Source of the DNA: Ignavibacteria bacterium
Lineage (GTDB): Bacteria > Bacteroidota > Ignavibacteria > Tepidaquicellales > Tepidaquicellaceae
Length of the DNA stretch: 64,000 bases
Direction of reading: 5' to 3'
NCBI GenBank assembly: GCA_036262055.1
Contig: DATAJP010000003.1
Coordinates: 1,039,001 to 1,103,000, forward strand
Under the pieces are notes generated by a model. That model searched no databases. It was not told the DNA's origin and saw only the letters and a program-made list of their open reading frames with translations. How positions within the stretch are numbered: the stretch's first letter is position 1; every line of letters begins with the position of its first letter. The position numbers and the translations under genes are program-made. This document shows, one piece after another, positions 1 to 64,000 of the stretch.

Positions 1-1027
1 ATAAAATGTTAATCCATGCAATACCTCCAAGTCCCGCATTTCTTGTTGATAATAAATGCGCTAAGCTTCCCATAAAATTATTCTGAGTATTTTGTCCAAA
101 AGCTACGAGTATATCATCAGATTGACTCATACTTGCGTATGGATCAATTGATGTCCATGCATCAATTTCGGAAATCTGAACAACTAAATTTTCATTTGCA
201 TAAATAGTCGCAACGGAGTTAAACATGCCTGTCACAAAGTTAGCAACGTTCTGCATGTTAGAGCCGTTATCGAGATACATCCTGTTATCGCACTCAAAAT
301 AAACCTTAACAGGAGCTGTGCTGCCTGCAGGATTATCTGTAATTTGTTCGGTTATATTATCTTTATAAATAGTAAATTCTTCTTCCCTGCCTTCAAGTCC
401 GCATTTGAAATTACTTGTAATTAACATATCTCTGTCATTATATAGCACATAATTATTTGAATTTGGATTTGTAGTTTTCTCAATTCCTAAAACAAAATTA
501 CCTTCATCATTGGAAATTATTCCCATAACCATATTTTCAAATAAACTTAATGAAACAACAGAGTTATTATCGTTTTTAATAATTCCTCTATAATGAACTC
601 CGTTCTTAACGTTTACAATGGTTTTTGAAGAACCGCTTCTTTCTTTAACGACGAATTCAGGAGCAAGAATTTCCGCTTTAATCAATTCAAGCTCGATGTT
701 TTCATTACGATTTTTAGGAATAGTTAAATTCAATGCGTTTGAATTTAAGCTGACAAGTTCTCTTAAACTGCTTTTCGATATTACTAAGGGTGTTGAATTA
801 CTTACAATTGATGATAAATTTTCTGTTGCAGGTGATTCATTATAAGTGAATAGCTGTCTTGAACCTGCATTTTCAAAATTTGCTGTTGAAACTTCAGCAG
901 ATATTTTATTGAAATGCTGGTTATATTCGGGAGCTTTCAGCTCCGTGTGTGAGGTTTTTGTTAATCCAAAAAACCCTAATGTTATAATAATTATTAATGA
1001 AGAAATAGTATATAAAACTTTTTTCAT
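1..1027 (-). CDS. Reprolysin-like zinc metalloprotease, N-terminal part, cut by window edge
   Basis: The minus frame is open from an ATG at 1027-1025 to the window edge, giving 342 codons without a stop; the C-terminus is outside. The protein opens with MKKVLYTISSLIIIITLGFF, a signal peptide, followed by a propeptide-like beta-rich region. The last visible residues, around 325-342, read STRNAGLGGIAWINIL, preceded by 'AHLL'. This resembles the segment just before the HExxH zinc site of reprolysin (M12B-like) peptidases that are commonly T9SS cargo in Bacteroidetes. The HExxH motif itself would lie beyond position 1, so catalytic activity cannot be confirmed. The neighbour upstream ends 12 bases before, so the two may be co-transcribed. 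The family call is from pattern only. Confidence 0.7.
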   Translation of the reverse strand, partial: MKKVLYTISSLIIIITLGFFGLTKTSHTELKAPEYNQHFNKISAEVSTANFENAGSRQLFTYNESPATENLSSIVSNSTPLVISKSSLRELVSLNSNALNLTIPKNRNENIELELIKAEILAPEFVVKERSGSSKTIVNVKNGVHYRGIIKNDNNSVVSLSLFENMVMGIISNDEGNFVLGIEKTTNPNSNNYVLYNDRDMLITSNFKCGLEGREEEFTIYKDNITEQITDNPAGSTAPVKVYFECDNRMYLDNGSNMQNVANFVTGMFNSVATIYANENLVVQISEIDAWTSIDPYASMSQSDDILVAFGQNTQNNFMGSLAHLLSTRNAGLGGIAWINIL

Positions 1028-1039
1028 ATTAGTATAATT

Positions 1040-1483
1040 TTATTTGTCTGAAGAATTTTTTGAATCTGACTTTGCATCATTTCCTACAACAGGAGAATCA
1101 GTGGTAATCACTTTTACATAGGTCAAGTTCCTGCTTACATTTCTGCCCCTTAATTTTAACTCAGAAGAATTTACGCTTGTTATATCGTATTCAACCCCTG
1201 AAGAAGTATATGTAAGAGTGGTTGATGTTGCTGAATAATTTCTGCTGATTGGGGTACCCCCGGGACATTGAAGCAATGCGACCCCATCAGTTTGAAAGGT
1301 TACACGTTCATTATAACAAATATCCTGAAGCGCTCCTTCCATTCTGGTCATCTGCCAGGTTCCGATTAATTGTTCGTTTATGCTGCCTGTGAGGAGTTTT
1401 TCGCATTCAGAACCGGTGAAGGTCAGATACAATAAAGGAATGAGAATAAAAACAAATTTCGTTTTTTGTAGAATTTTATTCAT
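1040..1483 (-). CDS. Small exported protein, lipocalin-like
   Basis: 147 residues. A hydrophobic N-terminal segment (about residues 8-24) marks export; a Cys at about residue 27 follows TGSE, which is not a good lipobox, so lipid anchoring is uncertain. The mature part begins with LIGTWQMTRMEG and alternates short beta strands, reminiscent of the small 'lipocalin-like' proteins of Bacteroidetes that start with a GTW motif. The tail (from about residue 130) is Ser/Asp/Lys rich and probably disordered. It lies 12 bases upstream of the metalloprotease gene in the same direction. Function is unknown. Confidence 0.6.
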   Translation of the reverse strand: MNKILQKTKFVFILIPLLYLTFTGSECEKLLTGSINEQLIGTWQMTRMEGALQDICYNERVTFQTDGVALLQCPGGTPISRNYSATSTTLTYTSSGVEYDITSVNSSELKLRGRNVSRNLTYVKVITTDSPVVGNDAKSDSKNSSDK

Positions 1484-1568
1484 AATTTGTTAATTAGAAT
1501 TTTTTCAAAATACCAATGTCTGTATTAAATAGCAATTATAGTTTTTTTGTTTCAAATAAAAAAAACAA

Positions 1569-1587
1569 AAAGGGCTAAACGCCCTTT
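1569..1587 (-). terminator. Intrinsic terminator of the M14 peptidase gene
   Basis: A perfect 7-bp stem AAAGGGC/GCCCTTT with a 5-base loop lies 36 bases past the stop codon of the minus-strand peptidase gene. On the minus strand it is followed by a run of T (plus-strand A tract 1549-1565). Confidence 0.85.
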
Positions 1588-1622
1588 CTGTTTTAAAAAC
1601 ACACCAATTTGAATTAAAATTC

Positions 1623-4031
1623 CTATTTTAGTAACACCATTTTTTTAATATCGCTGAAGCTTCCCGCCGTTATTTTGTAAAAATATGTTCCGCTTGCAAA
1701 GTTAGAGGCATCAAAATTTATTTTATAAATCCCCGGATTCATTATTTGGTTAACGAGCGATGAAATTTCTTTTCCGCTTATATCATAAATTTTTATATTT
1801 ACAAATTCAGTCTTTGCAATGCTGAACTCAAACGTGGTAGCAGGATTAAAAGGATTAGGATAATTTTGTTTTAGCCCAAACCTGTCAGGAACTGATGAGG
1901 AAATTTGTTCAGCACCAACCAACGAGCTTCGATAATCAACAACACGGAAGTTATCAACATAAATTCCGTCTCCGGGTAATCCTGAATCAGTAAAATATGT
2001 AAATCTGATTCTGATTTTTTGACCAATATATGAGGTCAGGTCAATTTGTTCATTCACCCATGATTTTATATCAGTATATGAGGGCTGGCTGCTTACGGTT
2101 CTCGTATATTTGCCTGGCATGCTTGTCCAGGTCGAACCAAAGTTAGAGCTGACCTGAATACGGGCATAATCGAAGGTGCTTTCCGTTGCCCATTTGGCAT
2201 CAAATTCTATTTTAGGTTTCACCGTATTTGCAAGATTAATTGTATCTATTAATGTAAAAGAATTATTTGAACTATTATTTGAATTGCCATATCTTGAATC
2301 TGCAAATGATTTCAATCCGCTGTAATTTGATACATAAGAAGTGTCCCACTGTAATCCTGTTCCGGCTCTTGTCCATTTTGAAATTCCGTTCTCTGCATTA
2401 TCAAGAAATAATGTATTCCTTGCGCCCACATAAAATGAGATTGTATCGCGCGAAGTCTCGACATTCTCCTGCTTCACTAAAACCATAAGCTTTACTTCAT
2501 CCCCGACATTTGCAGAATTTGAAACAATAAATTTAAATGGATTTGAAGCATTGTTTTTCAAGCTTCTTGATGGTATGCTGTCATAATTTATTGATGTAAC
2601 AAGCGGTGATGCAAGTCCTGACAGCGAACTCATAGTCACCTCAACATTTTTTGAAGTTTTTGAAAGACCTTTATTTTTAATATCAACCTGAATCTGCAAA
2701 GTATCGTTTCTATATCCCCATCCTTTGCCGTTAAGTTTCCAGCTTTTAAAATCAGCATAAGCTCCCGAAACCCATGTGAGATATTTTAAACCGTATAAAT
2801 TCTCATTGCATATCGGAATAATTGTCGCTTGGGATGGCCAAAATCCGCTCCCTCCAAGTTCAGGAGTCCAGCAGTATGTTCCGATTGAGTGAAGATAATC
2901 ACGTGTTGTTCCGCTTGAATAATAATCAAGCATTTCTATTACCGTTCCATATAAATAATTATTACTTGGAGCAAAATCGCCTGCGAACTCGGAATAAATT
3001 TCGTATGATACAGATGAATCATTATATCCGTAAGGATTCAAGTATCTTCCGGCTACCGAATGCATGGAAAAAGCAATCTTAGGTCTTACAGCATCGACAA
3101 TATTTTTAATTGCCTGAGATTCAGGTTCTGAATTTGCAGAAGGACCTCTATAGGTATCACTGCAGGGGTCATTGCTTGAACCTGAGTTCAGCCCGTAACC
3201 GTAGCTGTAATTTCTGTTAAGGTCAACACCGAAACAGCTTCCGTTGTTTCTTCTGTTTTTTCTCCAATTGCCTCCGCCGTTCGGATTTGTTGTCTGATTG
3301 TAAACATAACCGTCCGGATTTACAATAGGAACGAAAAATATCTCACGATTATTGACAAGATACTGAACCTCCGGATTTGATGCATAATTATCCAATAAGT
3401 AATTTATGTAATACATCATTGCCATCATGGAGATCGGCTCTCGAGCATGATGAACAGCATCATAGTATACAGGAGCTTCGGTTGCTGATTCATTCGCATC
3501 AGGATTATCAGAAACTTTTACCATCCAGATTTTTCTTCCTTCGGCTGTCGTGCCTCTGTCTTGCTTAACAGTGATCAAATTCGGATACTGCAATCTGAAT
3601 GAATCAAGCTCACGAACAACTTCATCGTATTTATAATGACCGCCCATTGTTCCGTATTCAAATCCGTCAATATTATCACTTCTTTTTATTTGTTCACTTC
3701 GTTCCAAATCCTGCGGACTTGATGGCTGTCTGTTAGCGTGGTATTCATCCATATCAGGAATTGTTATTTCATAAGCAAAGCCGGAGTTTTTTAATCTTGT
3801 AATCTCTGCTTGATTTATTACAACGGTTATGCCTTCATGTATATGACCTGTGTAATGCTCAACATCTATTCCCGACATCTGCAACCGCTGAATGTCTGAA
3901 GATGAGTTAAGTCTGATTTTAACTTCAGAGTATTTTTCATAAGGGTTGCTTTCATAGTTTTGTTGAAAGTCAAACCGTAATAAAAATACTGCAATTATGA
4001 ATATTAACGTTGTAGAAAGAAAGGTTTTCAT
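1623..4031 (-). CDS. M14 zinc carboxypeptidase with T9SS sorting domain
   Basis: 802 residues, secreted. Domains in order: signal peptide (1-20); N-terminal pro-region (about 30-120); M14 carboxypeptidase domain (about 130-430); a linker; an immune-inhibitor-A/MAM-like beta-sandwich (about 545-700, from DNAENGISKW); and a C-terminal T9SS sorting domain (last 85 residues, starting NYPNPFNPATTFEF). Catalytic residues are visible: zinc ligands His195 and Glu198 in HHAREP, a third ligand His324 in FSMHS, the NPDG and DLNRN substrate-site motifs, and the catalytic Glu391 in TPELGG. It should cleave C-terminal residues from peptides at the surface or outside the cell after T9SS export. It stands alone between two terminator-bounded units. 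Confidence 0.92.
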   Translation of the reverse strand: MKTFLSTTLIFIIAVFLLRFDFQQNYESNPYEKYSEVKIRLNSSSDIQRLQMSGIDVEHYTGHIHEGITVVINQAEITRLKNSGFAYEITIPDMDEYHANRQPSSPQDLERSEQIKRSDNIDGFEYGTMGGHYKYDEVVRELDSFRLQYPNLITVKQDRGTTAEGRKIWMVKVSDNPDANESATEAPVYYDAVHHAREPISMMAMMYYINYLLDNYASNPEVQYLVNNREIFFVPIVNPDGYVYNQTTNPNGGGNWRKNRRNNGSCFGVDLNRNYSYGYGLNSGSSNDPCSDTYRGPSANSEPESQAIKNIVDAVRPKIAFSMHSVAGRYLNPYGYNDSSVSYEIYSEFAGDFAPSNNYLYGTVIEMLDYYSSGTTRDYLHSIGTYCWTPELGGSGFWPSQATIIPICNENLYGLKYLTWVSGAYADFKSWKLNGKGWGYRNDTLQIQVDIKNKGLSKTSKNVEVTMSSLSGLASPLVTSINYDSIPSRSLKNNASNPFKFIVSNSANVGDEVKLMVLVKQENVETSRDTISFYVGARNTLFLDNAENGISKWTRAGTGLQWDTSYVSNYSGLKSFADSRYGNSNNSSNNSFTLIDTINLANTVKPKIEFDAKWATESTFDYARIQVSSNFGSTWTSMPGKYTRTVSSQPSYTDIKSWVNEQIDLTSYIGQKIRIRFTYFTDSGLPGDGIYVDNFRVVDYRSSLVGAEQISSSVPDRFGLKQNYPNPFNPATTFEFSIAKTEFVNIKIYDISGKEISSLVNQIMNPGIYKINFDASNFASGTYFYKITAGSFSDIKKMVLLK

Positions 4032-4099
4032 TTTTTTAGTTTTAAATCAATTTAAATCAATGAGGATATAATATATATTATTATATTGGTTAATTAAAT

Positions 4100-5173
4100 T
4101 TAAGCCGCTGCACCTGCGAGAACTTCCGCACGGTAAGCATTTTTAAGCTTGTCAATAACTTCTTCAAGGTCGCCTTCCATAACTTCAGAAAGATTATAAA
4201 GTGTAAGACCAATTCTGTGGTCAGTAAGACGGTTTTGGGGGAAATTGTAAGTTCTTATTTTTTCGCTGCGGTCGCCTGATTTAACCATCGATTTTCTTTG
4301 TGATGAAAGTTCCTTTTCGCGCTTCTCAAGCTCTGATTCATATAACCTTGAACGTAAAACCTTCATTGCCTTCTGACGGTTTTTTAACTGTGAGCGTTCA
4401 TCCTGACATTGCACTACTATTCCTGATGGTATGTGTGTAATTCTCACTGCAGTTTCAACTTTGTTCACGTTCTGACCGCCTGCGCCGCCTGCGCGATAGA
4501 CATCAATTTTCAAATCATTTTCGTTTATATCAACATCAAAATCTTCCGCCTCCGGAAGCACCGCAACCGATGCAGCAGAGGTATGAACCCTGCCATTTGC
4601 TTCGGTTTTCGGAACTCTCTGAACACGATGAACACCGCTTTCAAACTTGAGCTCTCCATAAACACCTTTTCCCGAAACGCTTAAAATAACTTCTTTTAAT
4701 CCCCCGGGTGTTGAAGATTCATTATAATCCATAAGCTCGGTTTTCCAGCGCTTGTTTTCAAAATATCTTGAATACATCCTGTAAAGCTCCGCAGCAAATA
4801 ATGCTGCTTCCTCACCGCCTGTTCCGGCTCGTATTTCAAGTATTGCATTTTTAGAATCCGCCGGGTCTTTAGGTATCAATAACTCTTTTATTTCATTTTC
4901 AATTTCAATAAGTTTGTTCTCTAACTCTTCCTGTTCAATCTTCGCCATTTCTTTCAGCTCGGCATCATCGGTATTATATAACAACTCCTTATTATCATCA
5001 GCACGCTTTCTGGTGTCGTTATAATTATTATAAGCATTAACAATATCCGTTAAATCGGAATACTCCTTTGAAAGCTCACGGTATTTTTTCTGGTCATTGA
5101 TTACATTCGGGTCGGCAAGAAGTTCAGCCAGCTCAGCATATCTTTGCTTCACTTTTTCAAGTCTTTCAAACAT
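4100..5173 (-). CDS. prfA: Peptide chain release factor 1
   Basis: 357 residues, the normal RF1 length. RF1 releases the finished peptide at UAA and UAG. The GGQ motif is at 232-234 ([10 protein letters not shown]), placing the catalytic Gln in the peptidyl transferase centre. The RF1-type PxT recognition motif reads PKT at 188-190 within [13 protein letters not shown], and the following [10 protein letters not shown] matches RF1 rather than RF2 (which has SPF). No programmed frameshift is present. It is downstream of a small membrane protein gene with only 3 bases between, so probably co-transcribed. No separate release-factor methyltransferase gene (prmC) is adjacent, though it often accompanies prfA. 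Confidence 0.97.
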
Positions 5174-5176
5174 ATT

Positions 5177-5542
5177 TTAATAAATATTCCTTTCTCTTAA
5201 ATAAGTATCAACATCGGGCTTATTGAGATATTGCAAAATTAAAATTCCAAAAATCAGACTCACTACGTTTCCTGTCAATATCGAAACTATATCCATTACA
5301 GCTGCATTTCTCATTGTTCCTGCTGTTCCCGGCTGGTTCATAGAATTCAATTTCGAATAAGCCATGAAATCCAATATACATGCAACAAGATTTATAATCG
5401 GGAAAATTCCTGTTATACAGCCCAAACCGCAGGTTGCAATTCCTCCTATTACGGTAGTTCCTCCCCATCCGAGAAGAATGAGTATGTTTACTATAGCCGA
5501 AATAAGGAAAAAAGTTTTCGAGGTATTAAGTTCTGATGGCAT
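5177..5542 (-). CDS. Small membrane protein of unknown function
   Basis: 121 residues with about three hydrophobic segments (roughly 10-30, 33-57 and 82-105). The middle contains Gly/Cys-rich GGIATCGLGCITG, like small Bacteroidetes membrane proteins with a conserved glycine/cysteine interhelical turn. The N-terminus is short and polar, with no signal peptide. It precedes prfA by 3 bases. I do not recognise a function. Confidence 0.65.
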   Translation of the reverse strand: MPSELNTSKTFFLISAIVNILILLGWGGTTVIGGIATCGLGCITGIFPIINLVACILDFMAYSKLNSMNQPGTAGTMRNAAVMDIVSILTGNVVSLIFGILILQYLNKPDVDTYLRERNIY

Positions 5543-5557
5543 ATTTAGTTAGATACT

Positions 5558-5583
5558 GGGATTCCCGCCTTCGCGGGAATGAC
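5558..5583. repeat. Dispersed palindromic repeat, short form
   Basis: ATTCCCGC/GCGGGAAT forms an 8-bp stem with a CTTC loop, flanked by GG and GAC. It is a short member of the repeat family also seen at 9815, 12053, 32909, 51063 and 57830. It lies between two minus-strand units. Confidence 0.7.
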
Positions 5584-5598
5584 TTATACTAATAAAAA

Positions 5599-5646
5599 AA
5601 GAGCAACCCCGTTTTACGGCTTAAGCCGTTTGTCAGGATTGCTCTT
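5599..5646 (-). terminator. Two-tier terminator hairpin
   Basis: Outer stem AAGAGCAA/TTGCTCTT encloses an inner perfect palindrome ACGGCTTAAGCCGT (5616-5629). Read on the minus strand it ends in a run of T right after the stem, 20 bases past the stop codon of the gene at 5667-6005. Confidence 0.85.
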
Positions 5647-5666
5647 CAAAATTAAATAAAACTAAT

Positions 5667-6005
5667 CTATTTTACTAAGTTAAATTTTTCTCCAAATTGA
5701 CCGATTAAAGGCAGTGGTTGAACCTTGCCCTGAAGCGCGTTCATACATCCCATTATCAGGAATATTAACCATGGAATATATAAAATCAGACCTATACCGC
5801 AGGTTATGGTTCCGACGATGCCTGCAATAATGTTAAAAATTAATAAGACAATTGATTGTTCTGTGTGGAACATCACAAACTTGTTTGTTCTATATTCATC
5901 CATCAACAACGGAACGAAAAAGATAAGGTAAGCAACAAACGCCATTGTTTTTCCTTTTTCAATTTCCTCGGGGGTAATGTGAAGCTGTCTGGTAGATTCT
6001 GCCAT
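5667..6005 (-). CDS. DUF4870-like membrane protein
   Basis: 112 residues. A polar N-terminus (about 1-18) is followed by three hydrophobic segments (about 20-36, 47-62 and 65-90). The pattern AFVAYLIFFVPLL...FHTEQSIVLLIFNIIAGIVG...IPWLIFLIMGCMNALQGK matches small DUF4870 membrane proteins, which have a conserved His-x-x-Gln before the second span. Function of the family is not established. It is transcribed alone with its own terminator. Confidence 0.65.
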   Translation of the reverse strand: MAESTRQLHITPEEIEKGKTMAFVAYLIFFVPLLMDEYRTNKFVMFHTEQSIVLLIFNIIAGIVGTITCGIGLILYIPWLIFLIMGCMNALQGKVQPLPLIGQFGEKFNLVK

Positions 6006-6092
6006 TAATATAATTCTCCTTAAGTTTGATTTTTAGAGTTGTGAAAGAATAAAACCGGGCTAATTCCTGATAAAATTCTTGTGTTAAAAATT

Positions 6093-6494
6093 TTATCTGA
6101 AAATAGCTTTAATGCTGCCCCATGTACTTCTTATTCCTGAAACTGAATGGATTACGGATATATTATAACTGTATGAATGCGAACCGTTTGATTCAATATT
6201 TTTAAGACGGTAATAATATATATCATTATTTCTCATATCTACTGAATTATCCTGGTAGGAATAATATGAGTTACTTCCCTTTGCATTAAATGATTCTATA
6301 TAGATAAAGTTTTCGGTATTGCCGGCGCTTCTTTCGAGTTCGAATCTTTGAACACCGTTTTCATTACTTGTTTTCCATTCAATGAAAACACCGTCGTTGT
6401 TGGTGCGCGCAGTAAAATATTGCAGCGTCGCTCCTGCAAGAAGCGAACCGGAAATTAATATGAATGTGATTAGAAGTGGTAAAGCTTTTCTCAT
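6093..6494 (-). CDS. Exported protein with fibronectin-III-like domain
   Basis: 133 residues. Signal peptide at 1-20. The rest is one domain with TNNDGVFIEWKTSNENGVQRF, FELERS and YYYRLKNIESNG, the hallmark strands of the FN3-like domains that usually sit just before T9SS sorting domains in large Bacteroidetes surface proteins. Here the domain stands alone and no sorting domain follows, so it could be a shortened relic of a larger cargo protein or a free surface module. The start ATG directly precedes the signal peptide. Confidence 0.6.
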   Translation of the reverse strand: MRKALPLLITFILISGSLLAGATLQYFTARTNNDGVFIEWKTSNENGVQRFELERSAGNTENFIYIESFNAKGSNSYYSYQDNSVDMRNNDIYYYRLKNIESNGSHSYSYNISVIHSVSGIRSTWGSIKAIFR

Positions 6495-6603
6495 ATAACC
6501 TTAGCATAAATTATAATCATTTTTTGTTAATATCAAGGACTTTTTAAGACGGAAAAATATCAACTATCCAATTTTTATATGCAAAAAATAGTTTTTCTTT
6601 GTA

Positions 6604-6634
6604 TTGACAATAGGCACACATTTGTGTAATTTTA
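6604..6634 (+). promoter_or_regulatory. Possible promoter of the toxin-antitoxin operon
   Basis: TTGAC at 6604-6608, 18 bases, then TAATTTTA at 6627-6634, one base off the Bacteroidetes TAnnTTTG element. The toxin ATG is at 6638, so transcription would start at or next to the start codon, implying a leaderless message. Confidence 0.4.
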
Positions 6635-6637
6635 ATC

Positions 6638-6913
6638 ATGAAATATTTTGATTGGAATGAATCAAAAAACACAAAATTGAAGAAAGAAAGAGGCATTTCT
6701 TTTGAAATTATTGTTAGCCAGATAGAACAAGATAAAATTCTCGACATAATTGAAAATCCTAATAAAAAAAAGTATAAAAACCAGGAAATTTTTATAATTG
6801 AGTATGAAAACTATGCTTATTTAATTCCTTTTTCAGAAGATGAAAAAAAAATATTTCTAAAAACAATTATCCCAAGCAGAAAAGCAACAAAAAAATATTT
6901 AAACTATGGCTAA
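6638..6913 (+). CDS. BrnT-family type II toxin
   Basis: 91 residues. The N-terminal FDWNESKNTKLKKERGISFE fits the BrnT/COG2929 signature (FxWdxxKnxxnxxKHGIxFe), and the C-terminal IIPSRKATKKYLNYG fits its SAR-A-x-x-E-x-x-Y end. BrnT proteins are RelE-fold ribonucleases that inhibit translation. This copy has a Lys/Glu-rich middle and lacks the usual His after KER, so activity is uncertain. Its stop overlaps the next gene by 8 bases, and the partner is a CopG-type antitoxin, which supports the call. Base composition is more A-rich than its neighbours, consistent with a mobile accessory pair. Confidence 0.72.
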   Translation: MKYFDWNESKNTKLKKERGISFEIIVSQIEQDKILDIIENPNKKKYKNQEIFIIEYENYAYLIPFSEDEKKIFLKTIIPSRKATKKYLNYG

Positions 6914-7175
6914 AAAATTAACATATGAAGATGAACTTTTAAAATCTTACGAAGAAGATGAATGGAAGTCTGTAAAGAATTTAAAAGAGAGAAAAAGCGT
7001 ATATAAACAATATGCAAAAAATACATTTCTTAAAAATAAAAGAATAAATATCCGTATTTCTGAGAAAGATTTGATAAGCTTAAAAGTGAAATCCTTGGAA
7101 GAAGGCATTCCTTATCAATCTTTAATCACTACAGTAATTCATAAATACCTTAAAGGCAAACTTAGTGAGAACTGA
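6906..7175 (+). CDS. CopG-type antitoxin partner of the BrnT-like toxin
   Basis: 89 residues. The N-terminal part (YEDELLKSYEEDEWKSV) and the C-terminal INIRISEKDLISLKVKSLEEGIPYQSLITTVIHKYLKG match the CopG_antitoxin family, in which a ribbon-helix-helix binds DNA and the toxin. It overlaps the toxin gene by 8 bases and the downstream kinase gene by 11 bases. In the usual arrangement the toxin is first and the antitoxin second, as here. It probably represses its own operon. Confidence 0.82.
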   Translation: MAKKLTYEDELLKSYEEDEWKSVKNLKERKSVYKQYAKNTFLKNKRINIRISEKDLISLKVKSLEEGIPYQSLITTVIHKYLKGKLSEN

Positions 7176-8115
7176 TAAAGATAGCTTTTACTTAGGCATA
7201 GACGCGGGTGGGACAAAATGCGAGTTGATGATTGCCGATGTAAACCTCAAAAAAATATACGAGTCTAAATTTAAGTCACTTCACTATTCCATTGTCGGAG
7301 CAAAGGTCATTGCCGAAAAGTTTTCCGCTCTTATAAAAACCGTCTTAAAGAAAAATAAGCTTGACATAAAAAACTGCAAAGGTATCTGCATAGGTCTTGC
7401 AGGAGCTCGCGAAAATGCCGACAGAAAATCTCTTAAAAAAGAATTTTCAAAACGGTTAAAGTTCGATAAAATCAGAATTGAAACCGATACTATGACAGGT
7501 CTCTACGGTGCATTCAACGGTGCCGACGGATTGATTTTAATTTCGGGGACAGGTTCGGTTTTATTCGGAAAATCAGGGGAAAAAATTTACCGTGTCGGCG
7601 GTTGGGGACGAATTTTAGGCGATGAAGGAAGCGGATATTGGATTGGGCTTCAGGCATTAAAAAACGCTGTTAAAGAATACGACCTTTTGCAAAAGCCACA
7701 GAGTTCACAGAGAAAAACCAAACCGTTACCCAAAAAAAGTTTGCTTGCTCGTTCACTTGAGAAAAAATATGCTCTGAACGAGATAAATATTGTCGAGCAG
7801 GTATTTCATGGCAATTTCCCTATTCAAAATGTCGCACCGTTGGTTTTGAAGCTTGCCGGAAAAAAAGATAAGGTATGTTTGAAAATTGTCAATGATGCAA
7901 TTGACGGGCTTTTGCATCATCTGGAAACCTTTCTTAAAGTTGCACGGAGGAAAAAATCAATTGATGTTGCTTTCATCGGCTCTATAATAGAGACAGATAA
8001 TCCGCTTTCAAAAAAATTCAAGCAGCGAATAAAAAAAGAACTGCCGTTAATTAATGTAGTTAAGAAAAAAAATCCGCCTGTTTATGGTGCAATCATTCTT
8101 GCTTCTAAATTTTGA
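7165..8115 (+). CDS. BadF/BadG/BcrA-type ATPase, probable N-acetylglucosamine kinase
   Basis: 316 residues with an ASKHA fold. The phosphate-1 motif is at 10-19 (LGIDAGGTKC), the connector/phosphate-2 region at 121-132 (GLILISGTGS), and GDEGSGYWIGLQAL at 152-165 is typical of the BadF/N-acetylglucosamine kinase family. It likely phosphorylates an amino sugar, for instance in wall recycling. The start is a GTG at 7165, inside the antitoxin gene; no ATG comes early enough to keep the phosphate-1 motif, and AAAGG lies 8 bases upstream. Residues 176-192 (rich in Gln, Lys, Pro) look inserted relative to the family and coincide with a repeat-like DNA sequence (7696-7719). Confidence 0.78.
   Translation: MRTDKDSFYLGIDAGGTKCELMIADVNLKKIYESKFKSLHYSIVGAKVIAEKFSALIKTVLKKNKLDIKNCKGICIGLAGARENADRKSLKKEFSKRLKFDKIRIETDTMTGLYGAFNGADGLILISGTGSVLFGKSGEKIYRVGGWGRILGDEGSGYWIGLQALKNAVKEYDLLQKPQSSQRKTKPLPKKSLLARSLEKKYALNEINIVEQVFHGNFPIQNVAPLVLKLAGKKDKVCLKIVNDAIDGLLHHLETFLKVARRKKSIDVAFIGSIIETDNPLSKKFKQRIKKELPLINVVKKKNPPVYGAIILASKF
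7696..7719 (+). repeat. Repeat-like CACAGAG segment inside the kinase gene
   Basis: CCACAGAGTTCACAGAG contains CACAGAG twice, 10 bases apart, followed by AAAAACC. Sequences of this type are common as dispersed intergenic repeats in related genomes (from memory). Here it codes part of a hydrophilic loop. Confidence 0.4.
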
Positions 8116-8235
8116 CGCTGAATTTTTATGATTTCCTTATGATTTAATATGTTTATTTTTTGTTTTACGTTTGCCCTTTTACGTTTAATTATCTTTATAA
8201 ACCTTATAACTTTCAAACCTGATAAACTATTTTAG

Positions 8236-9801
8236 ATGCATAAACTCGACTTCATATTAATCCTTGACTTCGGTTCTCAATTTACTCAACTCATTGCAAG
8301 ACGATTGCGTGAAATGAACGTCTATTGCGAAATCCATCCTTATAATCTGGACGTTGAAAAATATTTTCAATCAAAAGATAATTATACTTTGAAGGGTGTA
8401 ATTTTATCGGGCGGACCGTCAAGTGTTCTGGATAAAAGCTCACCAAAGATTTCTGTTAAAGATTATAATTATATAGCTAATCAAAATATTCCTATTCTTG
8501 GAGTTTGTTATGGACTGCAGCTGCTTGTTCATTTGAACAAAGGCAAGGTTCATAAATCTACACACCGCGAATACGGTTACACCAAAATTCACACTTTAAA
8601 ACCGGGTAAGCTGTTTAAAGGAGTGAGCAATGAATTCATTGCATGGATGAGTCATGGTGATTCTATAATTAATATGCCTGCGGGTTTCGATATAAAATCA
8701 CGAAGCTCGAACAAAGTCGTGAGTAGTTTTGAGTATCCGCAGAAAAATCTATATGGTGTGCAGTTTCATCCTGAAGTTCATCATACTCAAAACGGCACAC
8801 AGATTTACAAAAACTTTGTTTTCAACATATGCAAAGTTAAGCATTTGTTTAAACCTCAGTCATTCATTGATGACAAAATTGAAGAAATAAAAAAACTGAC
8901 CGGTAACGGCAAGGTTTTGTGCGCTCTCAGCGGCGGAGTTGATTCTTCTGTTGCCGCATTGCTCGTTCATAAAGCAATAGGCAAGAATTTAATCTGTATG
9001 CACATAGATAACGGCTTGATGAGAAAAAACGAGAGCAAAAAGATTATCGAACTGTTTAAAAAGAATTTCAAGCTCAATCTTATTTTTGTAAATGCAGAAG
9101 ATATTTTTCTGAAAAGATTGAAAGGCATTACTGACCCCGAACAAAAAAGAAAAATCATCGGCAATACATTTATTGAAGTATTTGAAAAAGAAACAAAGAA
9201 GATTAAAGGAATAAAATATCTCGTTCAGGGGACGCTTTATCCCGATGTGATTGAATCCGTTTCATTCAAAGGACCTTCTTCGACAATAAAAACACATCAC
9301 AACGTCGGAGGACTTCCGGAAAAAATGAAATTTAAATTAATAGAACCATTCAGGGAATTATTCAAAGATGAAGTCCGCGTCATCGGCAAGAAACTCGGGC
9401 TTCCCGATTTTGTTCTTAAACGCCATCCGTTCCCGGGACCCGGACTTGCAATCAGAATTCTTTCTGACGTTTCAAAAGATAAACTGGATATTTTGCGTGA
9501 GGTAGATGACATTTATATAAACGAAATTAAAGAGCATAAGCTTTATAATGAAATTTGGCAGGCGTTTTCTGTGCTTTTGCCCGTTCAGTCGGTCGGAGTC
9601 ATGGGCGATGAGCGAAGCTATGAGAACGTTGTTGGACTTCGCGCTGTTACATCAAAAGACGGTATGACTGCAGATTTTTATCAGTTTGAAAAAGACTTTC
9701 TTACTTCCGTATCCAGCAAAATTATCAATAGAGTAAAAGGCGTCAACCGTGTTGTCTATGACATCAGCACAAAACCCCCCGCTACTATAGAGTGGGAGTA
9801 A
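8236..9801 (+). CDS. guaA: GMP synthase (glutamine-hydrolysing)
   Basis: 521 residues, the normal two-domain length. The amidotransferase domain (1-200) has nucleophile Cys91 in GVCYGLQL, with His178 and Glu180 in GVQFHPEVHH. The ATP pyrophosphatase domain has the P-loop SGGVDSS at 232-238, and the C-terminal dimerisation domain contains PFPGPGLAIRI and ends TKPPATIEWE. It converts XMP, ATP and glutamine to GMP in purine synthesis. The start lacks a Shine-Dalgarno sequence. It stands 120 bases after the kinase gene and is followed by a dispersed repeat. Confidence 0.97.
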   Translation: MHKLDFILILDFGSQFTQLIARRLREMNVYCEIHPYNLDVEKYFQSKDNYTLKGVILSGGPSSVLDKSSPKISVKDYNYIANQNIPILGVCYGLQLLVHLNKGKVHKSTHREYGYTKIHTLKPGKLFKGVSNEFIAWMSHGDSIINMPAGFDIKSRSSNKVVSSFEYPQKNLYGVQFHPEVHHTQNGTQIYKNFVFNICKVKHLFKPQSFIDDKIEEIKKLTGNGKVLCALSGGVDSSVAALLVHKAIGKNLICMHIDNGLMRKNESKKIIELFKKNFKLNLIFVNAEDIFLKRLKGITDPEQKRKIIGNTFIEVFEKETKKIKGIKYLVQGTLYPDVIESVSFKGPSSTIKTHHNVGGLPEKMKFKLIEPFRELFKDEVRVIGKKLGLPDFVLKRHPFPGPGLAIRILSDVSKDKLDILREVDDIYINEIKEHKLYNEIWQAFSVLLPVQSVGVMGDERSYENVVGLRAVTSKDGMTADFYQFEKDFLTSVSSKIINRVKGVNRVVYDISTKPPATIEWE

Positions 9802-9814
9802 AAATATTTTGATT

Positions 9815-9907
9815 GTCATCCTGAACGAAGTGAAGGATCCCCTTACTAGGGCGAATGAACATCTTAATTATAAAAAAAATGGGATTCTTCGCTGCGCTTA
9901 GAATGAC
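9815..9907. repeat. Dispersed intergenic repeat, long form
   Basis: The left end GTCATCCTGAACGAAGTGAA (9815-9834) continues into GGATCC. The right end GGGATTCTTCGC...AGAATGAC (9881-9907) is close to its inverse complement. The two ends enclose about 50 bases of unrelated sequence, like a miniature inverted-repeat element. Confidence 0.75.
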
Positions 9908-9919
9908 ACTAGAAATATT

Positions 9920-10636
9920 ATGAAAATTTTAACATTCATTTCATTAATAATACTTTCTTCAATAATACTTTCTTCCTCTTCCGCATTACCTCAGTCCAAT
10001 TGCAATCAAAGCTCACTCGAAGCATTAATCAATGCCGTCAATACATACCGGGCAAATAAATCCGAATGGAAATCTGTCGACCAGCCTGAATACACTTTAG
10101 TCGGTGCAAATGAAAACGAGAAAGGAAATATTACTCTCTCTACCAATAAAGACCTGATGCACTCAGCAAACGAAACCGCAAAGAAGCTTGCCTCTATTAA
10201 CTCATTTAATATGGACCATAACATGAACGGCGAAGGAGCAACTATCCGCGCATTGAAAGACGGATGGTTTCCGTCGTTCAATAAATTATTTACTGCCGAT
10301 GTCATTCCTCCGTTCACCATGGTGCTTGAATGTTTCGAAGCATCAAATGCAAATCCGCACTGGGAAGAAATTCTCGACGGATGGAAAAACAGCACGCCTC
10401 ATAACTCAATTTTGCTCACAAGCGGCGGCACGTCAATCGGCTGCGGATGCGAAACAAACTCAAGCGGAGTCTCTTATTGGGTGTTATTGGTAGAAGCCGA
10501 AGGACTGATTTTAGAACCCGATTCCAATATGGATAAATACTTCAAAGAAGGCGTTTTTTATAAAGAAAAAGAAAGTATGAAAGGAAAAGATTTATCGAAG
10601 TACAAAGCGTATGAAGTATATGAATTCGTAAAATAA
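9920..10636 (+). CDS. Exported CAP (SCP/PR1-like) domain protein
   Basis: 238 residues. Signal peptide at 1-25. The CAP domain runs from about 32 to 200: ALINAVNTYRANK (the helix 1 N-x-x-R), HSANETAKKLASINSFNMDHN with the CAP His, GEGATI for the GE motif, WKNSTPHNSILL with the second His, and IGCGCE with YWVLL at the last strands. CAP proteins are extracellular with varied lipid or peptide binding roles; a specific role cannot be read here. Two Cys in GCGCE may form a disulfide. It follows the dispersed repeat and is followed by a strong promoter for the next operon. Confidence 0.8.
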   Translation: MKILTFISLIILSSIILSSSSALPQSNCNQSSLEALINAVNTYRANKSEWKSVDQPEYTLVGANENEKGNITLSTNKDLMHSANETAKKLASINSFNMDHNMNGEGATIRALKDGWFPSFNKLFTADVIPPFTMVLECFEASNANPHWEEILDGWKNSTPHNSILLTSGGTSIGCGCETNSSGVSYWVLLVEAEGLILEPDSNMDKYFKEGVFYKEKESMKGKDLSKYKAYEVYEFVK

Positions 10637-10711
10637 TAAAATCGACTAGATTTTAGCTATTTCCCTGCCTCAAAAAAAACACATCCACTGTCCACTTTTT
10701 TAGAATTAGAC

Positions 10712-10742
10712 TTGACATCTATCAAAATTCTGCTTAGTTTTG
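10712..10742 (+). promoter_or_regulatory. Promoter of the first lipoprotein/LysM module
   Basis: TTGAC at 10712-10716, an 18-base spacer, and TAGTTTTG at 10735-10742, an exact TAnnTTTG match. The 5' leader would be about 55 bases and ends in a strong Shine-Dalgarno AGGAGGT (10788-10794). The identical layout occurs before the paralogous module at 18127. Confidence 0.72.
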
Positions 10743-10800
10743 AGTGAAAATTAAAACAATTTTTATAAACCAGCCAATTAAAAATTCAGGAGGTACTCAA

Positions 10801-11067
10801 ATGGCAAAAACAAAAAAACTCTTCGCGATGTTTTTTGTTGCGGCATTATTTTCAGGCTCCGTATTAATCACCGGTTGCGGTGGTGGTCCAAGCCCTGAGC
10901 AAATGCAACAGTTAAACGACTTAAGAGCAGAAGTCGAATCATTACAGTCACAAGTTAATGACGCTCAAAGTCAAAAATCTCAATTAGAGAGACAAATTGC
11001 TGATAAAGACGCAAAAGTAAAAGCTTACTTGAACGAAATCGCTAATGTTCAAAAAAGATGTCCGTAA
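10801..11067 (+). CDS. Small coiled-coil lipoprotein, Braun-lipoprotein-like (copy 1)
   Basis: 88 residues. A signal peptide ends in a lipobox with the modified Cys in VLITGCGGG (about residue 24). The mature part is a single heptad-repeat coiled coil (QQLNDLRAEVESLQSQVNDA...) ending KRCP, about the size of Lpp. It should be anchored in the outer membrane and reach towards the peptidoglycan. I chose the ATG at 10801, which follows AGGAGGT by 6 bases, over an upstream GTG at 10744. The C-terminal 62 residues are identical to the copy at 18192-18437 except one Ala/Gly change, although about half the codons differ. The LysM protein gene follows by 76 bases. Function is unknown; an envelope spacer role is inferred. 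Confidence 0.82.
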   Translation: MAKTKKLFAMFFVAALFSGSVLITGCGGGPSPEQMQQLNDLRAEVESLQSQVNDAQSQKSQLERQIADKDAKVKAYLNEIANVQKRCP

Positions 11068-11143
11068 TCTTTTAACTTAAACAAATTTATCAGATTTGCA
11101 AAAAATTTTAAAACAAAAAAATTTTCAAAGGAGAAAATTCAAA

Positions 11144-11974
11144 ATGAAATTACATAAATTATTACTCATACTCTTTGCGTTCTCCTTGACTTTTGCAACC
11201 AATTTTGCTACTGCTCAGGATGACGATATGTCATCTGAAGAAGAAATGACAATGGAGCAATGGCAAGCACAAATGGATGAGCTTACAGTCAGAAAGAACG
11301 ACTTAATGAATCAGTTGAACTCTTTAAACAGAGACGTTGATGCATTAAGAAAACAATCATCTGATTTAGATGCAGCTGTAACAAAAGGTGAAAACGACCT
11401 TTACGGTGCAGTTGGTTCAACAAAATCAGGTGTTGCTGATTACAGAGGTAAATTCGAAGCAATCGAAAAAAGAGTTAACAGCTTGAACTGCGGTTCTGCT
11501 TCACAAGCTGACATCGATGCAGTTAATAAAGATGTTGCTACTCTTGGTGCTTCAAAAATAAGATGTTTAAATGAGTTCTGGGACAGATACAACAAAATGA
11601 CCACCAAAATGGCTGGCTGCAAACCTGCAGGACCAAGCGGATACACAGTTGTTAAAGGTGACTGCTTATGGAAAATTGCCGGTATGTCAAACATTTATGG
11701 TAACCCAAGACTATGGCCTGCATTGTGGGAAGCTAACAGAGACGGTATCTCAGGTTTAGCACCTACAGCTCACAAGAGAACTCCTATGAAGATCACAAAC
11801 CCGAACTTAATTTATCCGGGTCAGATCTTGAAAGTTCCTGCTTTAACAGATGCACAAAAGAAAGATTATCTTGCAAAGAAATATAGTGCAAGAAACTGGA
11901 GAAGTGGTACTACAAGAATGAAAACTACTACAAAGACCACTAAGACAGACGAAAAGACTGACACTAAGAAGTAA
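11144..11974 (+). CDS. Periplasmic coiled-coil protein with LysM domain (copy 1)
   Basis: 276 residues. Signal peptide at 1-25 (ATAQ), an acidic stretch DDDMSSEEE, a coiled-coil stalk (about 35-120), a linker with several Cys, then a LysM domain from GYTVVKGDCLWKIA to NPNLIYPGQILKVP (about 165-235). The LysM carries an insert of about a dozen residues before NPNLIYPGQ. The tail is Lys/Thr rich and basic. LysM binds peptidoglycan, so this is probably a wall-attached periplasmic protein. The ATG at 11144 follows AAAGGAG by 10 bases; an upstream TTG at 11096 is unlikely. Its paralogue is at 18473-19255 behind a paralogous lipoprotein, so the two proteins are probably functional partners. Confidence 0.85.
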   Translation: MKLHKLLLILFAFSLTFATNFATAQDDDMSSEEEMTMEQWQAQMDELTVRKNDLMNQLNSLNRDVDALRKQSSDLDAAVTKGENDLYGAVGSTKSGVADYRGKFEAIEKRVNSLNCGSASQADIDAVNKDVATLGASKIRCLNEFWDRYNKMTTKMAGCKPAGPSGYTVVKGDCLWKIAGMSNIYGNPRLWPALWEANRDGISGLAPTAHKRTPMKITNPNLIYPGQILKVPALTDAQKKDYLAKKYSARNWRSGTTRMKTTTKTTKTDEKTDTKK

Positions 11975-12009
11975 TTTTTTTAGTGAACTTCTTTTATAAA
12001 TTTGTAGTT

Positions 12010-12042
12010 AAAAGCCATTATATCCACGATATAATGGCTTTT
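12010..12042 (+). terminator. Terminator of the first LysM module
   Basis: A perfect 15-bp stem (AAAAGCCATTATATC at 12010-12024 with its complement at 12028-12042) and a CAC loop, ending in six T. It follows the LysM stop codon by 35 bases. Confidence 0.95.
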
Positions 12043-12052
12043 TTCATTTTAT

Positions 12053-12100
12053 GTCATTCCCGTCCCGTATCCAGTACGGATAAACTCCGGTCGGGAATCC
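12053..12100. repeat. Dispersed palindromic repeat
   Basis: GTCATTCCCGTCCCGTATCC at the left and GGTCGGGAATCC at the right form an imperfect inverted repeat around ACGGATAAACTCC. It belongs to the intergenic repeat family and lies between the module terminator and phoH. Confidence 0.65.
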
Positions 12101-12178
12101 AAAGAAATTTAATTATTTATTAAATTTAAAAATTTTAACAGTCTACAAAATTTACATTTTAGATACTGATACTTTCAA

Positions 12179-13159
12179 ATGACTGAAAAAAAAATACAAC
12201 TTACCGGCGCTGATTTACTCGACTTCACAGGTTTTAATGATGAAAAACTGAACCTTATTAAAGACAGCTTTGACGGAAACATAACCCTTCGCGGTGATAC
12301 ACTTTATATTAAAGCTGAAAACGAAGAGCTTGAAAAAATCGATAAAGTCGTGAGCGAGCTTCTGTTCCTTCAAAAAAAACAGGGGACAATAAAAAACGAT
12401 GACGTAAAGCTCATACTTGAGCTTATTGAAAGCAACGAAGACAGGCTTAACAATTTTAACAAAAAGTTTAATGTTAACACTCAGGATTTAAAAAATATAA
12501 TTCTGTTTAAGAAAAATGACTTCGTAAAACCTCGCACACAAACACAGATCGAATACACAAACGCAATCAACAATAACGACATAGTTTTTGCAATCGGTCC
12601 TGCAGGAACGGGCAAAACTTATCTTGCCGTTGCATTTGCTGTTGCTGCGTTGAAGAATAAATTAATCAATAAGATAATTCTTGCAAGACCTGCTGTTGAA
12701 GCAGGCGAAAGCCTGGGATTTCTTCCGGGCGACCTGTCTGAAAAAGTTGACCCATATTTACGCCCTTTATATGATGCTCTTGAAGATTTAATTTCTATTG
12801 AAAAGATGAAAACCTATATGGAAAGAAACGTGATTGAAGTTGTTCCACTTGCATATATGAGAGGAAGAACTTTGAACAACGCATTTCTCATTCTTGATGA
12901 AGCGCAGAATGCTACTGCTATGCAGATGAAAATGTTTTTGACCAGGATAGGGGCAAACTCAAAGGCAATCATTAACGGAGACGTTACGCAGATTGACCTT
13001 CCTAAAAAGGAAATATCAGGATTAGTTGAAATACAAAACATACTCAAAGGGATTGAAGGAATTGAATTTGTTTATTTTAATAAAACAGACGTAGTCCGCC
13101 ACAGATTAGTAAAAGAAATTATTGATGCTTACGAAAAGTATAATGACAAAAAAGATTAA
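12179..13159 (+). CDS. phoH: PhoH-family ATPase
   Basis: 326 residues, standard PhoH/YbeZ length. An N-terminal KH-like part (about 8-65) is followed by the ATPase domain. Walker A is GPAGTGKT at 140-147 and Walker B is FLILDEAQN with Asp240-Glu241. The conserved [17 protein letters not shown] and YMRGRTL are present. PhoH-like proteins are RNA-associated NTPases, in many bacteria next to ybeY; ybeY is not adjacent here. The next gene's ATG lies 17 bases before its stop, indicating coupled translation. Confidence 0.92.
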
Positions 13160-14252
13160 ATATTTTTTTATTGCCCTTTTTATTTTTATTGCTGGCAATA
13201 GTGTGTCAGCCCAGCAAAAAATCGGACTTGCGCTTCCACTTATGTCAGAGTCAGGAAGCGATGCGGATAAAAAAGTAGGTGAATATATACTTAAAGGGGT
13301 AACAGATTCTTACAACGAATATAAAGCAAGCAATCCAAAAACAAAAATTGAAATTAAGCTCGGCGACACGCAAAAAAATCCTGAAGTGTTTTATAATATG
13401 ATGCTTTCATATTCAAAAGATAACAGCGTCATTGCGGTTTTAGGTCCTATATTCAGCGCTGAAATGTATGTAATGAAAAGCATGGCAAGTACTTTGAAGC
13501 TTCCCATAATTTCTCCGACAGCAACGGCTGACAATCTTGCATCTGAATCAGAATATCTTTTTCAATTAAATCCTGATTATACAATTCGCGGCTCATCAAT
13601 GGCAAGGTATGCTGTTAAGGAACTGAATTTTAAAAACATTCTTGTCCTCAGCGAAAATAAATACGGAAGATTTTTTTCACAACCATTTATCAATGAAGTT
13701 AATAAAAACGATGGCACAATAATTGATACATTTTATTACGACAATGCAGATTTAATTGAAAGCGGCTTTATAAAATTTAAAAACACCATAAATACACAAA
13801 AACCCGACGCTATTTATATATCCATCGCAAGCCCTGCAGATATTAATGTAATCTCTCCTCTTTTAATCAAATATTACCCCGATTTGCCGGTTCTTGGTTC
13901 AAGTGATTGGAATAATAAGGAAACTTTATTGCAGAACAAAAATAATATAAAAACGTTATATTATGAATGTGATTTTTACTTAAATGATTCATTGAGTAAT
14001 GTTTATTCAGGAAAGAATTTTTCCGAAAGTGAATTGAGAAATTATTTATTTGGCTATAATTCAATGAATTTTCTTCTGCAATCCTGTGAAAATAATTTAA
14101 GCAGAAATAAATTACAAAATTACTTAAACCAGCAAATTGATTACCCCGGCATCCAAAACAACATTGTTTTGAAAAACAGAATCAATCATTCATTATCAAT
14201 AATGAGTTTTTTTAACGGAAAACTGGAAAAATTAACTGACTATATTTATTGA
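13143..14252 (+). CDS. Periplasmic ligand-binding protein (ABC substrate-binding, type I)
   Basis: 369 residues. Signal peptide at 1-24 (SVSAQ), then a bilobed periplasmic-binding-protein type I fold of the Leu/Ile/Val receptor type: [38 protein letters not shown], and [12 protein letters not shown]. Ligand identity cannot be read. No ABC permease or ATPase gene is adjacent, so it may be an orphan binding protein or serve a non-transport role, as LpoA-like envelope proteins with this fold do. I chose ATG 13143, which begins the signal peptide, over an ATG 21 bases upstream. It overlaps phoH by 17 bases. Confidence 0.78.
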
Positions 14253-14435
14253 GTTTATTAAGTATTTTGCAATAATTCATCAGTTTTTATACTTTGTATT
14301 TTAAAAAATATACATTTATTTTATACTTGAAAAGCATTATCATTTTTTTGAAATAATGATTAAATTCATTTTCCTGACTTAAATCATTTGACGGGAAAAT
14401 TAAATTAGTTAATTTTATTCAACAAAAAATAGTAA

Positions 14436-14485
14436 TTGACATTAAAATAAATACTCACTAATTTTGTCGTAGTCGAAACTACAAC
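14436..14485 (+). promoter_or_regulatory. Promoter with 5' leader hairpin for the envelope three-gene set
   Basis: TTGAC at 14436-14440, 18 bases, then TAATTTTG at 14459-14466 (exact TAnnTTTG). Just downstream GTAGT-CGAA-ACTAC (14469-14482) forms a short hairpin at the probable 5' end of the message. The surrounding gap 14253-14514 is AT-rich and shows nothing else. Confidence 0.68.
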
Positions 14486-14514
14486 GTTTTATTAAAATAA
14501 ACTAATCCATAACA

Positions 14515-15702
14515 ATGGCTTCAAATATAGATCAAACCTTGACTGAACAGACAAACGGATTCTCCGGAAATGTTCAGGAAAAAATCAATTCCCTCCTAAA
14601 GACCGATAAAGAATTAAATGAAATAAGAGAATATCTTATTCAGGAAAAGCTTGAAGGCCTTAACAAAGAGGGTGCAGGCTTTATTTTGAAAGCAGCACTG
14701 CCTTCATTCATTGTATTGATTTTATCATTCTTCATTGATGTTGGCAATGTTCCTTTCCTCGGGAAGATTGCAGTTAATTTTGCAAGTATGCTTTTCCCCG
14801 GTTCACAAATTTTAAATTCCGGTGTTGAACCTCTTATGTTCTGGTGGATACCTTTAGTTGCTTATCTTATTTTTATTTTGGTTGCTGTTTCATGCAACAG
14901 AGCCCTTAAAGAAGAAATAACCAAAAAAGGAACATCCGAAAACAGTGTTTCAAGAATAATAGACGGATACTCCGGTATCGTCAACGGTATCGGAACTGCA
15001 TTGCCTCTTATCGGTGCTGCAATTTTGCTTGTGTCTATTAAAGAAGGTCCGGTAATCTTCCTCGGGTTCTCGGTTCCTTTCGAAATTAAATCGATTATCA
15101 TTCTTGCAATTGCTTTATTATTTGAGTCTGTATTTGACGCGCAAGCATTGAAATATCAGCGAATAATAGAAGAAATAAGAAAAATCGAATCTGAATATTT
15201 CTTTAAGAAAACCGAACATGTTAATGTTTCTATACTTAATGAACTGAAATCCTCACTCGGCGTAGGCGGCGGAAAAGGTCAGGCACCTGCACTTACAAAC
15301 GAACAGCTTGAAAGAATGTATGCAGTCGTTAAATTAACCAACGACTTGAATGAGAAATTTTCTAATAATCTGAAAGCACTCACAGAAAATATTAACAGAT
15401 TCGGCAACATTAAAGTAATAGATGATAAGCTTATAACCGAGCTTGTAAAAGTTTCGCAGACATATATGAATGTAATAGAGGCTTCAAATAAATCAGCAGA
15501 AGTAACTCAAACTATCAGAACAAACCTTGAATCGATAAACCAGATAATTTCGAATATCAATTCAATGAAACTACCTGATGAAAAAGTTTTAAAAGAATTA
15601 CAGGTTACAGCACATTTCTTAACCGAAACAATGAACAACATGAAAGATGCTGCAACTACAAAATCTCTTGAAAATCTTGTATATATTGCAGGGAAACGAT
15701 AA
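14515..15702 (+). CDS. Polytopic inner-membrane protein with long cytoplasmic coiled coil, possibly GldL-like
   Basis: 395 residues. A polar N-terminus (1-52) precedes hydrophobic segments at about 56-75, 110-128, 160-180 and 190-206, then a long helical C-terminal region (215-395) with regularly spaced hydrophobic positions (VKLTNDLNEKFSNNLKAL, VIEASNKSAEVTQTIRTNL). The overall shape, few spans plus a cytoplasmic coiled coil, and its position right before a GldM-like gene recall GldL, the proton-channel subunit of the T9SS motor, but it is nearly twice as long and I see no decisive GldL motif. Unrelated alternatives are possible. It leads a three-gene unit behind its own promoter. Confidence 0.6.
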   Translation: MASNIDQTLTEQTNGFSGNVQEKINSLLKTDKELNEIREYLIQEKLEGLNKEGAGFILKAALPSFIVLILSFFIDVGNVPFLGKIAVNFASMLFPGSQILNSGVEPLMFWWIPLVAYLIFILVAVSCNRALKEEITKKGTSENSVSRIIDGYSGIVNGIGTALPLIGAAILLVSIKEGPVIFLGFSVPFEIKSIIILAIALLFESVFDAQALKYQRIIEEIRKIESEYFFKKTEHVNVSILNELKSSLGVGGGKGQAPALTNEQLERMYAVVKLTNDLNEKFSNNLKALTENINRFGNIKVIDDKLITELVKVSQTYMNVIEASNKSAEVTQTIRTNLESINQIISNINSMKLPDEKVLKELQVTAHFLTETMNNMKDAATTKSLENLVYIAGKR

Positions 15703-15753
15703 CAAAAAATTTAGAACCGGTTTAACCGGTTTAATCTTTTAAATTGTAGAGAT

Positions 15754-16686
15754 ATGAAAAAAACCAGAGATGTAAAATTTATCATTTACCAGATGCTGTA
15801 TATCTTCGTGGTTTGCGTTATTGCGCTGAAAGGAGCAAACCTTGATCTTACCGAAGTTATACAGAAAGAGAAGGTAGTTGAGAAAGAATACGCCGATTCT
15901 TTGAAAAAAATTCTTGATTCACTTCTTGCCCTGGGACTGGTACCCGAAATAAAATTCGATACCAACAAAAAGTTCACAAATCCGGAAGAGTTAAGAAAAC
16001 AGCTTGAGATTACACGTCAGCAGTTAATGGTTGTACAGCAGCAGGTTAATCCAAATCTGACCGTTAATACAACAACTCCGAACTTAAATTTAACTCCGGA
16101 GCAGAGACAGCAGATTGAGCAGAAAGAAGAACAGATAATTGAACCAAAAGAAATTCAGGAAATAAGAATAGGAAACGTAACCATTTACCAGTTTGCTGAA
16201 CAAAGCTTAACCAACCCGTATGACCAGCCGATGGAAGTCGTAGGAATAACAACTATTCCTCCGAAAGGTACAAAGTCATTCGTAACCGGCGGGCAGTCAA
16301 CTATAACATTAAGAGTCGGAACAACATCAAAGAATGTTACAACCAAACCTAATGAAAAACCAAAGATTTCATTGCAGCGACTTGTTCCTGCAGGTGAAAA
16401 CGTTTCCATCAGGTCAATTCAGGGAACTGTCGGTTATCGTATAACAATTAACGATGACTTCCCGGGAAATCTTGATGTGAATTTCTCAGGTCCGGTAACT
16501 GTAAATCAATCAGGACCAAATACGTATGATGTTACACTTAATTTCTTAAAATCCAAAACAGCTTTCGATAATTACACTGATAATAAAGACGCCCCTTATT
16601 CAGTCGGCTTCCAGGTATCAGTTAAGGACAAAATCGCCGGACACTCACTTACTCAAACAGGAGTATTCCAATTTGGCGAGTGGTAA
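15754..16686 (+). CDS. Single-span periplasmic protein, possibly GldM-like
   Basis: 310 residues. A short cytoplasmic basic N-terminus (MKKTRDVKFIIYQ) leads into one transmembrane helix (about 9-26, ending GANLDL), then a coiled-coil segment (30-65 and 85-130, with Gln/Glu-rich QQLMVVQQQ, TPEQRQQIEQKEEQ), then a beta-rich C-terminal domain (about 140-310). GldM has this plan: a membrane helix near the N-terminus (KMINMMYLVLTALLALN in known GldM, from memory) and periplasmic beta domains, but is about 500 residues. This would be a shortened relative. It lies 51 bases after the preceding inner-membrane gene; a palindromic AACCGGTTTAACCGGTTT sits between them. Confidence 0.55.
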   Translation: MKKTRDVKFIIYQMLYIFVVCVIALKGANLDLTEVIQKEKVVEKEYADSLKKILDSLLALGLVPEIKFDTNKKFTNPEELRKQLEITRQQLMVVQQQVNPNLTVNTTTPNLNLTPEQRQQIEQKEEQIIEPKEIQEIRIGNVTIYQFAEQSLTNPYDQPMEVVGITTIPPKGTKSFVTGGQSTITLRVGTTSKNVTTKPNEKPKISLQRLVPAGENVSIRSIQGTVGYRITINDDFPGNLDVNFSGPVTVNQSGPNTYDVTLNFLKSKTAFDNYTDNKDAPYSVGFQVSVKDKIAGHSLTQTGVFQFGEW

Positions 16687-16693
16687 GATATTT

Positions 16694-16716
16694 GCCCTGC
16701 AGATTACCTGCAGGGC
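16694..16716 (+). terminator. Hairpin between the second and third genes of the envelope set
   Basis: A perfect 9-bp GC-rich stem GCCCTGCAG/CTGCAGGGC with an ATTAC loop, followed by ATCATTTTTA. It may act as a partial terminator that lowers expression of the downstream barrel gene, or protect the 3' end of a processed message. Confidence 0.6.
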
Positions 16717-16743
16717 ATCATTTTTAATAACTAAATCCAGTAT

Positions 16744-18018
16744 ATGAAAAAAACCTCACAAATAAGACTACTTTTATTTATTTTGTTCACTTTAGTCATT
16801 TCCGCAAGTTTTTTCGGAAATTCTTATGCTCAGGAAGAGAGAGAGGATAACCCTAGAACATGGAAATACTTCAGAATCTTTGCACGTTCAGGTGATGACA
16901 GCATTTTTATAAAGCTGCAAGATGACCTTCTCATTGACCCAAAACTTGAATCTTACGTTATAACAGTAAACATTCAAGACCCACAGCCCTTAAACCAATA
17001 TGTTGTTATTGGTGACGAATCTTCTCCTGATGCTTTGCGTTATGCATGGTCGCAGCTTTCACCAACAGTTCAGGAAGGATTGATTAATTGGGTTGGGACA
17101 AACAAAGAAAATCTAAACAAAAAGAAATTAAATTATGCATCCGTTTTCATTGATGTCATAAGAAGAATTAAAGTTAAAGAATTAATTGCTCCTCCTCAAA
17201 AGGAAAGAGAAATTAAAAACACAACCGCATATATCAGTCCTTATTTTCAGGCATTCGGCGGTCCGGCTCTTGGTGTACCGATTAAAAGAGGATTCGGTTT
17301 CTCCTTTATGCAGGGAACACCTTATTCAGGACCAATGGAATGCGAAATGGTTGGCGCTGCTTTCCACCTATTAGGAGCATCAGTGGGTATCTCAACAAGG
17401 ATTAAGGAATTAACATTAGATAGAAGCAGCAGCGAAAGTGCCGCGGTTATCACTCCCGAAGATGGAGTTTCTTTAGCAAATTATAATAATATTTTTGCTC
17501 CTGAGTTAGGACTTGAAGTTAATTATGTTATTCCGTTCGGTAACTTTTTCCAGGTTGGTTATTACACAACTCTTACTTCTAAACAGGAAGACAGACCTGT
17601 AAAAGTTCAAAATGCTCTTTATCCTTTACAGGATTCGGTATTCATGCCGAACCTGGTTGTTGAAGGAAGTTATACAAATTTTGAATTCAGATACCCGTTC
17701 AGAACATTCGGTTCAACTACCGCAAAGGTATATTTTGCAAAATATCTCGGTGAATTCCACGCCGGCTTCCTTGGAAGAGAAATGCGTCTTGCAGGTTCAT
17801 TGTTTGACGTCAGAATCGACAATTGTTGGGGCGGCATAAGAAACTATCAGGTATTGGTAGAAGCCTTCATTGCAGACATTGCTGAAGGTTTCGGTCAGAC
17901 TTCATTTGCATTTGGACCATCGGTAAGACTTGGAACTACGTCAAGCGGTGGTTTTGGAGCGCTTACAGTATTAGCAAATATGCGTTTCAAAATGGGTGAT
18001 TATTTCGACGAAAAATAG
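16744..18018 (+). CDS. Outer-membrane beta-barrel protein of the envelope set
   Basis: 424 residues. Signal peptide at 1-29 (NSYAQ). Residues 30-160 form a mixed alpha/beta soluble part with no family I recognise (NPRTWKYFRIFARSGDDSIFIK; SPTVQEGLINWVG). From about 165 on, alternating aromatic and glycine strands (AYISPYFQAFGGPALGVP, LGLEVNYVIPFGNFFQVGYY, FEFRYPFRTFG, LTVLANMRFKMGDYF) indicate a beta-barrel ending in the outer membrane. It follows the single-span protein gene by 57 bases across a hairpin. With it the unit would span inner membrane, periplasm and outer membrane. Confidence 0.6.
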   Translation: MKKTSQIRLLLFILFTLVISASFFGNSYAQEEREDNPRTWKYFRIFARSGDDSIFIKLQDDLLIDPKLESYVITVNIQDPQPLNQYVVIGDESSPDALRYAWSQLSPTVQEGLINWVGTNKENLNKKKLNYASVFIDVIRRIKVKELIAPPQKEREIKNTTAYISPYFQAFGGPALGVPIKRGFGFSFMQGTPYSGPMECEMVGAAFHLLGASVGISTRIKELTLDRSSSESAAVITPEDGVSLANYNNIFAPELGLEVNYVIPFGNFFQVGYYTTLTSKQEDRPVKVQNALYPLQDSVFMPNLVVEGSYTNFEFRYPFRTFGSTTAKVYFAKYLGEFHAGFLGREMRLAGSLFDVRIDNCWGGIRNYQVLVEAFIADIAEGFGQTSFAFGPSVRLGTTSSGGFGALTVLANMRFKMGDYFDEK

Positions 18019-18048
18019 AAATATACCCTACATTTTCATTTTTATAAG

Positions 18049-18075
18049 AACCCTTTAGTGAATAGCTAAGGGGTT
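18049..18075 (+). terminator. Terminator of the envelope three-gene set
   Basis: A 10-bp stem AACCCTTTAG/CTAAGGGGTT with one G-T pair, a 7-base loop and a T run, 30 bases past the barrel gene stop codon. Confidence 0.88.
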
Positions 18076-18126
18076 TTTTATTTGCAAAATATGATGCATT
18101 AATTAACTGTAAATAAATAATATATC

Positions 18127-18157
18127 TTGAAAAATGAATAATATTGAGTTATATTTG
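18127..18157 (+). promoter_or_regulatory. Promoter of the second lipoprotein/LysM module
   Basis: TTGA at 18127-18130 and TATATTTG at 18150-18157, an exact TAnnTTTG match with 19 bases between. A Shine-Dalgarno AAAGGAG precedes the lipoprotein ATG. Confidence 0.7.
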
Positions 18158-18191
18158 TCTCAAATTCAACCATTAACAAAGGAGAATCACA

Positions 18192-18437
18192 ATGAGGTTA
18201 TACTTAATAATTATAAGTTTAGTAATATCCGGTTACTTGGTCGGTTGTGGAGGCGGACCAAGCCCCGAACAAATGCAGCAGCTTAATGATTTGAGAGCGG
18301 AAGTTGAATCTCTTCAGTCACAGGTTAATGATGCGCAATCACAAAAATCACAGTTAGAAAGACAGATTGCTGACAAAGATGCAAAAGTGAAAGCATACCT
18401 GAACGAAATTGGTAACGTTCAGAAAAGATGTCCTTAA
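18192..18437 (+). CDS. Small coiled-coil lipoprotein, Braun-lipoprotein-like (copy 2)
   Basis: 81 residues. Lipobox GYLVGCGGG with Cys at about residue 19, then the same heptad-repeat coiled coil as copy 1 at 10801, ending KRCP. From the lipidated Cys on, the two proteins differ at one position (Gly for Ala), while signal peptides differ freely. The DNA has changed at about half of the codons, all but one silently. It has its own promoter and AAAGGAG 7 bases before ATG. The LysM paralogue starts 35 bases downstream. Confidence 0.85.
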   Translation: MRLYLIIISLVISGYLVGCGGGPSPEQMQQLNDLRAEVESLQSQVNDAQSQKSQLERQIADKDAKVKAYLNEIGNVQKRCP

Positions 18438-18472
18438 TTTTAAACAAAAATTTATAAAAGGAGAATAATAAT

Positions 18473-19255
18473 ATGAAGTTTTATAAATTACTGATTTTTA
18501 TGCTTGCATTTACCTTGTTTGCATCCGTAAATGCTATGGCACAAGATGATTGCTGTGATGATGACGGAACGGTCAGTGAAGAAATGACGATGGAAGAATG
18601 GCAGAGACAAATGGATGAGCTTAACGCAAGAAAGACTGATTTAATTAATCAGCTTAATTCATTGAATGCAGACATCGATGCTTTAAGAAACCGTTCTTCT
18701 CAGCTTGATGCTGAGCTGCTTAAAGCACAAAACGATCTTTATGCATCTGTCGGAACCGATAAAGCCGGCGTGGATGCTTTCAGAAGCCAGTTTGAAGCTT
18801 GCGAAAAGAAAGTAAACACTGATTGCAAAAATGCAAAAGATTGCTTTGCTGCAATTTCAGCTTCAAAGATAAAATGTCTGAACGAATTCTGGGACAGATA
18901 TCAGGCAATGAAAAAGAAAATGGAAACTTGCGACCAGGGTAAACCATGTGCACAGCAATATACCGTTGTTAAAGGTGATTGCTTATACAAGATTGCCGGA
19001 AGAAGCAATATCTATGGAAATCCAAGATACTGGCCAAAAATCTGGGAAGCAAATAAGAACGGTGTGATTTCAGCACCTAAGGGAGTAAAAACAACAATCC
19101 CGAATCCGAACTTAATTTATCCGGGTCAGGTATTGTGTATCCCTGCTCTTTCAGACGCTGATAAGAAAATGATGGAAAACAGAAAACAAGGTGTGAAGAA
19201 GACAAGAAAGAAAAGAGGAAAAGAACCGGTAACTAACATGAAAGATGCTAAGTAA
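18473..19255 (+). CDS. Periplasmic coiled-coil protein with LysM domain (copy 2)
   Basis: 260 residues. Signal peptide at 1-24 (NAMAQ), CC and acidic stretch DDCCDDDG, coiled coil (about 33-105), a Cys-rich linker (CEKKVNTDCKNAKDC, KIKCLNEFWDRY), then LysM from QYTVVKGDCLYKIAG to NPNLIYPGQVLCIP (about 162-226), and a basic Lys/Arg tail. It is clearly homologous to the protein at 11144 (shared MTMEEWQ, DLINQLNSLN, SKIKCLNEFWDRY, PNLIYPGQ), but less conserved than the lipoprotein partner. AAAGGAG stands before the ATG. The pair of modules argues for a conserved lipoprotein/LysM partnership. Confidence 0.85.
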   Translation: MKFYKLLIFMLAFTLFASVNAMAQDDCCDDDGTVSEEMTMEEWQRQMDELNARKTDLINQLNSLNADIDALRNRSSQLDAELLKAQNDLYASVGTDKAGVDAFRSQFEACEKKVNTDCKNAKDCFAAISASKIKCLNEFWDRYQAMKKKMETCDQGKPCAQQYTVVKGDCLYKIAGRSNIYGNPRYWPKIWEANKNGVISAPKGVKTTIPNPNLIYPGQVLCIPALSDADKKMMENRKQGVKKTRKKRGKEPVTNMKDAK

Positions 19256-19274
19256 TTTGCTTTAGTAAAATATT

Positions 19275-19306
19275 AAAGCCCGTTTTGAGAAATCAAAACG
19301 GGCTTT
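19275..19306 (+). terminator. Terminator of the second LysM module
   Basis: A perfect 14-bp stem AAAGCCCGTTTTGA/TCAAAACGGGCTTT with a GAAA tetraloop and a long T run. Read on the other strand it could also stop the convergent rsmB unit. Confidence 0.95.
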
Positions 19307-19333
19307 TTTTATACTTAATATATTATTTAATTT

Positions 19334-20878
19334 TTATGATTTTCTTACCAGTCGTGCCGCAAAACTTCCGTCTATATGGTGAGTATGAGGAAACACTTCA
19401 ATCACGCCATCTGAATTCACAACTTTATCAGTAACGTATTTTGATGCAGCATCAATTTCAAACTCCGGATGATTCTGCAAAAATTGATTTACAACATCCA
19501 TATTTTCTTCTTTCTCGGTTGTGCAGGTACTGTAAACCAAAACTCCTCCCGGTTTTACATATTTAGAAGCATTTTCAATCATGTTCATTTGTAAATCCTG
19601 AAGCATTTTAATGTCTTCAAATTCCCTTTTCCACTTTATATCAGGTTTCTTTGAAAGCACGCCAAGTCCTGAGCAAGGAGCATCTAACAATACTTTATCA
19701 GCTTTGCCGACCAAAGTTTCAGTAAGCTCAGCCGAAGTTGGCTCATTAACATCATCATGAAGTATTTTTACATTCTTAACTTCAAGACGCTTGAAGTTGC
19801 TTTTCATAACCTCGATTCTTGAAAGATATTTTTCAACTGCAATGATTTCACCTTTATTACTCATCAACTCGGACAAATGCGCTGTCTTTCCACCGGGAGC
19901 TGAACATAAATCGATTATCAAATCCCCTTCCTGTGGCTTTATAAGCTCAGCAACAAATCCCGCGCTTATATCCTGAACAGAAAAATACCCCTGTTTGAAA
20001 TAATCATCGGCATAAATTTTCGAGAGAATCTTTATTGTATAAAAATTACTGAGATAATCCGATTTTCTGAACTGAATATTTTTTTCATTCAGATATTTTT
20101 CAAAATCTTCTGAAGAAATTTTCAATTTGTTTATACGCAAACTTAAAATCGGTCTTTTATTATTAGACTCACAAAGCTTGACCGCATCATCAAATCCGAA
20201 CCTTGCAATCCATCTCTTCACCATCCAGTTAGGGTGGGACTGCACAATTCCAAGATAGTTAACTTCATCAACATCTCTCGATGGCCAAACAAGATTATTT
20301 AACGTTCTTAGTATCGTCCTTAACAAGCCATTTACAACAGCAGCGTGTTTATCTCCTCTTAATTTTTTTATGAACTCGACAGCTTCGTTAACCGCAGCAA
20401 AATGAGGAATTTTATTTAAGAATAAAATCTGATACATAGCAACCCGCAAAGTATTTTTGACTTCCGGCAGGCATTTTTCATAATTACCACGGTAAAATCC
20501 GTTGAGGAACCAATCCAGACGCCTCATCCATCTTATAACACCGTGCGAAAGCTCATTTAACAATGATTTATCAAAGTCATTGAGAACATCCGTTCTGAGT
20601 TCTGCATCAATCAGCTTATCAAGATATGAATCGGTTCTTTCAGTTCGGCAAAGAATCTTAACGGCAATCGACCGTGCATCGCAGAAAATTGTTTTGTCAT
20701 TGAAGTCAGGTTTATACCGGTGATTTTGGTTTTTTTCCTGATTTTCATGCTTATGGTTTTCCTTTTGGGCTTCTTTAGCTTGCGGTTTATCAGATTGAGG
20801 TTCTACGGAATTCTTTATTTCCTTATTATCTGCCTGAGTTTCGTTTTTTTCCGGAATGTTTGTTTCTTTGTTTTCCAT
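19334..20878 (-). CDS. rsmB: 16S rRNA m5C967 methyltransferase
   Basis: 514 residues. An N-terminal low-complexity extension (1-55, Glu/Lys/Asn/Gln rich) is followed by a NusB-like RNA-binding domain (about 65-195) and a Rossmann methyltransferase domain (about 240-514). The AdoMet motif is DLCSAPGGK (323-331), and the two catalytic Cys are Cys402 in DAPCSGLG and Cys452 in YSTCTTEKEEN. It methylates a cytosine of 16S rRNA. The disordered extension is unusual for the family. It follows the helicase gene by 21 bases. Confidence 0.9.
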   Translation of the reverse strand: MENKETNIPEKNETQADNKEIKNSVEPQSDKPQAKEAQKENHKHENQEKNQNHRYKPDFNDKTIFCDARSIAVKILCRTERTDSYLDKLIDAELRTDVLNDFDKSLLNELSHGVIRWMRRLDWFLNGFYRGNYEKCLPEVKNTLRVAMYQILFLNKIPHFAAVNEAVEFIKKLRGDKHAAVVNGLLRTILRTLNNLVWPSRDVDEVNYLGIVQSHPNWMVKRWIARFGFDDAVKLCESNNKRPILSLRINKLKISSEDFEKYLNEKNIQFRKSDYLSNFYTIKILSKIYADDYFKQGYFSVQDISAGFVAELIKPQEGDLIIDLCSAPGGKTAHLSELMSNKGEIIAVEKYLSRIEVMKSNFKRLEVKNVKILHDDVNEPTSAELTETLVGKADKVLLDAPCSGLGVLSKKPDIKWKREFEDIKMLQDLQMNMIENASKYVKPGGVLVYSTCTTEKEENMDVVNQFLQNHPEFEIDAASKYVTDKVVNSDGVIEVFPHTHHIDGSFAARLVRKS

Positions 20879-20899
20879 TTTATTTATTCATTTAGGTTC

Positions 20900-22903
20900 T
20901 TAATTAACAAATTCAACGGGACATTTATCAATTGAATTTAAAAAATATTTCCCATAAGGTTTTGAAATTATTCTGTTATCTAAAATTGCAATGATGCCTT
21001 TGTCATTGTTGTTTCTTATTAATCTTCCGACTCCCTGACGGAACTTTAAGATTGCTTCCGGTAGTGAATACTCCATAAAGCTGTTTCCGCCTCTTGAGTC
21101 AATAAATTCCATTCTTGCCTTCACAACCGGATGGTCAGGCACCTGAAACGGCAGCTTCGTTATTATAAGATTGCTTAATGCCTCACCCGGAACGTCAATA
21201 CCAACCCAGAAGCTGTCAACACCAAACAGAACAGAGTTGATATTTTTCTTAAATTCGTCGAGCAAGTATTTTCTTGAAAACCCGTCTCCCTGAACAAAAG
21301 TGCTTATGTTCATAGAGTTCAGAACATCGCGAAGGTCATTTGCGATTTGCTTCATCAGGTACATGTTTGTAAAAAGAATCAATGCCTTACCCTCAGTCAT
21401 CTTTATGAAATGCAAAATCCAATCTTTCAGCACTGTTATATAGTATAAATCATTGTTCCTTGAAGGCGGCGGTATGGAGTTGGGTATAAAAATCTTTACC
21501 TGATTATAAAAATCAAATTGTGTCGGAAGCATTAATTCATTTGCTACATATCCGCCAAGACGTTTTTTAAAATAATCAAAGCTGTTATTAACCGTCAATG
21601 TTGCGCTTGTTAATATAACGGAATTATTTTCTCTGAAAATATTTTTCTCGAAGTAATCCGAAATATCAATCGGTGATGAGCATATAAAAATATTCGCATC
21701 CTCTTTTTGGTTTGAAAGTTCAACCCAATATACAAATTCATTGCCTTCCTTTACGTCATATTTTTGCTCAAGGAATGCGCTTATGTAAAATTTAAATTCT
21801 CCAAAACGTATTATAAAATCATTCAGTTCGTTTAGTTCAATATCATCCTTGCAGTTTTTTCTTAAATCCCTTAACTGCACAAGCAAGTTTTCAATCTCGG
21901 GGGTTAAAATATCTCTCACGATATTTTTTTCATAAACTCTGACTGCAAGCTGTTGATACCTGCCGTCATTCATAATAAATAATTCTTCTTTTAAGGAAAA
22001 AAAGAAATGATGAGTTAAATCAAACAGGTTCTGAACAATCGGCAAAATATGCAAAGATGGAAAACTCAGTAAGAATCCTTTTTGCTTTCCGGGGTTATAT
22101 AAACGGTTTAGGTTATACTTAATTGCTTCACGTGAAATAGCGGGATAAATATGCTCTGCAGCAATTGCCTCAACTGTATGCGCTTCATCAAAAATTATAA
22201 AATCATTTAAGAATAAATAACCTTCCAGTTCTCTATCGCCAATTCCATCATATAAAGTAAAAAACAAATGATGATTTACAATCACGACATCAGCTTCCGC
22301 AGTTTTTTGTTTTGCTTTCTGATAAAAACAATCTGTATTTTCACCGCCGCAGGTTTTTGTGGTGCAGATTCCCCTCTCCGAACAAATTGAGTTCCAAACA
22401 TTCTGCTTTATCGCAAAAGGTAAGTCTGATAACGAGCCATCTTCAGTTGTCAAAGACCACGCATAAACTTTGTCAAGAAAACTCATTTCATCTTCATCAA
22501 AAAGATTATTTGATTTTTCCATTGCGCGCGCAAGTCGCTTAGGACATAAATAATTCGAACGTCCTTTTATTAATGTTGCTTTAAATTCAACCGGAAGAAT
22601 TTCATGAAGAGCAGGAATATCCTTATATAAAAGCTGCTCCTGTAAATTTATTGTATGAGTGGAAACAACGACTTTTTTTTGATTTTCTTTGGCGTAGTAA
22701 ATAGCAGGGACTAAATATGCGAAGCTCTTGCCGACACCGGTCGGAGCTTCTACAAACAAATGGCGTTTTTCTTCAAGGTTCTTTAAAATCTCAAGAGCCA
22801 TATCCGTCTGGCTCTGACGAAATTCGTAATTCTTAAACTTGCCTGATAAAATGCCATCACTTTTAAAAAAATCTGTGACTTTTTCATTCAAGGACATAAA
22901 CAA
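20900..22903 (-). CDS. dinG: DinG-family ATP-dependent helicase with iron-sulfur domain
   Basis: 667 residues, superfamily 2 XPD-like. Walker A is in APTGVGKSF (53-61), the DEAH box at 239-242 (FIIFDEAHTVE), and the C-terminal motifs include LTSATL, GVDSFWVGIDVPGE and FRQGVGRLIRN. Cys120 (NYLCPKR) with Cys174, 180, 185 and 192 provides the [4Fe-4S] ligands. It unwinds DNA in repair or clears structures. It lacks the exonuclease domain found in Firmicutes DinG. A divergent trmH-like gene starts 119 bases upstream across an 8-bp inverted repeat. Confidence 0.88.
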   Translation of the reverse strand: MFMSLNEKVTDFFKSDGILSGKFKNYEFRQSQTDMALEILKNLEEKRHLFVEAPTGVGKSFAYLVPAIYYAKENQKKVVVSTHTINLQEQLLYKDIPALHEILPVEFKATLIKGRSNYLCPKRLARAMEKSNNLFDEDEMSFLDKVYAWSLTTEDGSLSDLPFAIKQNVWNSICSERGICTTKTCGGENTDCFYQKAKQKTAEADVVIVNHHLFFTLYDGIGDRELEGYLFLNDFIIFDEAHTVEAIAAEHIYPAISREAIKYNLNRLYNPGKQKGFLLSFPSLHILPIVQNLFDLTHHFFFSLKEELFIMNDGRYQQLAVRVYEKNIVRDILTPEIENLLVQLRDLRKNCKDDIELNELNDFIIRFGEFKFYISAFLEQKYDVKEGNEFVYWVELSNQKEDANIFICSSPIDISDYFEKNIFRENNSVILTSATLTVNNSFDYFKKRLGGYVANELMLPTQFDFYNQVKIFIPNSIPPPSRNNDLYYITVLKDWILHFIKMTEGKALILFTNMYLMKQIANDLRDVLNSMNISTFVQGDGFSRKYLLDEFKKNINSVLFGVDSFWVGIDVPGEALSNLIITKLPFQVPDHPVVKARMEFIDSRGGNSFMEYSLPEAILKFRQGVGRLIRNNNDKGIIAILDNRIISKPYGKYFLNSIDKCPVEFVN

Positions 22904-22940
22904 AATTAGCGAATAAATTTTTCTTATTAAGTATAATAAT

Positions 22941-22963
22941 TTACCCTTTTAATTTAAGGGTAA
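22941..22963. promoter_or_regulatory. Inverted repeat between divergent dinG and trmH-like genes
   Basis: TTACCCTT (22941-22948) and AAGGGTAA (22956-22963), a perfect 8-bp inverted repeat with 7 bases between, in AT-rich divergent promoter DNA. It might be an operator. No other copy was noticed in the window. Confidence 0.35.
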
Positions 22964-23022
22964 TTAGATTTTAAACTTACTTAAGTTATTAATTATTAAT
23001 ATTTTGTATTGATTAAACTAAA

Positions 23023-23556
23023 ATGAGAAAATTAACAAATACTGAAATAAAAGAACAAAGAAAGAAGATTCCCGATTTGCAGAATTATGAACGTTTACCG
23101 ATTTACGTTTTATGCGATAACATAAGAAGCATTTTCAATGTCGGTTCTGTTTTCAGAACATCAGATGGTGCCTTCATAGAAAAGTTATTTTTATGCGGAT
23201 ATACTCCATATCCACCAAGAAAAGAAATTGATAAAGTTGCACTAGGTTCAACTCTTAGTGTTCCGTGGGAATATCACAAAGATCCAATTGAGCTTGTAAA
23301 AAATCTCAAAGAACAAAAAATAAAAATCGCTGTTCTTGAAATCACGGATTCAGGGAAGAATTACTGGGAACTGACTAAACAGGATTTCCCTTTGTGTTTA
23401 GTAATCGGAAATGAAATCTCGGGAGTATCTAAAGAAATAATTGATATTGCAGACATTGCATTGGAAATACCAATGCATGGATTTAAACAATCATTAAACG
23501 TCTCTGTGTCTTATGGAATTGCAGTGTTTGAAATGGCAAAGATTTTAAATTCTTAG
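23023..23556 (+). CDS. TrmH/SpoU-family RNA 2'-O-methyltransferase
   Basis: 177 residues, a minimal SPOUT domain without an RNA-binding extension. The three motifs are visible: NIRSIFNVGSVFRTSDG (motif 1, with the catalytic Arg), LCLVIGNEISGVS (motif 2) and LEIPMHGFKQSLNVSVSYGI (motif 3). The target nucleotide cannot be read. Its stop codon overlaps the stop codon of the convergent prenyl synthase gene by 4 bases. Confidence 0.88.
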   Translation: MRKLTNTEIKEQRKKIPDLQNYERLPIYVLCDNIRSIFNVGSVFRTSDGAFIEKLFLCGYTPYPPRKEIDKVALGSTLSVPWEYHKDPIELVKNLKEQKIKIAVLEITDSGKNYWELTKQDFPLCLVIGNEISGVSKEIIDIADIALEIPMHGFKQSLNVSVSYGIAVFEMAKILNS

Positions 23557-24527
23557 TGCTGTCTTTGTGAGATGAAGGCAATAAGATTGAGAAGTGCTTT
23601 TTTGGTTTCCGTTTCCGGAAATGTGCAGATTAAGCTGATTGCTTGTTTTGAATACTCTCTTATCTTTCCATCAGTATATTCAATTCCGCCATATTCATTT
23701 ACGAAATTATATACATGTTCAAATTTTGGCTTCTCGCTTTTAATCAACTTCATCATTTCTTTAGATTTTTTTGCAGGTGCATTTTTCAAAGCAACAATCA
23801 AAGGTAAAGTAAATTTCTTTTCTTTGAGGTCATTACCCGGTGATTTGCCAAGAAGCTTTTTCCTGCCGACATAATCAAGCAAATCATCACGAAGCTGAAA
23901 AATAATTCCGATGGTTTCACCAAACTCTGACATTGTCTGGATTTTCTGCTTGTCTGTAGTTGTGCTTAATGCGCCGATTCTGCAGCATGTCTTAATAAGT
24001 GATGCTGTTTTATCTGAAATAACCTTAAAATATGTTTCTTCCGTTGCATCGAAGTTGCGTGCTTTCTGAATCTGCAAAAGCTCGCCTTCACTCATGCGCT
24101 TTACAGCTTCAGAAGTCGATTTCAAAAACTCAAACTCATCGTTTTCGAGCGAGATTAACAAACCTTTAGAAAGCAGAAAATCCCCCATCAATACCGCTGC
24201 TTTATTTTTCCATACAGCATTTATGGACGCAAGTCCTCTGCGTGTTTTTGCATCATCCACAACGTCATCGTGAATCAATGTAGCCGTGTGAAGAAGCTCA
24301 ACAAGGTTTGCGGCTATATAAGTTCGTTCATTAACTTTTCCGCAGAGCTTAGCGGATAATAGAACAAGTATGGGACGAATCTTCTTTCCTTTTTGACGCA
24401 GAATGTATTTAGTGATGAGGTCAATTAAGGCAACTTTGGATTTAAGAACTTCCGAGAATTTCTTTTCAAATTCGGCAAGTTCTTTTTCAATCGGCTTGCT
24501 TATGCTTTTTAAATCAAGTTCTTTCAT
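23553..24527 (-). CDS. All-trans polyprenyl diphosphate synthase
   Basis: 324 residues, isoprenoid synthase type 1 fold. The first Asp-rich motif is HDDVVDDA with Asp87-Asp91, and the second is FQLRDDLLDY with Asp214-Asp218; GKKIRP at 48-53 binds pyrophosphate. It elongates farnesyl diphosphate, probably to the side chain of menaquinone, which would serve the quinol-oxidising complex encoded at 33-48 kb. Product length cannot be read. It is 12 bases downstream of tatC. Confidence 0.9.
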   Translation of the reverse strand: MKELDLKSISKPIEKELAEFEKKFSEVLKSKVALIDLITKYILRQKGKKIRPILVLLSAKLCGKVNERTYIAANLVELLHTATLIHDDVVDDAKTRRGLASINAVWKNKAAVLMGDFLLSKGLLISLENDEFEFLKSTSEAVKRMSEGELLQIQKARNFDATEETYFKVISDKTASLIKTCCRIGALSTTTDKQKIQTMSEFGETIGIIFQLRDDLLDYVGRKKLLGKSPGNDLKEKKFTLPLIVALKNAPAKKSKEMMKLIKSEKPKFEHVYNFVNEYGGIEYTDGKIREYSKQAISLICTFPETETKKALLNLIAFISQRQH

Positions 24528-24539
24528 CTATCCAATAAA

Positions 24540-25316
24540 TCAATTTGTTGCAAAATTTTCTTCAACGGTTTTTTTTTGCGAGAGCTTGCAAATAATAATG
24601 CTGATTTCATATAAAACAAAAAGCGGACCTGCGAGCAAAAGCATGCTTGTGATGTCCGGGCTCGGTGTTAAGATACCTGACAAAATTAAAATAATAATCA
24701 ACGCATGCTTCCTGTATTTTCTCATAAACTGCGGCTTCAATATTCCGATTTTGGAAAGAAAAAATGAAACCATGGGAAGCTCGAATACAATACCCGCTGC
24801 AAGGCACATTGAAATAACGAAGCTTACATATTCATCTATGGCTATGGAATTTTCAATCATAGTTGTTCCAAATGAAGAAAGGAACCCAAGCGCGGTCGGC
24901 AGCATAACAAAATATGCAAACACGATTCCTGCCAGAAAACAGAAGGAAGTAAAAATTACAATCGCGGAAATATATTTTCTTTCGGACGGCTTTAACGCCG
25001 GCTCGATGAATTTCCAGAACTGATAAATAATATTAGGAATGCTGAGAATAATTCCGCCGATTAGCACGACTTCCATATACAAAGTAAATTGACCGAACGG
25101 TTTTATATTAATTATTTTCAATGGCGGAATTGTGTGAGCAGACGGAGCAAGAATAATATTTGCAACAATAAAATCAACAAAGATACCGACAACAATTCCG
25201 GCAATTACAACTCCTATCAATGCTTTGATGATACGCCAGCGCAGTTCCTCGAGATGGTCGAGAAACCCCATTTCTTTTTCGTCATAATCTTCGTTATTAT
25301 CGATATCGGTGCTCAT
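24540..25316 (-). CDS. tatC: Twin-arginine translocase subunit TatC
   Basis: 258 residues, six transmembrane helices. FLDHLEELRWRIIKA at 18-32 has the conserved cytoplasmic Glu, and YQFWKFIEPALKPSERKY and LPTALGFL are family hallmarks. TatC binds RR signal peptides of folded proteins; ActB (44471-47722) carries such a signal. TatA/B are not in this window. The start ATG is followed by an acidic N-terminus. It sits in a tight run with trmO (10 bases upstream). Confidence 0.95.
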   Translation of the reverse strand: MSTDIDNNEDYDEKEMGFLDHLEELRWRIIKALIGVVIAGIVVGIFVDFIVANIILAPSAHTIPPLKIINIKPFGQFTLYMEVVLIGGIILSIPNIIYQFWKFIEPALKPSERKYISAIVIFTSFCFLAGIVFAYFVMLPTALGFLSSFGTTMIENSIAIDEYVSFVISMCLAAGIVFELPMVSFFLSKIGILKPQFMRKYRKHALIIILILSGILTPSPDITSMLLLAGPLFVLYEISIIICKLSQKKTVEENFATN

Positions 25317-25326
25317 TTATAATATA

Positions 25327-25788
25327 TTACCAATAATTTTTCATAATTTCATTAACCCAATCCGGTTGTGTAACTTCATTTCTATCTGGCAAAAATTCTT
25401 TTAATGCAGGTTTGATGTCAAGAACAGGCGTACCGTCAATTGCATCAAGCCCTTTCACAAAAATCGTTTTATCTTTTATGTCAGTCAATTTACAAATTGT
25501 AACTCCGAGCTTGTTCGGACGCTTGCTTGCTCTTTGAGTGAAAATACCGACTTCAGGCAACCCGTGCATTCCTCTCGGAATTCTGGAATAAGTTTTTGTA
25601 TCGGCTTCGGAAATTTTATCAAAATAAAAAATCACTTCTATATGAGAAAATTCTTTTAATCCGGTGAGTGCTTCGGCAGGAATTTCAGGAATCAGTGTAA
25701 TTTCAGAGTTAATCTCTCCCCAGTTATCATCTTCTCTTTCAGTCCGGACATTCTTAACAATCGCAACCGGCTTTAATATGATTTCCAT
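25327..25788 (-). CDS. trmO: TrmO-like tRNA t6A37 methyltransferase (UPF0066)
   Basis: 153 residues. The TsaA/TrmO fold signature is clear: PVAIVKNVRT at the start, FSHIEVIFYF, then GIFTQRASKRPNKLGVT and LDAIDGTPVLDIKP. The E. coli member uses AdoMet to methylate t6A37 in threonine tRNA. This is the short form without the C-terminal domain of E. coli TrmO. It lies 13 bases after glyA. Confidence 0.82.
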   Translation of the reverse strand: MEIILKPVAIVKNVRTEREDDNWGEINSEITLIPEIPAEALTGLKEFSHIEVIFYFDKISEADTKTYSRIPRGMHGLPEVGIFTQRASKRPNKLGVTICKLTDIKDKTIFVKGLDAIDGTPVLDIKPALKEFLPDRNEVTQPDWVNEIMKNYW

Positions 25789-25801
25789 TTCTCAAACCAA
25801 A

Positions 25802-27094
25802 TTAATTGTAAAGAGGAAACTTAGACGTTAGTTCTTTAACTTGCTCAAGAGTTTTCTTTTTCACATCTTCACTTTTTGGATTTGCAACAACATCATTTAT
25901 CATTTGTGCAATCGTTTCCATCTCGGGTTCTTTCATTCCGCGTGTCGTTAGAGCCGGAGTTCCGAGACGAATACCGCTTGAAACAAGAGGGCTCTTATCA
26001 TCATTAGGAACTGAATTTTTGTTGCAGGTAATTCCGACTTCATCAAGAGTTTCCTGCGCAGCTTTACCTGAAATATTTTTATTTCGCAAATCAATCAGCA
26101 TCAAATGATTATCTGTTCCCTTTGATATTATGTTAAAATCATACCCTATAAGCTTATTAGCAAGTGCCTGAGCGTTTTTAATTACCTGTTTGGCATAATC
26201 AGCAAATTCAGGTGTTAAAGCTTCCTTGAACGCTACTGCTTTAGCTGCAATCACGTGCATTAAAGGTCCGCCCTGAATTCCCGGCATTACCATGGAATCA
26301 ATAAGCTCACTCATCATTTTTGTTCTGCCTGATTTTGGAGCTTTCAAACCAAATGGATTCTCAAAATCTTTTCCCATTAAAATCATTCCGCCTCGAGGAC
26401 CGCGAAGTGTCTTATGTGTTGTTGTTGTTACTAAATGACAATGAGGAAGAGGGTCATTAAGAAGTTTTTTTGCAATCAATCCGGCAGGATGCGCAATATC
26501 GGCAAATAAAAACGCGCCAGCTTTATCTGCAATCTCTCTGAATTTTTTATAATCTATGTTGCGTGAATATGCGCTTGCGCCAACAGTAATCATCTTCGGC
26601 TTAACTTTAACTGCTTCATCCATAACGCGGTCATAATCTATATAACCCGTATCCGTGTTAATGCCATAAGGAGTAAAATTATAAAGCTGACCTGAAAAAT
26701 TAACAGGAGAGCCGTGAGTTAAATGTCCGCCGTGAGATAAATCCATTCCCATTACTTTATCGCCCGGTTTTACGAGCACAAAATATACCGCCATGTTTGC
26801 CTGGCTTCCGGAATGCGGCTGAACGTTAACATATTCTGCTCCAAACAATTCTTTTGCCCTGTCTCTTGCAAGATTTTCAGCAATATCTACAAACTCACAT
26901 CCGCCATAATATCTTTTACCGGGATAACCTTCCGCATATTTATTTGTAAGAACAGAACCCTGCGCCTGCATAACGGCTCTTGATACAAAATTTTCGGAAG
27001 CAATCATTTCAAGTTTTTCCGATTGTCTTCCCTGTTCAAGCGCTATTGTATCAAAAATTTCTTTATCCGAATCTTGTAGATTATTTAATATCAT
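25802..27094 (-). CDS. glyA: Serine hydroxymethyltransferase
   Basis: 430 residues, PLP fold type I. The Schiff-base lysine is Lys228 in [14 protein letters not shown], with ASENF at 32-36 and the tetrahydrofolate-site [13 protein letters not shown] at 53-65. It interconverts serine and glycine with transfer of a one-carbon unit to folate. It is 9 bases downstream of rpiB. Confidence 0.97.
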
Positions 27095-27103
27095 AAGGTA
27101 AGT

Positions 27104-27556
27104 TTATTTATCAGATTCCATGCCAGACATTTTTTTCACCCGTCTTTCGTGCCTGCTTCCTTCTCCGCCTTCAAACTCAGCTTTCAAAAAGGTCTCTATA
27201 TATTTTTGAGCATTTTCCGGCTTTATAGTATCGGCATCAAAACATAATACATTGGCATTGTTGTGTCTTCTACCCATTTCAGCCATGTTTTCATTGCAGG
27301 GAAGTATCGCGCGTATTCCGTTCACTTTATTGGCAGCGATGCAAATTCCCATTCCGCTGCCGCACATGAGAATACCGTAATCACTTTCACCGGAAACAAC
27401 GCTCTTGCCAACTAACTTTGCATAATCGGGGTAATCGGATGATTCATCATTAAATGCGCCTTTATCAAAAACTTCATAACCTTTTGAGCTTAAATATTCT
27501 TTAAGCGACTCTTTAAGCTTAAATCCTCTGTGGTCTGCTCCGATTGCTAATTTCAT
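27104..27556 (-). CDS. rpiB: Ribose 5-phosphate isomerase B
   Basis: 150 residues. IGADHRGF (5-12), catalytic Cys65 in GILMCGSGMG, and His98 in RRHNNANVL match RpiB of the LacAB family. It interconverts ribulose 5-phosphate and ribose 5-phosphate. It is located between glyA and an outer-membrane protein gene with gaps of 9 bases on both sides. Confidence 0.95.
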   Translation of the reverse strand: MKLAIGADHRGFKLKESLKEYLSSKGYEVFDKGAFNDESSDYPDYAKLVGKSVVSGESDYGILMCGSGMGICIAANKVNGIRAILPCNENMAEMGRRHNNANVLCFDADTIKPENAQKYIETFLKAEFEGGEGSRHERRVKKMSGMESDK

Positions 27557-27565
27557 TTCAATAAA

Positions 27566-28822
27566 TTATTCTTCTGCTCTTCTTAAGAACCAAAGTTCTC
27601 CAAAATTTAAACCGACTGCTACATTAAATAATTCATCTTTAACAAGATTGTTTTCAGTTTTTCCTCTCATTGAATAATTCAAAGCAACATCTATTGAATT
27701 ATATTCACTTATAGGAATTCCCACGCCTAACGCAGCTCCGTATTCCATAATGTCTTCACCGTTAACAGTATAGTATTCTTTTTGATAATATACTCCGAAC
27801 CTGTATGTAAGATTTTCCCACATAGTTTTGTCTGCTTTGTCCGGAGGCTGCATTTCAAGTCCCAAACCGTATTTCATTGAAGTTCCGTAAATTGGGTCAG
27901 AAATGCCAAACTCACGGAAGTTTTCCCAATTCTGTATCAAAACGTCAGCCGCAACTACATATCTGTTATCAAACCTGTTTGAAACACCAAAGCCCATCAT
28001 AGAAGGAATTTCAAAAGTCCCCTGAGTAAATCTGATTGTATCCAAGCCAATGCTCGTTGAATAAATTGCATCTACATTTGAAGTAAGATCTAACTTTGAG
28101 TGATAAAAAAACCCAAAAGTTAAATCCTTAAGATTTTTACTTTTCGTTAACTCATTAAGAAAAAACACAGCTCCTGCTTTAAAGTAAGACCCTCTCAAGT
28201 CATTTTCATTACGAACATAACTGCTTGTGATAAGAGGGTTTGAAAACTTTATGTTGCTCTGATTTTTCAGATTTCCAAAAGCGTAATTATATTCAGCGCC
28301 GACACCGATACTTTTAAATCCTATATATGTCATCCCAAGACTCAAAGATGATATACTTCCCTTGCCTGAATAAATTTTTGTATAATTCTCACCTGCCTGT
28401 GTGCCGCTTTCCGAAATTTTATAATTAACTATGCTGATGGGGTTAATTCCAAGATTCATTACCCATCCGTTATTTTTATTGAACGGGATTCCGATATTCA
28501 TTCCCGTTACATTTCCATCTGAATTTTTGAGTTCACTTGTTGCATTTGAGGATTTTAAAAATCCATAATCTACCGCAAAAGAAAATTTTGTATAATCCAG
28601 AAAAATATTTGCAGCAGGATTCATATTGTTTATATAATTCCCGAGCAATCCGACTCCCTGAACTCCCATTCCGAGCGTCCGCAGGCTTGTGTTATATTTC
28701 AAATCACCGATACCAAAAATAGAATAAGGTGAGCCGCCCGGAAATTCATCCTGCGCTGATGCAGCATTAAGAGAAAGTATGAAAACAAAAACTATTAAAA
28801 TTATTTTTCGCATTTTATGCAT
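27566..28822 (-). CDS. Outer-membrane barrel protein, FadL/PorV-like
   Basis: 418 residues. Signal peptide up to about residue 23 (AASAQ). The mature N-terminus GGSPYSIFGIGDLKYNTSLRTLGMGVQG resembles the start of FadL/OmpP1-type barrels and PorV of T9SS organisms (the GxG near a short helix), then repeated amphipathic strands (WVMNLGINPIS, GVGAEYNYAFG, AVGLNFGELWF). Its role might be lipid uptake or T9SS attachment; neither is shown. An alternative ATG is three codons downstream; no Shine-Dalgarno decides. It follows the lipoprotein gene by 8 bases. Confidence 0.7.
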   Translation of the reverse strand: MHKMRKIILIVFVFILSLNAASAQDEFPGGSPYSIFGIGDLKYNTSLRTLGMGVQGVGLLGNYINNMNPAANIFLDYTKFSFAVDYGFLKSSNATSELKNSDGNVTGMNIGIPFNKNNGWVMNLGINPISIVNYKISESGTQAGENYTKIYSGKGSISSLSLGMTYIGFKSIGVGAEYNYAFGNLKNQSNIKFSNPLITSSYVRNENDLRGSYFKAGAVFFLNELTKSKNLKDLTFGFFYHSKLDLTSNVDAIYSTSIGLDTIRFTQGTFEIPSMMGFGVSNRFDNRYVVAADVLIQNWENFREFGISDPIYGTSMKYGLGLEMQPPDKADKTMWENLTYRFGVYYQKEYYTVNGEDIMEYGAALGVGIPISEYNSIDVALNYSMRGKTENNLVKDELFNVAVGLNFGELWFLRRAEE

Positions 28823-28830
28823 TTGAAAAT

Positions 28831-30018
28831 TTATGGAAGCCGTGGTGTATATCTTATTCTGAGACGCGGAACTTTAGTTAAATCAGAATAACTTGGTGAA
28901 TAAAAAACAAATTCATCAAGATTAGTAAACTGATTCACATTTGCTAAAATTACTCCTAAGTTAGGATACGTACCGTTATTCCAATACTGAAAGTAAGGAG
29001 TTAGCCTTATTTCATAAACTCCATTTACAGGCGTTAAAGAAATAATAGGATTAAGAGTAGTATCGGTTTTATTTACAGAATCTGATGCAGCTCCGATTCT
29101 TAATCTTCTGTCAGATGTACGTAAAATAAATGAATTCACGGTATCTAAAGTCAAAATAAGAAGTGCATCATTAATAATTACATTAGAAGGAAGCTTTGTT
29201 AAATTAAACCCCATCAAATCATTAAACGCAATGCCGTTCTGCAAAGTAAATCTATCAGGCATTAAAACAGATGTTGGCGCATTTGCAAGCCATAAAGATA
29301 ATGAACTATTCATTGTCAGCGTGTCAGTTTCACCGTTCTTGGTTACTATACTCTGGATATAAGGGTCTCTTGATGTAAAAGAAGAACTAAAAGCTTTAAT
29401 TGAATTTGAAGATAAATTCGGGATAATGGCTATTCCATAATTCTTAACAGGATAATTTGTATCAGCAGAATATTCAAGCCAGTCTTTGATAAGCTGCACA
29501 TCCAATGCTATAGAAATCGTTTCGCTGTCAACCGGTGTTCCGGAATATGTTCCCAAAATAGTTGTTCCAATGTCTGAAGCCATAATGGAATCCCATGTAA
29601 CTGATGCCAAATTTAAATCTCTGTTTACACGATAAATGTTAAATGATATTGAACCATTGGAATCCGTATATGCATAATTGGCATAATTAAGATATAGAAC
29701 GGAAGAAACGACTGTCGCACTATCATAATCAGTAAAAATATCATTATACTTTAAAAACGATTTAGTCTCATAATTTTGAGCAGCTCCAATCATTATGTAA
29801 GGAGAATTATATGTATTAACCGGTTTTTTATAATTATTGCTTGTGATTGCCATAGTATCTGCCTGTGAGTCGAGGATGAATGTCCCCGTTGTATCATTGG
29901 GGTCAATAAAATTTATTCCGAGATCTGATGGTTCTGTTTTGCATGAATGCAAAATCGCCGCGCCTGTCAAACAGAAAACAAAAAGCATCAAAAATCTTAA
30001 TCTGAATTTTCTAATCAT
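28831..30018 (-). CDS. Lipoprotein with DNRLRE-like surface domains
   Basis: 395 residues. Lipobox AAILHSC with Cys about residue 26. Mature part has two beta domains; features such as VVSSVLYLNY, YRVNRDLNLASVTWDSI, and the final VPRLRIRYT are those of DNRLRE-like (CBM96-like) carbohydrate-binding modules in surface proteins. It could be also compared with DUF4270 lipoproteins. It pairs with the barrel gene right after it, which suggests an outer-membrane pair. The gap to gmhB is 51 bases. Confidence 0.65.
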   Translation of the reverse strand: MIRKFRLRFLMLFVFCLTGAAILHSCKTEPSDLGINFIDPNDTTGTFILDSQADTMAITSNNYKKPVNTYNSPYIMIGAAQNYETKSFLKYNDIFTDYDSATVVSSVLYLNYANYAYTDSNGSISFNIYRVNRDLNLASVTWDSIMASDIGTTILGTYSGTPVDSETISIALDVQLIKDWLEYSADTNYPVKNYGIAIIPNLSSNSIKAFSSSFTSRDPYIQSIVTKNGETDTLTMNSSLSLWLANAPTSVLMPDRFTLQNGIAFNDLMGFNLTKLPSNVIINDALLILTLDTVNSFILRTSDRRLRIGAASDSVNKTDTTLNPIISLTPVNGVYEIRLTPYFQYWNNGTYPNLGVILANVNQFTNLDEFVFYSPSYSDLTKVPRLRIRYTPRLP

Positions 30019-30069
30019 TTATTATTTTAACAATTATACAATTTTTAAGAGAAGTGCAAAGGTAAGAGT

Positions 30070-30642
30070 TTAATTTCCTGATTTTAAAATATATTCTGAA
30101 GCATCAAGAAGATTTTCAGCAACATATTCGGGGATAATGTTTGCTTCTTTACATTTTATCAATTCGGTTTTACCTTTACCCGTTTTTACCAAAATTTTTT
30201 TTATACCCGCAGTCAAAGCGCACTGCATATCTGTCAGAGAATCACCAATCATCCAGGACTTTGTTTTGTCTATGTCGTATTTGTTTATAGCTTTAACTAT
30301 CATTCCTGTTTTAGGTTTCCTGTCATCGTGGTCTATTTTATATTTCCCAATCTTACCTTCAGCAAGATATGGCGAATAAAAAACGCCATTTATAAGCGAA
30401 TTTTCATCATTTCTGAGAGTGTTCAAGATTTCATCAGTAATTCCCTGAAGTTCATTCATAGTCATATAACCTCTTGCAACTCCCGATTGATTTGAAATGA
30501 TTATGTTAAGAAAACCGTTCTGTCTGAAATTTAAAAGAGCTTCTTTTACTCCGTCAAAAATTTTTATGTCTTCGATTTTGGTCAGAAAGTGAACGTCTTC
30601 GTTTATCGTGCCATCCCTGTCAAGAAAAATCGCTTTGTTCAA
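30070..30642 (-). CDS. gmhB: HAD-IIIA phosphatase, GmhB-like, without zinc loop
   Basis: 190 residues. Nucleophile Asp8 and Asp10 in FLDRDGTI, Ser/Asn-Gln-Ser-Gly in ISNQSGVARGY, RKPKTGM, and GDSLTDMQ are those of D-glycero-D-manno-heptose 1,7-bisphosphate 7-phosphatase. However the usual Cys/His zinc loop before the CRKP motif is replaced by PYLAEGKIGKYKIDHDDRKP with no Cys, so substrate or stability may differ. It lies 6 bases after glgA. Heptose LPS synthesis is the expected pathway, but the other heptose genes are not in the window. Confidence 0.8.
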   Translation of the reverse strand: MNKAIFLDRDGTINEDVHFLTKIEDIKIFDGVKEALLNFRQNGFLNIIISNQSGVARGYMTMNELQGITDEILNTLRNDENSLINGVFYSPYLAEGKIGKYKIDHDDRKPKTGMIVKAINKYDIDKTKSWMIGDSLTDMQCALTAGIKKILVKTGKGKTELIKCKEANIIPEYVAENLLDASEYILKSGN

Positions 30643-30648
30643 TTTTAA

Positions 30649-32130
30649 CTACTTCCTCGAACAAATTTGTTTATACAAATCCATATATTTCTTTGCGGAC
30701 ATATTCCATGAGAAGTCAAGAGCCATACCGTTTCGCATCAGGTTATACCACAGTTTCTTATTTTTATAAGCATCAAGAGCCGCCTTCAAAGTTTTCACCA
30801 TTTCCTTAGCATCATATTTATCAAATAAAAATCCTGTTCCTTTCGGATTTTTATAATCGGTCACAGTATCTGATAATCCCCCTGTATTTCTAACAACCGG
30901 TATAGTTCCGTATTTTAAACTATACATTTGATTTAAACCGCATGGTTCATATTTTGACGGCATAAGAAATATATCGCTTCCCGCTTCAATCCAGTGCGCA
31001 AGGTCTTCATCAAAACCCACATGGACAATAAGCTTTTTGGGATATTTCTTTTTCATCTTTAATAAAAGCTTCTGATATTTTTCATCACCGGTTCCTAAAA
31101 TTATCATCTGAACATTTTCTTTCATTATATCAGGAAATGCCTCAACGATTAAATCAAAACCTTTCTGGTCAACCAATCTGCTGATAACACCTATAAGCGG
31201 GACATTTTCATCATATTCCAATTTAAACTTTTCAAGAAGATCCCTCTTGTTTTCATATTTCAAAGGGATTTCCTGATAAGTATATCTGTATTGAATTATC
31301 TTGTCAAAACTCGGATTCCATATAGTGTTATCAATTCCGTTTAATATCCCGACTAAATCTTTTTTTCGTTCGTTCAGCACATCTTCCATTCCGCATGAAT
31401 AAGCCTTATCGGAACGGATTTCCTCTGCATACTTCTGGCTCACTGTAGTTACTTTATCTGCATATTTAATACCCGCTTTGAGATAGCTGAACTTATCATG
31501 AAACTTTGCGCCGTTGTCAGTGAAAATACTTTCGGGCAAGCCGGTTTTATCAAAAGTTGATTTCGGAAAATTCCCCTGATAAGCAAGATTATGAATTGTA
31601 AAAACAGTTTTTATGTCACCAATCTGTGCATTATTTTTATAAAGAGTTTTCACGTATGCGGGAATCAACCCTGTCTGCCAGTCATTGCAATGAATAATGT
31701 CGGGCTTCCACTGCAAGATTTCAAGAACTTCAAGCACTGCCTTACAGAAAAACATATAACGCTCGTCATTGTTTGTGAAATCAGCTTTGGTTTTTGAATT
31801 CTGATATATGCCTTTGTTCTTAAAAAAATCATTATTTTCCAGAAGATAAATCTGCGCCTTAGTATTTTTTCCGTGAATGAACGAAGATTTTATGCTATAC
31901 TTATAATCTTTCCCATCCATATTAAGGCTGATGTCTTTAAGACGCTTTATTTCATGAATTTGTAACCGTCTTTCATCCAACTGACCGTATTTGGGAGTAA
32001 TTATCCTGACTTCATTACCGAGAGAATTTAGTGCCTGTGGGAGAGAATTTGAAACGTCAGCTAATCCGCCTGTTTTTGAATACGGGAAAACCTCGCTTGT
32101 TACAAAGAGAACGTTGTATCCTTTTGCCAT
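30649..32130 (-). CDS. glgA: Glycogen synthase
   Basis: 493 residues, glycosyltransferase family 5, GT-B fold. KTGGLAD (19-25) binds ADP-glucose, VISRLVDQKGFD and ILGTGDEKYQ are in the second domain, and MPSKYEPCGLNQMYSLKYGT carries the catalytic Glu region. Transfers glucose from ADP-glucose to glycogen. No glgC or glgB nearby. It is followed closely by gmhB. A cobB gene ends 68 bases upstream. Confidence 0.93.
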   Translation of the reverse strand: MAKGYNVLFVTSEVFPYSKTGGLADVSNSLPQALNSLGNEVRIITPKYGQLDERRLQIHEIKRLKDISLNMDGKDYKYSIKSSFIHGKNTKAQIYLLENNDFFKNKGIYQNSKTKADFTNNDERYMFFCKAVLEVLEILQWKPDIIHCNDWQTGLIPAYVKTLYKNNAQIGDIKTVFTIHNLAYQGNFPKSTFDKTGLPESIFTDNGAKFHDKFSYLKAGIKYADKVTTVSQKYAEEIRSDKAYSCGMEDVLNERKKDLVGILNGIDNTIWNPSFDKIIQYRYTYQEIPLKYENKRDLLEKFKLEYDENVPLIGVISRLVDQKGFDLIVEAFPDIMKENVQMIILGTGDEKYQKLLLKMKKKYPKKLIVHVGFDEDLAHWIEAGSDIFLMPSKYEPCGLNQMYSLKYGTIPVVRNTGGLSDTVTDYKNPKGTGFLFDKYDAKEMVKTLKAALDAYKNKKLWYNLMRNGMALDFSWNMSAKKYMDLYKQICSRK

Positions 32131-32198
32131 CTAAAAAAATAATATTTAGATAAAATAAAAATAACCGTTTTGATATTCAATGCAATTAGACAGCTAAA

Positions 32199-32894
32199 TT
32201 ACGAAAAATCATTAAGTAATCTCTCCGTTAATGCAGGCATTCCGTCTTTTGCACGTTCAATTATGAACTCTAAGTTAGGGTAAGTTTTATATAGGTCCGG
32301 CTTGACAGGGTCTATTATGTATTTTGAAATATCATAGGGAACATATTCGATTAATCCCGCAGCCGGATAAACGACGAGAGAAGTACCGACGATAATAAGT
32401 ATATCAATATTTTCAATAACCTCAGCCGCTTCAGCAATTTTAGGTACAAGCTCACCAAACCATACGATATGAGGTCTGAGCTGTGAACCGTGCTCGCATT
32501 TATCACCGATTTTTATGTCTTCGTAACCGATTTCTTTAACAATATGTTCATTCATCGAGCTTCTTGCTTTGGTAAGCTCTCCGTGGAGATGGATTATTTT
32601 ACTCGAACCGGCGCGCTCATGAAGATCATCTACGTTTTGAGTTATGACTGTTACATCGAATTTCTTTTCAAGCTCTGCAATTGCAAGATGAGCGGCGTTT
32701 GGCTTTGCGTCTTTAAGCTGTCTTCGCCTTTGATTATAAAAATCAAGAACGAGTTGTTTATTCTTGTGCCAACCCTGAATCGAGGCAACTTCCATAACGT
32801 CGTATCCTTCCCACAATCCGCCCGAATCACGAAACGTAGAAAGTCCGCTATCAGCACTTACCCCTGCACCCGTCAAAACTGCAATTCGCTTCAT
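32199..32894 (-). CDS. cobB: Sirtuin NAD-dependent protein deacylase, class III
   Basis: 231 residues. TGAGVSADSGLSTFRD (8-23), catalytic His104 in IIHLHGE, TQNVDDLHERAG, and GTSLVVYPAAG are present. Tyr53-x-x-Arg56 in FYNQRRRQL is the pair that favours succinyl/malonyl lysines in SIRT5-type enzymes. The zinc-ribbon Cys tetrad is missing; only Cys133 remains. It was probably lost in this lineage. It leads a minus-strand run and has a dispersed repeat just upstream. Confidence 0.92.
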   Translation of the reverse strand: MKRIAVLTGAGVSADSGLSTFRDSGGLWEGYDVMEVASIQGWHKNKQLVLDFYNQRRRQLKDAKPNAAHLAIAELEKKFDVTVITQNVDDLHERAGSSKIIHLHGELTKARSSMNEHIVKEIGYEDIKIGDKCEHGSQLRPHIVWFGELVPKIAEAAEVIENIDILIIVGTSLVVYPAAGLIEYVPYDISKYIIDPVKPDLYKTYPNLEFIIERAKDGMPALTERLLNDFS

Positions 32895-32908
32895 GTTTTA
32901 AAAAAAAT

Positions 32909-32958
32909 GGGATTCTTCGCGGAGTTTATCCCGTACTTGATACGGGGCTCAGAATGAC
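32909..32958. repeat. Dispersed intergenic repeat
   Basis: GGGATTCTTCGCGGAG at the left and GGCTCAGAATGAC at the right, with CCCGTACTTGATACGGG (a hairpin) in the middle. Same family as at 9815 and 57830. Confidence 0.75.
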
Positions 32959-32983
32959 ACATTATGGAATTAATATAAACAAA

Positions 32984-33003
32984 AAACCCGCTTTCGCGGG
33001 TTT
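32984..33003 (-). terminator. Terminator of the respiratory operon
   Basis: AAACCCGC-TTTC-GCGGGTTT, an 8-bp stem ending in a T run when read on the minus strand, 25 bases past the final operon gene. Confidence 0.92.
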
Positions 33004-33028
33004 CAAATTTCTTATTATTAAAATAAAT

Positions 33029-34384
33029 TTATTTTCCTGTTTGTTTCTGCACCTGGTCAATCAGGTATTGCGCAACCGACTGTGCCTCCTTCATTGAAAT
33101 TCCCTGGTTCGGCATTGCCGGATAGCCCGGGTCAACTTTTGTCGGGTTGTATATAAACGCAGCAAGCTTATTTACGTCACCGTTGTATTTCGGAACAGTT
33201 TGGTCATATGGCGGACCGGTAACTTTCTGGTCAAATTTATGACAAGCGGAACATTTCTGAGTATAAATCTGCTCTCCTGTTAAGCCGACCACTTTGGTTT
33301 CTTTTGGGAAATGCGCGGCTTCAAGAGAATCAGCAACGTGATTAACTGTTATTAAATGCTTTTGCAGAGCATTGGCAAAGGTTACCTGCTCCTTTATGAT
33401 TACAAAAGAAAACGCAAGTATAAGAACAAAAAATGCTGCGGTAGAATACTTAACTTCCGAATTTTTAATGATTGCATAAAGAAAGTTACAAACAAGCAGG
33501 AATGAAACAAGCGCCAATCCTGTATAAATAAACACCGCTTTGGACATTGCTGCCTGCGGGGTCATAACAAATTCTATAATGATGAAAAGCGGAAGAAGCA
33601 CAGTCGTAATTAAAGCAGTCGTTACGGAAAATCTTAATACAAGCTTTTTGTAATCTTCGGTCATATTTTTTATTCCGCCCTGCCAGATAAAAAAGAAATA
33701 CAAAATTGCTGCAGATGAAATCGAAAGCGAAGCAAGAAATAAATATGTGAAATTAATTGCAACATCGCTTAACACAAAAAGACCAAGTATATTGGTTACG
33801 ACGCTCCATTGCGAAGGGTCTTCCGATAGTGTTGTAGCTCCTGCAAAAAGAAACGTTGCCGTTAACAAACAAAACATACCTGAAAAACCGCTTTGTTTCT
33901 TAACGGTTTTCGCAGAATCTTCATAACTTTCGATATCCTGGGGAAGCTTTGCATCTTTACCCACCATTTTTTTGAATGACTCAATAACGCTTACAGCTTT
34001 CATTGAATGTTTGTAGCGGTAAAGGAGAATAACCCCCGCAGTATAGAATATACTTGCCAGCAGAAGCACACCGACCGAAATAACATTAGCGCCCCAGAGC
34101 ATCTGCGCATAAACAAATGTAACCGACAAAACCGGAACAACAACAATTCCAATTCCTGCGCTTAAGCTGATTATAAGTTTATCCAGAATATCCTTTGCAA
34201 ATCTCTGATAAATACTATTAACATGTTTTCTGCCAAGAAAATTAAAAATATACGCAAATACCGACGAACCGAGAATGATTCCACTGAATGGAATGAAAAG
34301 CAATAGAGAAAATACCAGAAATATATTCAGCATTTCCGTATGGTCTGCCGTTGGGGGTATGATTAACTGGTCGAATATATTCAT
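33029..34384 (-). CDS. Multi-span membrane protein with C-terminal cytochrome c domain
   Basis: 451 residues. About eight hydrophobic segments (from about 20 to 345) precede a periplasmic monohaem cytochrome c domain: CSACH at 378-382 with Met424 as the probable sixth ligand (PAMPNQG). The arrangement is like membrane-bound cytochrome subunits placed after caa3 oxidase genes in Bacteroidetes; the membrane part has no family I can name. It starts 1 base after ctaB ends and is the last gene of the operon. It may deliver electrons to the CuA site or link complexes. Confidence 0.75.
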   Translation of the reverse strand: MNIFDQLIIPPTADHTEMLNIFLVFSLLLFIPFSGIILGSSVFAYIFNFLGRKHVNSIYQRFAKDILDKLIISLSAGIGIVVVPVLSVTFVYAQMLWGANVISVGVLLLASIFYTAGVILLYRYKHSMKAVSVIESFKKMVGKDAKLPQDIESYEDSAKTVKKQSGFSGMFCLLTATFLFAGATTLSEDPSQWSVVTNILGLFVLSDVAINFTYLFLASLSISSAAILYFFFIWQGGIKNMTEDYKKLVLRFSVTTALITTVLLPLFIIIEFVMTPQAAMSKAVFIYTGLALVSFLLVCNFLYAIIKNSEVKYSTAAFFVLILAFSFVIIKEQVTFANALQKHLITVNHVADSLEAAHFPKETKVVGLTGEQIYTQKCSACHKFDQKVTGPPYDQTVPKYNGDVNKLAAFIYNPTKVDPGYPAMPNQGISMKEAQSVAQYLIDQVQKQTGK

Positions 34385-34385
34385 A

Positions 34386-35294
34386 TTATATAAAGCTTAT
34401 TAACTTGTCTAAAGAAAAAACCGAGATTATTAAAAGATTATAAAGATTAATTAAAATAAAATATTTCAAGTAAGTTTTATTCGATGATTCCGAATTGTAA
34501 AATTTAACAAACAAAGCCGAAGTTATTATTCCTGCCATGATAATAAACACTGCAGATAAATCATAATTCAATATTCCCGTGAAACACAAAACTATCGGAA
34601 ATGCTGTTGTAGCAACAACTCCTGCGATAATCAATTTTTTCAGTTTGTTTGTATCATATTTATCAGTTAAAACAGGGAAACCGGCTCTTTTGTAATCATT
34701 ATTATAAATCAAAAGCAAAAGCCAGAAATGAGGAATCTGCCATACAAAGAAATAAGCGACTATTAATAAAATGTTACCGTTCAGAACTTCACCACCGGCA
34801 GCAACCCATCCTGCAAGAGGAGGAAGCGCGCCGACTAGAGAGCCCGGAATAATTGCAAACTCCGATTTTCTTTTAAGCGGAGTGTACATATAATTATATG
34901 CAGCCAGTGTCAGCAATCCAACTATGAGAGTCAGCAAATTTGTTTTAACAATTAATATAACCGAACCGGTTAGAATTAATGCCAATGAAATCGCAAGAAC
35001 AGATGAAGGCTTCATCGTGCCGGATGGAATAGGTCTGTTCATTGTTCTTTTCATCAAAGCATCATAATCTCTTTCCTGATATTGATTAAGAGCCGCTGAA
35101 CCGCACGCAAGAATGAAAATTCCAAGCACGGGATAAATAAAATCAAAAGAAAATGATCCCGAGGCAAGAATATATCCTAAAAAAGTTGAGAACGCTACAA
35201 AAAGAGTTATCTTAATTTTAATAGCATCGAATAAGACTGTTAAAAGCCCTGTGGAAGAATTAACAACTGCAATATTTGAATTTATTAACTTCAT
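34386..35294 (-). CDS. ctaB: Protohaem IX farnesyltransferase
   Basis: 302 residues, UbiA-type prenyltransferase with eight or nine helices. The first Asp-rich motif, NQYQERDYDALMKRTMNRP, is at about 65-83. It converts haem b to haem o, the first step to haem a for the oxidase encoded here; ctaA (haem a synthase) is not in the window. Overlaps coxB by 4 bases. Confidence 0.95.
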   Translation of the reverse strand: MKLINSNIAVVNSSTGLLTVLFDAIKIKITLFVAFSTFLGYILASGSFSFDFIYPVLGIFILACGSAALNQYQERDYDALMKRTMNRPIPSGTMKPSSVLAISLALILTGSVILIVKTNLLTLIVGLLTLAAYNYMYTPLKRKSEFAIIPGSLVGALPPLAGWVAAGGEVLNGNILLIVAYFFVWQIPHFWLLLLIYNNDYKRAGFPVLTDKYDTNKLKKLIIAGVVATTAFPIVLCFTGILNYDLSAVFIIMAGIITSALFVKFYNSESSNKTYLKYFILINLYNLLIISVFSLDKLISFI

Positions 35295-36025
35295 TTTTTT
35301 AGTAATGAATCATTTTGAATCTTTCGCGTCATTGTATCGGTCATAATTCTCGGTGTCTGAACTCCTGTGGTTGTTCCCGTAGTATCAACTTTAATCAATG
35401 AATCCGGAGCTGCAAGTTTTGATGTAGTATCACCCGGAGTATTATACCAATTATAAAACTTATCCTGAGGCATAACGACAACTTTTGTGTACATATTCCA
35501 GTGATTCAATCCGCAATACTCCGCGCAAGCAATGTCATAACTTCCCAGCTTCGGGGTCTGGAACCACAAATAATTTACTCTGCCCGGAATGGCATCTTCT
35601 TTTACTCTGAAAGCAGGAATATAAAAACTATGGTTAACGTCAACCGATTTGATAAGCATATGAATGTTTTTCTGATGCGGAACATATAACGTATCGCTTG
35701 TCTTTCCGTTCTGATACTTAAAGCTCCACTTCCACATCTGCCCTGTTACCGTAATACTGTCTGCATCTGAAGGAACACTGCGCATATTTTTGAAACCGTT
35801 CCATCCGACAAAAAATAAATATATAACGAGTGCAAGCGGAATAACAGTCCATGTAATTTCAAGCATTGTGTGCCCTGATATCTGCTCTGCTACGGGATGT
35901 CTTTTCTGGTTATACTTATAAATAAATATAAACATAGCAACGACGACAATAAGCAAAAGAACAACGCTTACTCCGATAATTAACCAAAAAGTGTCATCAA
36001 CACTCTGAACAATATTAGGTCTCAT
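35291..36025 (-). CDS. coxB: Cytochrome c oxidase subunit II
   Basis: 244 residues. Two N-terminal helices (about 12-35 and 50-72), then the CuA cupredoxin domain with aromatic patch GQMWKWSFKY, His in VNHSFYIPAFRVKEDAIPG and the CuA ligand run CAEYCGLNHWNM. No cytochrome c domain is fused at the C-terminus, which is instead a disordered Thr/Asp-rich tail of about 40 residues. So the electron donor must be a separate cytochrome, possibly that at 39545-40621. Overlaps neighbours by 4 bases at both ends. Confidence 0.95.
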   Translation of the reverse strand: MRPNIVQSVDDTFWLIIGVSVVLLLIVVVAMFIFIYKYNQKRHPVAEQISGHTMLEITWTVIPLALVIYLFFVGWNGFKNMRSVPSDADSITVTGQMWKWSFKYQNGKTSDTLYVPHQKNIHMLIKSVDVNHSFYIPAFRVKEDAIPGRVNYLWFQTPKLGSYDIACAEYCGLNHWNMYTKVVVMPQDKFYNWYNTPGDTTSKLAAPDSLIKVDTTGTTTGVQTPRIMTDTMTRKIQNDSLLKK

Positions 36026-36387
36026 ATTAATGGATTTCTAAAAGTTAAATCAAAGAAAGTTAAAATTATCATCGTCAGAAATATTATAATACATACCGCA
36101 ATAAATACTTTAAATATGACCGTATCGAATTTTACATGCATGAAATAATTCATTACCATAACCGTTTTTATAACTGCAATCAACAGCGCTGCAATGATTG
36201 CAAGCGAACCAAGACTGATGCCTGAAAGTGTAACCGTAATTGCCGTTAATCCAACCAGCCCCAGCCATACCATAACATATGTTCCGTAACCAACGGAATG
36301 CTCTTCGTGAGCAAGATGCTCTTCTTCAGCTTTGAGACGATGCTCATCAATAATTTCAACCTGACTTGCTTTGAGTTCTGCTGACAT
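36022..36387 (-). CDS. Cytochrome c oxidase subunit IV (small subunit)
   Basis: 121 residues. Glu/His-rich N-terminus (about 1-33), then three helices. VIKTVMVMNYFMHVKFD is the hallmark of the prokaryotic COX4 family, which stabilises the caa3-type enzyme. Its position between subunits III and II agrees. Confidence 0.9.
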   Translation of the reverse strand: MSAELKASQVEIIDEHRLKAEEEHLAHEEHSVGYGTYVMVWLGLVGLTAITVTLSGISLGSLAIIAALLIAVIKTVMVMNYFMHVKFDTVIFKVFIAVCIIIFLTMIILTFFDLTFRNPLI

Positions 36388-36393
36388 AATATT

Positions 36394-37035
36394 TTAATGA
36401 ATTAAATAGAATAACGGGAACAGGAAAATCCAGATAATATCAACAAGGTGCCAGTATAATCCGGAATTTTCAAGTTTCTGTAAATTTGTTGACGTAATAT
36501 ATTTTTTATGTATAAACCACATAACAAAACCGATAAAAGCCATACCGACGATAACGTGCAGTCCGTGAAGCCCTGTCATTGTATAATAAAGTCCAAAGAA
36601 TACTCTTTCTCCCTGCGCCATGTCATCAAGAGCAGGACCATTCGGATAAATTCCGAGGTGAATTTTATGCGTCCACTCAAAATACTTATTAACCAGAAAC
36701 GCAAGACCGCAGACTTGCGTTATCCATAAATAAGTCATACAGAGCTTTGCATTATTTTTTGTTAAAGCAACAATGCCGAGAACGACGGTAAGACTGCTTG
36801 TTAAAAGAATGACAGTGTTCACTGCTCCCAAAATCGGGTCAAGCTCAAGAGCCGCTGCTTTAAAATCATTCGGATAAATATATCTGTATGATGCGTAAAG
36901 GATGAACATTCCTCCGAAAAGCAAAAGCTCGGTGAAAAGGAACAGCCATATTCCCATTTTTGAACCGACGTCATCGCGATGCGCATGCCCGCCTTCGTGA
37001 ACTTCATGAGCTAAAGTCTCGCTGTTATGGCTCAA
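36394..37035 (-). CDS. coxC: Cytochrome c oxidase subunit III
   Basis: 213 residues. Starts with a His-rich cytosolic tail and has five helices, as in the short bacterial form. Typical: GIWLFLFTELLLFGGMF, LTGLHGLHVIVG and YWHLVDIIWIFLFPLFYL. Overlaps coxA by 4 bases. Confidence 0.95.
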   Translation of the reverse strand: MSHNSETLAHEVHEGGHAHRDDVGSKMGIWLFLFTELLLFGGMFILYASYRYIYPNDFKAAALELDPILGAVNTVILLTSSLTVVLGIVALTKNNAKLCMTYLWITQVCGLAFLVNKYFEWTHKIHLGIYPNGPALDDMAQGERVFFGLYYTMTGLHGLHVIVGMAFIGFVMWFIHKKYITSTNLQKLENSGLYWHLVDIIWIFLFPLFYLIH

Positions 37036-38693
37036 TGTTTTTTAACCTCCTTTACAACTTCAAGTGAATCGTCTTCCCAGTCTCTATGATAAGGACCGTG
37101 AGTAACAACAGGTATTTCATCAAAATTTTCTAACGGCGGCGGCGAAGGGACTTTCCACTCAAGTGTAGTGCTGCCCCATGGATTTTCAGGAGCTATTGCT
37201 CCTTTATATAAACCTCTTATTAAGTTAACAAACATAATTATCATTCCCGTTATCATAATCCACGAACCTACCGTTGCAATTACATGCCAAATCTGGAATT
37301 CAGGCAGATAATCATAATATCTTCTCGGCATTCCGAGATATCCCATAATGAACATCGGGAAGTAAAGCGTATTAAATCCAACAACGAAAACCCAGCATGC
37401 GACCTTTGCCGTTTTTTCATTATACATTCTTCCGAACATTTTCGGGAACCAATAGTGAAGCGATGCAAAGAATAAAAGACCCATGCCTCCGAACATAACA
37501 TAATGGAAGTGAGCAACTACAAAATATGTATCAGTTAAGTGAATATCTGTATCGAGAGTTCCGAGAACCAATCCGGTTAATCCTCCGATTGAGAATACTA
37601 CAATAAACGCCATAACATAAAGCATCGGGGCACGCATGTCAATCGAACCTTTATAAAGACTTGCAGTCCAGTTGAACACCTTAACACCTGTCGGAATAGC
37701 AACAAGAAATGTTAAAAATGAAAATATAACTCTTGCGGTATCGCTCATTCCGCTTGTGAACATATGGTGTCCCCAGACGAGATAACCCACGAATGCAATT
37801 GCAAGAGATGAAAGCGCAATCGGGACATATCCGAAAATATCTTTCTTTGTAAACGTTGCGATGATATCGGAAACAACACCCATCGCAGGCAGAATCATAA
37901 TATAAACAGCAGGATGCGAATAAATCCAGAACAAGTGCTGGTAAAGAAGCGGGTCACCTCCTTTGTTCGGGTCAAACACACCAATACCGAAAAATCTTTC
38001 TAATATTATAAGTAACAATGTAATTCCGATAACCGGAGTAGCAAGAATCTGAATCCATGCTGTTGAATAAAGCCCCCAGCAGAATAAAGGCATTCTGAAA
38101 AATGTCATTCCCGGACATCTCATTCTGTGAATCGTGGTAACAAAATTTAAGCCGGTCAAAATTGAAGAAAAACCTAAGACAAACGCAGCAAAAACCGATA
38201 ATGAAATATTGGCTGTCGAGCGAAGACTATATGGAGCATAGAAAGTCCAGCCCGTATCCATAATTCCGCCGCCAGTGAATAGCGAAACTATTGCAATCGC
38301 GCCTCCGATGATATATAAATACCAGGACATTAAATTTAAACGCGGGAAGATAACGTCCTTTGCGCCGATTTGAATCGGCATGATAAAGTTACCGAATACT
38401 GCAGGTATTCCCGGTATGATGAAAAGAAACACCATGATTACTCCATGAAGAGTAAAAATGGAATTATAAGTCTGCGCCTTCATGATGGTTTCACCGGGTG
38501 AAAGCATCTCAAGCCGCATTAGAAATCCTAAAGTAACCGCAACGGCAAAAAATGAGAGCATCGAGATAAGATATAAAATACCTATCCTTTTGTGGTCTAA
38601 AGTTAATAGCCATCCTGCTATTCCCTTTCTCTTGCCGTCGTATTCGTAAAACGATACTTCAGCCGGATTACCGGCAATCGTTCCGTTAGCCAT
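37032..38693 (-). CDS. coxA: Cytochrome c oxidase subunit I, A2 type
   Basis: 553 residues, 12 helices. Haem and CuB ligands are in IFTLHGVIMVF, YSHPAVYIMILP (with the cross-linked His/Tyr), GHHMFTSGM and HFHYVMFGG. The pair YS just before HPAVY, in place of the Glu of HPEVY, places it in the A2 class of haem-copper oxidases, which is common in Bacteroidetes, Rhodothermus and Thermus. It reduces oxygen to water with proton pumping. Confidence 0.96.
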   Translation of the reverse strand: MANGTIAGNPAEVSFYEYDGKRKGIAGWLLTLDHKRIGILYLISMLSFFAVAVTLGFLMRLEMLSPGETIMKAQTYNSIFTLHGVIMVFLFIIPGIPAVFGNFIMPIQIGAKDVIFPRLNLMSWYLYIIGGAIAIVSLFTGGGIMDTGWTFYAPYSLRSTANISLSVFAAFVLGFSSILTGLNFVTTIHRMRCPGMTFFRMPLFCWGLYSTAWIQILATPVIGITLLLIILERFFGIGVFDPNKGGDPLLYQHLFWIYSHPAVYIMILPAMGVVSDIIATFTKKDIFGYVPIALSSLAIAFVGYLVWGHHMFTSGMSDTARVIFSFLTFLVAIPTGVKVFNWTASLYKGSIDMRAPMLYVMAFIVVFSIGGLTGLVLGTLDTDIHLTDTYFVVAHFHYVMFGGMGLLFFASLHYWFPKMFGRMYNEKTAKVACWVFVVGFNTLYFPMFIMGYLGMPRRYYDYLPEFQIWHVIATVGSWIMITGMIIMFVNLIRGLYKGAIAPENPWGSTTLEWKVPSPPPLENFDEIPVVTHGPYHRDWEDDSLEVVKEVKKH

Positions 38694-38710
38694 AATTATT
38701 AAAACTAAAT

Positions 38711-39529
38711 TTATTTAAAATTCGGATTTACCGGAACACCAACATCTCCGGAATCAACCCGATTAATTTTCTTTTTCTTTTTTATGATAAAAAACACAAC
38801 AAATATTGCGAGCAAAAACAATGTTACTGCGCCGGCAATTCTTGTAACATCCAACACATACGTTCTTCCGACAGGGTCATAACTGTAGCATAGTTTCATA
38901 AGCTTCGAAATCGTAGCCCCTGTTCTTCCTTCGGAAGCTTCGGTTATTGCCATCTTAAAATCAAACGGATTATATTCAATCCCGTATAAATACCTTGCAA
39001 TTTTTCCTTCGGGAGACAGAACCATAATCGCTGCGCTGTGCGCATAATCATTTCCCTGCTTTAAATATTTCCAGCCGAGAGCATTGCATATTCTTGCAAT
39101 GTTAGCGCTGTCGCTTGTCAGGAATCTCCATCCGTTTTCATCAATCGGATTATTCATCGAAGCCAGATAATTTTTCTTTTTATCGTTAGCTAAGATATAA
39201 TCCTCACTCGGGTCAAAGCTGATTGTAACAACATTGTAATCCTTTCCGGGATATAAATCAACCATATCGACAACATCAGCAACTCCGTTCATCAACGGAC
39301 TGCAAATACCCGGACATCTGTAATAAACCATTGCAACAACAGTTGGCTTTCCGTTAAGAAGCTGACCCATTGTCACAGGCTTCCCGTATTCATCGAAAAA
39401 AGTTATATCTGAAGGAACAGTTTCACCTAACTTCTCGTCTATACCGACATCCGAAGGTGAAGGTTCGTCAGCAAAAACAATATTTACGCTGACAAATAAA
39501 ATCAATATATGTATTAAGAACTTATACAA
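38711..39529 (-). CDS. SCO1/SenC copper chaperone
   Basis: 272 residues. Signal peptide at 1-20, a thioredoxin-like domain with Cys72 and Cys76 in RCPGICSP and His164 in DYAHSAA, the copper ligands of Sco. A C-terminal transmembrane helix (about 228-250) and basic tail are present, an unusual position for the Sco anchor, which is N-terminal in most proteins. It supplies copper to CuA of subunit II. Located 17 bases from coxA. Confidence 0.92.
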   Translation of the reverse strand: MYKFLIHILILFVSVNIVFADEPSPSDVGIDEKLGETVPSDITFFDEYGKPVTMGQLLNGKPTVVAMVYYRCPGICSPLMNGVADVVDMVDLYPGKDYNVVTISFDPSEDYILANDKKKNYLASMNNPIDENGWRFLTSDSANIARICNALGWKYLKQGNDYAHSAAIMVLSPEGKIARYLYGIEYNPFDFKMAITEASEGRTGATISKLMKLCYSYDPVGRTYVLDVTRIAGAVTLFLLAIFVVFFIIKKKKKINRVDSGDVGVPVNPNFK

Positions 39530-39544
39530 AATTTACCTCTAAAA

Positions 39545-40621
39545 TTATTTTTTCGCAGTCGTATCTTTTGGCTGCGTGCTTGTTGTTGTGCCTGTTTTTG
39601 TCGTATCCGTGCCGGGTGTTAAATTAATAATGGTCGATGCGGAAACCGGAACAGGTGCAAACATATTATATTGGCTATATAAACCTTTTATATAGTTATA
39701 AACTCGTGTCCATTCATCAGGAGTAAGGGAGATTGCTTCAGGACGGAACCCGTTTTGAACGGGGTTTGTCATAATAAAATTAACAAATTCATTTTCATTT
39801 TCATTCCACTTCGAATTCCCCATCAAAGAGGTCAAAGCTTTATCCATATTTCTGACAATTCTCTTGAAAAGCTGTGCATCGGGATTATCTTTGTCATTAA
39901 CTATCTTTGACCTGACAGTATCCATCTTCAATTCATTTCCATTAACGTAATCAGCGACCATTCTTTCAATTGCCGATTCAACAGGAATCATATTCGGCTC
40001 AAGAGAACCTTTTGTCAAGTTATACATTGCATCCAGAGTCTGATAATCTGTTATCGTAGTATTCGGAATTGCCGGATTAAAATCTCTTATGTATTCTATT
40101 ATTGCAAGGCGGTCACTCGGCGGCAAATTGCTGTAAGAAGCCATTCCTCTTGTAGTAATGCCCTCTTGTAATGTTTTATACATTGCATCGATGGTATAGC
40201 CGTTTGTCCATCCTTCAAGCGAATGGAAATTTCTCGGTCTTGGATTAAGGTTAACTCCTGCAACACCGTCACCGTTACCCTGGTCACCATGACAGCTTGC
40301 ACAGTTAGTTACATATAATTCTCTGCCTCTGTCCAAAACCAGAGCGCCGGGGTTTACATATAATTTTACGTCAACTGGTGGCGATAAAGTTCCCCTCTTA
40401 AATACTTGCGGTGGTTTTGCCTTTGTCGTATCATAAACAGGAGGAGCAATTGACATCCTTGTTACATAATTTATATTCATAACATAAAATGCCCCGACTA
40501 CTACGAGTAAAGCAAGAATAAGTATGTAAAACACCCCATAAGCAGGCAGTGCTTTTCTGGCCTTTTCATAAAGGTCTAAATTCTCTTCTAAATTTTCTTT
40601 TATGTTAGGTAAATCACTCAT
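39545..40621 (-). CDS. Membrane-anchored monohaem cytochrome c
   Basis: 358 residues. One N-terminal helix (about 28-49) anchors a periplasmic cytochrome with CASCH at 107-111 (NCASCHGDQGNGDG), and a large C-terminal helical part. The Thr-rich tail (GTDTTKTGTTTSTQPKD) is disordered. I start at ATG 40621 (MSDLP); a longer frame begins 19 codons upstream, inside actF. Its placement between actF and sco/cox genes and the absence of a fused cytochrome in coxB make it a good candidate for the electron bridge from ACIII to the oxidase. Confidence 0.85.
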   Translation of the reverse strand: MSDLPNIKENLEENLDLYEKARKALPAYGVFYILILALLVVVGAFYVMNINYVTRMSIAPPVYDTTKAKPPQVFKRGTLSPPVDVKLYVNPGALVLDRGRELYVTNCASCHGDQGNGDGVAGVNLNPRPRNFHSLEGWTNGYTIDAMYKTLQEGITTRGMASYSNLPPSDRLAIIEYIRDFNPAIPNTTITDYQTLDAMYNLTKGSLEPNMIPVESAIERMVADYVNGNELKMDTVRSKIVNDKDNPDAQLFKRIVRNMDKALTSLMGNSKWNENENEFVNFIMTNPVQNGFRPEAISLTPDEWTRVYNYIKGLYSQYNMFAPVPVSASTIINLTPGTDTTKTGTTTSTQPKDTTAKK

Positions 40622-40631
40622 TTTATAAAAT

Positions 40632-41822
40632 TTAATACAAATGGAAATCCAAAGCGTTCTGAAGTTTCGGGTCGCCAACCGGAATTAAATTGGTTTTATT
40701 TGATTTCATCTTAAATGCTACCATGAACAAACCGACAGCAATAAGCGGAAATCCTATTTCAATCCATCCAAAAACAGGTCCGTGCATTCCGTGTGCATGT
40801 GTATAAGTCGGCATCACAAGCCAGTACATGTCAAGATAATGCGCTGCAAGCATCCATATAGACATAATTTTCAATTTCTGTAAATTTGTCTTCGTTGACC
40901 TCGGCAGTAAAATCAGGAACGGCAAAATAAAATGGAAAAACAGCAATCCGATGGAAACATATTTCCATCCGCCTTCCCATCTCATCGTGTACCAGAATGT
41001 TTCATCAGGAATATCTGCATACCACTGAAGAACAAACTGGGAAAAAGCAATGTAAGCCCAGAAAATAACGAATGCAAACATCATTGTACCCAGACTATAA
41101 AACTGGTCGTTCGAAATTCTCGGGTCAAGATATCCGTTTTGTTTTAAAAGAACTGCAATCAAAGTTAATGCTGCAAATGCAACACCAAGTGTTCCCGCAA
41201 AATAATAAACTCCGAACATTGTTGAATAATAATGCGGTTCAAGACTCATTACCAAATCAACTGCAAGAAAGGTAAGAGTTATTATAAACAACGGAGCAAA
41301 CAATGCCGAAAAAGCTACGCTTCGTCTTGTCAGCTTAGGGTCTCTTGTAACATCCTGTTTTTGAGAATTTCTTATAAATATAATAAAAAATATAATCCAG
41401 ATTATAAAATAAATTGCAAGTCGAATCAGGAAAAAGCTTGTATTCAGATAGGGTTCTTTTCCTTTTAAAATCGGGTCCGCCTCAACCGCATCGTGATGCG
41501 TCCAGTGATATAAAGTATGCATTCCCAATATAATCGGAATGACCAAAAGCACAAGAAGCGGCGTAACAGACGAAAGAAACTCGCTTATTCTTCTGAACGG
41601 CACGCTCCATGAAGCACCTACAAGATATTCCATTGCAACAAGCCCGAGGGAACCTATTGCGATGCTGACGATGAACATATACATAATTACATAATTGAAA
41701 TATGCCCTGTCAGGATTGAAAATAAACGAAGCTGCGGCAAGGATACCGCCAATTACAATCAATGCGATTCCAATTGAAAAAACTTTATTAGGAATTTTTT
41801 TATTTTCTATCTGAACTTCCAT
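40632..41822 (-). CDS. actF: Alternative complex III, subunit ActF
   Basis: 396 residues, about ten helices, NrfD/ActC-related. GMHTLYHWTHHDAV, MSLEPHYYSTMFGVYYFAG and HAHGMHGPVFGWIEIGFPL are ActF-type. ActF with ActC forms the membrane part that binds quinol. It is 43 bases downstream of the actDE gene. Confidence 0.9.
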   Translation of the reverse strand: MEVQIENKKIPNKVFSIGIALIVIGGILAAASFIFNPDRAYFNYVIMYMFIVSIAIGSLGLVAMEYLVGASWSVPFRRISEFLSSVTPLLVLLVIPIILGMHTLYHWTHHDAVEADPILKGKEPYLNTSFFLIRLAIYFIIWIIFFIIFIRNSQKQDVTRDPKLTRRSVAFSALFAPLFIITLTFLAVDLVMSLEPHYYSTMFGVYYFAGTLGVAFAALTLIAVLLKQNGYLDPRISNDQFYSLGTMMFAFVIFWAYIAFSQFVLQWYADIPDETFWYTMRWEGGWKYVSIGLLFFHFILPFLILLPRSTKTNLQKLKIMSIWMLAAHYLDMYWLVMPTYTHAHGMHGPVFGWIEIGFPLIAVGLFMVAFKMKSNKTNLIPVGDPKLQNALDFHLY

Positions 41823-41865
41823 TAATTAAATTTTCTTTTCTCTGTTATATCCTAACTGCAAATTA

Positions 41866-43068
41866 TTATTGCGGTAAATCAGAATCTTTTGCGTTTTGTG
41901 ACCTTTGCAATGCTCTTATATAATGAATGATTGCCCATCTGTCATCACGTGAAATCTGTTTCGTATAGCTCGGCATCGTATTTTGTCCGTTTGTAATTAC
42001 GTGATAAATATTTCCGTCAGCCCAGTTGCGAACTTTGTCGGTATGGAAAGACGGCGGATTAGGAAATTGTCCCCGCAATCTGCTGTCGCCTCTTCCGAAA
42101 TATCCGTGGCATGGACTGCAGTATGTATCATATCTTTTTTGTCCAGTCTGCATAACCTTTTCAGTAACAGGCAGAGGGTTTGCAAGAAGCTTTACCAATG
42201 AATCAGGCATTCCTGCATATTCATAAGGCATATATCCGCGAGCTACTGTTCCGGGAGGAGGAACTCTCATTCCAAAACCATCTGCAAAGAAAGTGCTTTT
42301 TTCCTGAGGAAGAACTTTTGCCTGATGCCACATCCAGTCAAAAGGCATCTGATAAATAAGCCAGTTCAAAGTAAAATATGTTCCGCCTGCAACTAATACT
42401 GCAAAGACAACTAAAACTTTTATAAAGCCTGCTGAAAAAATCGGGGTTTTAACTTTGTCTTCCTTAACCTTAGAGTCATATATACTATATATCTGTGTGC
42501 TTCCGAGTTCTCTGAATAAACTCTCAACCCGCTCTTTATTAAATTTTTTATCATTCGATTTTACATAAACACCATATTTATCCTGCGAGGTTGCCTTGAG
42601 ATAATCAGTTTCGAGCAGCGGATTATTAAACCATGGAAGCTTGCTGAAAAGCGCAATCAATGCGCCTGCAGTCATAAGACCGCAGAATAAAACCGTAAGC
42701 TCAAACGTAACAGGCATCGACGGAGGAATATTGAAATACGGCTTGCCTCCTACTATGTTTGTATAATCAACACCTGACATCCATCCTATCATAGCAAGAG
42801 CAGATATCGTTCCGGTTATGCCGAGTGTAAAGCTGAACCATCCGAGTTTTGTCGGCTTCAGCTTCATTGCATCATCCATTCCGTGAACGGGATAGGGGGT
42901 ATTTACATCGAACTGTGTATATTCAGAAGAAACTTTTTTCGCTGCCGCAATAATCTGGTTTGGCGTATCAAACAACGCACCAACAGCATACACCTTATCC
43001 GACTTTTCTTCCTCGGGCAAAGGTGATTCGTTAATCTTCCTGAATTTTTCTAAATACTTTTTAATCAT
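41866..43068 (-). CDS. actDE: Alternative complex III, ActD-ActE fusion
   Basis: 400 residues. Residues about 25-200 are the DUF3341/ActD domain: AVGALFDTPNQIIAAAKKV..., two helices, FWNNPL-like NNPLLETDY, and a C-terminal part. Residues about 205-400 are ActE: a helix (about 212-232), ADGFGMRVPPPGTVARGY, and a monohaem cytochrome c with CSPCH at 317-321 and Met365 in NTMPSY. In Rhodothermus these are two proteins (established). Here one reading frame without interruption covers both. The haem would take electrons from ActB. Confidence 0.92.
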   Translation of the reverse strand: MIKKYLEKFRKINESPLPEEEKSDKVYAVGALFDTPNQIIAAAKKVSSEYTQFDVNTPYPVHGMDDAMKLKPTKLGWFSFTLGITGTISALAMIGWMSGVDYTNIVGGKPYFNIPPSMPVTFELTVLFCGLMTAGALIALFSKLPWFNNPLLETDYLKATSQDKYGVYVKSNDKKFNKERVESLFRELGSTQIYSIYDSKVKEDKVKTPIFSAGFIKVLVVFAVLVAGGTYFTLNWLIYQMPFDWMWHQAKVLPQEKSTFFADGFGMRVPPPGTVARGYMPYEYAGMPDSLVKLLANPLPVTEKVMQTGQKRYDTYCSPCHGYFGRGDSRLRGQFPNPPSFHTDKVRNWADGNIYHVITNGQNTMPSYTKQISRDDRWAIIHYIRALQRSQNAKDSDLPQ

Positions 43069-43097
43069 CTTATCTTAAAGACAAACTAAACTTTATA

Positions 43098-44470
<1,373 letters not shown>

Positions 44471-44474
<4 letters not shown>

Positions 44475-47400
44475 TTTCTTTCCTCCATTGTTTCTTCTAT
44501 GTTTCTTAACTTCGCAATGTAAGTAACGTTTGGTTTTACCTTAATCGGCTCAAGCACATAATATGCAAGAGGGTGTTCCCGATACGCCTGAATCTTATCT
44601 GTTTTATCATTCATATTTCCGAAAGTTATTGCATTGGTCGAGCAGGCATCCTGGCATGCGGTTGTAACGTCGCTTCCCAATACTTCTCTTCCCTGCTGAA
44701 TTGCAACTTGTCTTGCTTTCATAATTCTCTGAACGCAGAATGTGCATTTTTCCATAACCCCTCTTGAACGAACCGTTACTTCAGGGTTTGCAGCAAGAGC
44801 AAATGACGGCTCTTCCTGATATCCATCTTTAAATCTGTTTCTGAAATTGAAATAATTAAATCTTCTTACTTTATAAGGGCAGTTGTTGCTGCAATATCTC
44901 GTACCTACGCATCTGTTATAAGTCATTCCGTTAATTCCGTCCTCGCTGTGTGTGGTTGCAAGAACAGGACAAACATTCTCGCACGGAGCAAAATCACAAT
45001 GCTGGCAAAGCATCGGTTGAAAATTAGCATTTGGTGCTTCAGGTGTTCCGGAATAATATCTGTCAATTCTTAACCAGGTCATCTCGCGATTTCTGCCGAC
45101 TTGCTCTTTTCCTACAACGGGAATATTATTTTCGACATTGCAGGCAGCTACACATTCGCCGCAGCCAATACATTTGTTAAGGTCGATTGCCATTGCCCAT
45201 TTTGTCGGACCTTGATAATACTTATTCGTATTTCTCGGGTCAGTCGGATTTTCAGCATTGATACTTGGATTGATACTTGGATATTGCTCAAGAGGAATAC
45301 CCTCAAAACTTTGCTTTGCAGTAATTGACTGTGGGTTTTTCTTATATTGATTATAAGTTCCTTCCTGAATTATTAACCTTTTGAATTGAATGTCTTTATA
45401 TTGCGGATTATCAATCGGGTAATGCTCCTGAGTAGAAATAAGCTCGTATGTTCCTGCAGCTTTTGTTACAGCCGCGTTATTATAAAAATATGCGCTCAGC
45501 GCAGGTGATTTTGAAATAACAGGATATACATTTACACCGACTTCAGTTCCCACCGTTCCGGCAACCGTTCTTCCATAACCCAATTCTGTTGAAATCACAT
45601 TATCATCCATTCCCGGTTGAACCATAACAGGAAGCTGTAAGTTTTTTCCGTTGATGCTTATATCAATTAAATCATTCATATCAACACCGAGCGACTTAGC
45701 CATGTTCGGTGAAACGGCAGCATAGTTATCCCATACAACTCTTGAAATAGGATGAGGCAGTTCCTGAAGCCATCCGTTATTTGCAAATGAACCGTCAGCG
45801 CCGATAAACGGACTTGCAGTGAACAACATAATAGAAGTGCTCGACGGCGTTAATCTTTTTTGAATTCCCGTGAATGCACCCTGATTCATCGGAGCAAGTG
45901 TAGCAAGAGGTTGGTTGGTCATCACAAATCCATCGTGCAAAGCTCCGAACCAGTATTCGTTAAACTTAACTTTTGAACCTATTGCAGGATGAATAGTTGT
46001 CTGCCAGTTATTCTTTATATAATTTGAATAAATATCATTGTTATATGTCTGAGCGCTTCCATTAATCCAGTTTAATATCACCCCTTCTTTTTGGCGTGTA
46101 TTATATAGAGGAGCAATCACAGGCTGCTGAACAGAATAAAACCCAACTCTTCCTCTGTAATCTCCCCAGCTTTCAAAATCCGAATTAACCGGAAGCACAT
46201 AATTGCTTGACGCCGATGTTTCGCTGTCTATTAATGTGAACGTAATTACACTCTGCGCTTTCTTCATTGCATCGGCATAACCGAAATCACCCGGAAGATT
46301 ATATACAGGGTTAACATCAAGATGAATTAACACCGCAACGTTGCCGCTGTTTAAATCACTGACAAGATTATTTATGTCAGATGACATGAACGGAGGCAAT
46401 TCTTCTTCGTAGTTATCGAGTATGTATAAATTTCTGTTTCCTAAAACTTCATTGAGCAGGTTAACCGTGATGTGTGTTGATTCAGGAAGTGAATCGCCAG
46501 CAGTTACAAACGATGCTCCCGGATTCTTTGCAAGGTCGTTGACTAAATTCGAAATTACCTTTGCATCAACATTATATTTCTGCGCAAACTGATTTAAGTT
46601 ATAACCTGAAACCGCTCCTGACGCACCTGCATCCATTGCGAACGTTCCCGATAATCTTCCTGAAAGCTCTTTTATCAGACACAAAGCTAATTCTTCTATT
46701 GCATCGGTTCTCAATCTTATTCTATAATCTGCATTCATTCCCGTTATGGAAACATTTCCTTCAACTGCATATAATCTATTGAAACTGTCACCGTTGATTA
46801 CTTCACGGTTTTGAACAAATCTTCTTGCGTTCTCGATTTTGTTTGCATCATTGCCAAGAAAATCCGATTCAAGCGCAAGGATTACTTTTGCATCTTCATA
46901 TTTAATTGTCGGATAAGCTTTATTGCCGTAGCACTTGAACCACGCGCTGTTCTTATTCGACATATTCGCTGTGTCGTATGTATAAACTTTTGCGGTCGGA
47001 TATTTTGCCTGAAATTCAGTTAAAACTTTTTTGAATGTCGGTGAATAAACCGGGTTTGCAACGATTGCAATTTCTTTTCCTGATGATGCTGCTTTGTTTA
47101 ACAAGCCGATAACCTGAGTATCAACGTCCTGCCATTGCATATCGGCAAATGAGTTTCTGTCCGAAGCAAACTTTGGATTCTGAATTCTATCAGGGTCATA
47201 TACATTTAATATGCTTGCCTGAGTTCTTGCATCTATTTTTCCTTTGCTCACGGGATGTTCAGGATTGCCGTCAACTTTTATCGGTCTTCCCTCACGGGTT
47301 TTCACAAGAACACCAACTGGCATTCCGCCGATTATGAACGTTGATGCATAATAATTAGGATTACCCTCGACAATTTCTTCAGGTTTTTTATTATAGGGAA

Positions 47401-47722
47401 TGATTTCACCTTTGTCTCTGTAATTAGAGCATCCCGCTGCAGCGAATGCTGCGGAAGCGGCAAGCAAGCCGAGGAATTTTCTTCGTGATAAACCGCTGAA
47501 AGCACCCTCATCAAGCGGCTTGTTAGCATCTTTATCAAACTCAAGATTCTTAGCTCTGATAAATTCAGGGTCATTATGAAGCTCGCGGAATGAACGCCAA
47601 TAATGAGCGTCCTTATCGCCCACTTTTACTTCGTGACCGTTTTTAACTTCGGTATGATTGATTTTTTCGTCTTCTTTTATAATCTCGGAACTCAAATCTA
47701 TGTAATTTTTATCTTTACCCAT
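44471..47722 (-). CDS. actB: Alternative complex III, subunit ActB (MopB fused to iron-sulfur protein)
   Basis: 1083 residues. An N-terminal extension (1-77) precedes a Tat signal with SRRKFLGLLAASAAF (79-93) and a lipobox at Cys98. Then a molybdopterin-oxidoreductase-like domain (about 100-760) without a readable Mo site, and a ferredoxin part (about 820-1050) with CIGCGECVAAC, CQHCDFAPCENVC, CVGTRYCSNNC and CTFCVQR...ACQDAC, four clusters. ActB passes electrons from quinol to haems. The signal in the middle of the N-terminus is the TAT-variant type in ACIII. TatC is encoded at 24540. Confidence 0.95.
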
Positions 47723-47936
47723 TCTGCTGTCCCGGTTTTATTGTTCTTTTAACAGCAAGCGGATTGATTTCAACCTTAATAGGCGAAGCTTTTACTGCCG
47801 TCTTGTTATTTCTTGACTGAAAAATTTTGAAGGGTAATTTAGATAATCCGAATACTCCCATAACCGAAACCCCAAAATATAAAAAGAATTTCTTCCTTTT
47901 TATTTTCTGCGGCTTACTTACTGATTTGTTTTCCAT
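47715..47936 (-). CDS. Small membrane protein between actA and actB
   Basis: 73 residues. One hydrophobic helix (about 17-33) between basic flanks KIKRKKFF and KIFQSRNNKT. No motif I recognise. It overlaps the actB start by 8 bases and follows actA by 57 bases, so it is certainly in the operon. It might be a small accessory subunit of ACIII, since the same slot in other ACIII operons is usually empty (from memory). Confidence 0.6.
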   Translation of the reverse strand: MENKSVSKPQKIKRKKFFLYFGVSVMGVFGLSKLPFKIFQSRNNKTAVKASPIKVEINPLAVKRTIKPGQQNG

Positions 47937-47993
47937 TAGGATGTAAAAGTCTTTACTATACTATTAAATAAATATATAAATCTGTTTTTTCTT

Positions 47994-48575
47994 CTACCTA
48001 TGACAAGCTGAACAATACTGAGGACCTTTTTTCAAGTTATCCTTAATAAGCTGAAACTCTGCTATATTATTCTGTGGATTTCTGTGGCAATCAAGACATG
48101 CTGCCATTGTGAATGAATTTACCTGCGCAATCTTTTCCATATTTTTTACATCACCATGACAGTTTGCGCAATCAATGCCTTTATTTACGTGAACGCTGTG
48201 ATTGAAATAAACAAAATCAGGAACTCTGTGGATTCTTTTCCACGGGATAGGCTTGCCTTCCTCATAATATTGAGTAAGTTTCTGAATTTCAGGTCTGTCT
48301 TTTCTTGCAAGCGTGTGACAATTCATACACACATCTGCTGAAGGAACATTAGCAAAGCTCGATTTCTCAACATTTGTGTGACAATATTTGCAATCAATCT
48401 GCATATCTCCTGCATGAAGCTTATGTGAATATAAAATCGGCTGGTCGGGTTGATATCCGATTCCATTTCTTTCCGCAAATGATGTATAATATGTGATTGT
48501 AAATACCGCCGCGGCAGTAAAGAGAATGATAGGAAGTCTGACTTTAAGGTTGTAGTCGAGAAGAAATCTTTTCAT
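47994..48575 (-). CDS. actA: Alternative complex III, subunit ActA, pentahaem cytochrome c
   Basis: 193 residues. One N-terminal helix (about 12-30). Five CxxCH sites: CKYCH, CMNCH, CANCH, CLDCH and CSACH, as for ActA. Additional His in LYSHKLHAGD and YFNHSVHVNKG are sixth ligands. It is the first gene of the operon; on the minus strand TAATTTTG stands at 48604-48597, a possible -7 element, but no clear -33 box accompanies it. Confidence 0.93.
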   Translation of the reverse strand: MKRFLLDYNLKVRLPIILFTAAAVFTITYYTSFAERNGIGYQPDQPILYSHKLHAGDMQIDCKYCHTNVEKSSFANVPSADVCMNCHTLARKDRPEIQKLTQYYEEGKPIPWKRIHRVPDFVYFNHSVHVNKGIDCANCHGDVKNMEKIAQVNSFTMAACLDCHRNPQNNIAEFQLIKDNLKKGPQYCSACHR

Positions 48576-48788
48576 AAGTTGAACTTATAAAAATAACAAA
48601 ATTATTTATAATATTAACAGATAAAATAAATCTCTTAGAGAAAAAATATTTATCTTGTGATATTCTTATTTATGAATTATACATTGCTCGAAACCCGACC
48701 ATCCGAGTCGGATTAATTTAAAAGTATTGATTTTAAGAACAAAAATTTTTATGGTTACATACCCTCAATAGAATCAAAGGAGAACTCT

Positions 48789-50117
48789 ATGAGAAAATTA
48801 ACCCCGCACTTCATCTTAAAATTCTTTACTTTTATTTTTTTATTAAACTCTCAAAATATTTTTTCACAAGTATACCAGTGGAGAGTAATCGAAACAGGAC
48901 CTACAGCATCAAGTACAAGATTTGAAGATGTGTATTTCATCAATAACAATACAGGTTGGATTATAGACATAGATGGGTTAGTTTATAAAACAAATAATGG
49001 AGGCAAAAATTGGTCGCAAATATACTCACAAGCTTTTGCAGGCTATAGAAGTATTGCATTTTTTGATTCATCATACGGAGTATTAGGAACATTAGACAGT
49101 GACAGCACTTTATTCACAACAACAAACGGCGGATTAAATTGGACATTAAATACAAACATAACAGGAACAATGCCGCACGGCATATGTGGAATAAGCATCG
49201 CAGGACCGAATCTTGTTTTTGCATCGGGAAGATATGATGGCTTCGCTACTGTAATAAAAAGCACTAACCGTGGAGTTACTTGGACTTCTTTAAATATTGA
49301 TAACAAAGCAACTTCATTAATTGATTGTTACTTTCAAAATGAAAATACAGGTTTTGTATGCGGAGGACTTGGTGGCGGTTTTTCATCGAGAAGAACCGTT
49401 ATACTACGAACAACAAATTCAGGGTTAACATGGGATTCAGTATATTTATCAACAACATCAGGTGAATGGGGATGGAAGTTCAGTTTTATAAATTCAACTA
49501 CAGGATATTGCTCAGTGGAAAGAAGTGGTACTGCAACTTATTATGCAAAAACAACCAACGGTGGTGCAAACTGGTTTCGTCAAAACTATAATTTTTTTCC
49601 TGTAGTTCAGGGAATTTGTTTTCTGAATGAAAATACCGGATGGGTTGGAGGAGGTCATGAATTTCCGCCGCCTTATTCAAATACATTTGGAACCACAAAC
49701 GGCGGAGTTACATGGGTCGGAGTTCCTAATTTACTAAACGTAAATGTATTTCAATTGCTTAGTGATACTCTTGGATTTGCAGTTGGAAACAGAGTTTACA
49801 GATATGGAAAAGACAGCATTGTGAATATTGAGAATATTTCAAACATCATTCCCACGAAGTTTGAGTTAAAACAAAATTATCCCAACCCGTTTAATCCCTC
49901 AACCAATTTCGAATTTCGGATTGCTGATTTCGGATTTGTAAAGTTAAAGATTTTCAATAATCTCGGCAAAGAAGTTGAGAGACTCGTTAATCAAAATTTA
50001 AATGCAGGTACATACAAAGTCCAATGGGATGCGTCTGAATATTCAAGCGGTGTTTATTATTATAAACTTGAAACAGAAAAATTTTCTGAAACAAAAAAGT
50101 TGCTGCTGATAAAATAA
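48789..50117 (+). CDS. Secreted YCF48/BNR-type beta-propeller with T9SS sorting domain
   Basis: 442 residues. Signal peptide at 1-26. Repeats of about 45 residues with FINNNTGWIID...VYKTNNGGKNWSQI, ENTGFVCGG..., TTNGGANWF, NENTGWVGGG and TTNGGVTWVG are Ycf48/sialidase-type propeller blades. From about 365 the T9SS domain: NYPNPFNPSTNFEFRI to the end KKLLLIK. Function as secreted binding protein. The ATG follows AAAGGAG (48777-48783), one of few Shine-Dalgarno sites in the window. Confidence 0.88.
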   Translation: MRKLTPHFILKFFTFIFLLNSQNIFSQVYQWRVIETGPTASSTRFEDVYFINNNTGWIIDIDGLVYKTNNGGKNWSQIYSQAFAGYRSIAFFDSSYGVLGTLDSDSTLFTTTNGGLNWTLNTNITGTMPHGICGISIAGPNLVFASGRYDGFATVIKSTNRGVTWTSLNIDNKATSLIDCYFQNENTGFVCGGLGGGFSSRRTVILRTTNSGLTWDSVYLSTTSGEWGWKFSFINSTTGYCSVERSGTATYYAKTTNGGANWFRQNYNFFPVVQGICFLNENTGWVGGGHEFPPPYSNTFGTTNGGVTWVGVPNLLNVNVFQLLSDTLGFAVGNRVYRYGKDSIVNIENISNIIPTKFELKQNYPNPFNPSTNFEFRIADFGFVKLKIFNNLGKEVERLVNQNLNAGTYKVQWDASEYSSGVYYYKLETEKFSETKKLLLIK

Positions 50118-50151
50118 CGGAGTTATTTTATTGCAGTCCCGCATTACGGGA
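50106..50151 (+). terminator. 3' hairpin pair overlapping the stop codon, shared with another T9SS gene
   Basis: First hairpin at 50106-50136: CTGATAAAATAAC / GTTATTTTAT-TG-CAG, which covers the stop codon. Second TCCCG-CATTA-CGGGA at 50137-50151. The block from 50101 to 50162 matches the 3' end of the T9SS gene at 53413 at about 53 of 62 bases. It may terminate or stabilise the message. Confidence 0.55.
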
Positions 50152-50171
50152 ATATTATTAAATTAAAAGAG

Positions 50172-50372
50172 TTGAATACAGTAAAAGCAAATTTAAAGTG
50201 CCCCGAGTGTAACAACATCACCCAGGAAACAATCCCTGATAATTGTTGTGTTTTCTTCTTTGAGTGTAAAAATTGTAATAAAATATTTAAGCCTTTAAAA
50301 AATGATTGTTGTGTGTTTTGCAGCTATTCAGATAAAAAATGTAAGTATGCTCAAAACTGTTGTGCAAACTGA
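50172..50372 (+). CDS. Small Cys-rich zinc-ribbon-like protein (GDCCVFCSY type)
   Basis: 66 residues with 12 Cys. CPECN and CKNCN form a zinc-ribbon-like pair, then NDCCVFCSYSDKKC and a final NCC. Small proteins with a GDCCV[FI]C[SA]Y motif are known next to heavy-metal transporters, without a determined function (from memory). The start is a TTG at 50172; no ATG is available upstream of CPEC. It faces the CDF-like transporter gene and is the first gene of the metal island. Confidence 0.7.
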   Translation: MNTVKANLKCPECNNITQETIPDNCCVFFFECKNCNKIFKPLKNDCCVFCSYSDKKCKYAQNCCAN

Positions 50373-50397
50373 TTTATCAGAGTATTTGTAATGCTCA

Positions 50398-51051
50398 TTA
50401 TGAGCAGCAATCAATTCCTTTAGCTTTTTGGAAGCATTCGCGTCCTTCAGTGACTGCAAAATAAACAATACCGAGCGTTCCCAACGCATCGATGTAGCCG
50501 ATTCCTGTTAATTCATATATAAAACTCGACACAAGCAAAACAATCGACATATAAATACAGGCACGAGTGCAATTTGAGTCTGCAAGAATCGGCTTTGAGT
50601 TAAGCTCTCTTCCGACTTTGTTTTTCCATAACATCAAAATTACCATTACTACAATAGAGATAAGCGAAATTACGACTCCCCAAAAAGTTGTTTCGGGTTT
50701 TCTGCCTTCAATTAAATTTGCAGCAGCGCCAACGAGCAATCCCGCAGATAAAATATAAAATGCTACTCCTGTTATTTTCAGTGCAGTAACTTCAAACGGT
50801 CCTTTATGGCTTTTCGGATTGTTACGCATTCTTAAAATCATCACTGCAATGCCGACACCCGACAAGCTTTCTATGAAGCTGTCAACTCCAAACCCGAACA
50901 GCGCTAAGCTGTCATCCTGATAACCCAAATAAGTGGAAATTATTCCTTCGGCAATGTTATAAAAAATCGTGAACAAGCTGAGATAAAAGGCGATGTTATA
51001 TAACTTGTCGTGACGTGATATACTTTCAGGTATGGAATTAGAAATTTGCAT
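50398..51051 (-). CDS. Cation-diffusion-facilitator-like transporter, short form
   Basis: 217 residues, about six helices. GFGVDSFIESLSGVGIAVMILRMR in the second span and ADSNCTRACIYMSIVL in the fifth correspond to the CDF metal sites, but the usual His/Asp quartet is altered and Cys is present in the second (NCTRAC). No cytoplasmic C-terminal domain; it ends IDCCS. Likely exports or imports a soft metal. Lies between the Cys-rich 66-residue protein and the TonB receptor. Confidence 0.72.
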   Translation of the reverse strand: MQISNSIPESISRHDKLYNIAFYLSLFTIFYNIAEGIISTYLGYQDDSLALFGFGVDSFIESLSGVGIAVMILRMRNNPKSHKGPFEVTALKITGVAFYILSAGLLVGAAANLIEGRKPETTFWGVVISLISIVVMVILMLWKNKVGRELNSKPILADSNCTRACIYMSIVLLVSSFIYELTGIGYIDALGTLGIVYFAVTEGRECFQKAKGIDCCS

Positions 51052-51062
51052 ATTGCAAAGAC

Positions 51063-51122
51063 GGGATTCTTCGCTTCGCTCAGAATGACATAAAAATATT
51101 CCCCCTTAGTAAATAAAGGGGG
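51063..51122. repeat. Dispersed repeat half and adjacent CCCCCTT hairpin
   Basis: GGGATTCTTCGC...AGAATGAC at 51063-51089, half of the dispersed element, followed by CCCCCTT...AAGGGGG (51101-51122), a 7-bp hairpin. The second could terminate the TonB receptor gene on the minus strand, though its T run is broken. Confidence 0.65.
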
Positions 51123-51141
51123 AAAAAGGGGGTGTTAAAAT

Positions 51142-53367
51142 TTAGTTCAGCTTAAACCTTGCGCCGACATAAAACTCTCTTCCCTTTGTCGGACCCCAGT
51201 TAAAGCTCGTATCAAAATATTGACCGAAAGGATTTTCTGCGCTGATAATAGGATTTGACTGTTTGTAATTCAAAATATTTTCAACCCCGGAATAAATTTC
51301 ATAATTTGAAATCCTGAAAGTAAGCTGCGAATTTATCATTCCGAATGCATCCGAATAATCCGGTCGCTGATATTGCACCGGGTTATCTTTTGTCGAAGGC
51401 AGTCTTTGTTTCCCAAAATACTGCGCGCTTCCTGAAAACATCCACATTTTTCCGGGAGTTTCATAGGTTAAGCTGAAAAGTCCTCTGTGCTTTGCATTAA
51501 ATGGCATTTCATTTTTGACACCGTTCTTAAAATAATAAACATCGAGATAATTATAGCTTAACTTTCCGTCAAACTCTTCTGAAATGTTAAATGTGATTTC
51601 ACTCTGGAAACTGTTTGATACTGAAGACTCACTGCTATTATAAAATATAACTTGTCCGGGAACTTCATCATAATCCGCAACAAACTGGTCTGTGAAAGTC
51701 GTTCTGTAAAAATCCAAAGCTACATCAAAATCAATTTCATCAATCACGATTTCTCTTGTTAAGCTCACTCCCCAGTTAATGGATTTTTCACCTTTTATGA
51801 ATTGCGGGAATATTATGTCTTTACCCGTTGCAAACAAATTTTGATTTTCTGCAAAAAGCTTTGGAGTTCTGAACCCGCTTCCGACCGAACCTCGTAAAAC
51901 GGTCTGCTCATCAATTCCGTATTTAAACATAAATCTCGGAGTCAAAATAGTCCCGTAATTACTATTAAAATCAACTCTCACTCCCGGTACCAAGTCAAGC
52001 TTCTCATGAATCACTTCAAATTTATTTTCAGCAAACAAACCCGGAATGCTTTCCTCAAACTTATAGCTTCCGTTATAAGTTTTTGAATACGGATTTTCAC
52101 TAAATAAAATATCTTCGTTTAAGTCCTGATGTCTGTAATTAAATCCTACTTTTAAATTACTATGCTCCAAATAAAAATAATCAAATAGCACATTAACATA
52201 TAAATCTCTCTGAAACGCATTATAGTCAGTCAATCCGAATATTGAACGTTGCCTGTGGTCACTCCAGCCAATCTGAGCAACGATTGAATTCTCACTCCCT
52301 AGTCTTTTGTTAAGTCGTCCTGTAAATTCATTTCTTATTGTTTTAATTGTCTGTCCATAAATCCCGCTCGTTGCATTATCTTCATTAAAGTTTTTTTGTC
52401 CGCCGATTCTTTTTTCATCAAGATACCTGAACGCGACGTTTCCGCTCCATTCATTATCTTCAGGATTACCGACATTCCATCTGTTATAAAATGAGTATCT
52501 TGTAATTAAAGGAAGATCAAGAAATCCATCATCATTATTATCAATGCGGTTTGCTTTCTGTACGGAATGAAAAGCAAGCAAAGCAGAAATCATTTTATCG
52601 AATTTCTGTTTGCCGTTTACGTTGATGTGTTTTTCAAGATAGCTGTTAGTATATGCATTTAAGAAAAATTTATCGCTCGACTCGGGTTCTTTCATTATAA
52701 CGTTTATGATACCACTTATAGATTCATAACCCTGCAAAACAGAATTGGAACCTTTTGCAACAGTAATTGCATTGATCATCGTTCCCGAAATGGAGCTTAA
52801 ACCATATACAGATGAAAGACCGTTGAGCAAAGGGATGCCTTCCTTAAGCGTTAATGTATAAACACCGTCCGTTCCGAGAAGCTTCAAGTCCTTACTGTCG
52901 GTAACGACATCGGATACGCTTACTTCTATATTTCCGCTTGTCCCGAAACATCCGCTTAAGTCGCAGCACGCTGCTTTTTCCAAATCGTGCTGGTCTATTG
53001 CTTCGGTTTTTTCAATTTTTTCTTTTGCTAAATCTTTATCTGACTTATCCTTTACAACTATTTCACCGGTTTGGTAATCGCGCAGTCTTATTATTTTATA
53101 CTTTTCATTTGTTATCGCAACCGTATCGGTAAAATATCCTGACAATCTAATAACAAGACGCTTATCTGCAATATCCTGCGTAGTAATTTCAAACTTTCCT
53201 TCAATGTCAGATACCGCAAATATTTCAGTATTAATCCATTGAATCCTTGCATCCGGCAAAACTTCTTTTTCATCCGATGCGAGGACAACTTTTCCTTTTA
53301 AGGTCTGTGCCTGAACACCGGCAGAAATAAATAAAAATAATAATATGTATAAAATTTTTGTTTTCAT
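51142..53367 (-). CDS. TonB-dependent outer-membrane receptor, probable metal receptor
   Basis: 741 residues. Signal peptide at 1-20 (VQAQ), carboxypeptidase-like regulatory domain (about 22-100), plug (about 125-235) and 22-strand barrel. The plug starts with LEKAACCDLSGCFGTSGNIEVS, with Cys134, 135 and 140. A KAACC-x-LS motif at this site occurs in receptors next to HMA proteins in Bacteroidetes (from memory) and suggests metal capture. The neighbours, CDF-like, HMA and YHS proteins, support metal. Ends in a barrel strand VGARFKLN. Confidence 0.88.
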   Translation of the reverse strand: MKTKILYILLFLFISAGVQAQTLKGKVVLASDEKEVLPDARIQWINTEIFAVSDIEGKFEITTQDIADKRLVIRLSGYFTDTVAITNEKYKIIRLRDYQTGEIVVKDKSDKDLAKEKIEKTEAIDQHDLEKAACCDLSGCFGTSGNIEVSVSDVVTDSKDLKLLGTDGVYTLTLKEGIPLLNGLSSVYGLSSISGTMINAITVAKGSNSVLQGYESISGIINVIMKEPESSDKFFLNAYTNSYLEKHINVNGKQKFDKMISALLAFHSVQKANRIDNNDDGFLDLPLITRYSFYNRWNVGNPEDNEWSGNVAFRYLDEKRIGGQKNFNEDNATSGIYGQTIKTIRNEFTGRLNKRLGSENSIVAQIGWSDHRQRSIFGLTDYNAFQRDLYVNVLFDYFYLEHSNLKVGFNYRHQDLNEDILFSENPYSKTYNGSYKFEESIPGLFAENKFEVIHEKLDLVPGVRVDFNSNYGTILTPRFMFKYGIDEQTVLRGSVGSGFRTPKLFAENQNLFATGKDIIFPQFIKGEKSINWGVSLTREIVIDEIDFDVALDFYRTTFTDQFVADYDEVPGQVIFYNSSESSVSNSFQSEITFNISEEFDGKLSYNYLDVYYFKNGVKNEMPFNAKHRGLFSLTYETPGKMWMFSGSAQYFGKQRLPSTKDNPVQYQRPDYSDAFGMINSQLTFRISNYEIYSGVENILNYKQSNPIISAENPFGQYFDTSFNWGPTKGREFYVGARFKLN

Positions 53368-53376
53368 TTTATTAAA

Positions 53377-53430
53377 ATTCCCGCAATGCCAAACTGCAAT
53401 AAAATAATTCCACTATTTTATCAGCAGCAT
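53377..53430 (-). repeat. 3' module shared with the T9SS gene at 48789
   Basis: On the minus strand the final codons and 45 bases of trailer of the gene at 53413 repeat the sequence at 50101-50162. Hairpin ATAAAATA/TATTTTAT with flanking CTG/CAG at 53394-53424. The TonB receptor gene starts 10 bases further on. Confidence 0.6.
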
Positions 53431-55059
53431 TTTTTTTGTTTCGCTAAAATTGTTTGTTTTAAGTTCATAAAAATAAACCCCGCTTGAATAATTTGATGCA
53501 TCCCAACTAACTTTATATGCTCCTGCGTTTAGTTGCTCATTTACTAAAACAGCTAACTCTTTTCCTGACATATCATATATAATTAATTTCACATTTGACG
53601 TTTCACGTTTGACGTTTGACGGAACATAAAATTCTATATTAGTAGAGGGATTAAACGGGTTCGGATAATTCTGTTTCAATAAGAATTTATCCGGAATATT
53701 ATTTGAAATATTTTCAACACTTACATTTTGTGAATACTTTAGGGTTGCAAAATCATAATCCGTTCCGGGATTAAAGCTGATGCCCGTTACAAATAAATCA
53801 TTTCTGTTATTTATTCTCACGGCATAAACAAAATCTTCAGGGTTCGGTGCGTGGTGATAAATATCCTGCCATAGCAAATTTCCTGCGGGACTGTATTTTA
53901 GAATTTTGTAAGCTAATTTTATTCCGCCAATATCCGCCGCACCGCCTACATATACATTGTTAAAAGCATCAGTCGTAATGCTCATTCCCTGGTCAATACC
54001 GTTGGAATCAGAATTCCAGATTCTGTTCCACAGTAAATCACCGTTTGGACTGTATTTCAATGTTACAATGTCTTCCGTTCCGAGCGAATCACCGTGACGG
54101 CTGCTGCCTGTTACCAAAATATTATTTTGAGTATCAACACAAACATCAAAAGGAAAATCATAATGATTGCCAGAGCCGTTAAAAATTTTTAACCAATTAT
54201 GATTTGATATTGAAATACTGTCGCACTTTATCACCATAAAGTTCACACTACCTAAAGAATCCGGGTGTACTACGCTTGTAAGATATATGAGATTTTTATA
54301 ATTATCGGTTATTAATTTTATTAATTTACTTGGAGTTTCATAACCTAAAAAGCCATTGGAACTCCCATCTAAGTTATATCTTAAAAATCCAACGGTTGTA
54401 ATGTTAGTTGAATAAGTTATATTACAACCAACCGTAATCTTAGAAGAGCCATTTACAACAAGATTGATGCCCTCATAATTATTCTGTCCGCTGCCCGCAC
54501 TTTTATCCCATTGAAAAACTCCTCCGGAATTGTAACACCAGAGAAACATTTCATTATATCCTGATGCGTTACGTCCGTTGCCGGTTACATATACTCTATC
54601 ATTATATAGAGCGATATCGGAACCGACAAAATTAGAATAATTAACTTTTGTAAATATCTTTGACCAATTCAGATTCCCCGTTCCGTCAACTTTCAATGTA
54701 ATCATCTTGTTATCACTTCCGCCTTCAGTCGTGAAACCGCATATATAAGAATTATTCATTTCATCCTTATAAACTGCACGCGTTTGGTCATAGCTGTTCT
54801 CACCAAAATTAAATTTTTTATTCCATACTATTCCGCCCGAAGAGTTATATTTAACAACTGTAATATCGGTTGCTGTGCCTGTATTAAAGGAAGTGCCGTA
54901 AACAAAAACGTTTCCGCTGTCATCAGGAATAATGTCGCAGACTATGTCATAACTGTTTGCGGTGCCGTTATATCTCTGCACCCAGTCGCGATTTATCTGC
55001 GCGTAAACGGATGAAGCAATAAAAAGTAATGTTAATGTAATGAGTAAAAGTTTTTTCAT
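53413..55059 (-). CDS. Secreted SBBP-repeat beta-propeller with T9SS sorting domain
   Basis: 548 residues. Signal peptide at 1-20. Repeats of the SBBP type: GNVFVYGTSFNTGTATDITVVKYNSSG, NNILVTGSSRHGD, FNNVYVGGAADIGG, DLFVTGISFNPGTDYDFATLKYS. The sorting domain starts at about 462 with NYPNPFNPSTNIEFYV and carries an extra loop SNVKRETSNVK, coded by four 7-bp tandem units (53594-53621), and ends KKMLLIK. The function is unknown; placed in the metal island between the TonB and HMA genes. Confidence 0.86.
   Translation of the reverse strand: MKKLLLITLTLLFIASSVYAQINRDWVQRYNGTANSYDIVCDIIPDDSGNVFVYGTSFNTGTATDITVVKYNSSGGIVWNKKFNFGENSYDQTRAVYKDEMNNSYICGFTTEGGSDNKMITLKVDGTGNLNWSKIFTKVNYSNFVGSDIALYNDRVYVTGNGRNASGYNEMFLWCYNSGGVFQWDKSAGSGQNNYEGINLVVNGSSKITVGCNITYSTNITTVGFLRYNLDGSSNGFLGYETPSKLIKLITDNYKNLIYLTSVVHPDSLGSVNFMVIKCDSISISNHNWLKIFNGSGNHYDFPFDVCVDTQNNILVTGSSRHGDSLGTEDIVTLKYSPNGDLLWNRIWNSDSNGIDQGMSITTDAFNNVYVGGAADIGGIKLAYKILKYSPAGNLLWQDIYHHAPNPEDFVYAVRINNRNDLFVTGISFNPGTDYDFATLKYSQNVSVENISNNIPDKFLLKQNYPNPFNPSTNIEFYVPSNVKRETSNVKLIIYDMSGKELAVLVNEQLNAGAYKVSWDASNYSSGVYFYELKTNNFSETKKMLLIK
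53594..53621. repeat. Four 7-bp tandem units inside a T9SS sorting domain
   Basis: Plus strand units TTTGACG, TTTCACG, TTTGACG, TTTGACG. As the unit is not a multiple of three, the four copies are read in different frames and code SNVKRETSNVK. Confidence 0.75.
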
Positions 55060-55067
55060 AAAAAAAT

Positions 55068-55089
55068 AAAACCGGCTTGCACCGGTTTT
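55068..55089 (-). terminator. Terminator after the HMA protein gene
   Basis: AAAACCGG-CTTGCA-CCGGTTTT, 8-bp stem extended by A/T pairs, T run on the minus strand. Lies between the HMA gene and the SBBP gene, separating the two units. Confidence 0.9.
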
Positions 55090-55110
55090 ATTTTAGTTAA
55101 TATTAAGAGT

Positions 55111-55572
55111 TTATATTTTCTTAGCCGAAATAACATTAACGGATTTTCCCGAAACATTTACCATGCCGGTAATATTTAACTCGTCACCGTCTTTGTAATC
55201 TCCATTCAGGTTTTTAATCATCAAATCGGGTGTATTCCCGGTTACAAGTTTGAACCCACCGTTGTTATCCGACACAATTTTTCCCGATGCAATTATCTTA
55301 ATGTCGCGCAAAGTAAAACCGCCGTCATTTATTGCATCTGCAATGCTTGAGATTACTATATTAGAGCCTGTCTTAAATGTAAGGTCAAAAGTAGTTGCTT
55401 TTATGTTTGTCTTAACTGATTTCACAAAGTCGAGAGATTTCAATTCTCCCTCTACTCCCTTAGCGCAAAGCGAGCACGTAAAGCCGTCAACGCCTACCGT
55501 TGCTTTGGTAACCTGTGCGCTTGCAATGCCGGTTGTCAGGAAAAGGATTATTATAAATATTAATTTTTTCAT
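55111..55572 (-). CDS. Secreted heavy-metal-associated (HMA) protein
   Basis: 153 residues. Signal peptide at 1-19 (ASAQ). HMA domain at about 21-90 with Cys33 and Cys36 in GFTCSLCAKGVE, which bind Cu(I) or Zn. The C-terminal part (about 90-153) is a small beta domain with DGDELNITGMVNVSGKSVNVIS, OB-like. It would be a periplasmic metal carrier, probably partner of the TonB receptor with the CC motif. Confidence 0.85.
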   Translation of the reverse strand: MKKLIFIIILFLTTGIASAQVTKATVGVDGFTCSLCAKGVEGELKSLDFVKSVKTNIKATTFDLTFKTGSNIVISSIADAINDGGFTLRDIKIIASGKIVSDNNGGFKLVTGNTPDLMIKNLNGDYKDGDELNITGMVNVSGKSVNVISAKKI

Positions 55573-55594
55573 TTTATGATTATGTAGAAACCAC

Positions 55595-55614
55595 CCGCAT
55601 GAAATTATGCGGGC
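55595..55614 (-). terminator. Hairpin after the Cys-rich YHS gene
   Basis: CCCGCAT-GAAATT-ATGCGGG, 7 bp, with two more G-C pairs outside one mismatch (55592-55617). Read on the minus strand it is followed by GGTTTCT, a weak T run. Confidence 0.6.
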
Positions 55615-55637
55615 GGCTTAGGATTAATTATTTAATT

Positions 55638-56213
55638 TTAATGATGACCTTCATGTTTGCTTTCTTTTTCAACGCTTCCATTCATGTATTTTTCAGGGTT
55701 TGCTTTGAACTTGTCATCACATCCTGCGCAGCAGAAATAATATTTCACACCGTCAACAACCGTTGAGACATCTTTTTTTGCAGCGCCTTCCATAACAGGA
55801 CATTGAATTTCATCTTTCAAATAATTCATGGGCTCGGCTTTGAATTCTTCAATGCATCCCGCGCAGCAAAATTTATATTCTTTGCCGAGATAAGTGAATC
55901 CTACGCCTTTGCCGCTTTCAAGCGGCTCTCCAGATACCATGCAGATAGCAGAATCAGGGCTCATTGTTTCAATTCCTTGTGAAGTTCCGTCTGAATTATG
56001 CGGCATTGAACAATTTGAAGATGTACAGCAAGATGAACAATCTGCGCAGTTTTCGCAATTTCCTTGAGAACAGCAATTCCCGCAATCAGTACATACACAT
56101 TGAGCGCAGCAGCATGAATTTATATACTCAACTTTTGCATTTGAATTATTTACAAATGATAAAGTTGCAATTGCAATGAATGCAATCAACGATAAAAATA
56201 TTTTCTTTTTCAT
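55638..56213 (-). CDS. Exported Cys-rich protein with two YHS/TRASH-like domains
   Basis: 191 residues. Signal peptide at 1-26. Residues 34-68 hold 14 Cys (34, 35, 36, 39, 41, 44, 47, 48, 53, 56, 59, 62, 63, 68), metallothionein-like. Two YHS/TRASH-like domains follow: CMVSGEPLESG...YKFCCAGCIEEFKAEP (91-128) and CPVMEGA...YYFCCAGCDDKFKANP (138-173). The end KHEGHH is His-rich. YHS domains bind metals such as copper. I infer a periplasmic metal buffer. Follows the CC-rich small protein gene in the same direction. Confidence 0.85.
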   Translation of the reverse strand: MKKKIFLSLIAFIAIATLSFVNNSNAKVEYINSCCCAQCVCTDCGNCCSQGNCENCADCSSCCTSSNCSMPHNSDGTSQGIETMSPDSAICMVSGEPLESGKGVGFTYLGKEYKFCCAGCIEEFKAEPMNYLKDEIQCPVMEGAAKKDVSTVVDGVKYYFCCAGCDDKFKANPEKYMNGSVEKESKHEGHH

Positions 56214-56249
56214 TATATGTTTTTATTAAAATTTAAAATTATAATATGC

Positions 56250-56273
56250 CGGATAATCTAATTGAATTATCCG
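56250..56273. other. Inverted repeat between the two Cys-rich genes
   Basis: CGGATAAT (56250-56257) and ATTATCCG (56266-56273), an 8-bp perfect stem with an 8-base loop. Could be a weak terminator for the gene at 56301-56711 or an operator before the YHS gene. Confidence 0.45.
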
Positions 56274-56300
56274 TTATTAAAAATTGAAAAGGAAAATTTT

Positions 56301-56711
56301 TTAAATTCTGAGATTAGCATTCAGGATGTTTATATCCTGTTTGATGAGAGGAATTTGTGATGTTTGTAAATTAAGTTCAGCGGTAAAAATATTCTGTGTA
56401 TTTATTTCCGACTGAACATACTGGTGATCCTGGATAAGTTGATTTGAAGCAACGGTAATGGGCGGTAAGGAATTATCGATTGGCTGCCCCTGAGTAATAC
56501 AACATCCGCAATCGCTGCGAATCAGTTCGGCATTATCATTTGTGTTAAGATTTTTATTATCGTGACAGCAGCATCCTTCTTCAATATTTTGTTCCATCTG
56601 ACTTGAACACACATATTGTGCAATTACAATAGTGTTGCTCGAAAGCAGAGTTAATAATAAAACAATTGAAACAACTCTCAGAGATAATATTTTAAATATA
56701 TTCTTTACCAC
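56301..56711 (-). CDS. Small exported CC-rich protein, HYC_CC_PP-like
   Basis: 136 residues. Signal peptide up to about residue 31 (VIAQ). YVCSSQ, GCCCHDN, DCGCC and NSLPP follow the order Y-C ... CC ... PP seen in small Bacteroidetes proteins of the HYC_CC_PP type, often found next to copper genes (from memory). The start is a GTG at 56711; no ATG is available before the signal peptide. Function unknown, metal binding inferred. Confidence 0.6.
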   Translation of the reverse strand: MVKNIFKILSLRVVSIVLLLTLLSSNTIVIAQYVCSSQMEQNIEEGCCCHDNKNLNTNDNAELIRSDCGCCITQGQPIDNSLPPITVASNQLIQDHQYVQSEINTQNIFTAELNLQTSQIPLIKQDINILNANLRI

Positions 56712-56929
56712 TTATTATAAAATTATCTATTATTTTCAAGAATTTAAACACCAAAATTTTGCATTAAGTTTCTGTGGTAAAAGTCAATCGTTGGGGCTTA
56801 TTTTCGATTTTATTGCATGAAACCTTTTTCTCACTTTAATCGTCAAAACTCGTATACAGGTGTTTTATATTCATTTTAAACTAATTTTCCCCAAGTTCGT
56901 TTATTTACAAACCTTAAATCCATAAAATT

Positions 56930-57823
56930 ATGAAAAAGCTATTTCTAATTTTATTCGTTTTCTGTATTTCAGGCGTCGCTAATTCACAATCGGCTTCCTC
57001 AAATTCATCCTATTATTGTGATGACCCTGAAGCAAGTAAATATAACATATTTTATGATTATACAAGTTTCGGCAAAAAACCGACCGTTGAGCTTTCCTAC
57101 GGAACATCAGCAATTAATTCTCCGCGCCTCACCACAACTATAAGCAAAACCGGTATGATGGAATTGAAACTCGGAACGTCAAGCCAGAGTCCGAATTTCA
57201 GAAATCATAATGTTACAAGATACAGCTTTAAGTATCTTTTGCTTTCAACCGCTTCAAGTGATTTGAATTATGACAGAAACAACCAGATAGGATTAGCATC
57301 CGATATGTGGAGATTCGGTTTTGGAAAAAGAACAGGAACGGGATTTAAGTTTAACTCATTTTCAATTTTACCTTACAACTCAAACTCATACATCTGGAGC
57401 AGAGTTAACATAAACGAAGCTTCACTTTCATCACTTCCTCAAAATGACATAACAGTCTTATCGGATTTTAATAAAGACTTCCGTTTCGGAACGTCAAATG
57501 AAATCGGCATCAACGTAAAAGCAAACAACCTTATCGGCATAGATTTCAAATATGAAAGAAGCTTAATCTTCCCGAGACACCAGTTCGGAAAACATATGGT
57601 AAGCTTGCTTGTCGAAGAAGCAGGATATATGCTTGTTGACGGATTTGTTCATAACGTCATGCAAAAAACTCCCGTTGGCGGAGCAATAGTCGGATTTGTT
57701 TTGAAAAGCGGGTATTCATACGGAATGTCACAGCTAAGAACAAGCTCAATGAACTGGCCGTTTAATACAGCCGCACCATTGGACTATGACTCGTTTAAGT
57801 TAGGAATGTCCTTTAGTTTTTAA
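56930..57823 (+). CDS. Exported barrel-like protein of unknown function
   Basis: 297 residues. Signal peptide at 1-19 (ANSQ). Mature part begins SYYCDDPEASKYNIFYDYTSFGKKPTVELSYG, and has alternating strands ending YDSFKLGMSFSF, whose final Phe is typical for outer-membrane barrels. No family recognised. Preceded by a 218-base gap with no clear promoter and followed by a dispersed repeat. Confidence 0.6.
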   Translation: MKKLFLILFVFCISGVANSQSASSNSSYYCDDPEASKYNIFYDYTSFGKKPTVELSYGTSAINSPRLTTTISKTGMMELKLGTSSQSPNFRNHNVTRYSFKYLLLSTASSDLNYDRNNQIGLASDMWRFGFGKRTGTGFKFNSFSILPYNSNSYIWSRVNINEASLSSLPQNDITVLSDFNKDFRFGTSNEIGINVKANNLIGIDFKYERSLIFPRHQFGKHMVSLLVEEAGYMLVDGFVHNVMQKTPVGGAIVGFVLKSGYSYGMSQLRTSSMNWPFNTAAPLDYDSFKLGMSFSF

Positions 57824-57829
57824 TTTCGT

Positions 57830-57892
57830 GTCATCCTGAACAAAGCGAAGGATCCCCTGACTAAGGGGATTCTTTACTTCGCTCGGAATGAT
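57830..57892. repeat. Dispersed intergenic repeat
   Basis: GTCATCCTGAACAAAGCGAA on the left (57830-57849) and GGGGATTCTTTACTTCGC...GAATGAT on the right. The ends are near-inverse, and the core CCCCTGACTAAGGGG makes a hairpin. Confidence 0.75.
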
Positions 57893-57896
57893 AAAA

Positions 57897-58553
57897 TTAC
57901 AACGGTGGAAATGGCGACGTAAGCATTTTTATCAACGACAGCACAAACACAACCGCCGCAATTATCAGGTAATATCTTTTATAACTCTCCGTTGCTTTCA
58001 ATCCCGCAAGACCTCCGAAGAATAACACAATAGTAAATAACACTGTTGAAAGAGTAAACTGGTCGCCGTTCCTATTTGCTTCTTGCCCGTAAGTCATTTT
58101 CTGCTCGCTTAATGTAAATATAGAATCTGCAACTTCAAACGTTGCTTCAAGCTCCGCAAGACGCTGTTGTTCGCCCTGCTCGTAATTTGTTTCACCGCCG
58201 GTGGTGTCGGTTAAATCTTTCTGATATTCTTCACTAAGCTGGCTGAAATAATATGCCGCATCAGGGTCTCCTCTTTGCACACTTTCTTTCCATTGAATAT
58301 AAAACATATCATCTTTGAAGCTTGTGAATTCCCAATCTTCTTTTTGGTTAGCTGCATCGAGATATAAAGTATTTGCTTCCTGTCTGTAGTTAACTGCCTG
58401 CGCATAACTTGTCTGCAATTCTCCGCCCCACAATGCGCTGAAGTATGCAGCCGTTGCGCCGCATAAAGTTGCAAGCCCCAGTATAATTGTTATGTATAAA
58501 TCATATTTATCGTGTTTTTCAAGAACAGGTTTTGAAGATGTATTATCTGCCAT
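57897..58553 (-). CDS. Three-span membrane protein with a periplasmic helical loop
   Basis: 218 residues. A helix at about 19-40 (TIILGLATLCGATAAYFSALW), a polar helical region (45-160), then two helices (about 168-186 and 193-210). The plan resembles DUF4337 proteins. No function can be derived. Lies next to the tRNA gene, minus strand. Confidence 0.62.
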   Translation of the reverse strand: MADNTSSKPVLEKHDKYDLYITIILGLATLCGATAAYFSALWGGELQTSYAQAVNYRQEANTLYLDAANQKEDWEFTSFKDDMFYIQWKESVQRGDPDAAYYFSQLSEEYQKDLTDTTGGETNYEQGEQQRLAELEATFEVADSIFTLSEQKMTYGQEANRNGDQFTLSTVLFTIVLFFGGLAGLKATESYKRYYLIIAAVVFVLSLIKMLTSPFPPL

Positions 58554-58682
58554 AAAGTTTTTAGGTTAATTTTGCACGTAAATTAAGCAATGTATAAACA
58601 TTTTTAAAGGTGAATGATAAATTAAGTTAAAACTGAATTGAAACTCATAACAAAAAACGGTAATTTGTAATGAATTAAAAAT

Positions 58683-58755
58683 GGTCAGGTAGCTCAGTTG
58701 GTAGAGCAACGGCCTGAAAAGCCGTGTGTCGCCGGTTCGATTCCGGCCCTGACCA
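58683..58755 (+). tRNA. tRNA-Phe (GAA)
   Basis: Acceptor stem GGTCAGG/CCTGACC, D arm GCTC...GAGC, anticodon stem ACGGC/GCCGT with loop CTGAAAA (anticodon GAA at 58716-58718), T arm GCCGG-TTCGATT-CCGGC and discriminator A. The CCA end is not encoded. 73 bases. Confidence 0.98.
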
Positions 58756-58761
58756 CAAACA

Positions 58762-58794
58762 AAAAGCACTCAAAACATCGTTTTAAGTGCTTTT
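58762..58794 (+). terminator. Bidirectional terminator after tRNA-Phe
   Basis: AAAAGCACT-C-AAAAC-ATC-GTTTT-A-AGTGCTTTT, with T runs on both strands; it serves the tRNA and the convergent histidine kinase gene. Confidence 0.9.
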
Positions 58795-58817
58795 TTTATT
58801 AATAAATAATTGAAAAA

Positions 58818-61112
58818 TTAATTCTTCACCAAATCAAATGTCAATTGAACTGCGAACTCGCTCCCTCTACCGGGTTCGCTATCGACGCATATAACTCCCT
58901 TCATAAGGTCAACGATTTTTTTGACTATTGCAAGACCGAGACCAGTTCCCATATGTTTTTTGGTATAAGGATTTTCAAGCTGCGTAAAGCTTTCGAAAAG
59001 CATTCCGAATTTTTCCTGAGGAATTCCTATCCCCGAATCTTTGACTTTGAAATCCATTATTACTTTATGTTGGTTTTTATAATTCTCATTTATGATGAGT
59101 TCAATGAATCCGCTTGATGTAAATTTCAATGAATTGCTGATTAAATTAATCAATATCTGATTTACTCTATGGATGTCGCCTGCAACTAAATAATTAAAAT
59201 CACTATTCAGAGATATTCTGAAATCCAATCCTCTCGACTTAGCTTCGTTTGCAAAAATATTGTAAATGTTTTTGCCGACTTCCTTTAAATTAAAACGCTC
59301 GTAATTCAGTCTCACGTTTCCAAACTCAAGTTTTGAAAAATCGAGAATATCATTTATGATTTTCAACAACAAGTCGGAAGAATATTTAATCGTTTCTATG
59401 CAGTCAACCTGCTCTTCATCAAGCTTGCTCATTTCCAGTAGCTGAATCATGCCGATAATGCCGTTCATTGGCGTTCTTATCTCATGACTCATGTTTGCAA
59501 TAAATTCATCTTTGATTTTATTTGCTTCTTCGGCTTTTATTTTCGCTTCGACAAGCTCAGCTTCGAATTTCTTTCTGTCGCTGATGTCTTTTTTAATATA
59601 CACAAAATTTGTTATCTCGCCCTGCTCGTTTTTTATCGGGGCAAGTGTTGCAAACTCCCAGTATTTTTTTCCGCTCTTTGTCTGGTTTGCATATTCCCCT
59701 GTCCATACTTTCCCGCTCAGTAAAGTTCTCAAAATCTCTTTTCTTAAAGTATCCGGTGTGTTTTCTTTTAAAATTATGAACGGTCTTTTATTTTGTATTT
59801 CAATTTCATCGAATTCCGTAATCTCTTCAAACTTAGGATTTGTAAATTGAATTTTAAAATTCGTATCCATAATTACAATTGCATCGGGGCTCTGCTCAAT
59901 GGCTCTTGAAAAAGCTCTGTTCTTTTCCTGCACAATCCGCAATTCGCTTATGTCCTGTTGAATTCCCCATATGCGCATTAACTTATCATCCTTAATAATT
60001 CCAACAAGATTTTTTCTGAAATATTTTTTATTTTCTCCGACAATTTCCTCGGTAACAAAATCATTTGTCTTAAAATTATTTGGAATGAAGTCTTTGAAAA
60101 TGGTAGTGGCAGAATTATTTTTTTTCGGGTCATATCCGAATATTCGGGCTATTTCATCCCCGATGAGTGATGATGCATCTTTGTATCCATACATTTTCCC
60201 GAATACATTGTTGCACTCCGCAATATAACCGAAACGATAAATGCTTTTTATGACTTCATCTTCAGCTTTTTTCAAGTCCACAGGTATGTCAAATTCAATC
60301 CTGTAAATTCCTTCGTTGCTGTTTTCAATGAATGATTGATACCGCTCCTTACTCTTTATAAGAGATTCTTCCGTTAGCTTCTTATCAGTTATGTCATAGC
60401 AAATCTGATTAATAAACTTAACTGCACCTTCTTTGTTGCGCTCGGCATAAAGAAACGTATCAAGCCATATTATTTTTCCTTCGCGGTTTATTATGCGGTA
60501 AGTAACTGACTGGCTTTCTTTATAATCTGATGCTGACCAGTCTCTGTAAAAACCAAAGAGCATTTCCCTGTCATCCGGATAAATCATGCTTATGCTTTGC
60601 TCATCGCTGAGCTTATCGTATTCTTCCATAGTATAACCGGACTGACGCGTAAATTCTTTATTTGCGTAATCAACACGGTTATCCAGTAAATTCCATCTCA
60701 ATACCGCAACCGGTTCATTGTTCAGAAGATTTTTATATTTAATCTCACTTTCTGAAAGTAAATTTTCTTTCTTTATTCTTTCACTTATTTCTTTTTCAAG
60801 ATTTTCCGTTCTTTCTTTGATTATTTTTTCCTGCGTAATGTTTCTCTGAATGATTTTTTCAGTTAATACTGATACAATAATCAAAACGATTAAGCGCGAT
60901 ATGAGATTTATAATACTATAAAAGTCCAGAAATGAAATGCCAAAAAGAACATTATCCACATAGGCGGTACTTGCGGTAATAAGAAGGGTGACAAATATTG
61001 AGTACTTAAGATTTACTTTCCACGTGGAGTAAATTACTATAAGAACATAAAATAACGTAAGTGAAATCTTTGCGGTTGAAATAATATCCGCATAGGTCAG
61101 CGCACATAGCAA
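58818..61112 (-). CDS. PAS-domain sensor histidine kinase
   Basis: 764 residues as drawn. An N-terminal membrane part (about 1-85, four helices), a coiled coil, three PAS domains (about 120-245, 255-390 and 400-515), then HisKA with phospho-His543 (ANMSHEIRTPMNG) and HATPase with N box ILINLISNSLKF, DSGIGIP and GTGLGLAIVKK. No receiver domain; the partner regulator is not adjacent. The drawn start is TTG at 61112, which cuts the first helix; the frame remains open to 61166 and would add IIRKNKLISGALVILL, so the real start may be a rare codon (ATT at 61157). The DUF4159 gene is divergent. Confidence 0.88.
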   Translation of the reverse strand: MLCALTYADIISTAKISLTLFYVLIVIYSTWKVNLKYSIFVTLLITASTAYVDNVLFGISFLDFYSIINLISRLIVLIIVSVLTEKIIQRNITQEKIIKERTENLEKEISERIKKENLLSESEIKYKNLLNNEPVAVLRWNLLDNRVDYANKEFTRQSGYTMEEYDKLSDEQSISMIYPDDREMLFGFYRDWSASDYKESQSVTYRIINREGKIIWLDTFLYAERNKEGAVKFINQICYDITDKKLTEESLIKSKERYQSFIENSNEGIYRIEFDIPVDLKKAEDEVIKSIYRFGYIAECNNVFGKMYGYKDASSLIGDEIARIFGYDPKKNNSATTIFKDFIPNNFKTNDFVTEEIVGENKKYFRKNLVGIIKDDKLMRIWGIQQDISELRIVQEKNRAFSRAIEQSPDAIVIMDTNFKIQFTNPKFEEITEFDEIEIQNKRPFIILKENTPDTLRKEILRTLLSGKVWTGEYANQTKSGKKYWEFATLAPIKNEQGEITNFVYIKKDISDRKKFEAELVEAKIKAEEANKIKDEFIANMSHEIRTPMNGIIGMIQLLEMSKLDEEQVDCIETIKYSSDLLLKIINDILDFSKLEFGNVRLNYERFNLKEVGKNIYNIFANEAKSRGLDFRISLNSDFNYLVAGDIHRVNQILINLISNSLKFTSSGFIELIINENYKNQHKVIMDFKVKDSGIGIPQEKFGMLFESFTQLENPYTKKHMGTGLGLAIVKKIVDLMKGVICVDSEPGRGSEFAVQLTFDLVKN

Positions 61113-61204
61113 TAAAATTACTAAAGCGCCCGATATTAGTTTATTTTTTCTTATAATGGATATCTTTTAAAACTAAAAAAGAAACTTTTACCCCCGAGCG
61201 TTTG

Positions 61205-61252
61205 TAAGATATATTAATTATATCAAAATTTTAACATAATTAATATATCTTA
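61205..61252. promoter_or_regulatory. 17-bp perfect inverted repeat between divergent genes
   Basis: TAAGATATATTAATTAT (61205-61221) and ATAATTAATATATCTTA (61236-61252), a perfect inverted repeat with 14 bases between. It lies between the histidine kinase and the DUF4159 gene, 21 bases before the latter's ATG. It is very AT-rich. A regulator site or cruciform is possible. Confidence 0.6.
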
Positions 61253-61272
61253 ACTTCAATCCTTAATTTAAT

Positions 61273-61956
61273 ATGAAAAGTTTAATTATCTTAATAGTAT
61301 TTTTGCTTATATCAGAAAATGTTTTCTCGCAAACTGATGGAGTTAAGAAAAATTCTTTTCCATTTAAGATTGCAAGATTAAAATATTCAGGAGGCGGAGA
61401 TTGGTATAATGACCCGTCTGCCGAAGTAAATATGATGGACTATCTGAAAAAAAATACTGTCATCGATGTTGATAAGCCTGAGTTTTATTCCGTTGATGTT
61501 TCATCCGATGATATATTTAACTATCCTTTCATTTTATTAACAGGTCACGGGAACATTACCTTCTCGGATGCTGAGGCGAAACGTCTGAGGAAATACTGCG
61601 AGTCAGGCGGATTTCTATTTGCGGATGATGATTACGGTATGGACGAATCATTCAGAAAAGAAATCAAAAAAGTTTTTCCCGATAAAGAATTAAAAGAAAT
61701 TCCTTTTAATAACCCGATATACAACTGTCATTACAGTTTTCCAAACGGATTGCCGAAAACTCACGAACACGACTCAAAACCGGCTCAGGGTTTCGGCATA
61801 TATGATGCGAACGGGCGTATTTGTGTTTTTTATATTTATGAATCGAACATCACAGACGGCTGGGCCGACCCGCGCGAATACAACGACCCTCCCGAAAAAC
61901 GCGAAGAAGCAATGAAAATGGGAACAAATATTATCGTTTATTCTTTGATGTATTAA
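61273..61956 (+). CDS. Exported DUF4159 protein
   Basis: 227 residues. Signal peptide at 1-19 (VFSQ), then DUF4159: FKIARLKYSGGGDWYNDPSAEVNMMDYLKK, ILLTGHGNITFSDAEAKRLRKYCESGGFLFADDDYG, and a final IVYSLMY. The fold resembles glutamine-amidotransferase-like domains of the BatA/Bat operon. In many genomes DUF4159 proteins are near MoxR and DUF58 genes; here none. The last 26 bases overlap the convergent gene. Confidence 0.85.
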   Translation: MKSLIILIVFLLISENVFSQTDGVKKNSFPFKIARLKYSGGGDWYNDPSAEVNMMDYLKKNTVIDVDKPEFYSVDVSSDDIFNYPFILLTGHGNITFSDAEAKRLRKYCESGGFLFADDDYGMDESFRKEIKKVFPDKELKEIPFNNPIYNCHYSFPNGLPKTHEHDSKPAQGFGIYDANGRICVFYIYESNITDGWADPREYNDPPEKREEAMKMGTNIIVYSLMY

Positions 61957-63439
61957 GATTTTTATTCTCTTTAACCAACTCATCAATTTTTTCTTTTATC
62001 CACACTCTATAAGGCAACTTATGCATAGAATCAAATTCTTTTTTCAGTTTTTCAATTTCATATATTGAGCGGCGTTCACGCAATTCAAACAATTTTGTTA
62101 CCCATTTACAAAGTTTTAATGTTCTTTCTGTTCTATCTTCTGAAACTTGTTCATTTTTAGGCTGAAACCTTTTATATGATTCATAAAGATACTTAAATTT
62201 TTCATACTCATTTAATTCATAAAAACATTTAATATGCAAAACTTTAATCGGAACTTTTAATTTTGCAAACTCATCATTTATTTTTATTAGATGTTCCAAT
62301 GATTTTTCAAATTTTCCTTTTAAGAAATTTAATTCAGCCATTGCATAATTAAAATAACTTTCTTGTCCTTTCTCATCCAGGTATTGTGAGTATTTATTTA
62401 TAAATTGCTCAAGTTCATCGGTTTTCTTTAAATTTATTAATTGATAGACATAATTATCATAATTTATATGATGAATCAGATTTGTTTCCTCTAATAATAC
62501 ATCGTTTTCATCCATAAATTTATAAATTTCATAGTGTTCATTTATTTTATTCACTTCAATTGGCATATTGTAGCATAAATTATGAAGCCCTATGCACAAA
62601 ATTCTCAATTCTTTTCTGCTGAATAAATTTCTCTCCTCAGCTAATGTTTCTTTGGTTTTATAATATAACTTGATGTCGCTTAAGTTAGACATAGATAAAT
62701 AAAACATATAATAGCAATTCAGGATTCTATAGTCTTTTTGAGAATTTTTTTTCAAATAATTTAGTATCTTATTTATCTTTTTTTCATCAAGTAATTGCAA
62801 GCTTTGAATCATTGTCTCTTCTGAAGCAATCCCTCCTATATTCATTAAAGGCTTTATATTAAGAAAATTAATCATCGAAAGAATCAGTATGCTGATGGCA
62901 CTGAAGTTTTCTGAAGTGGTAATTATTTCTCCCAATGATTCAATTTTTTTAAACGTTAAAGGGTCATGTGCTTTTGAAAGTATAATTTCAGAATAAAGCT
63001 CATAATATTTATTTGCAAATGTTGTTAGTCTTTTATTTGAATTTTTAAAATAATTATTTAAAACTTTATTGTACTTATGGTTGTAAAGCTTAAAATTTCG
63101 TTGCTCTAATAAAGCATAAATCAGATTTCTGATATATGTGAGCTCATCTTTTGCCGAATATTCCACCACGATAAATTGTTCAAGCAATTTTGTTAACTCA
63201 TGAATCAAATTCTTCATCACCCCGTAATTAAAATTTTTTCCCGGATAAATCTTTTTCCAGATATTTTCCTTTTTTAAGTTTTCACTTTCAAAAATTTTTG
63301 AATGTTTCTTTATTTCCGCATATAACTTGCGCACACTTTTATTCTTATTATAATAAGGGGAGTTTACAAAATCATTAAATCTAGTTAGTTCTTCTTCTGA
63401 AAAATGTTTTATTATTTCAATAACCGAGCTTTTGTGCAT
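61931..63439 (-). CDS. Large helical protein of unknown function
   Basis: 502 residues, no signal peptide. Starts with VIEIIKHFSEEELTRFNDFVNSPYYNKNKSVRKLYAEIKK and continues with repeated helices, like an alpha-solenoid. Its beginning matches a type of hypothetical protein frequent in Bacteroidetes (S-x-E-E-x-x-x-F-x-x-F-[VL]-x-S-P-[YF]-x-N). It is low in GC. Overlaps DUF4159 at its end by 26 bases in convergent direction. Confidence 0.7.
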   Translation of the reverse strand: MHKSSVIEIIKHFSEEELTRFNDFVNSPYYNKNKSVRKLYAEIKKHSKIFESENLKKENIWKKIYPGKNFNYGVMKNLIHELTKLLEQFIVVEYSAKDELTYIRNLIYALLEQRNFKLYNHKYNKVLNNYFKNSNKRLTTFANKYYELYSEIILSKAHDPLTFKKIESLGEIITTSENFSAISILILSMINFLNIKPLMNIGGIASEETMIQSLQLLDEKKINKILNYLKKNSQKDYRILNCYYMFYLSMSNLSDIKLYYKTKETLAEERNLFSRKELRILCIGLHNLCYNMPIEVNKINEHYEIYKFMDENDVLLEETNLIHHINYDNYVYQLINLKKTDELEQFINKYSQYLDEKGQESYFNYAMAELNFLKGKFEKSLEHLIKINDEFAKLKVPIKVLHIKCFYELNEYEKFKYLYESYKRFQPKNEQVSEDRTERTLKLCKWVTKLFELRERRSIYEIEKLKKEFDSMHKLPYRVWIKEKIDELVKENKNLNTSKNKR

Positions 63440-63538
63440 AGTAATATTTAATGAAAAATTTAATTAAAAAATGCAAGTTTTGAACTATTATTGCAGAAAA
63501 ATAAGAATTTCAAAAATGAAAATCGTTAAAAAGTTTCT

Positions 63539-63569
63539 TTTGCAAGAAAGAAAAAGTTACATATTTTTG
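63539..63569 (+). promoter_or_regulatory. Promoter of the last gene
   Basis: TTTG at 63539-63542, 19 bases, TATTTTTG at 63562-63569, an exact TAnnTTTG match. ATG at 63604, so the leader has about 30 bases and no Shine-Dalgarno. Confidence 0.6.
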
Positions 63570-63603
63570 AATCAAGTAATTTAACTAAACAAAAAATATT
63601 AAA

Positions 63604-63987
63604 ATGAAAAAAATTATTATCAGCTTAGCTTTACTGCTTCTTGTGAGTGCCGCACAAATTAATGCGAATGATATTAATTTTGTGCAAAACAAAACAGAGC
63701 AATCTAAATATATAAATATAACTCCCGATAAGATAAACAATATATTTCTTATCAGGTTTGAATCAGTGAATGACGGTTATGTTATCCTCAAAGTAAAATG
63801 TGATGGGAAAGACATTCAGACACTCGTGGAAGGTGAAGTTTTTAAAGGCAATCACGGAGTCTATTTCAAACCCGCACAAGAAATCATCAACAAAAATTTT
63901 ACTTGTGAAATGAAAATTTACGATGCTAAACAAAATAACCTGCTCTTATCTGCAAACGAGCTCTTCAGCTTTAACAATTTAAAATAA
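63604..63987 (+). CDS. Small exported protein with Ig-like fold, sorting-domain-like
   Basis: 127 residues. Signal peptide at 1-21 (INAN). The mature part VILKVKCDGKDIQTLVEGEVFKGNHGVYFKP looks like the FlgD/T9SS C-terminal Ig-like pattern (xVxLxVxDxxGKxVxTLVxGxxxxGxHxVxF), though the NPFNP signature and the usual final KK-x-hhh-hh are missing. Function unknown. Confidence 0.65.
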   Translation: MKKIIISLALLLLVSAAQINANDINFVQNKTEQSKYINITPDKINNIFLIRFESVNDGYVILKVKCDGKDIQTLVEGEVFKGNHGVYFKPAQEIINKNFTCEMKIYDAKQNNLLLSANELFSFNNLK

Positions 63988-64000
63988 GTTTCGCTGAATC

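Follow-up and report, generated by a model that had tools for sequence, protein, structure and literature searches.

A Candidate Metal-Uptake Cassette Headed by a Putative Cysteine-Rich Leader Gene in Bacteroidota and Ignavibacteria

Introduction

Genes for a TonB-dependent receptor with a CC motif, a secreted HMA protein, a double-YHS protein, a CDF-like transporter and two small Cys-rich proteins lie within 6.5 kb in an Ignavibacteria bacterium with a genome of 2.87 Mb. This arrangement raises the question of whether the genes constitute a single metal-handling unit and, if not, which of them belong together, in which direction the metal moves, and which metal it is. The original prediction, made from the letters of the DNA alone, had treated the six families as one island, possibly for acquisition or detoxification, in which a metal is handed over outside the inner membrane by the receptor, HMA and YHS proteins. 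Here, we describe the analysis of the 64,000-nucleotide stretch of DNA that contains the locus (referred to as the window), which is part of contig C3.

Small exported proteins encoded ahead of metal-related genes have been described in other phyla. In Bordetella pertussis, a TonB receptor operon begins with the gene for CruR, an exported DUF2946 protein whose CXXC and C-terminal RAPP motifs, 45 residues apart, mediate copper control (PMC9426467). Homologues of CruR have been reported in the alpha-, beta- and gammaproteobacteria, and a few in Planctomycetes, Firmicutes and Deinococcus (PMC9426467). The receptor encoded with CruR, CrtA(BfrG), brings in copper for haem-copper oxidases (PMC12914433). 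CutF of Rhodobacter capsulatus works via an RNA stem that spans the start of the following gene (PMC9973294). A later paper noted that a direct demonstration of arrest by CruR or CutF was lacking (PMC10987492). In Bacteroidota, copper uptake and envelope copper sensing appear to be little described in the texts available; for one flavobacterium, a different receptor was proposed from sequence as an OprC-like copper importer (PMC11213822). A search of titles and abstract openings in the open-licence literature found no paper on the cassette described below, and no paper using the family name HYC_CC_PP was found in that literature.

Materials and Methods

Conservation was assessed in a phylum sample of 198 genomes, 72 of which had a receptor match at 1e-40. 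A total of 104 receptor loci were examined, 14 of them from a search of the same family; two further loci (L179 and L220) yielded no receptor ORF. Genes were called with a simple procedure that takes the longest ORFs, so that start positions are approximate. A genome scan added 80 named Bacteroidota and Ignavibacteria loci out of at least 585 encoding a receptor relative. Four rows were removed before the leader statistics were calculated: the thioredoxin-like L242, the spurious L291, and L112 and L227, whose ORFs were unrelated or spurious. The 20 HYC_CC_PP places away from receptors were taken from the top of the match list. The RNA structure comparison was repeated with stricter controls, on 84 leader loci, 18 Cus-type loci and 137 control gaps.

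Results and Discussion

Organization of the Locus

All of the ORFs named in the original prediction are present at the locus, as confirmed by ORF calls and by Pfam and NCBIfam searches. A predicted operon of five genes lies on the minus strand, from 56711 to 51142; the genes encode, in 5' to 3' order, a small Cys-rich secreted protein, the double-YHS protein, the secreted HMA protein, a T9SS-type protein, and the TonB receptor with the CC motif (Table 1). The T9SS-type protein, 548 residues long and of the beta-propeller type, sits inside the run and was missing from the earlier gene list. A divergent gene (56930, plus strand) precedes the first gene of the operon. The only known RNA element found between 48500 and 58800 was a tRNA.

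Table 1. Features of the locus, in window coordinates.
Feature	Position	Strand	Remarks
GDCCVxC-domain small protein	50172..50372	+	Convergent neighbour, judged outside the cassette
Half-length CDF-like transporter	50398..51051	-	Neighbour, judged outside the cassette
Intrinsic terminator-like hairpin and T tail 3' of the receptor gene	51099..51124	-	Taken as the operon end
TonB-dependent receptor, CCDL(S/A)GCF type	51142..53367	-	741 aa; proposed outer-membrane metal importer
T9SS-sorted SBBP/delta-60 repeat surface protein	53413..55059	-	47% identity to the nearest relative's copy at the same place
13-bp terminator-like hairpin between the HMA and T9SS-protein genes	55063..55094		
Secreted HMA protein (CxxC) with extra C-terminal five-strand domain	55111..55572	-	Proposed periplasmic metallochaperone
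Secreted double YHS/TRASH protein with Cys-rich linker	55638..56213	-	191 aa, 22 Cys; proposed periplasmic metal carrier
Leader-YHS gap, 87 nt	56214..56300	-	MFE pairing of the post-stop stretch with the YHS start region, plus an inner hairpin
Small secreted Cys-rich protein, operon gene 1	56301..56711	-	136 aa, GTG start, C-terminus -NANLRI; proposed metal-sensing leader

The CDF-like protein (217 residues) matched PF01545 at 50.9 bits (cut-off 26.6) and failed the TIGR01297 superfamily cut-off (44.6 versus 82.35 bits). Its gene was found in 40 of the 198 genomes at 1e-20. Twenty loci were fetched, and the gene was solitary in nearly all of those inspected (no CDF was reported at L119 and L123); the CDF and receptor genes were never together in five genomes that have both and were compared by place (G035, G049, G093, G172 and G186). 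The GDCCVxC protein matched NF041374 at 67.9 bits (cut-off 40) and had counterparts in 56 of the 198 genomes. Its settings, inspected at 30 loci, were typically near ATPases and HMA-containing transporters, which on our reading resemble MerTP, and in the genome of the window a second copy is flanked by genes for a P-type ATPase and a CusA-type protein. The idea of six families forming one island was therefore rejected: the CDF-like gene is solitary in relatives and lies behind the terminator, and GDCCVxC genes accompany other genes elsewhere.

As a separate observation, the CDF-like gene (L118 to L136) is a widespread stand-alone gene that in a few loci sits beside a CopA-type ATPase (L134) or an apparent arsenic methyltransferase and ArsR pair (L132).

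Conservation of the Cassette

The remaining genes presented a different picture in the phylum sample. A Cys-rich ORF was found within 1 kb upstream on the same strand of 39 of the 45 receptors with the ACC motif (38 without L112), and at these 45 loci a separate HMA gene was present in 27 cases and a YHS gene in one. The corresponding numbers for 45 motif-free receptors were four (three without the spurious L227) for the Cys-rich ORF and zero for an HMA or YHS gene standing apart from the receptor. The three motif-free receptors with such an ORF (L172, L173 and L234) are 887–900 residues long and have an N-terminal part with the CC tail typical of HMA-protein ends, so that, from their sequences, they look like HMA–receptor fusions. 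The arrangement was not universal: seven of the 45 CC-type loci in the phylum sample had no recognised leader, and 17 had no HMA or YHS gene within 1 kb.

The named loci gave a similar result. Among the 77 that were off contig edges, a leader ORF was found at 59 (57 without L242 and L291), an HMA gene at 53 and a YHS gene at two, and the HMA match lay inside the receptor itself at four of the 80. Apparent N-terminal HMA–receptor fusions of 840–900 residues were seen by motif at L172, L173 and L234 and by profile at L269, L305, L310 and L316.

Within the family of the window genome, the receptor was present in 15 of 29 genomes, counting the window's own. At the 14 CC-like loci outside the window, a small Cys-rich ORF was found upstream in 13 and a YHS neighbour in 10; one of the 14 had an altered motif, PSCDLAGCF. 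From these loci, it follows that either a YHS or an HMA protein can serve as the receptor's partner in place of the other. The nearest relative, in which the receptor is 59% identical, has the small ORF and the YHS, HMA, T9SS-type and receptor genes in the same order as the window, beside the same complex III genes, and the CDF gene does not adjoin. The T9SS-type gene may be a chance insert, since SBBP-like proteins are common in these genomes, but the nearest relative has retained it in the same position.

Taken together, a Cys-rich ORF, an HMA (or YHS) gene and a CC-motif receptor gene almost certainly constitute a conserved cassette of Bacteroidota and Ignavibacteria. Co-occurrence in other genomes, on which the original prediction had staked its six families, thus goes beyond chance for these three components and fails for the CDF and GDCCVxC genes.

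The motif-free receptors had their own surroundings. A DtxR-like regulator gene was found beside 24 of the 47 receptors without the CC motif and beside none of the 57 CC receptors, and an NRAMP gene beside eight of the 47 and none of the 57. DtxR-like, NRAMP and thioredoxin-like neighbours were seen at L184, L188, L199, L213 and other motif-free loci, which represent a second metal-receptor setting, perhaps for Mn or Fe.

Proteins of the Window Operon

The receptor carries the sequence AACCDLSGCF at the start of the plug. Its plug and beta-barrel were both above the Pfam cut-offs (PF07715, 25.7 bits against 23.9; PF00593, 81.8 bits against 27). The structure model (pLDDT 88.7) retrieved general TonB receptors in a fold search, with BtuB and Cir as the nearest solved folds and OprC at rank 34; this search gives no pointer to copper and is of no use for choosing the metal. 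The fold is shared with OprC of Pseudomonas aeruginosa (PMC8610252), but TIGR01778, which PMC9426467 gives as the signature of OprC-type receptors, was absent from the 13 NCBIfam families that the receptor matched with E values up to 1.

The HMA protein matched PF00403 at 29.8 bits (cut-off 24.8), and C33 and C36 of its CxxC motif are invariant in the alignment of relatives. Its best profile hits were of the CopZ type, with weaker ones to MerP and ZntA, and a fold search with the model (residues 19–98 only) gave matches to Cu(I) HMA folds among the 50 matches listed. The YHS protein matched PF04945 at 55 bits (cut-off 30.3) in two stretches. The five-strand domain at the C-terminus of the window HMA protein stands where relatives carry a CC tail; among the loci read, a full-length HMA protein of this kind was seen in the nearest relative only.

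The Leader ORF and Its Relatives

The original prediction had also noted the absence of a metal sensor, and this part of it may be wrong: the small Cys-rich product of the first gene is the best candidate for such a sensor and probably acts as one. The window protein itself had no Pfam match and no NCBIfam family at E up to 1, which includes HYC_CC_PP (NF047658, cut-off 28 bits). At the same E limit, that profile picked up 27 of the 41 leaders aligned, and matches to it were found in 58 of the 198 genomes of the phylum sample. Away from receptors, 18 of 20 HYC_CC_PP ORFs were followed, 70–128 nt downstream, by CusA-type operons. One ORF type that stands ahead of both efflux and uptake genes suggests control rather than a shared chaperone.

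The leaders have a characteristic C-terminal layout. The distance from the last CC to a PP motif had a median of 55 residues and was within three residues of this value in 75 of 87 leaders, while the distance from the first C to the last CC varied, only 33 of 87 falling within three residues. A subtype ends in WQPPxxx-stop, with the PP 4–5 residues from the end; the spacing from CxxxxC to PP was 54 or 55 in the six members with that motif. The RNA from the leader end to the next start was more structured than control gaps, with a median z of -2.89 (84 loci) and -3.41 (18 Cus-type loci), compared to -0.33 for 137 same-strand gaps (p 6e-14 and 2e-7, respectively; as the loci are related, these p-values overstate the difference). 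The earlier comparison, in which the control set held doubtful ORFs, had given medians of -2.61 and -0.77 for 99 loci each. Pairing of the start region was also higher, with a mean of 5.24 expected pairs in 99 leaders versus 2.65 in 408 controls. At least five such pairs were found in 43% of leaders and 21% of controls, and many leader loci are without this pairing. Common descent and plain attenuator hairpins could equally accommodate both the fixed spacing and the structured RNA.

An alternative in which the small protein is a working periplasmic metal-binding buffer or chaperone for uptake receptors and Cus pumps, and no regulator at all, would account for the hydrophobic, signal-like N-terminus (at least 10 of 14 residues in 117 of the 129 small Cys-rich proteins), the many cysteines and the location beside metal transporter genes. 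A protein with that role would need neither a conserved C-terminus, a fixed Cys–PP spacing, a structured gap nor a place before transporter genes, and the aligned sequences show little conservation beyond three Cys and one Pro. We consider the buffer or chaperone role rather unlikely, and control of the cassette by the leader is, by a modest degree, the better bet.

The window leader has no PP in its last 45 residues, and it ends in LRI instead. Leaders of the same family mostly end in (L/F)RI with differing codons; the last two residues are RI, LI or II in each of the 13 listed, and the codons for them change synonymously. The stop codon was TAG in nine of these 13, compared to 15 of 104 other genes, although the loci are related, and across all leaders the TAG bias was not significant (30 of 110 versus 139 of 716, p 0.07), so that it holds in the window's family only. 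The gap RNA at the window had a z of -2.4, and the bases just 3' of the leader stop can pair with the YHS start region (9.8 expected pairs, against the control mean given above). Stalling at LRI-stop in the window operon is a doubtful proposition. A same-strand gene was found less than 100 bp before the leader in 31 of the 104 leaders with a known neighbour, and leaders thus need not be first in the transcript.

Comparison with Known Leaders

The arrangement resembles the CruR–CrtA(BfrG)–PepSY operon in that a small exported protein with a Cys motif is encoded upstream of a TonB receptor gene with a gap behind it; in the window, the receptor gene lies downstream of the leader ORF in one predicted operon, as gene order in the CruR case would have it. 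A second likeness is the C-terminal PP motif at a fixed distance from the cysteines, 45 residues in CruR and about 55 in the relatives described here. The differences are that the leaders here are not DUF2946 by profile and the window leader lacks PP, that the partner is an HMA or YHS protein instead of PepSY_TM, and that the gap is 87 nt and structured, whereas in the CruR operon it is 162 nt and Rho is involved. Since it fails both the DUF2946 profile and the PP test, the window leader is not a CruR.

Similarly, the CutF group shares the exported leader with a Cys motif, a terminal proline motif and an RNA stem over the next start, and CutF-like leaders head RND and TonB operons. CutF itself differs in that it controls a multicopper oxidase and belongs to DUF2946, and the accessible part of PMC9973294 names no Bacteroidota leader family. 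HYC_CC_PP has the same genomic place and the same Cys/PP layout as the leaders described here, but the window member fails its profile, and the family name carries no function.

PF11162 (DUF2946) was absent among the 25 Pfam families listed for 41 leaders, and DUF2946 was above the cut-off in only two of the 198 genomes. The same logic would thus be realised here in another protein family. We tentatively propose, with somewhat less than even confidence, that Bacteroidota and Ignavibacteria have phylum-wide exported, metal-sensing nascent-chain leaders that are unrelated in sequence to DUF2946, that one leader type controls both Cus-type efflux and CC-motif TonB uptake, and that the leaders fall into three or more end types, each stalling at a site of its own: a PP some 17 residues before the C-terminus, WQPPxxx-stop, or LRI-stop, where the TAG preference would point to stalling at termination. 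If true, this would make the functionless family HYC_CC_PP a metal sensor, open to testing, that serves uptake as well as efflux across a large phylum, and would represent a convergent invention of nascent-chain metal sensing.

Direction of Transport

The outer-membrane metal route that the original prediction had sketched, in which a CC receptor works with HMA and YHS proteins, draws support from the phylum-wide neighbourhood, the interchange of HMA and YHS proteins, and the putative HMA–receptor fusions. The same prediction had pointed to the lack of a P-type ATPase and CusA, which is correct within the 6.5 kb and incorrect for the genome as a whole: there are six PF00122 places, and another contig carries a Cus-like and a Czc-like island, at G000:C2:1028000-1047900 (L097) and 1105000-1124900 (L098), respectively. 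Each of these islands begins with a small Cys-rich ORF, separated from the gene that follows by 77 and 82 nt, respectively, and the ORF on the Czc side ends in SPPVSPPPKS. The L097 island holds the second GDCCVxC copy and the L098 island a YHS protein like that of the window.

These islands bear on whether the cassette could serve detoxification, with the receptor exporting or sensing the metal and the YHS and HMA proteins sequestering it. The window YHS protein is 49% identical over 92 residues to the one beside the Czc-type island, and in one relative a CzcA gene lies behind the receptor (L113), as might be expected for such a role. TonB receptors import, the genome already has two separate islands of the Cus/Czc type, and most cassettes stand alone, all of which argues against detoxification, and we regard it as improbable. 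Metal uptake is probably the function of the cassette. This would provide a concrete, testable function for CC-motif TonB receptors, which occur in hundreds of genomes, a relative being encoded at no fewer than 585 loci.

Metal Identity

Copper is favoured by the CopZ-like HMA protein and its matches to Cu(I) HMA folds, the Cus operons under the same leader family, and the SCO1–oxidase operon of the window, where alternative complex III, ActD, SCO1, COX1 and COX2 genes form one run beside the cassette (33029–48575). A COX1 match was found in all 15 of the receptor-bearing genomes of the same family, and the four genomes without COX1 were also without the receptor; COX1 is near universal (188 of 198 genomes), however, and this co-occurrence is therefore given little weight.

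The substrate might instead be a metallophore, for instance a complex of iron or cobalamin, or one of the metals Zn, Cd, Hg and Ni. Binding of Zn, Cd and Hg by HMA domains is established, and the MerP and ZntA hits of the HMA protein, the likeness of the receptor fold to BtuB and Cir, and the pairing of CCDLAGCF receptors with an HMA protein lacking CxxC (L101 and L102) would all agree with a metal other than copper. Such a substrate fits less well with the CusA-type operons headed by the same leader family and with the adjoining SCO1–oxidase operon, and the complex III genes recur in the nearest relative. We therefore judge another metal to be unlikely, and copper to be the reasonably likely substrate.

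The operon may take up a thiophilic metal, most likely copper, under the control of a Cys-rich leader, a combined reading to which we give an even chance. The receptor would carry the metal, whether free or bound to a chelator, through the outer membrane; the CC pair of the plug and the HMA or YHS protein would receive it in the periplasm, and it would supply cuproenzymes such as the neighbouring cytochrome oxidase. The product of the first gene would act as the leader, its Cys cluster reading the metal during synthesis and export. Metal reading would alter the exit of the ribosome from the conserved C-terminus, which is -LRI-stop in the family of the window genome and carries PP in the majority of relatives. 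The position of the ribosome would in turn open or close the gap RNA structure over the start codon of the following gene, much as in CruR and CutF of Proteobacteria.

Elsewhere in the window, a duplicated pair of near-identical small lipoproteins (GCGGGPSPEQMQQLNDLRAEVESLQ...) is encoded at 10801–11067 and 18192–18437, and behind each lies a gene for a larger secreted protein, the two larger proteins again being similar.
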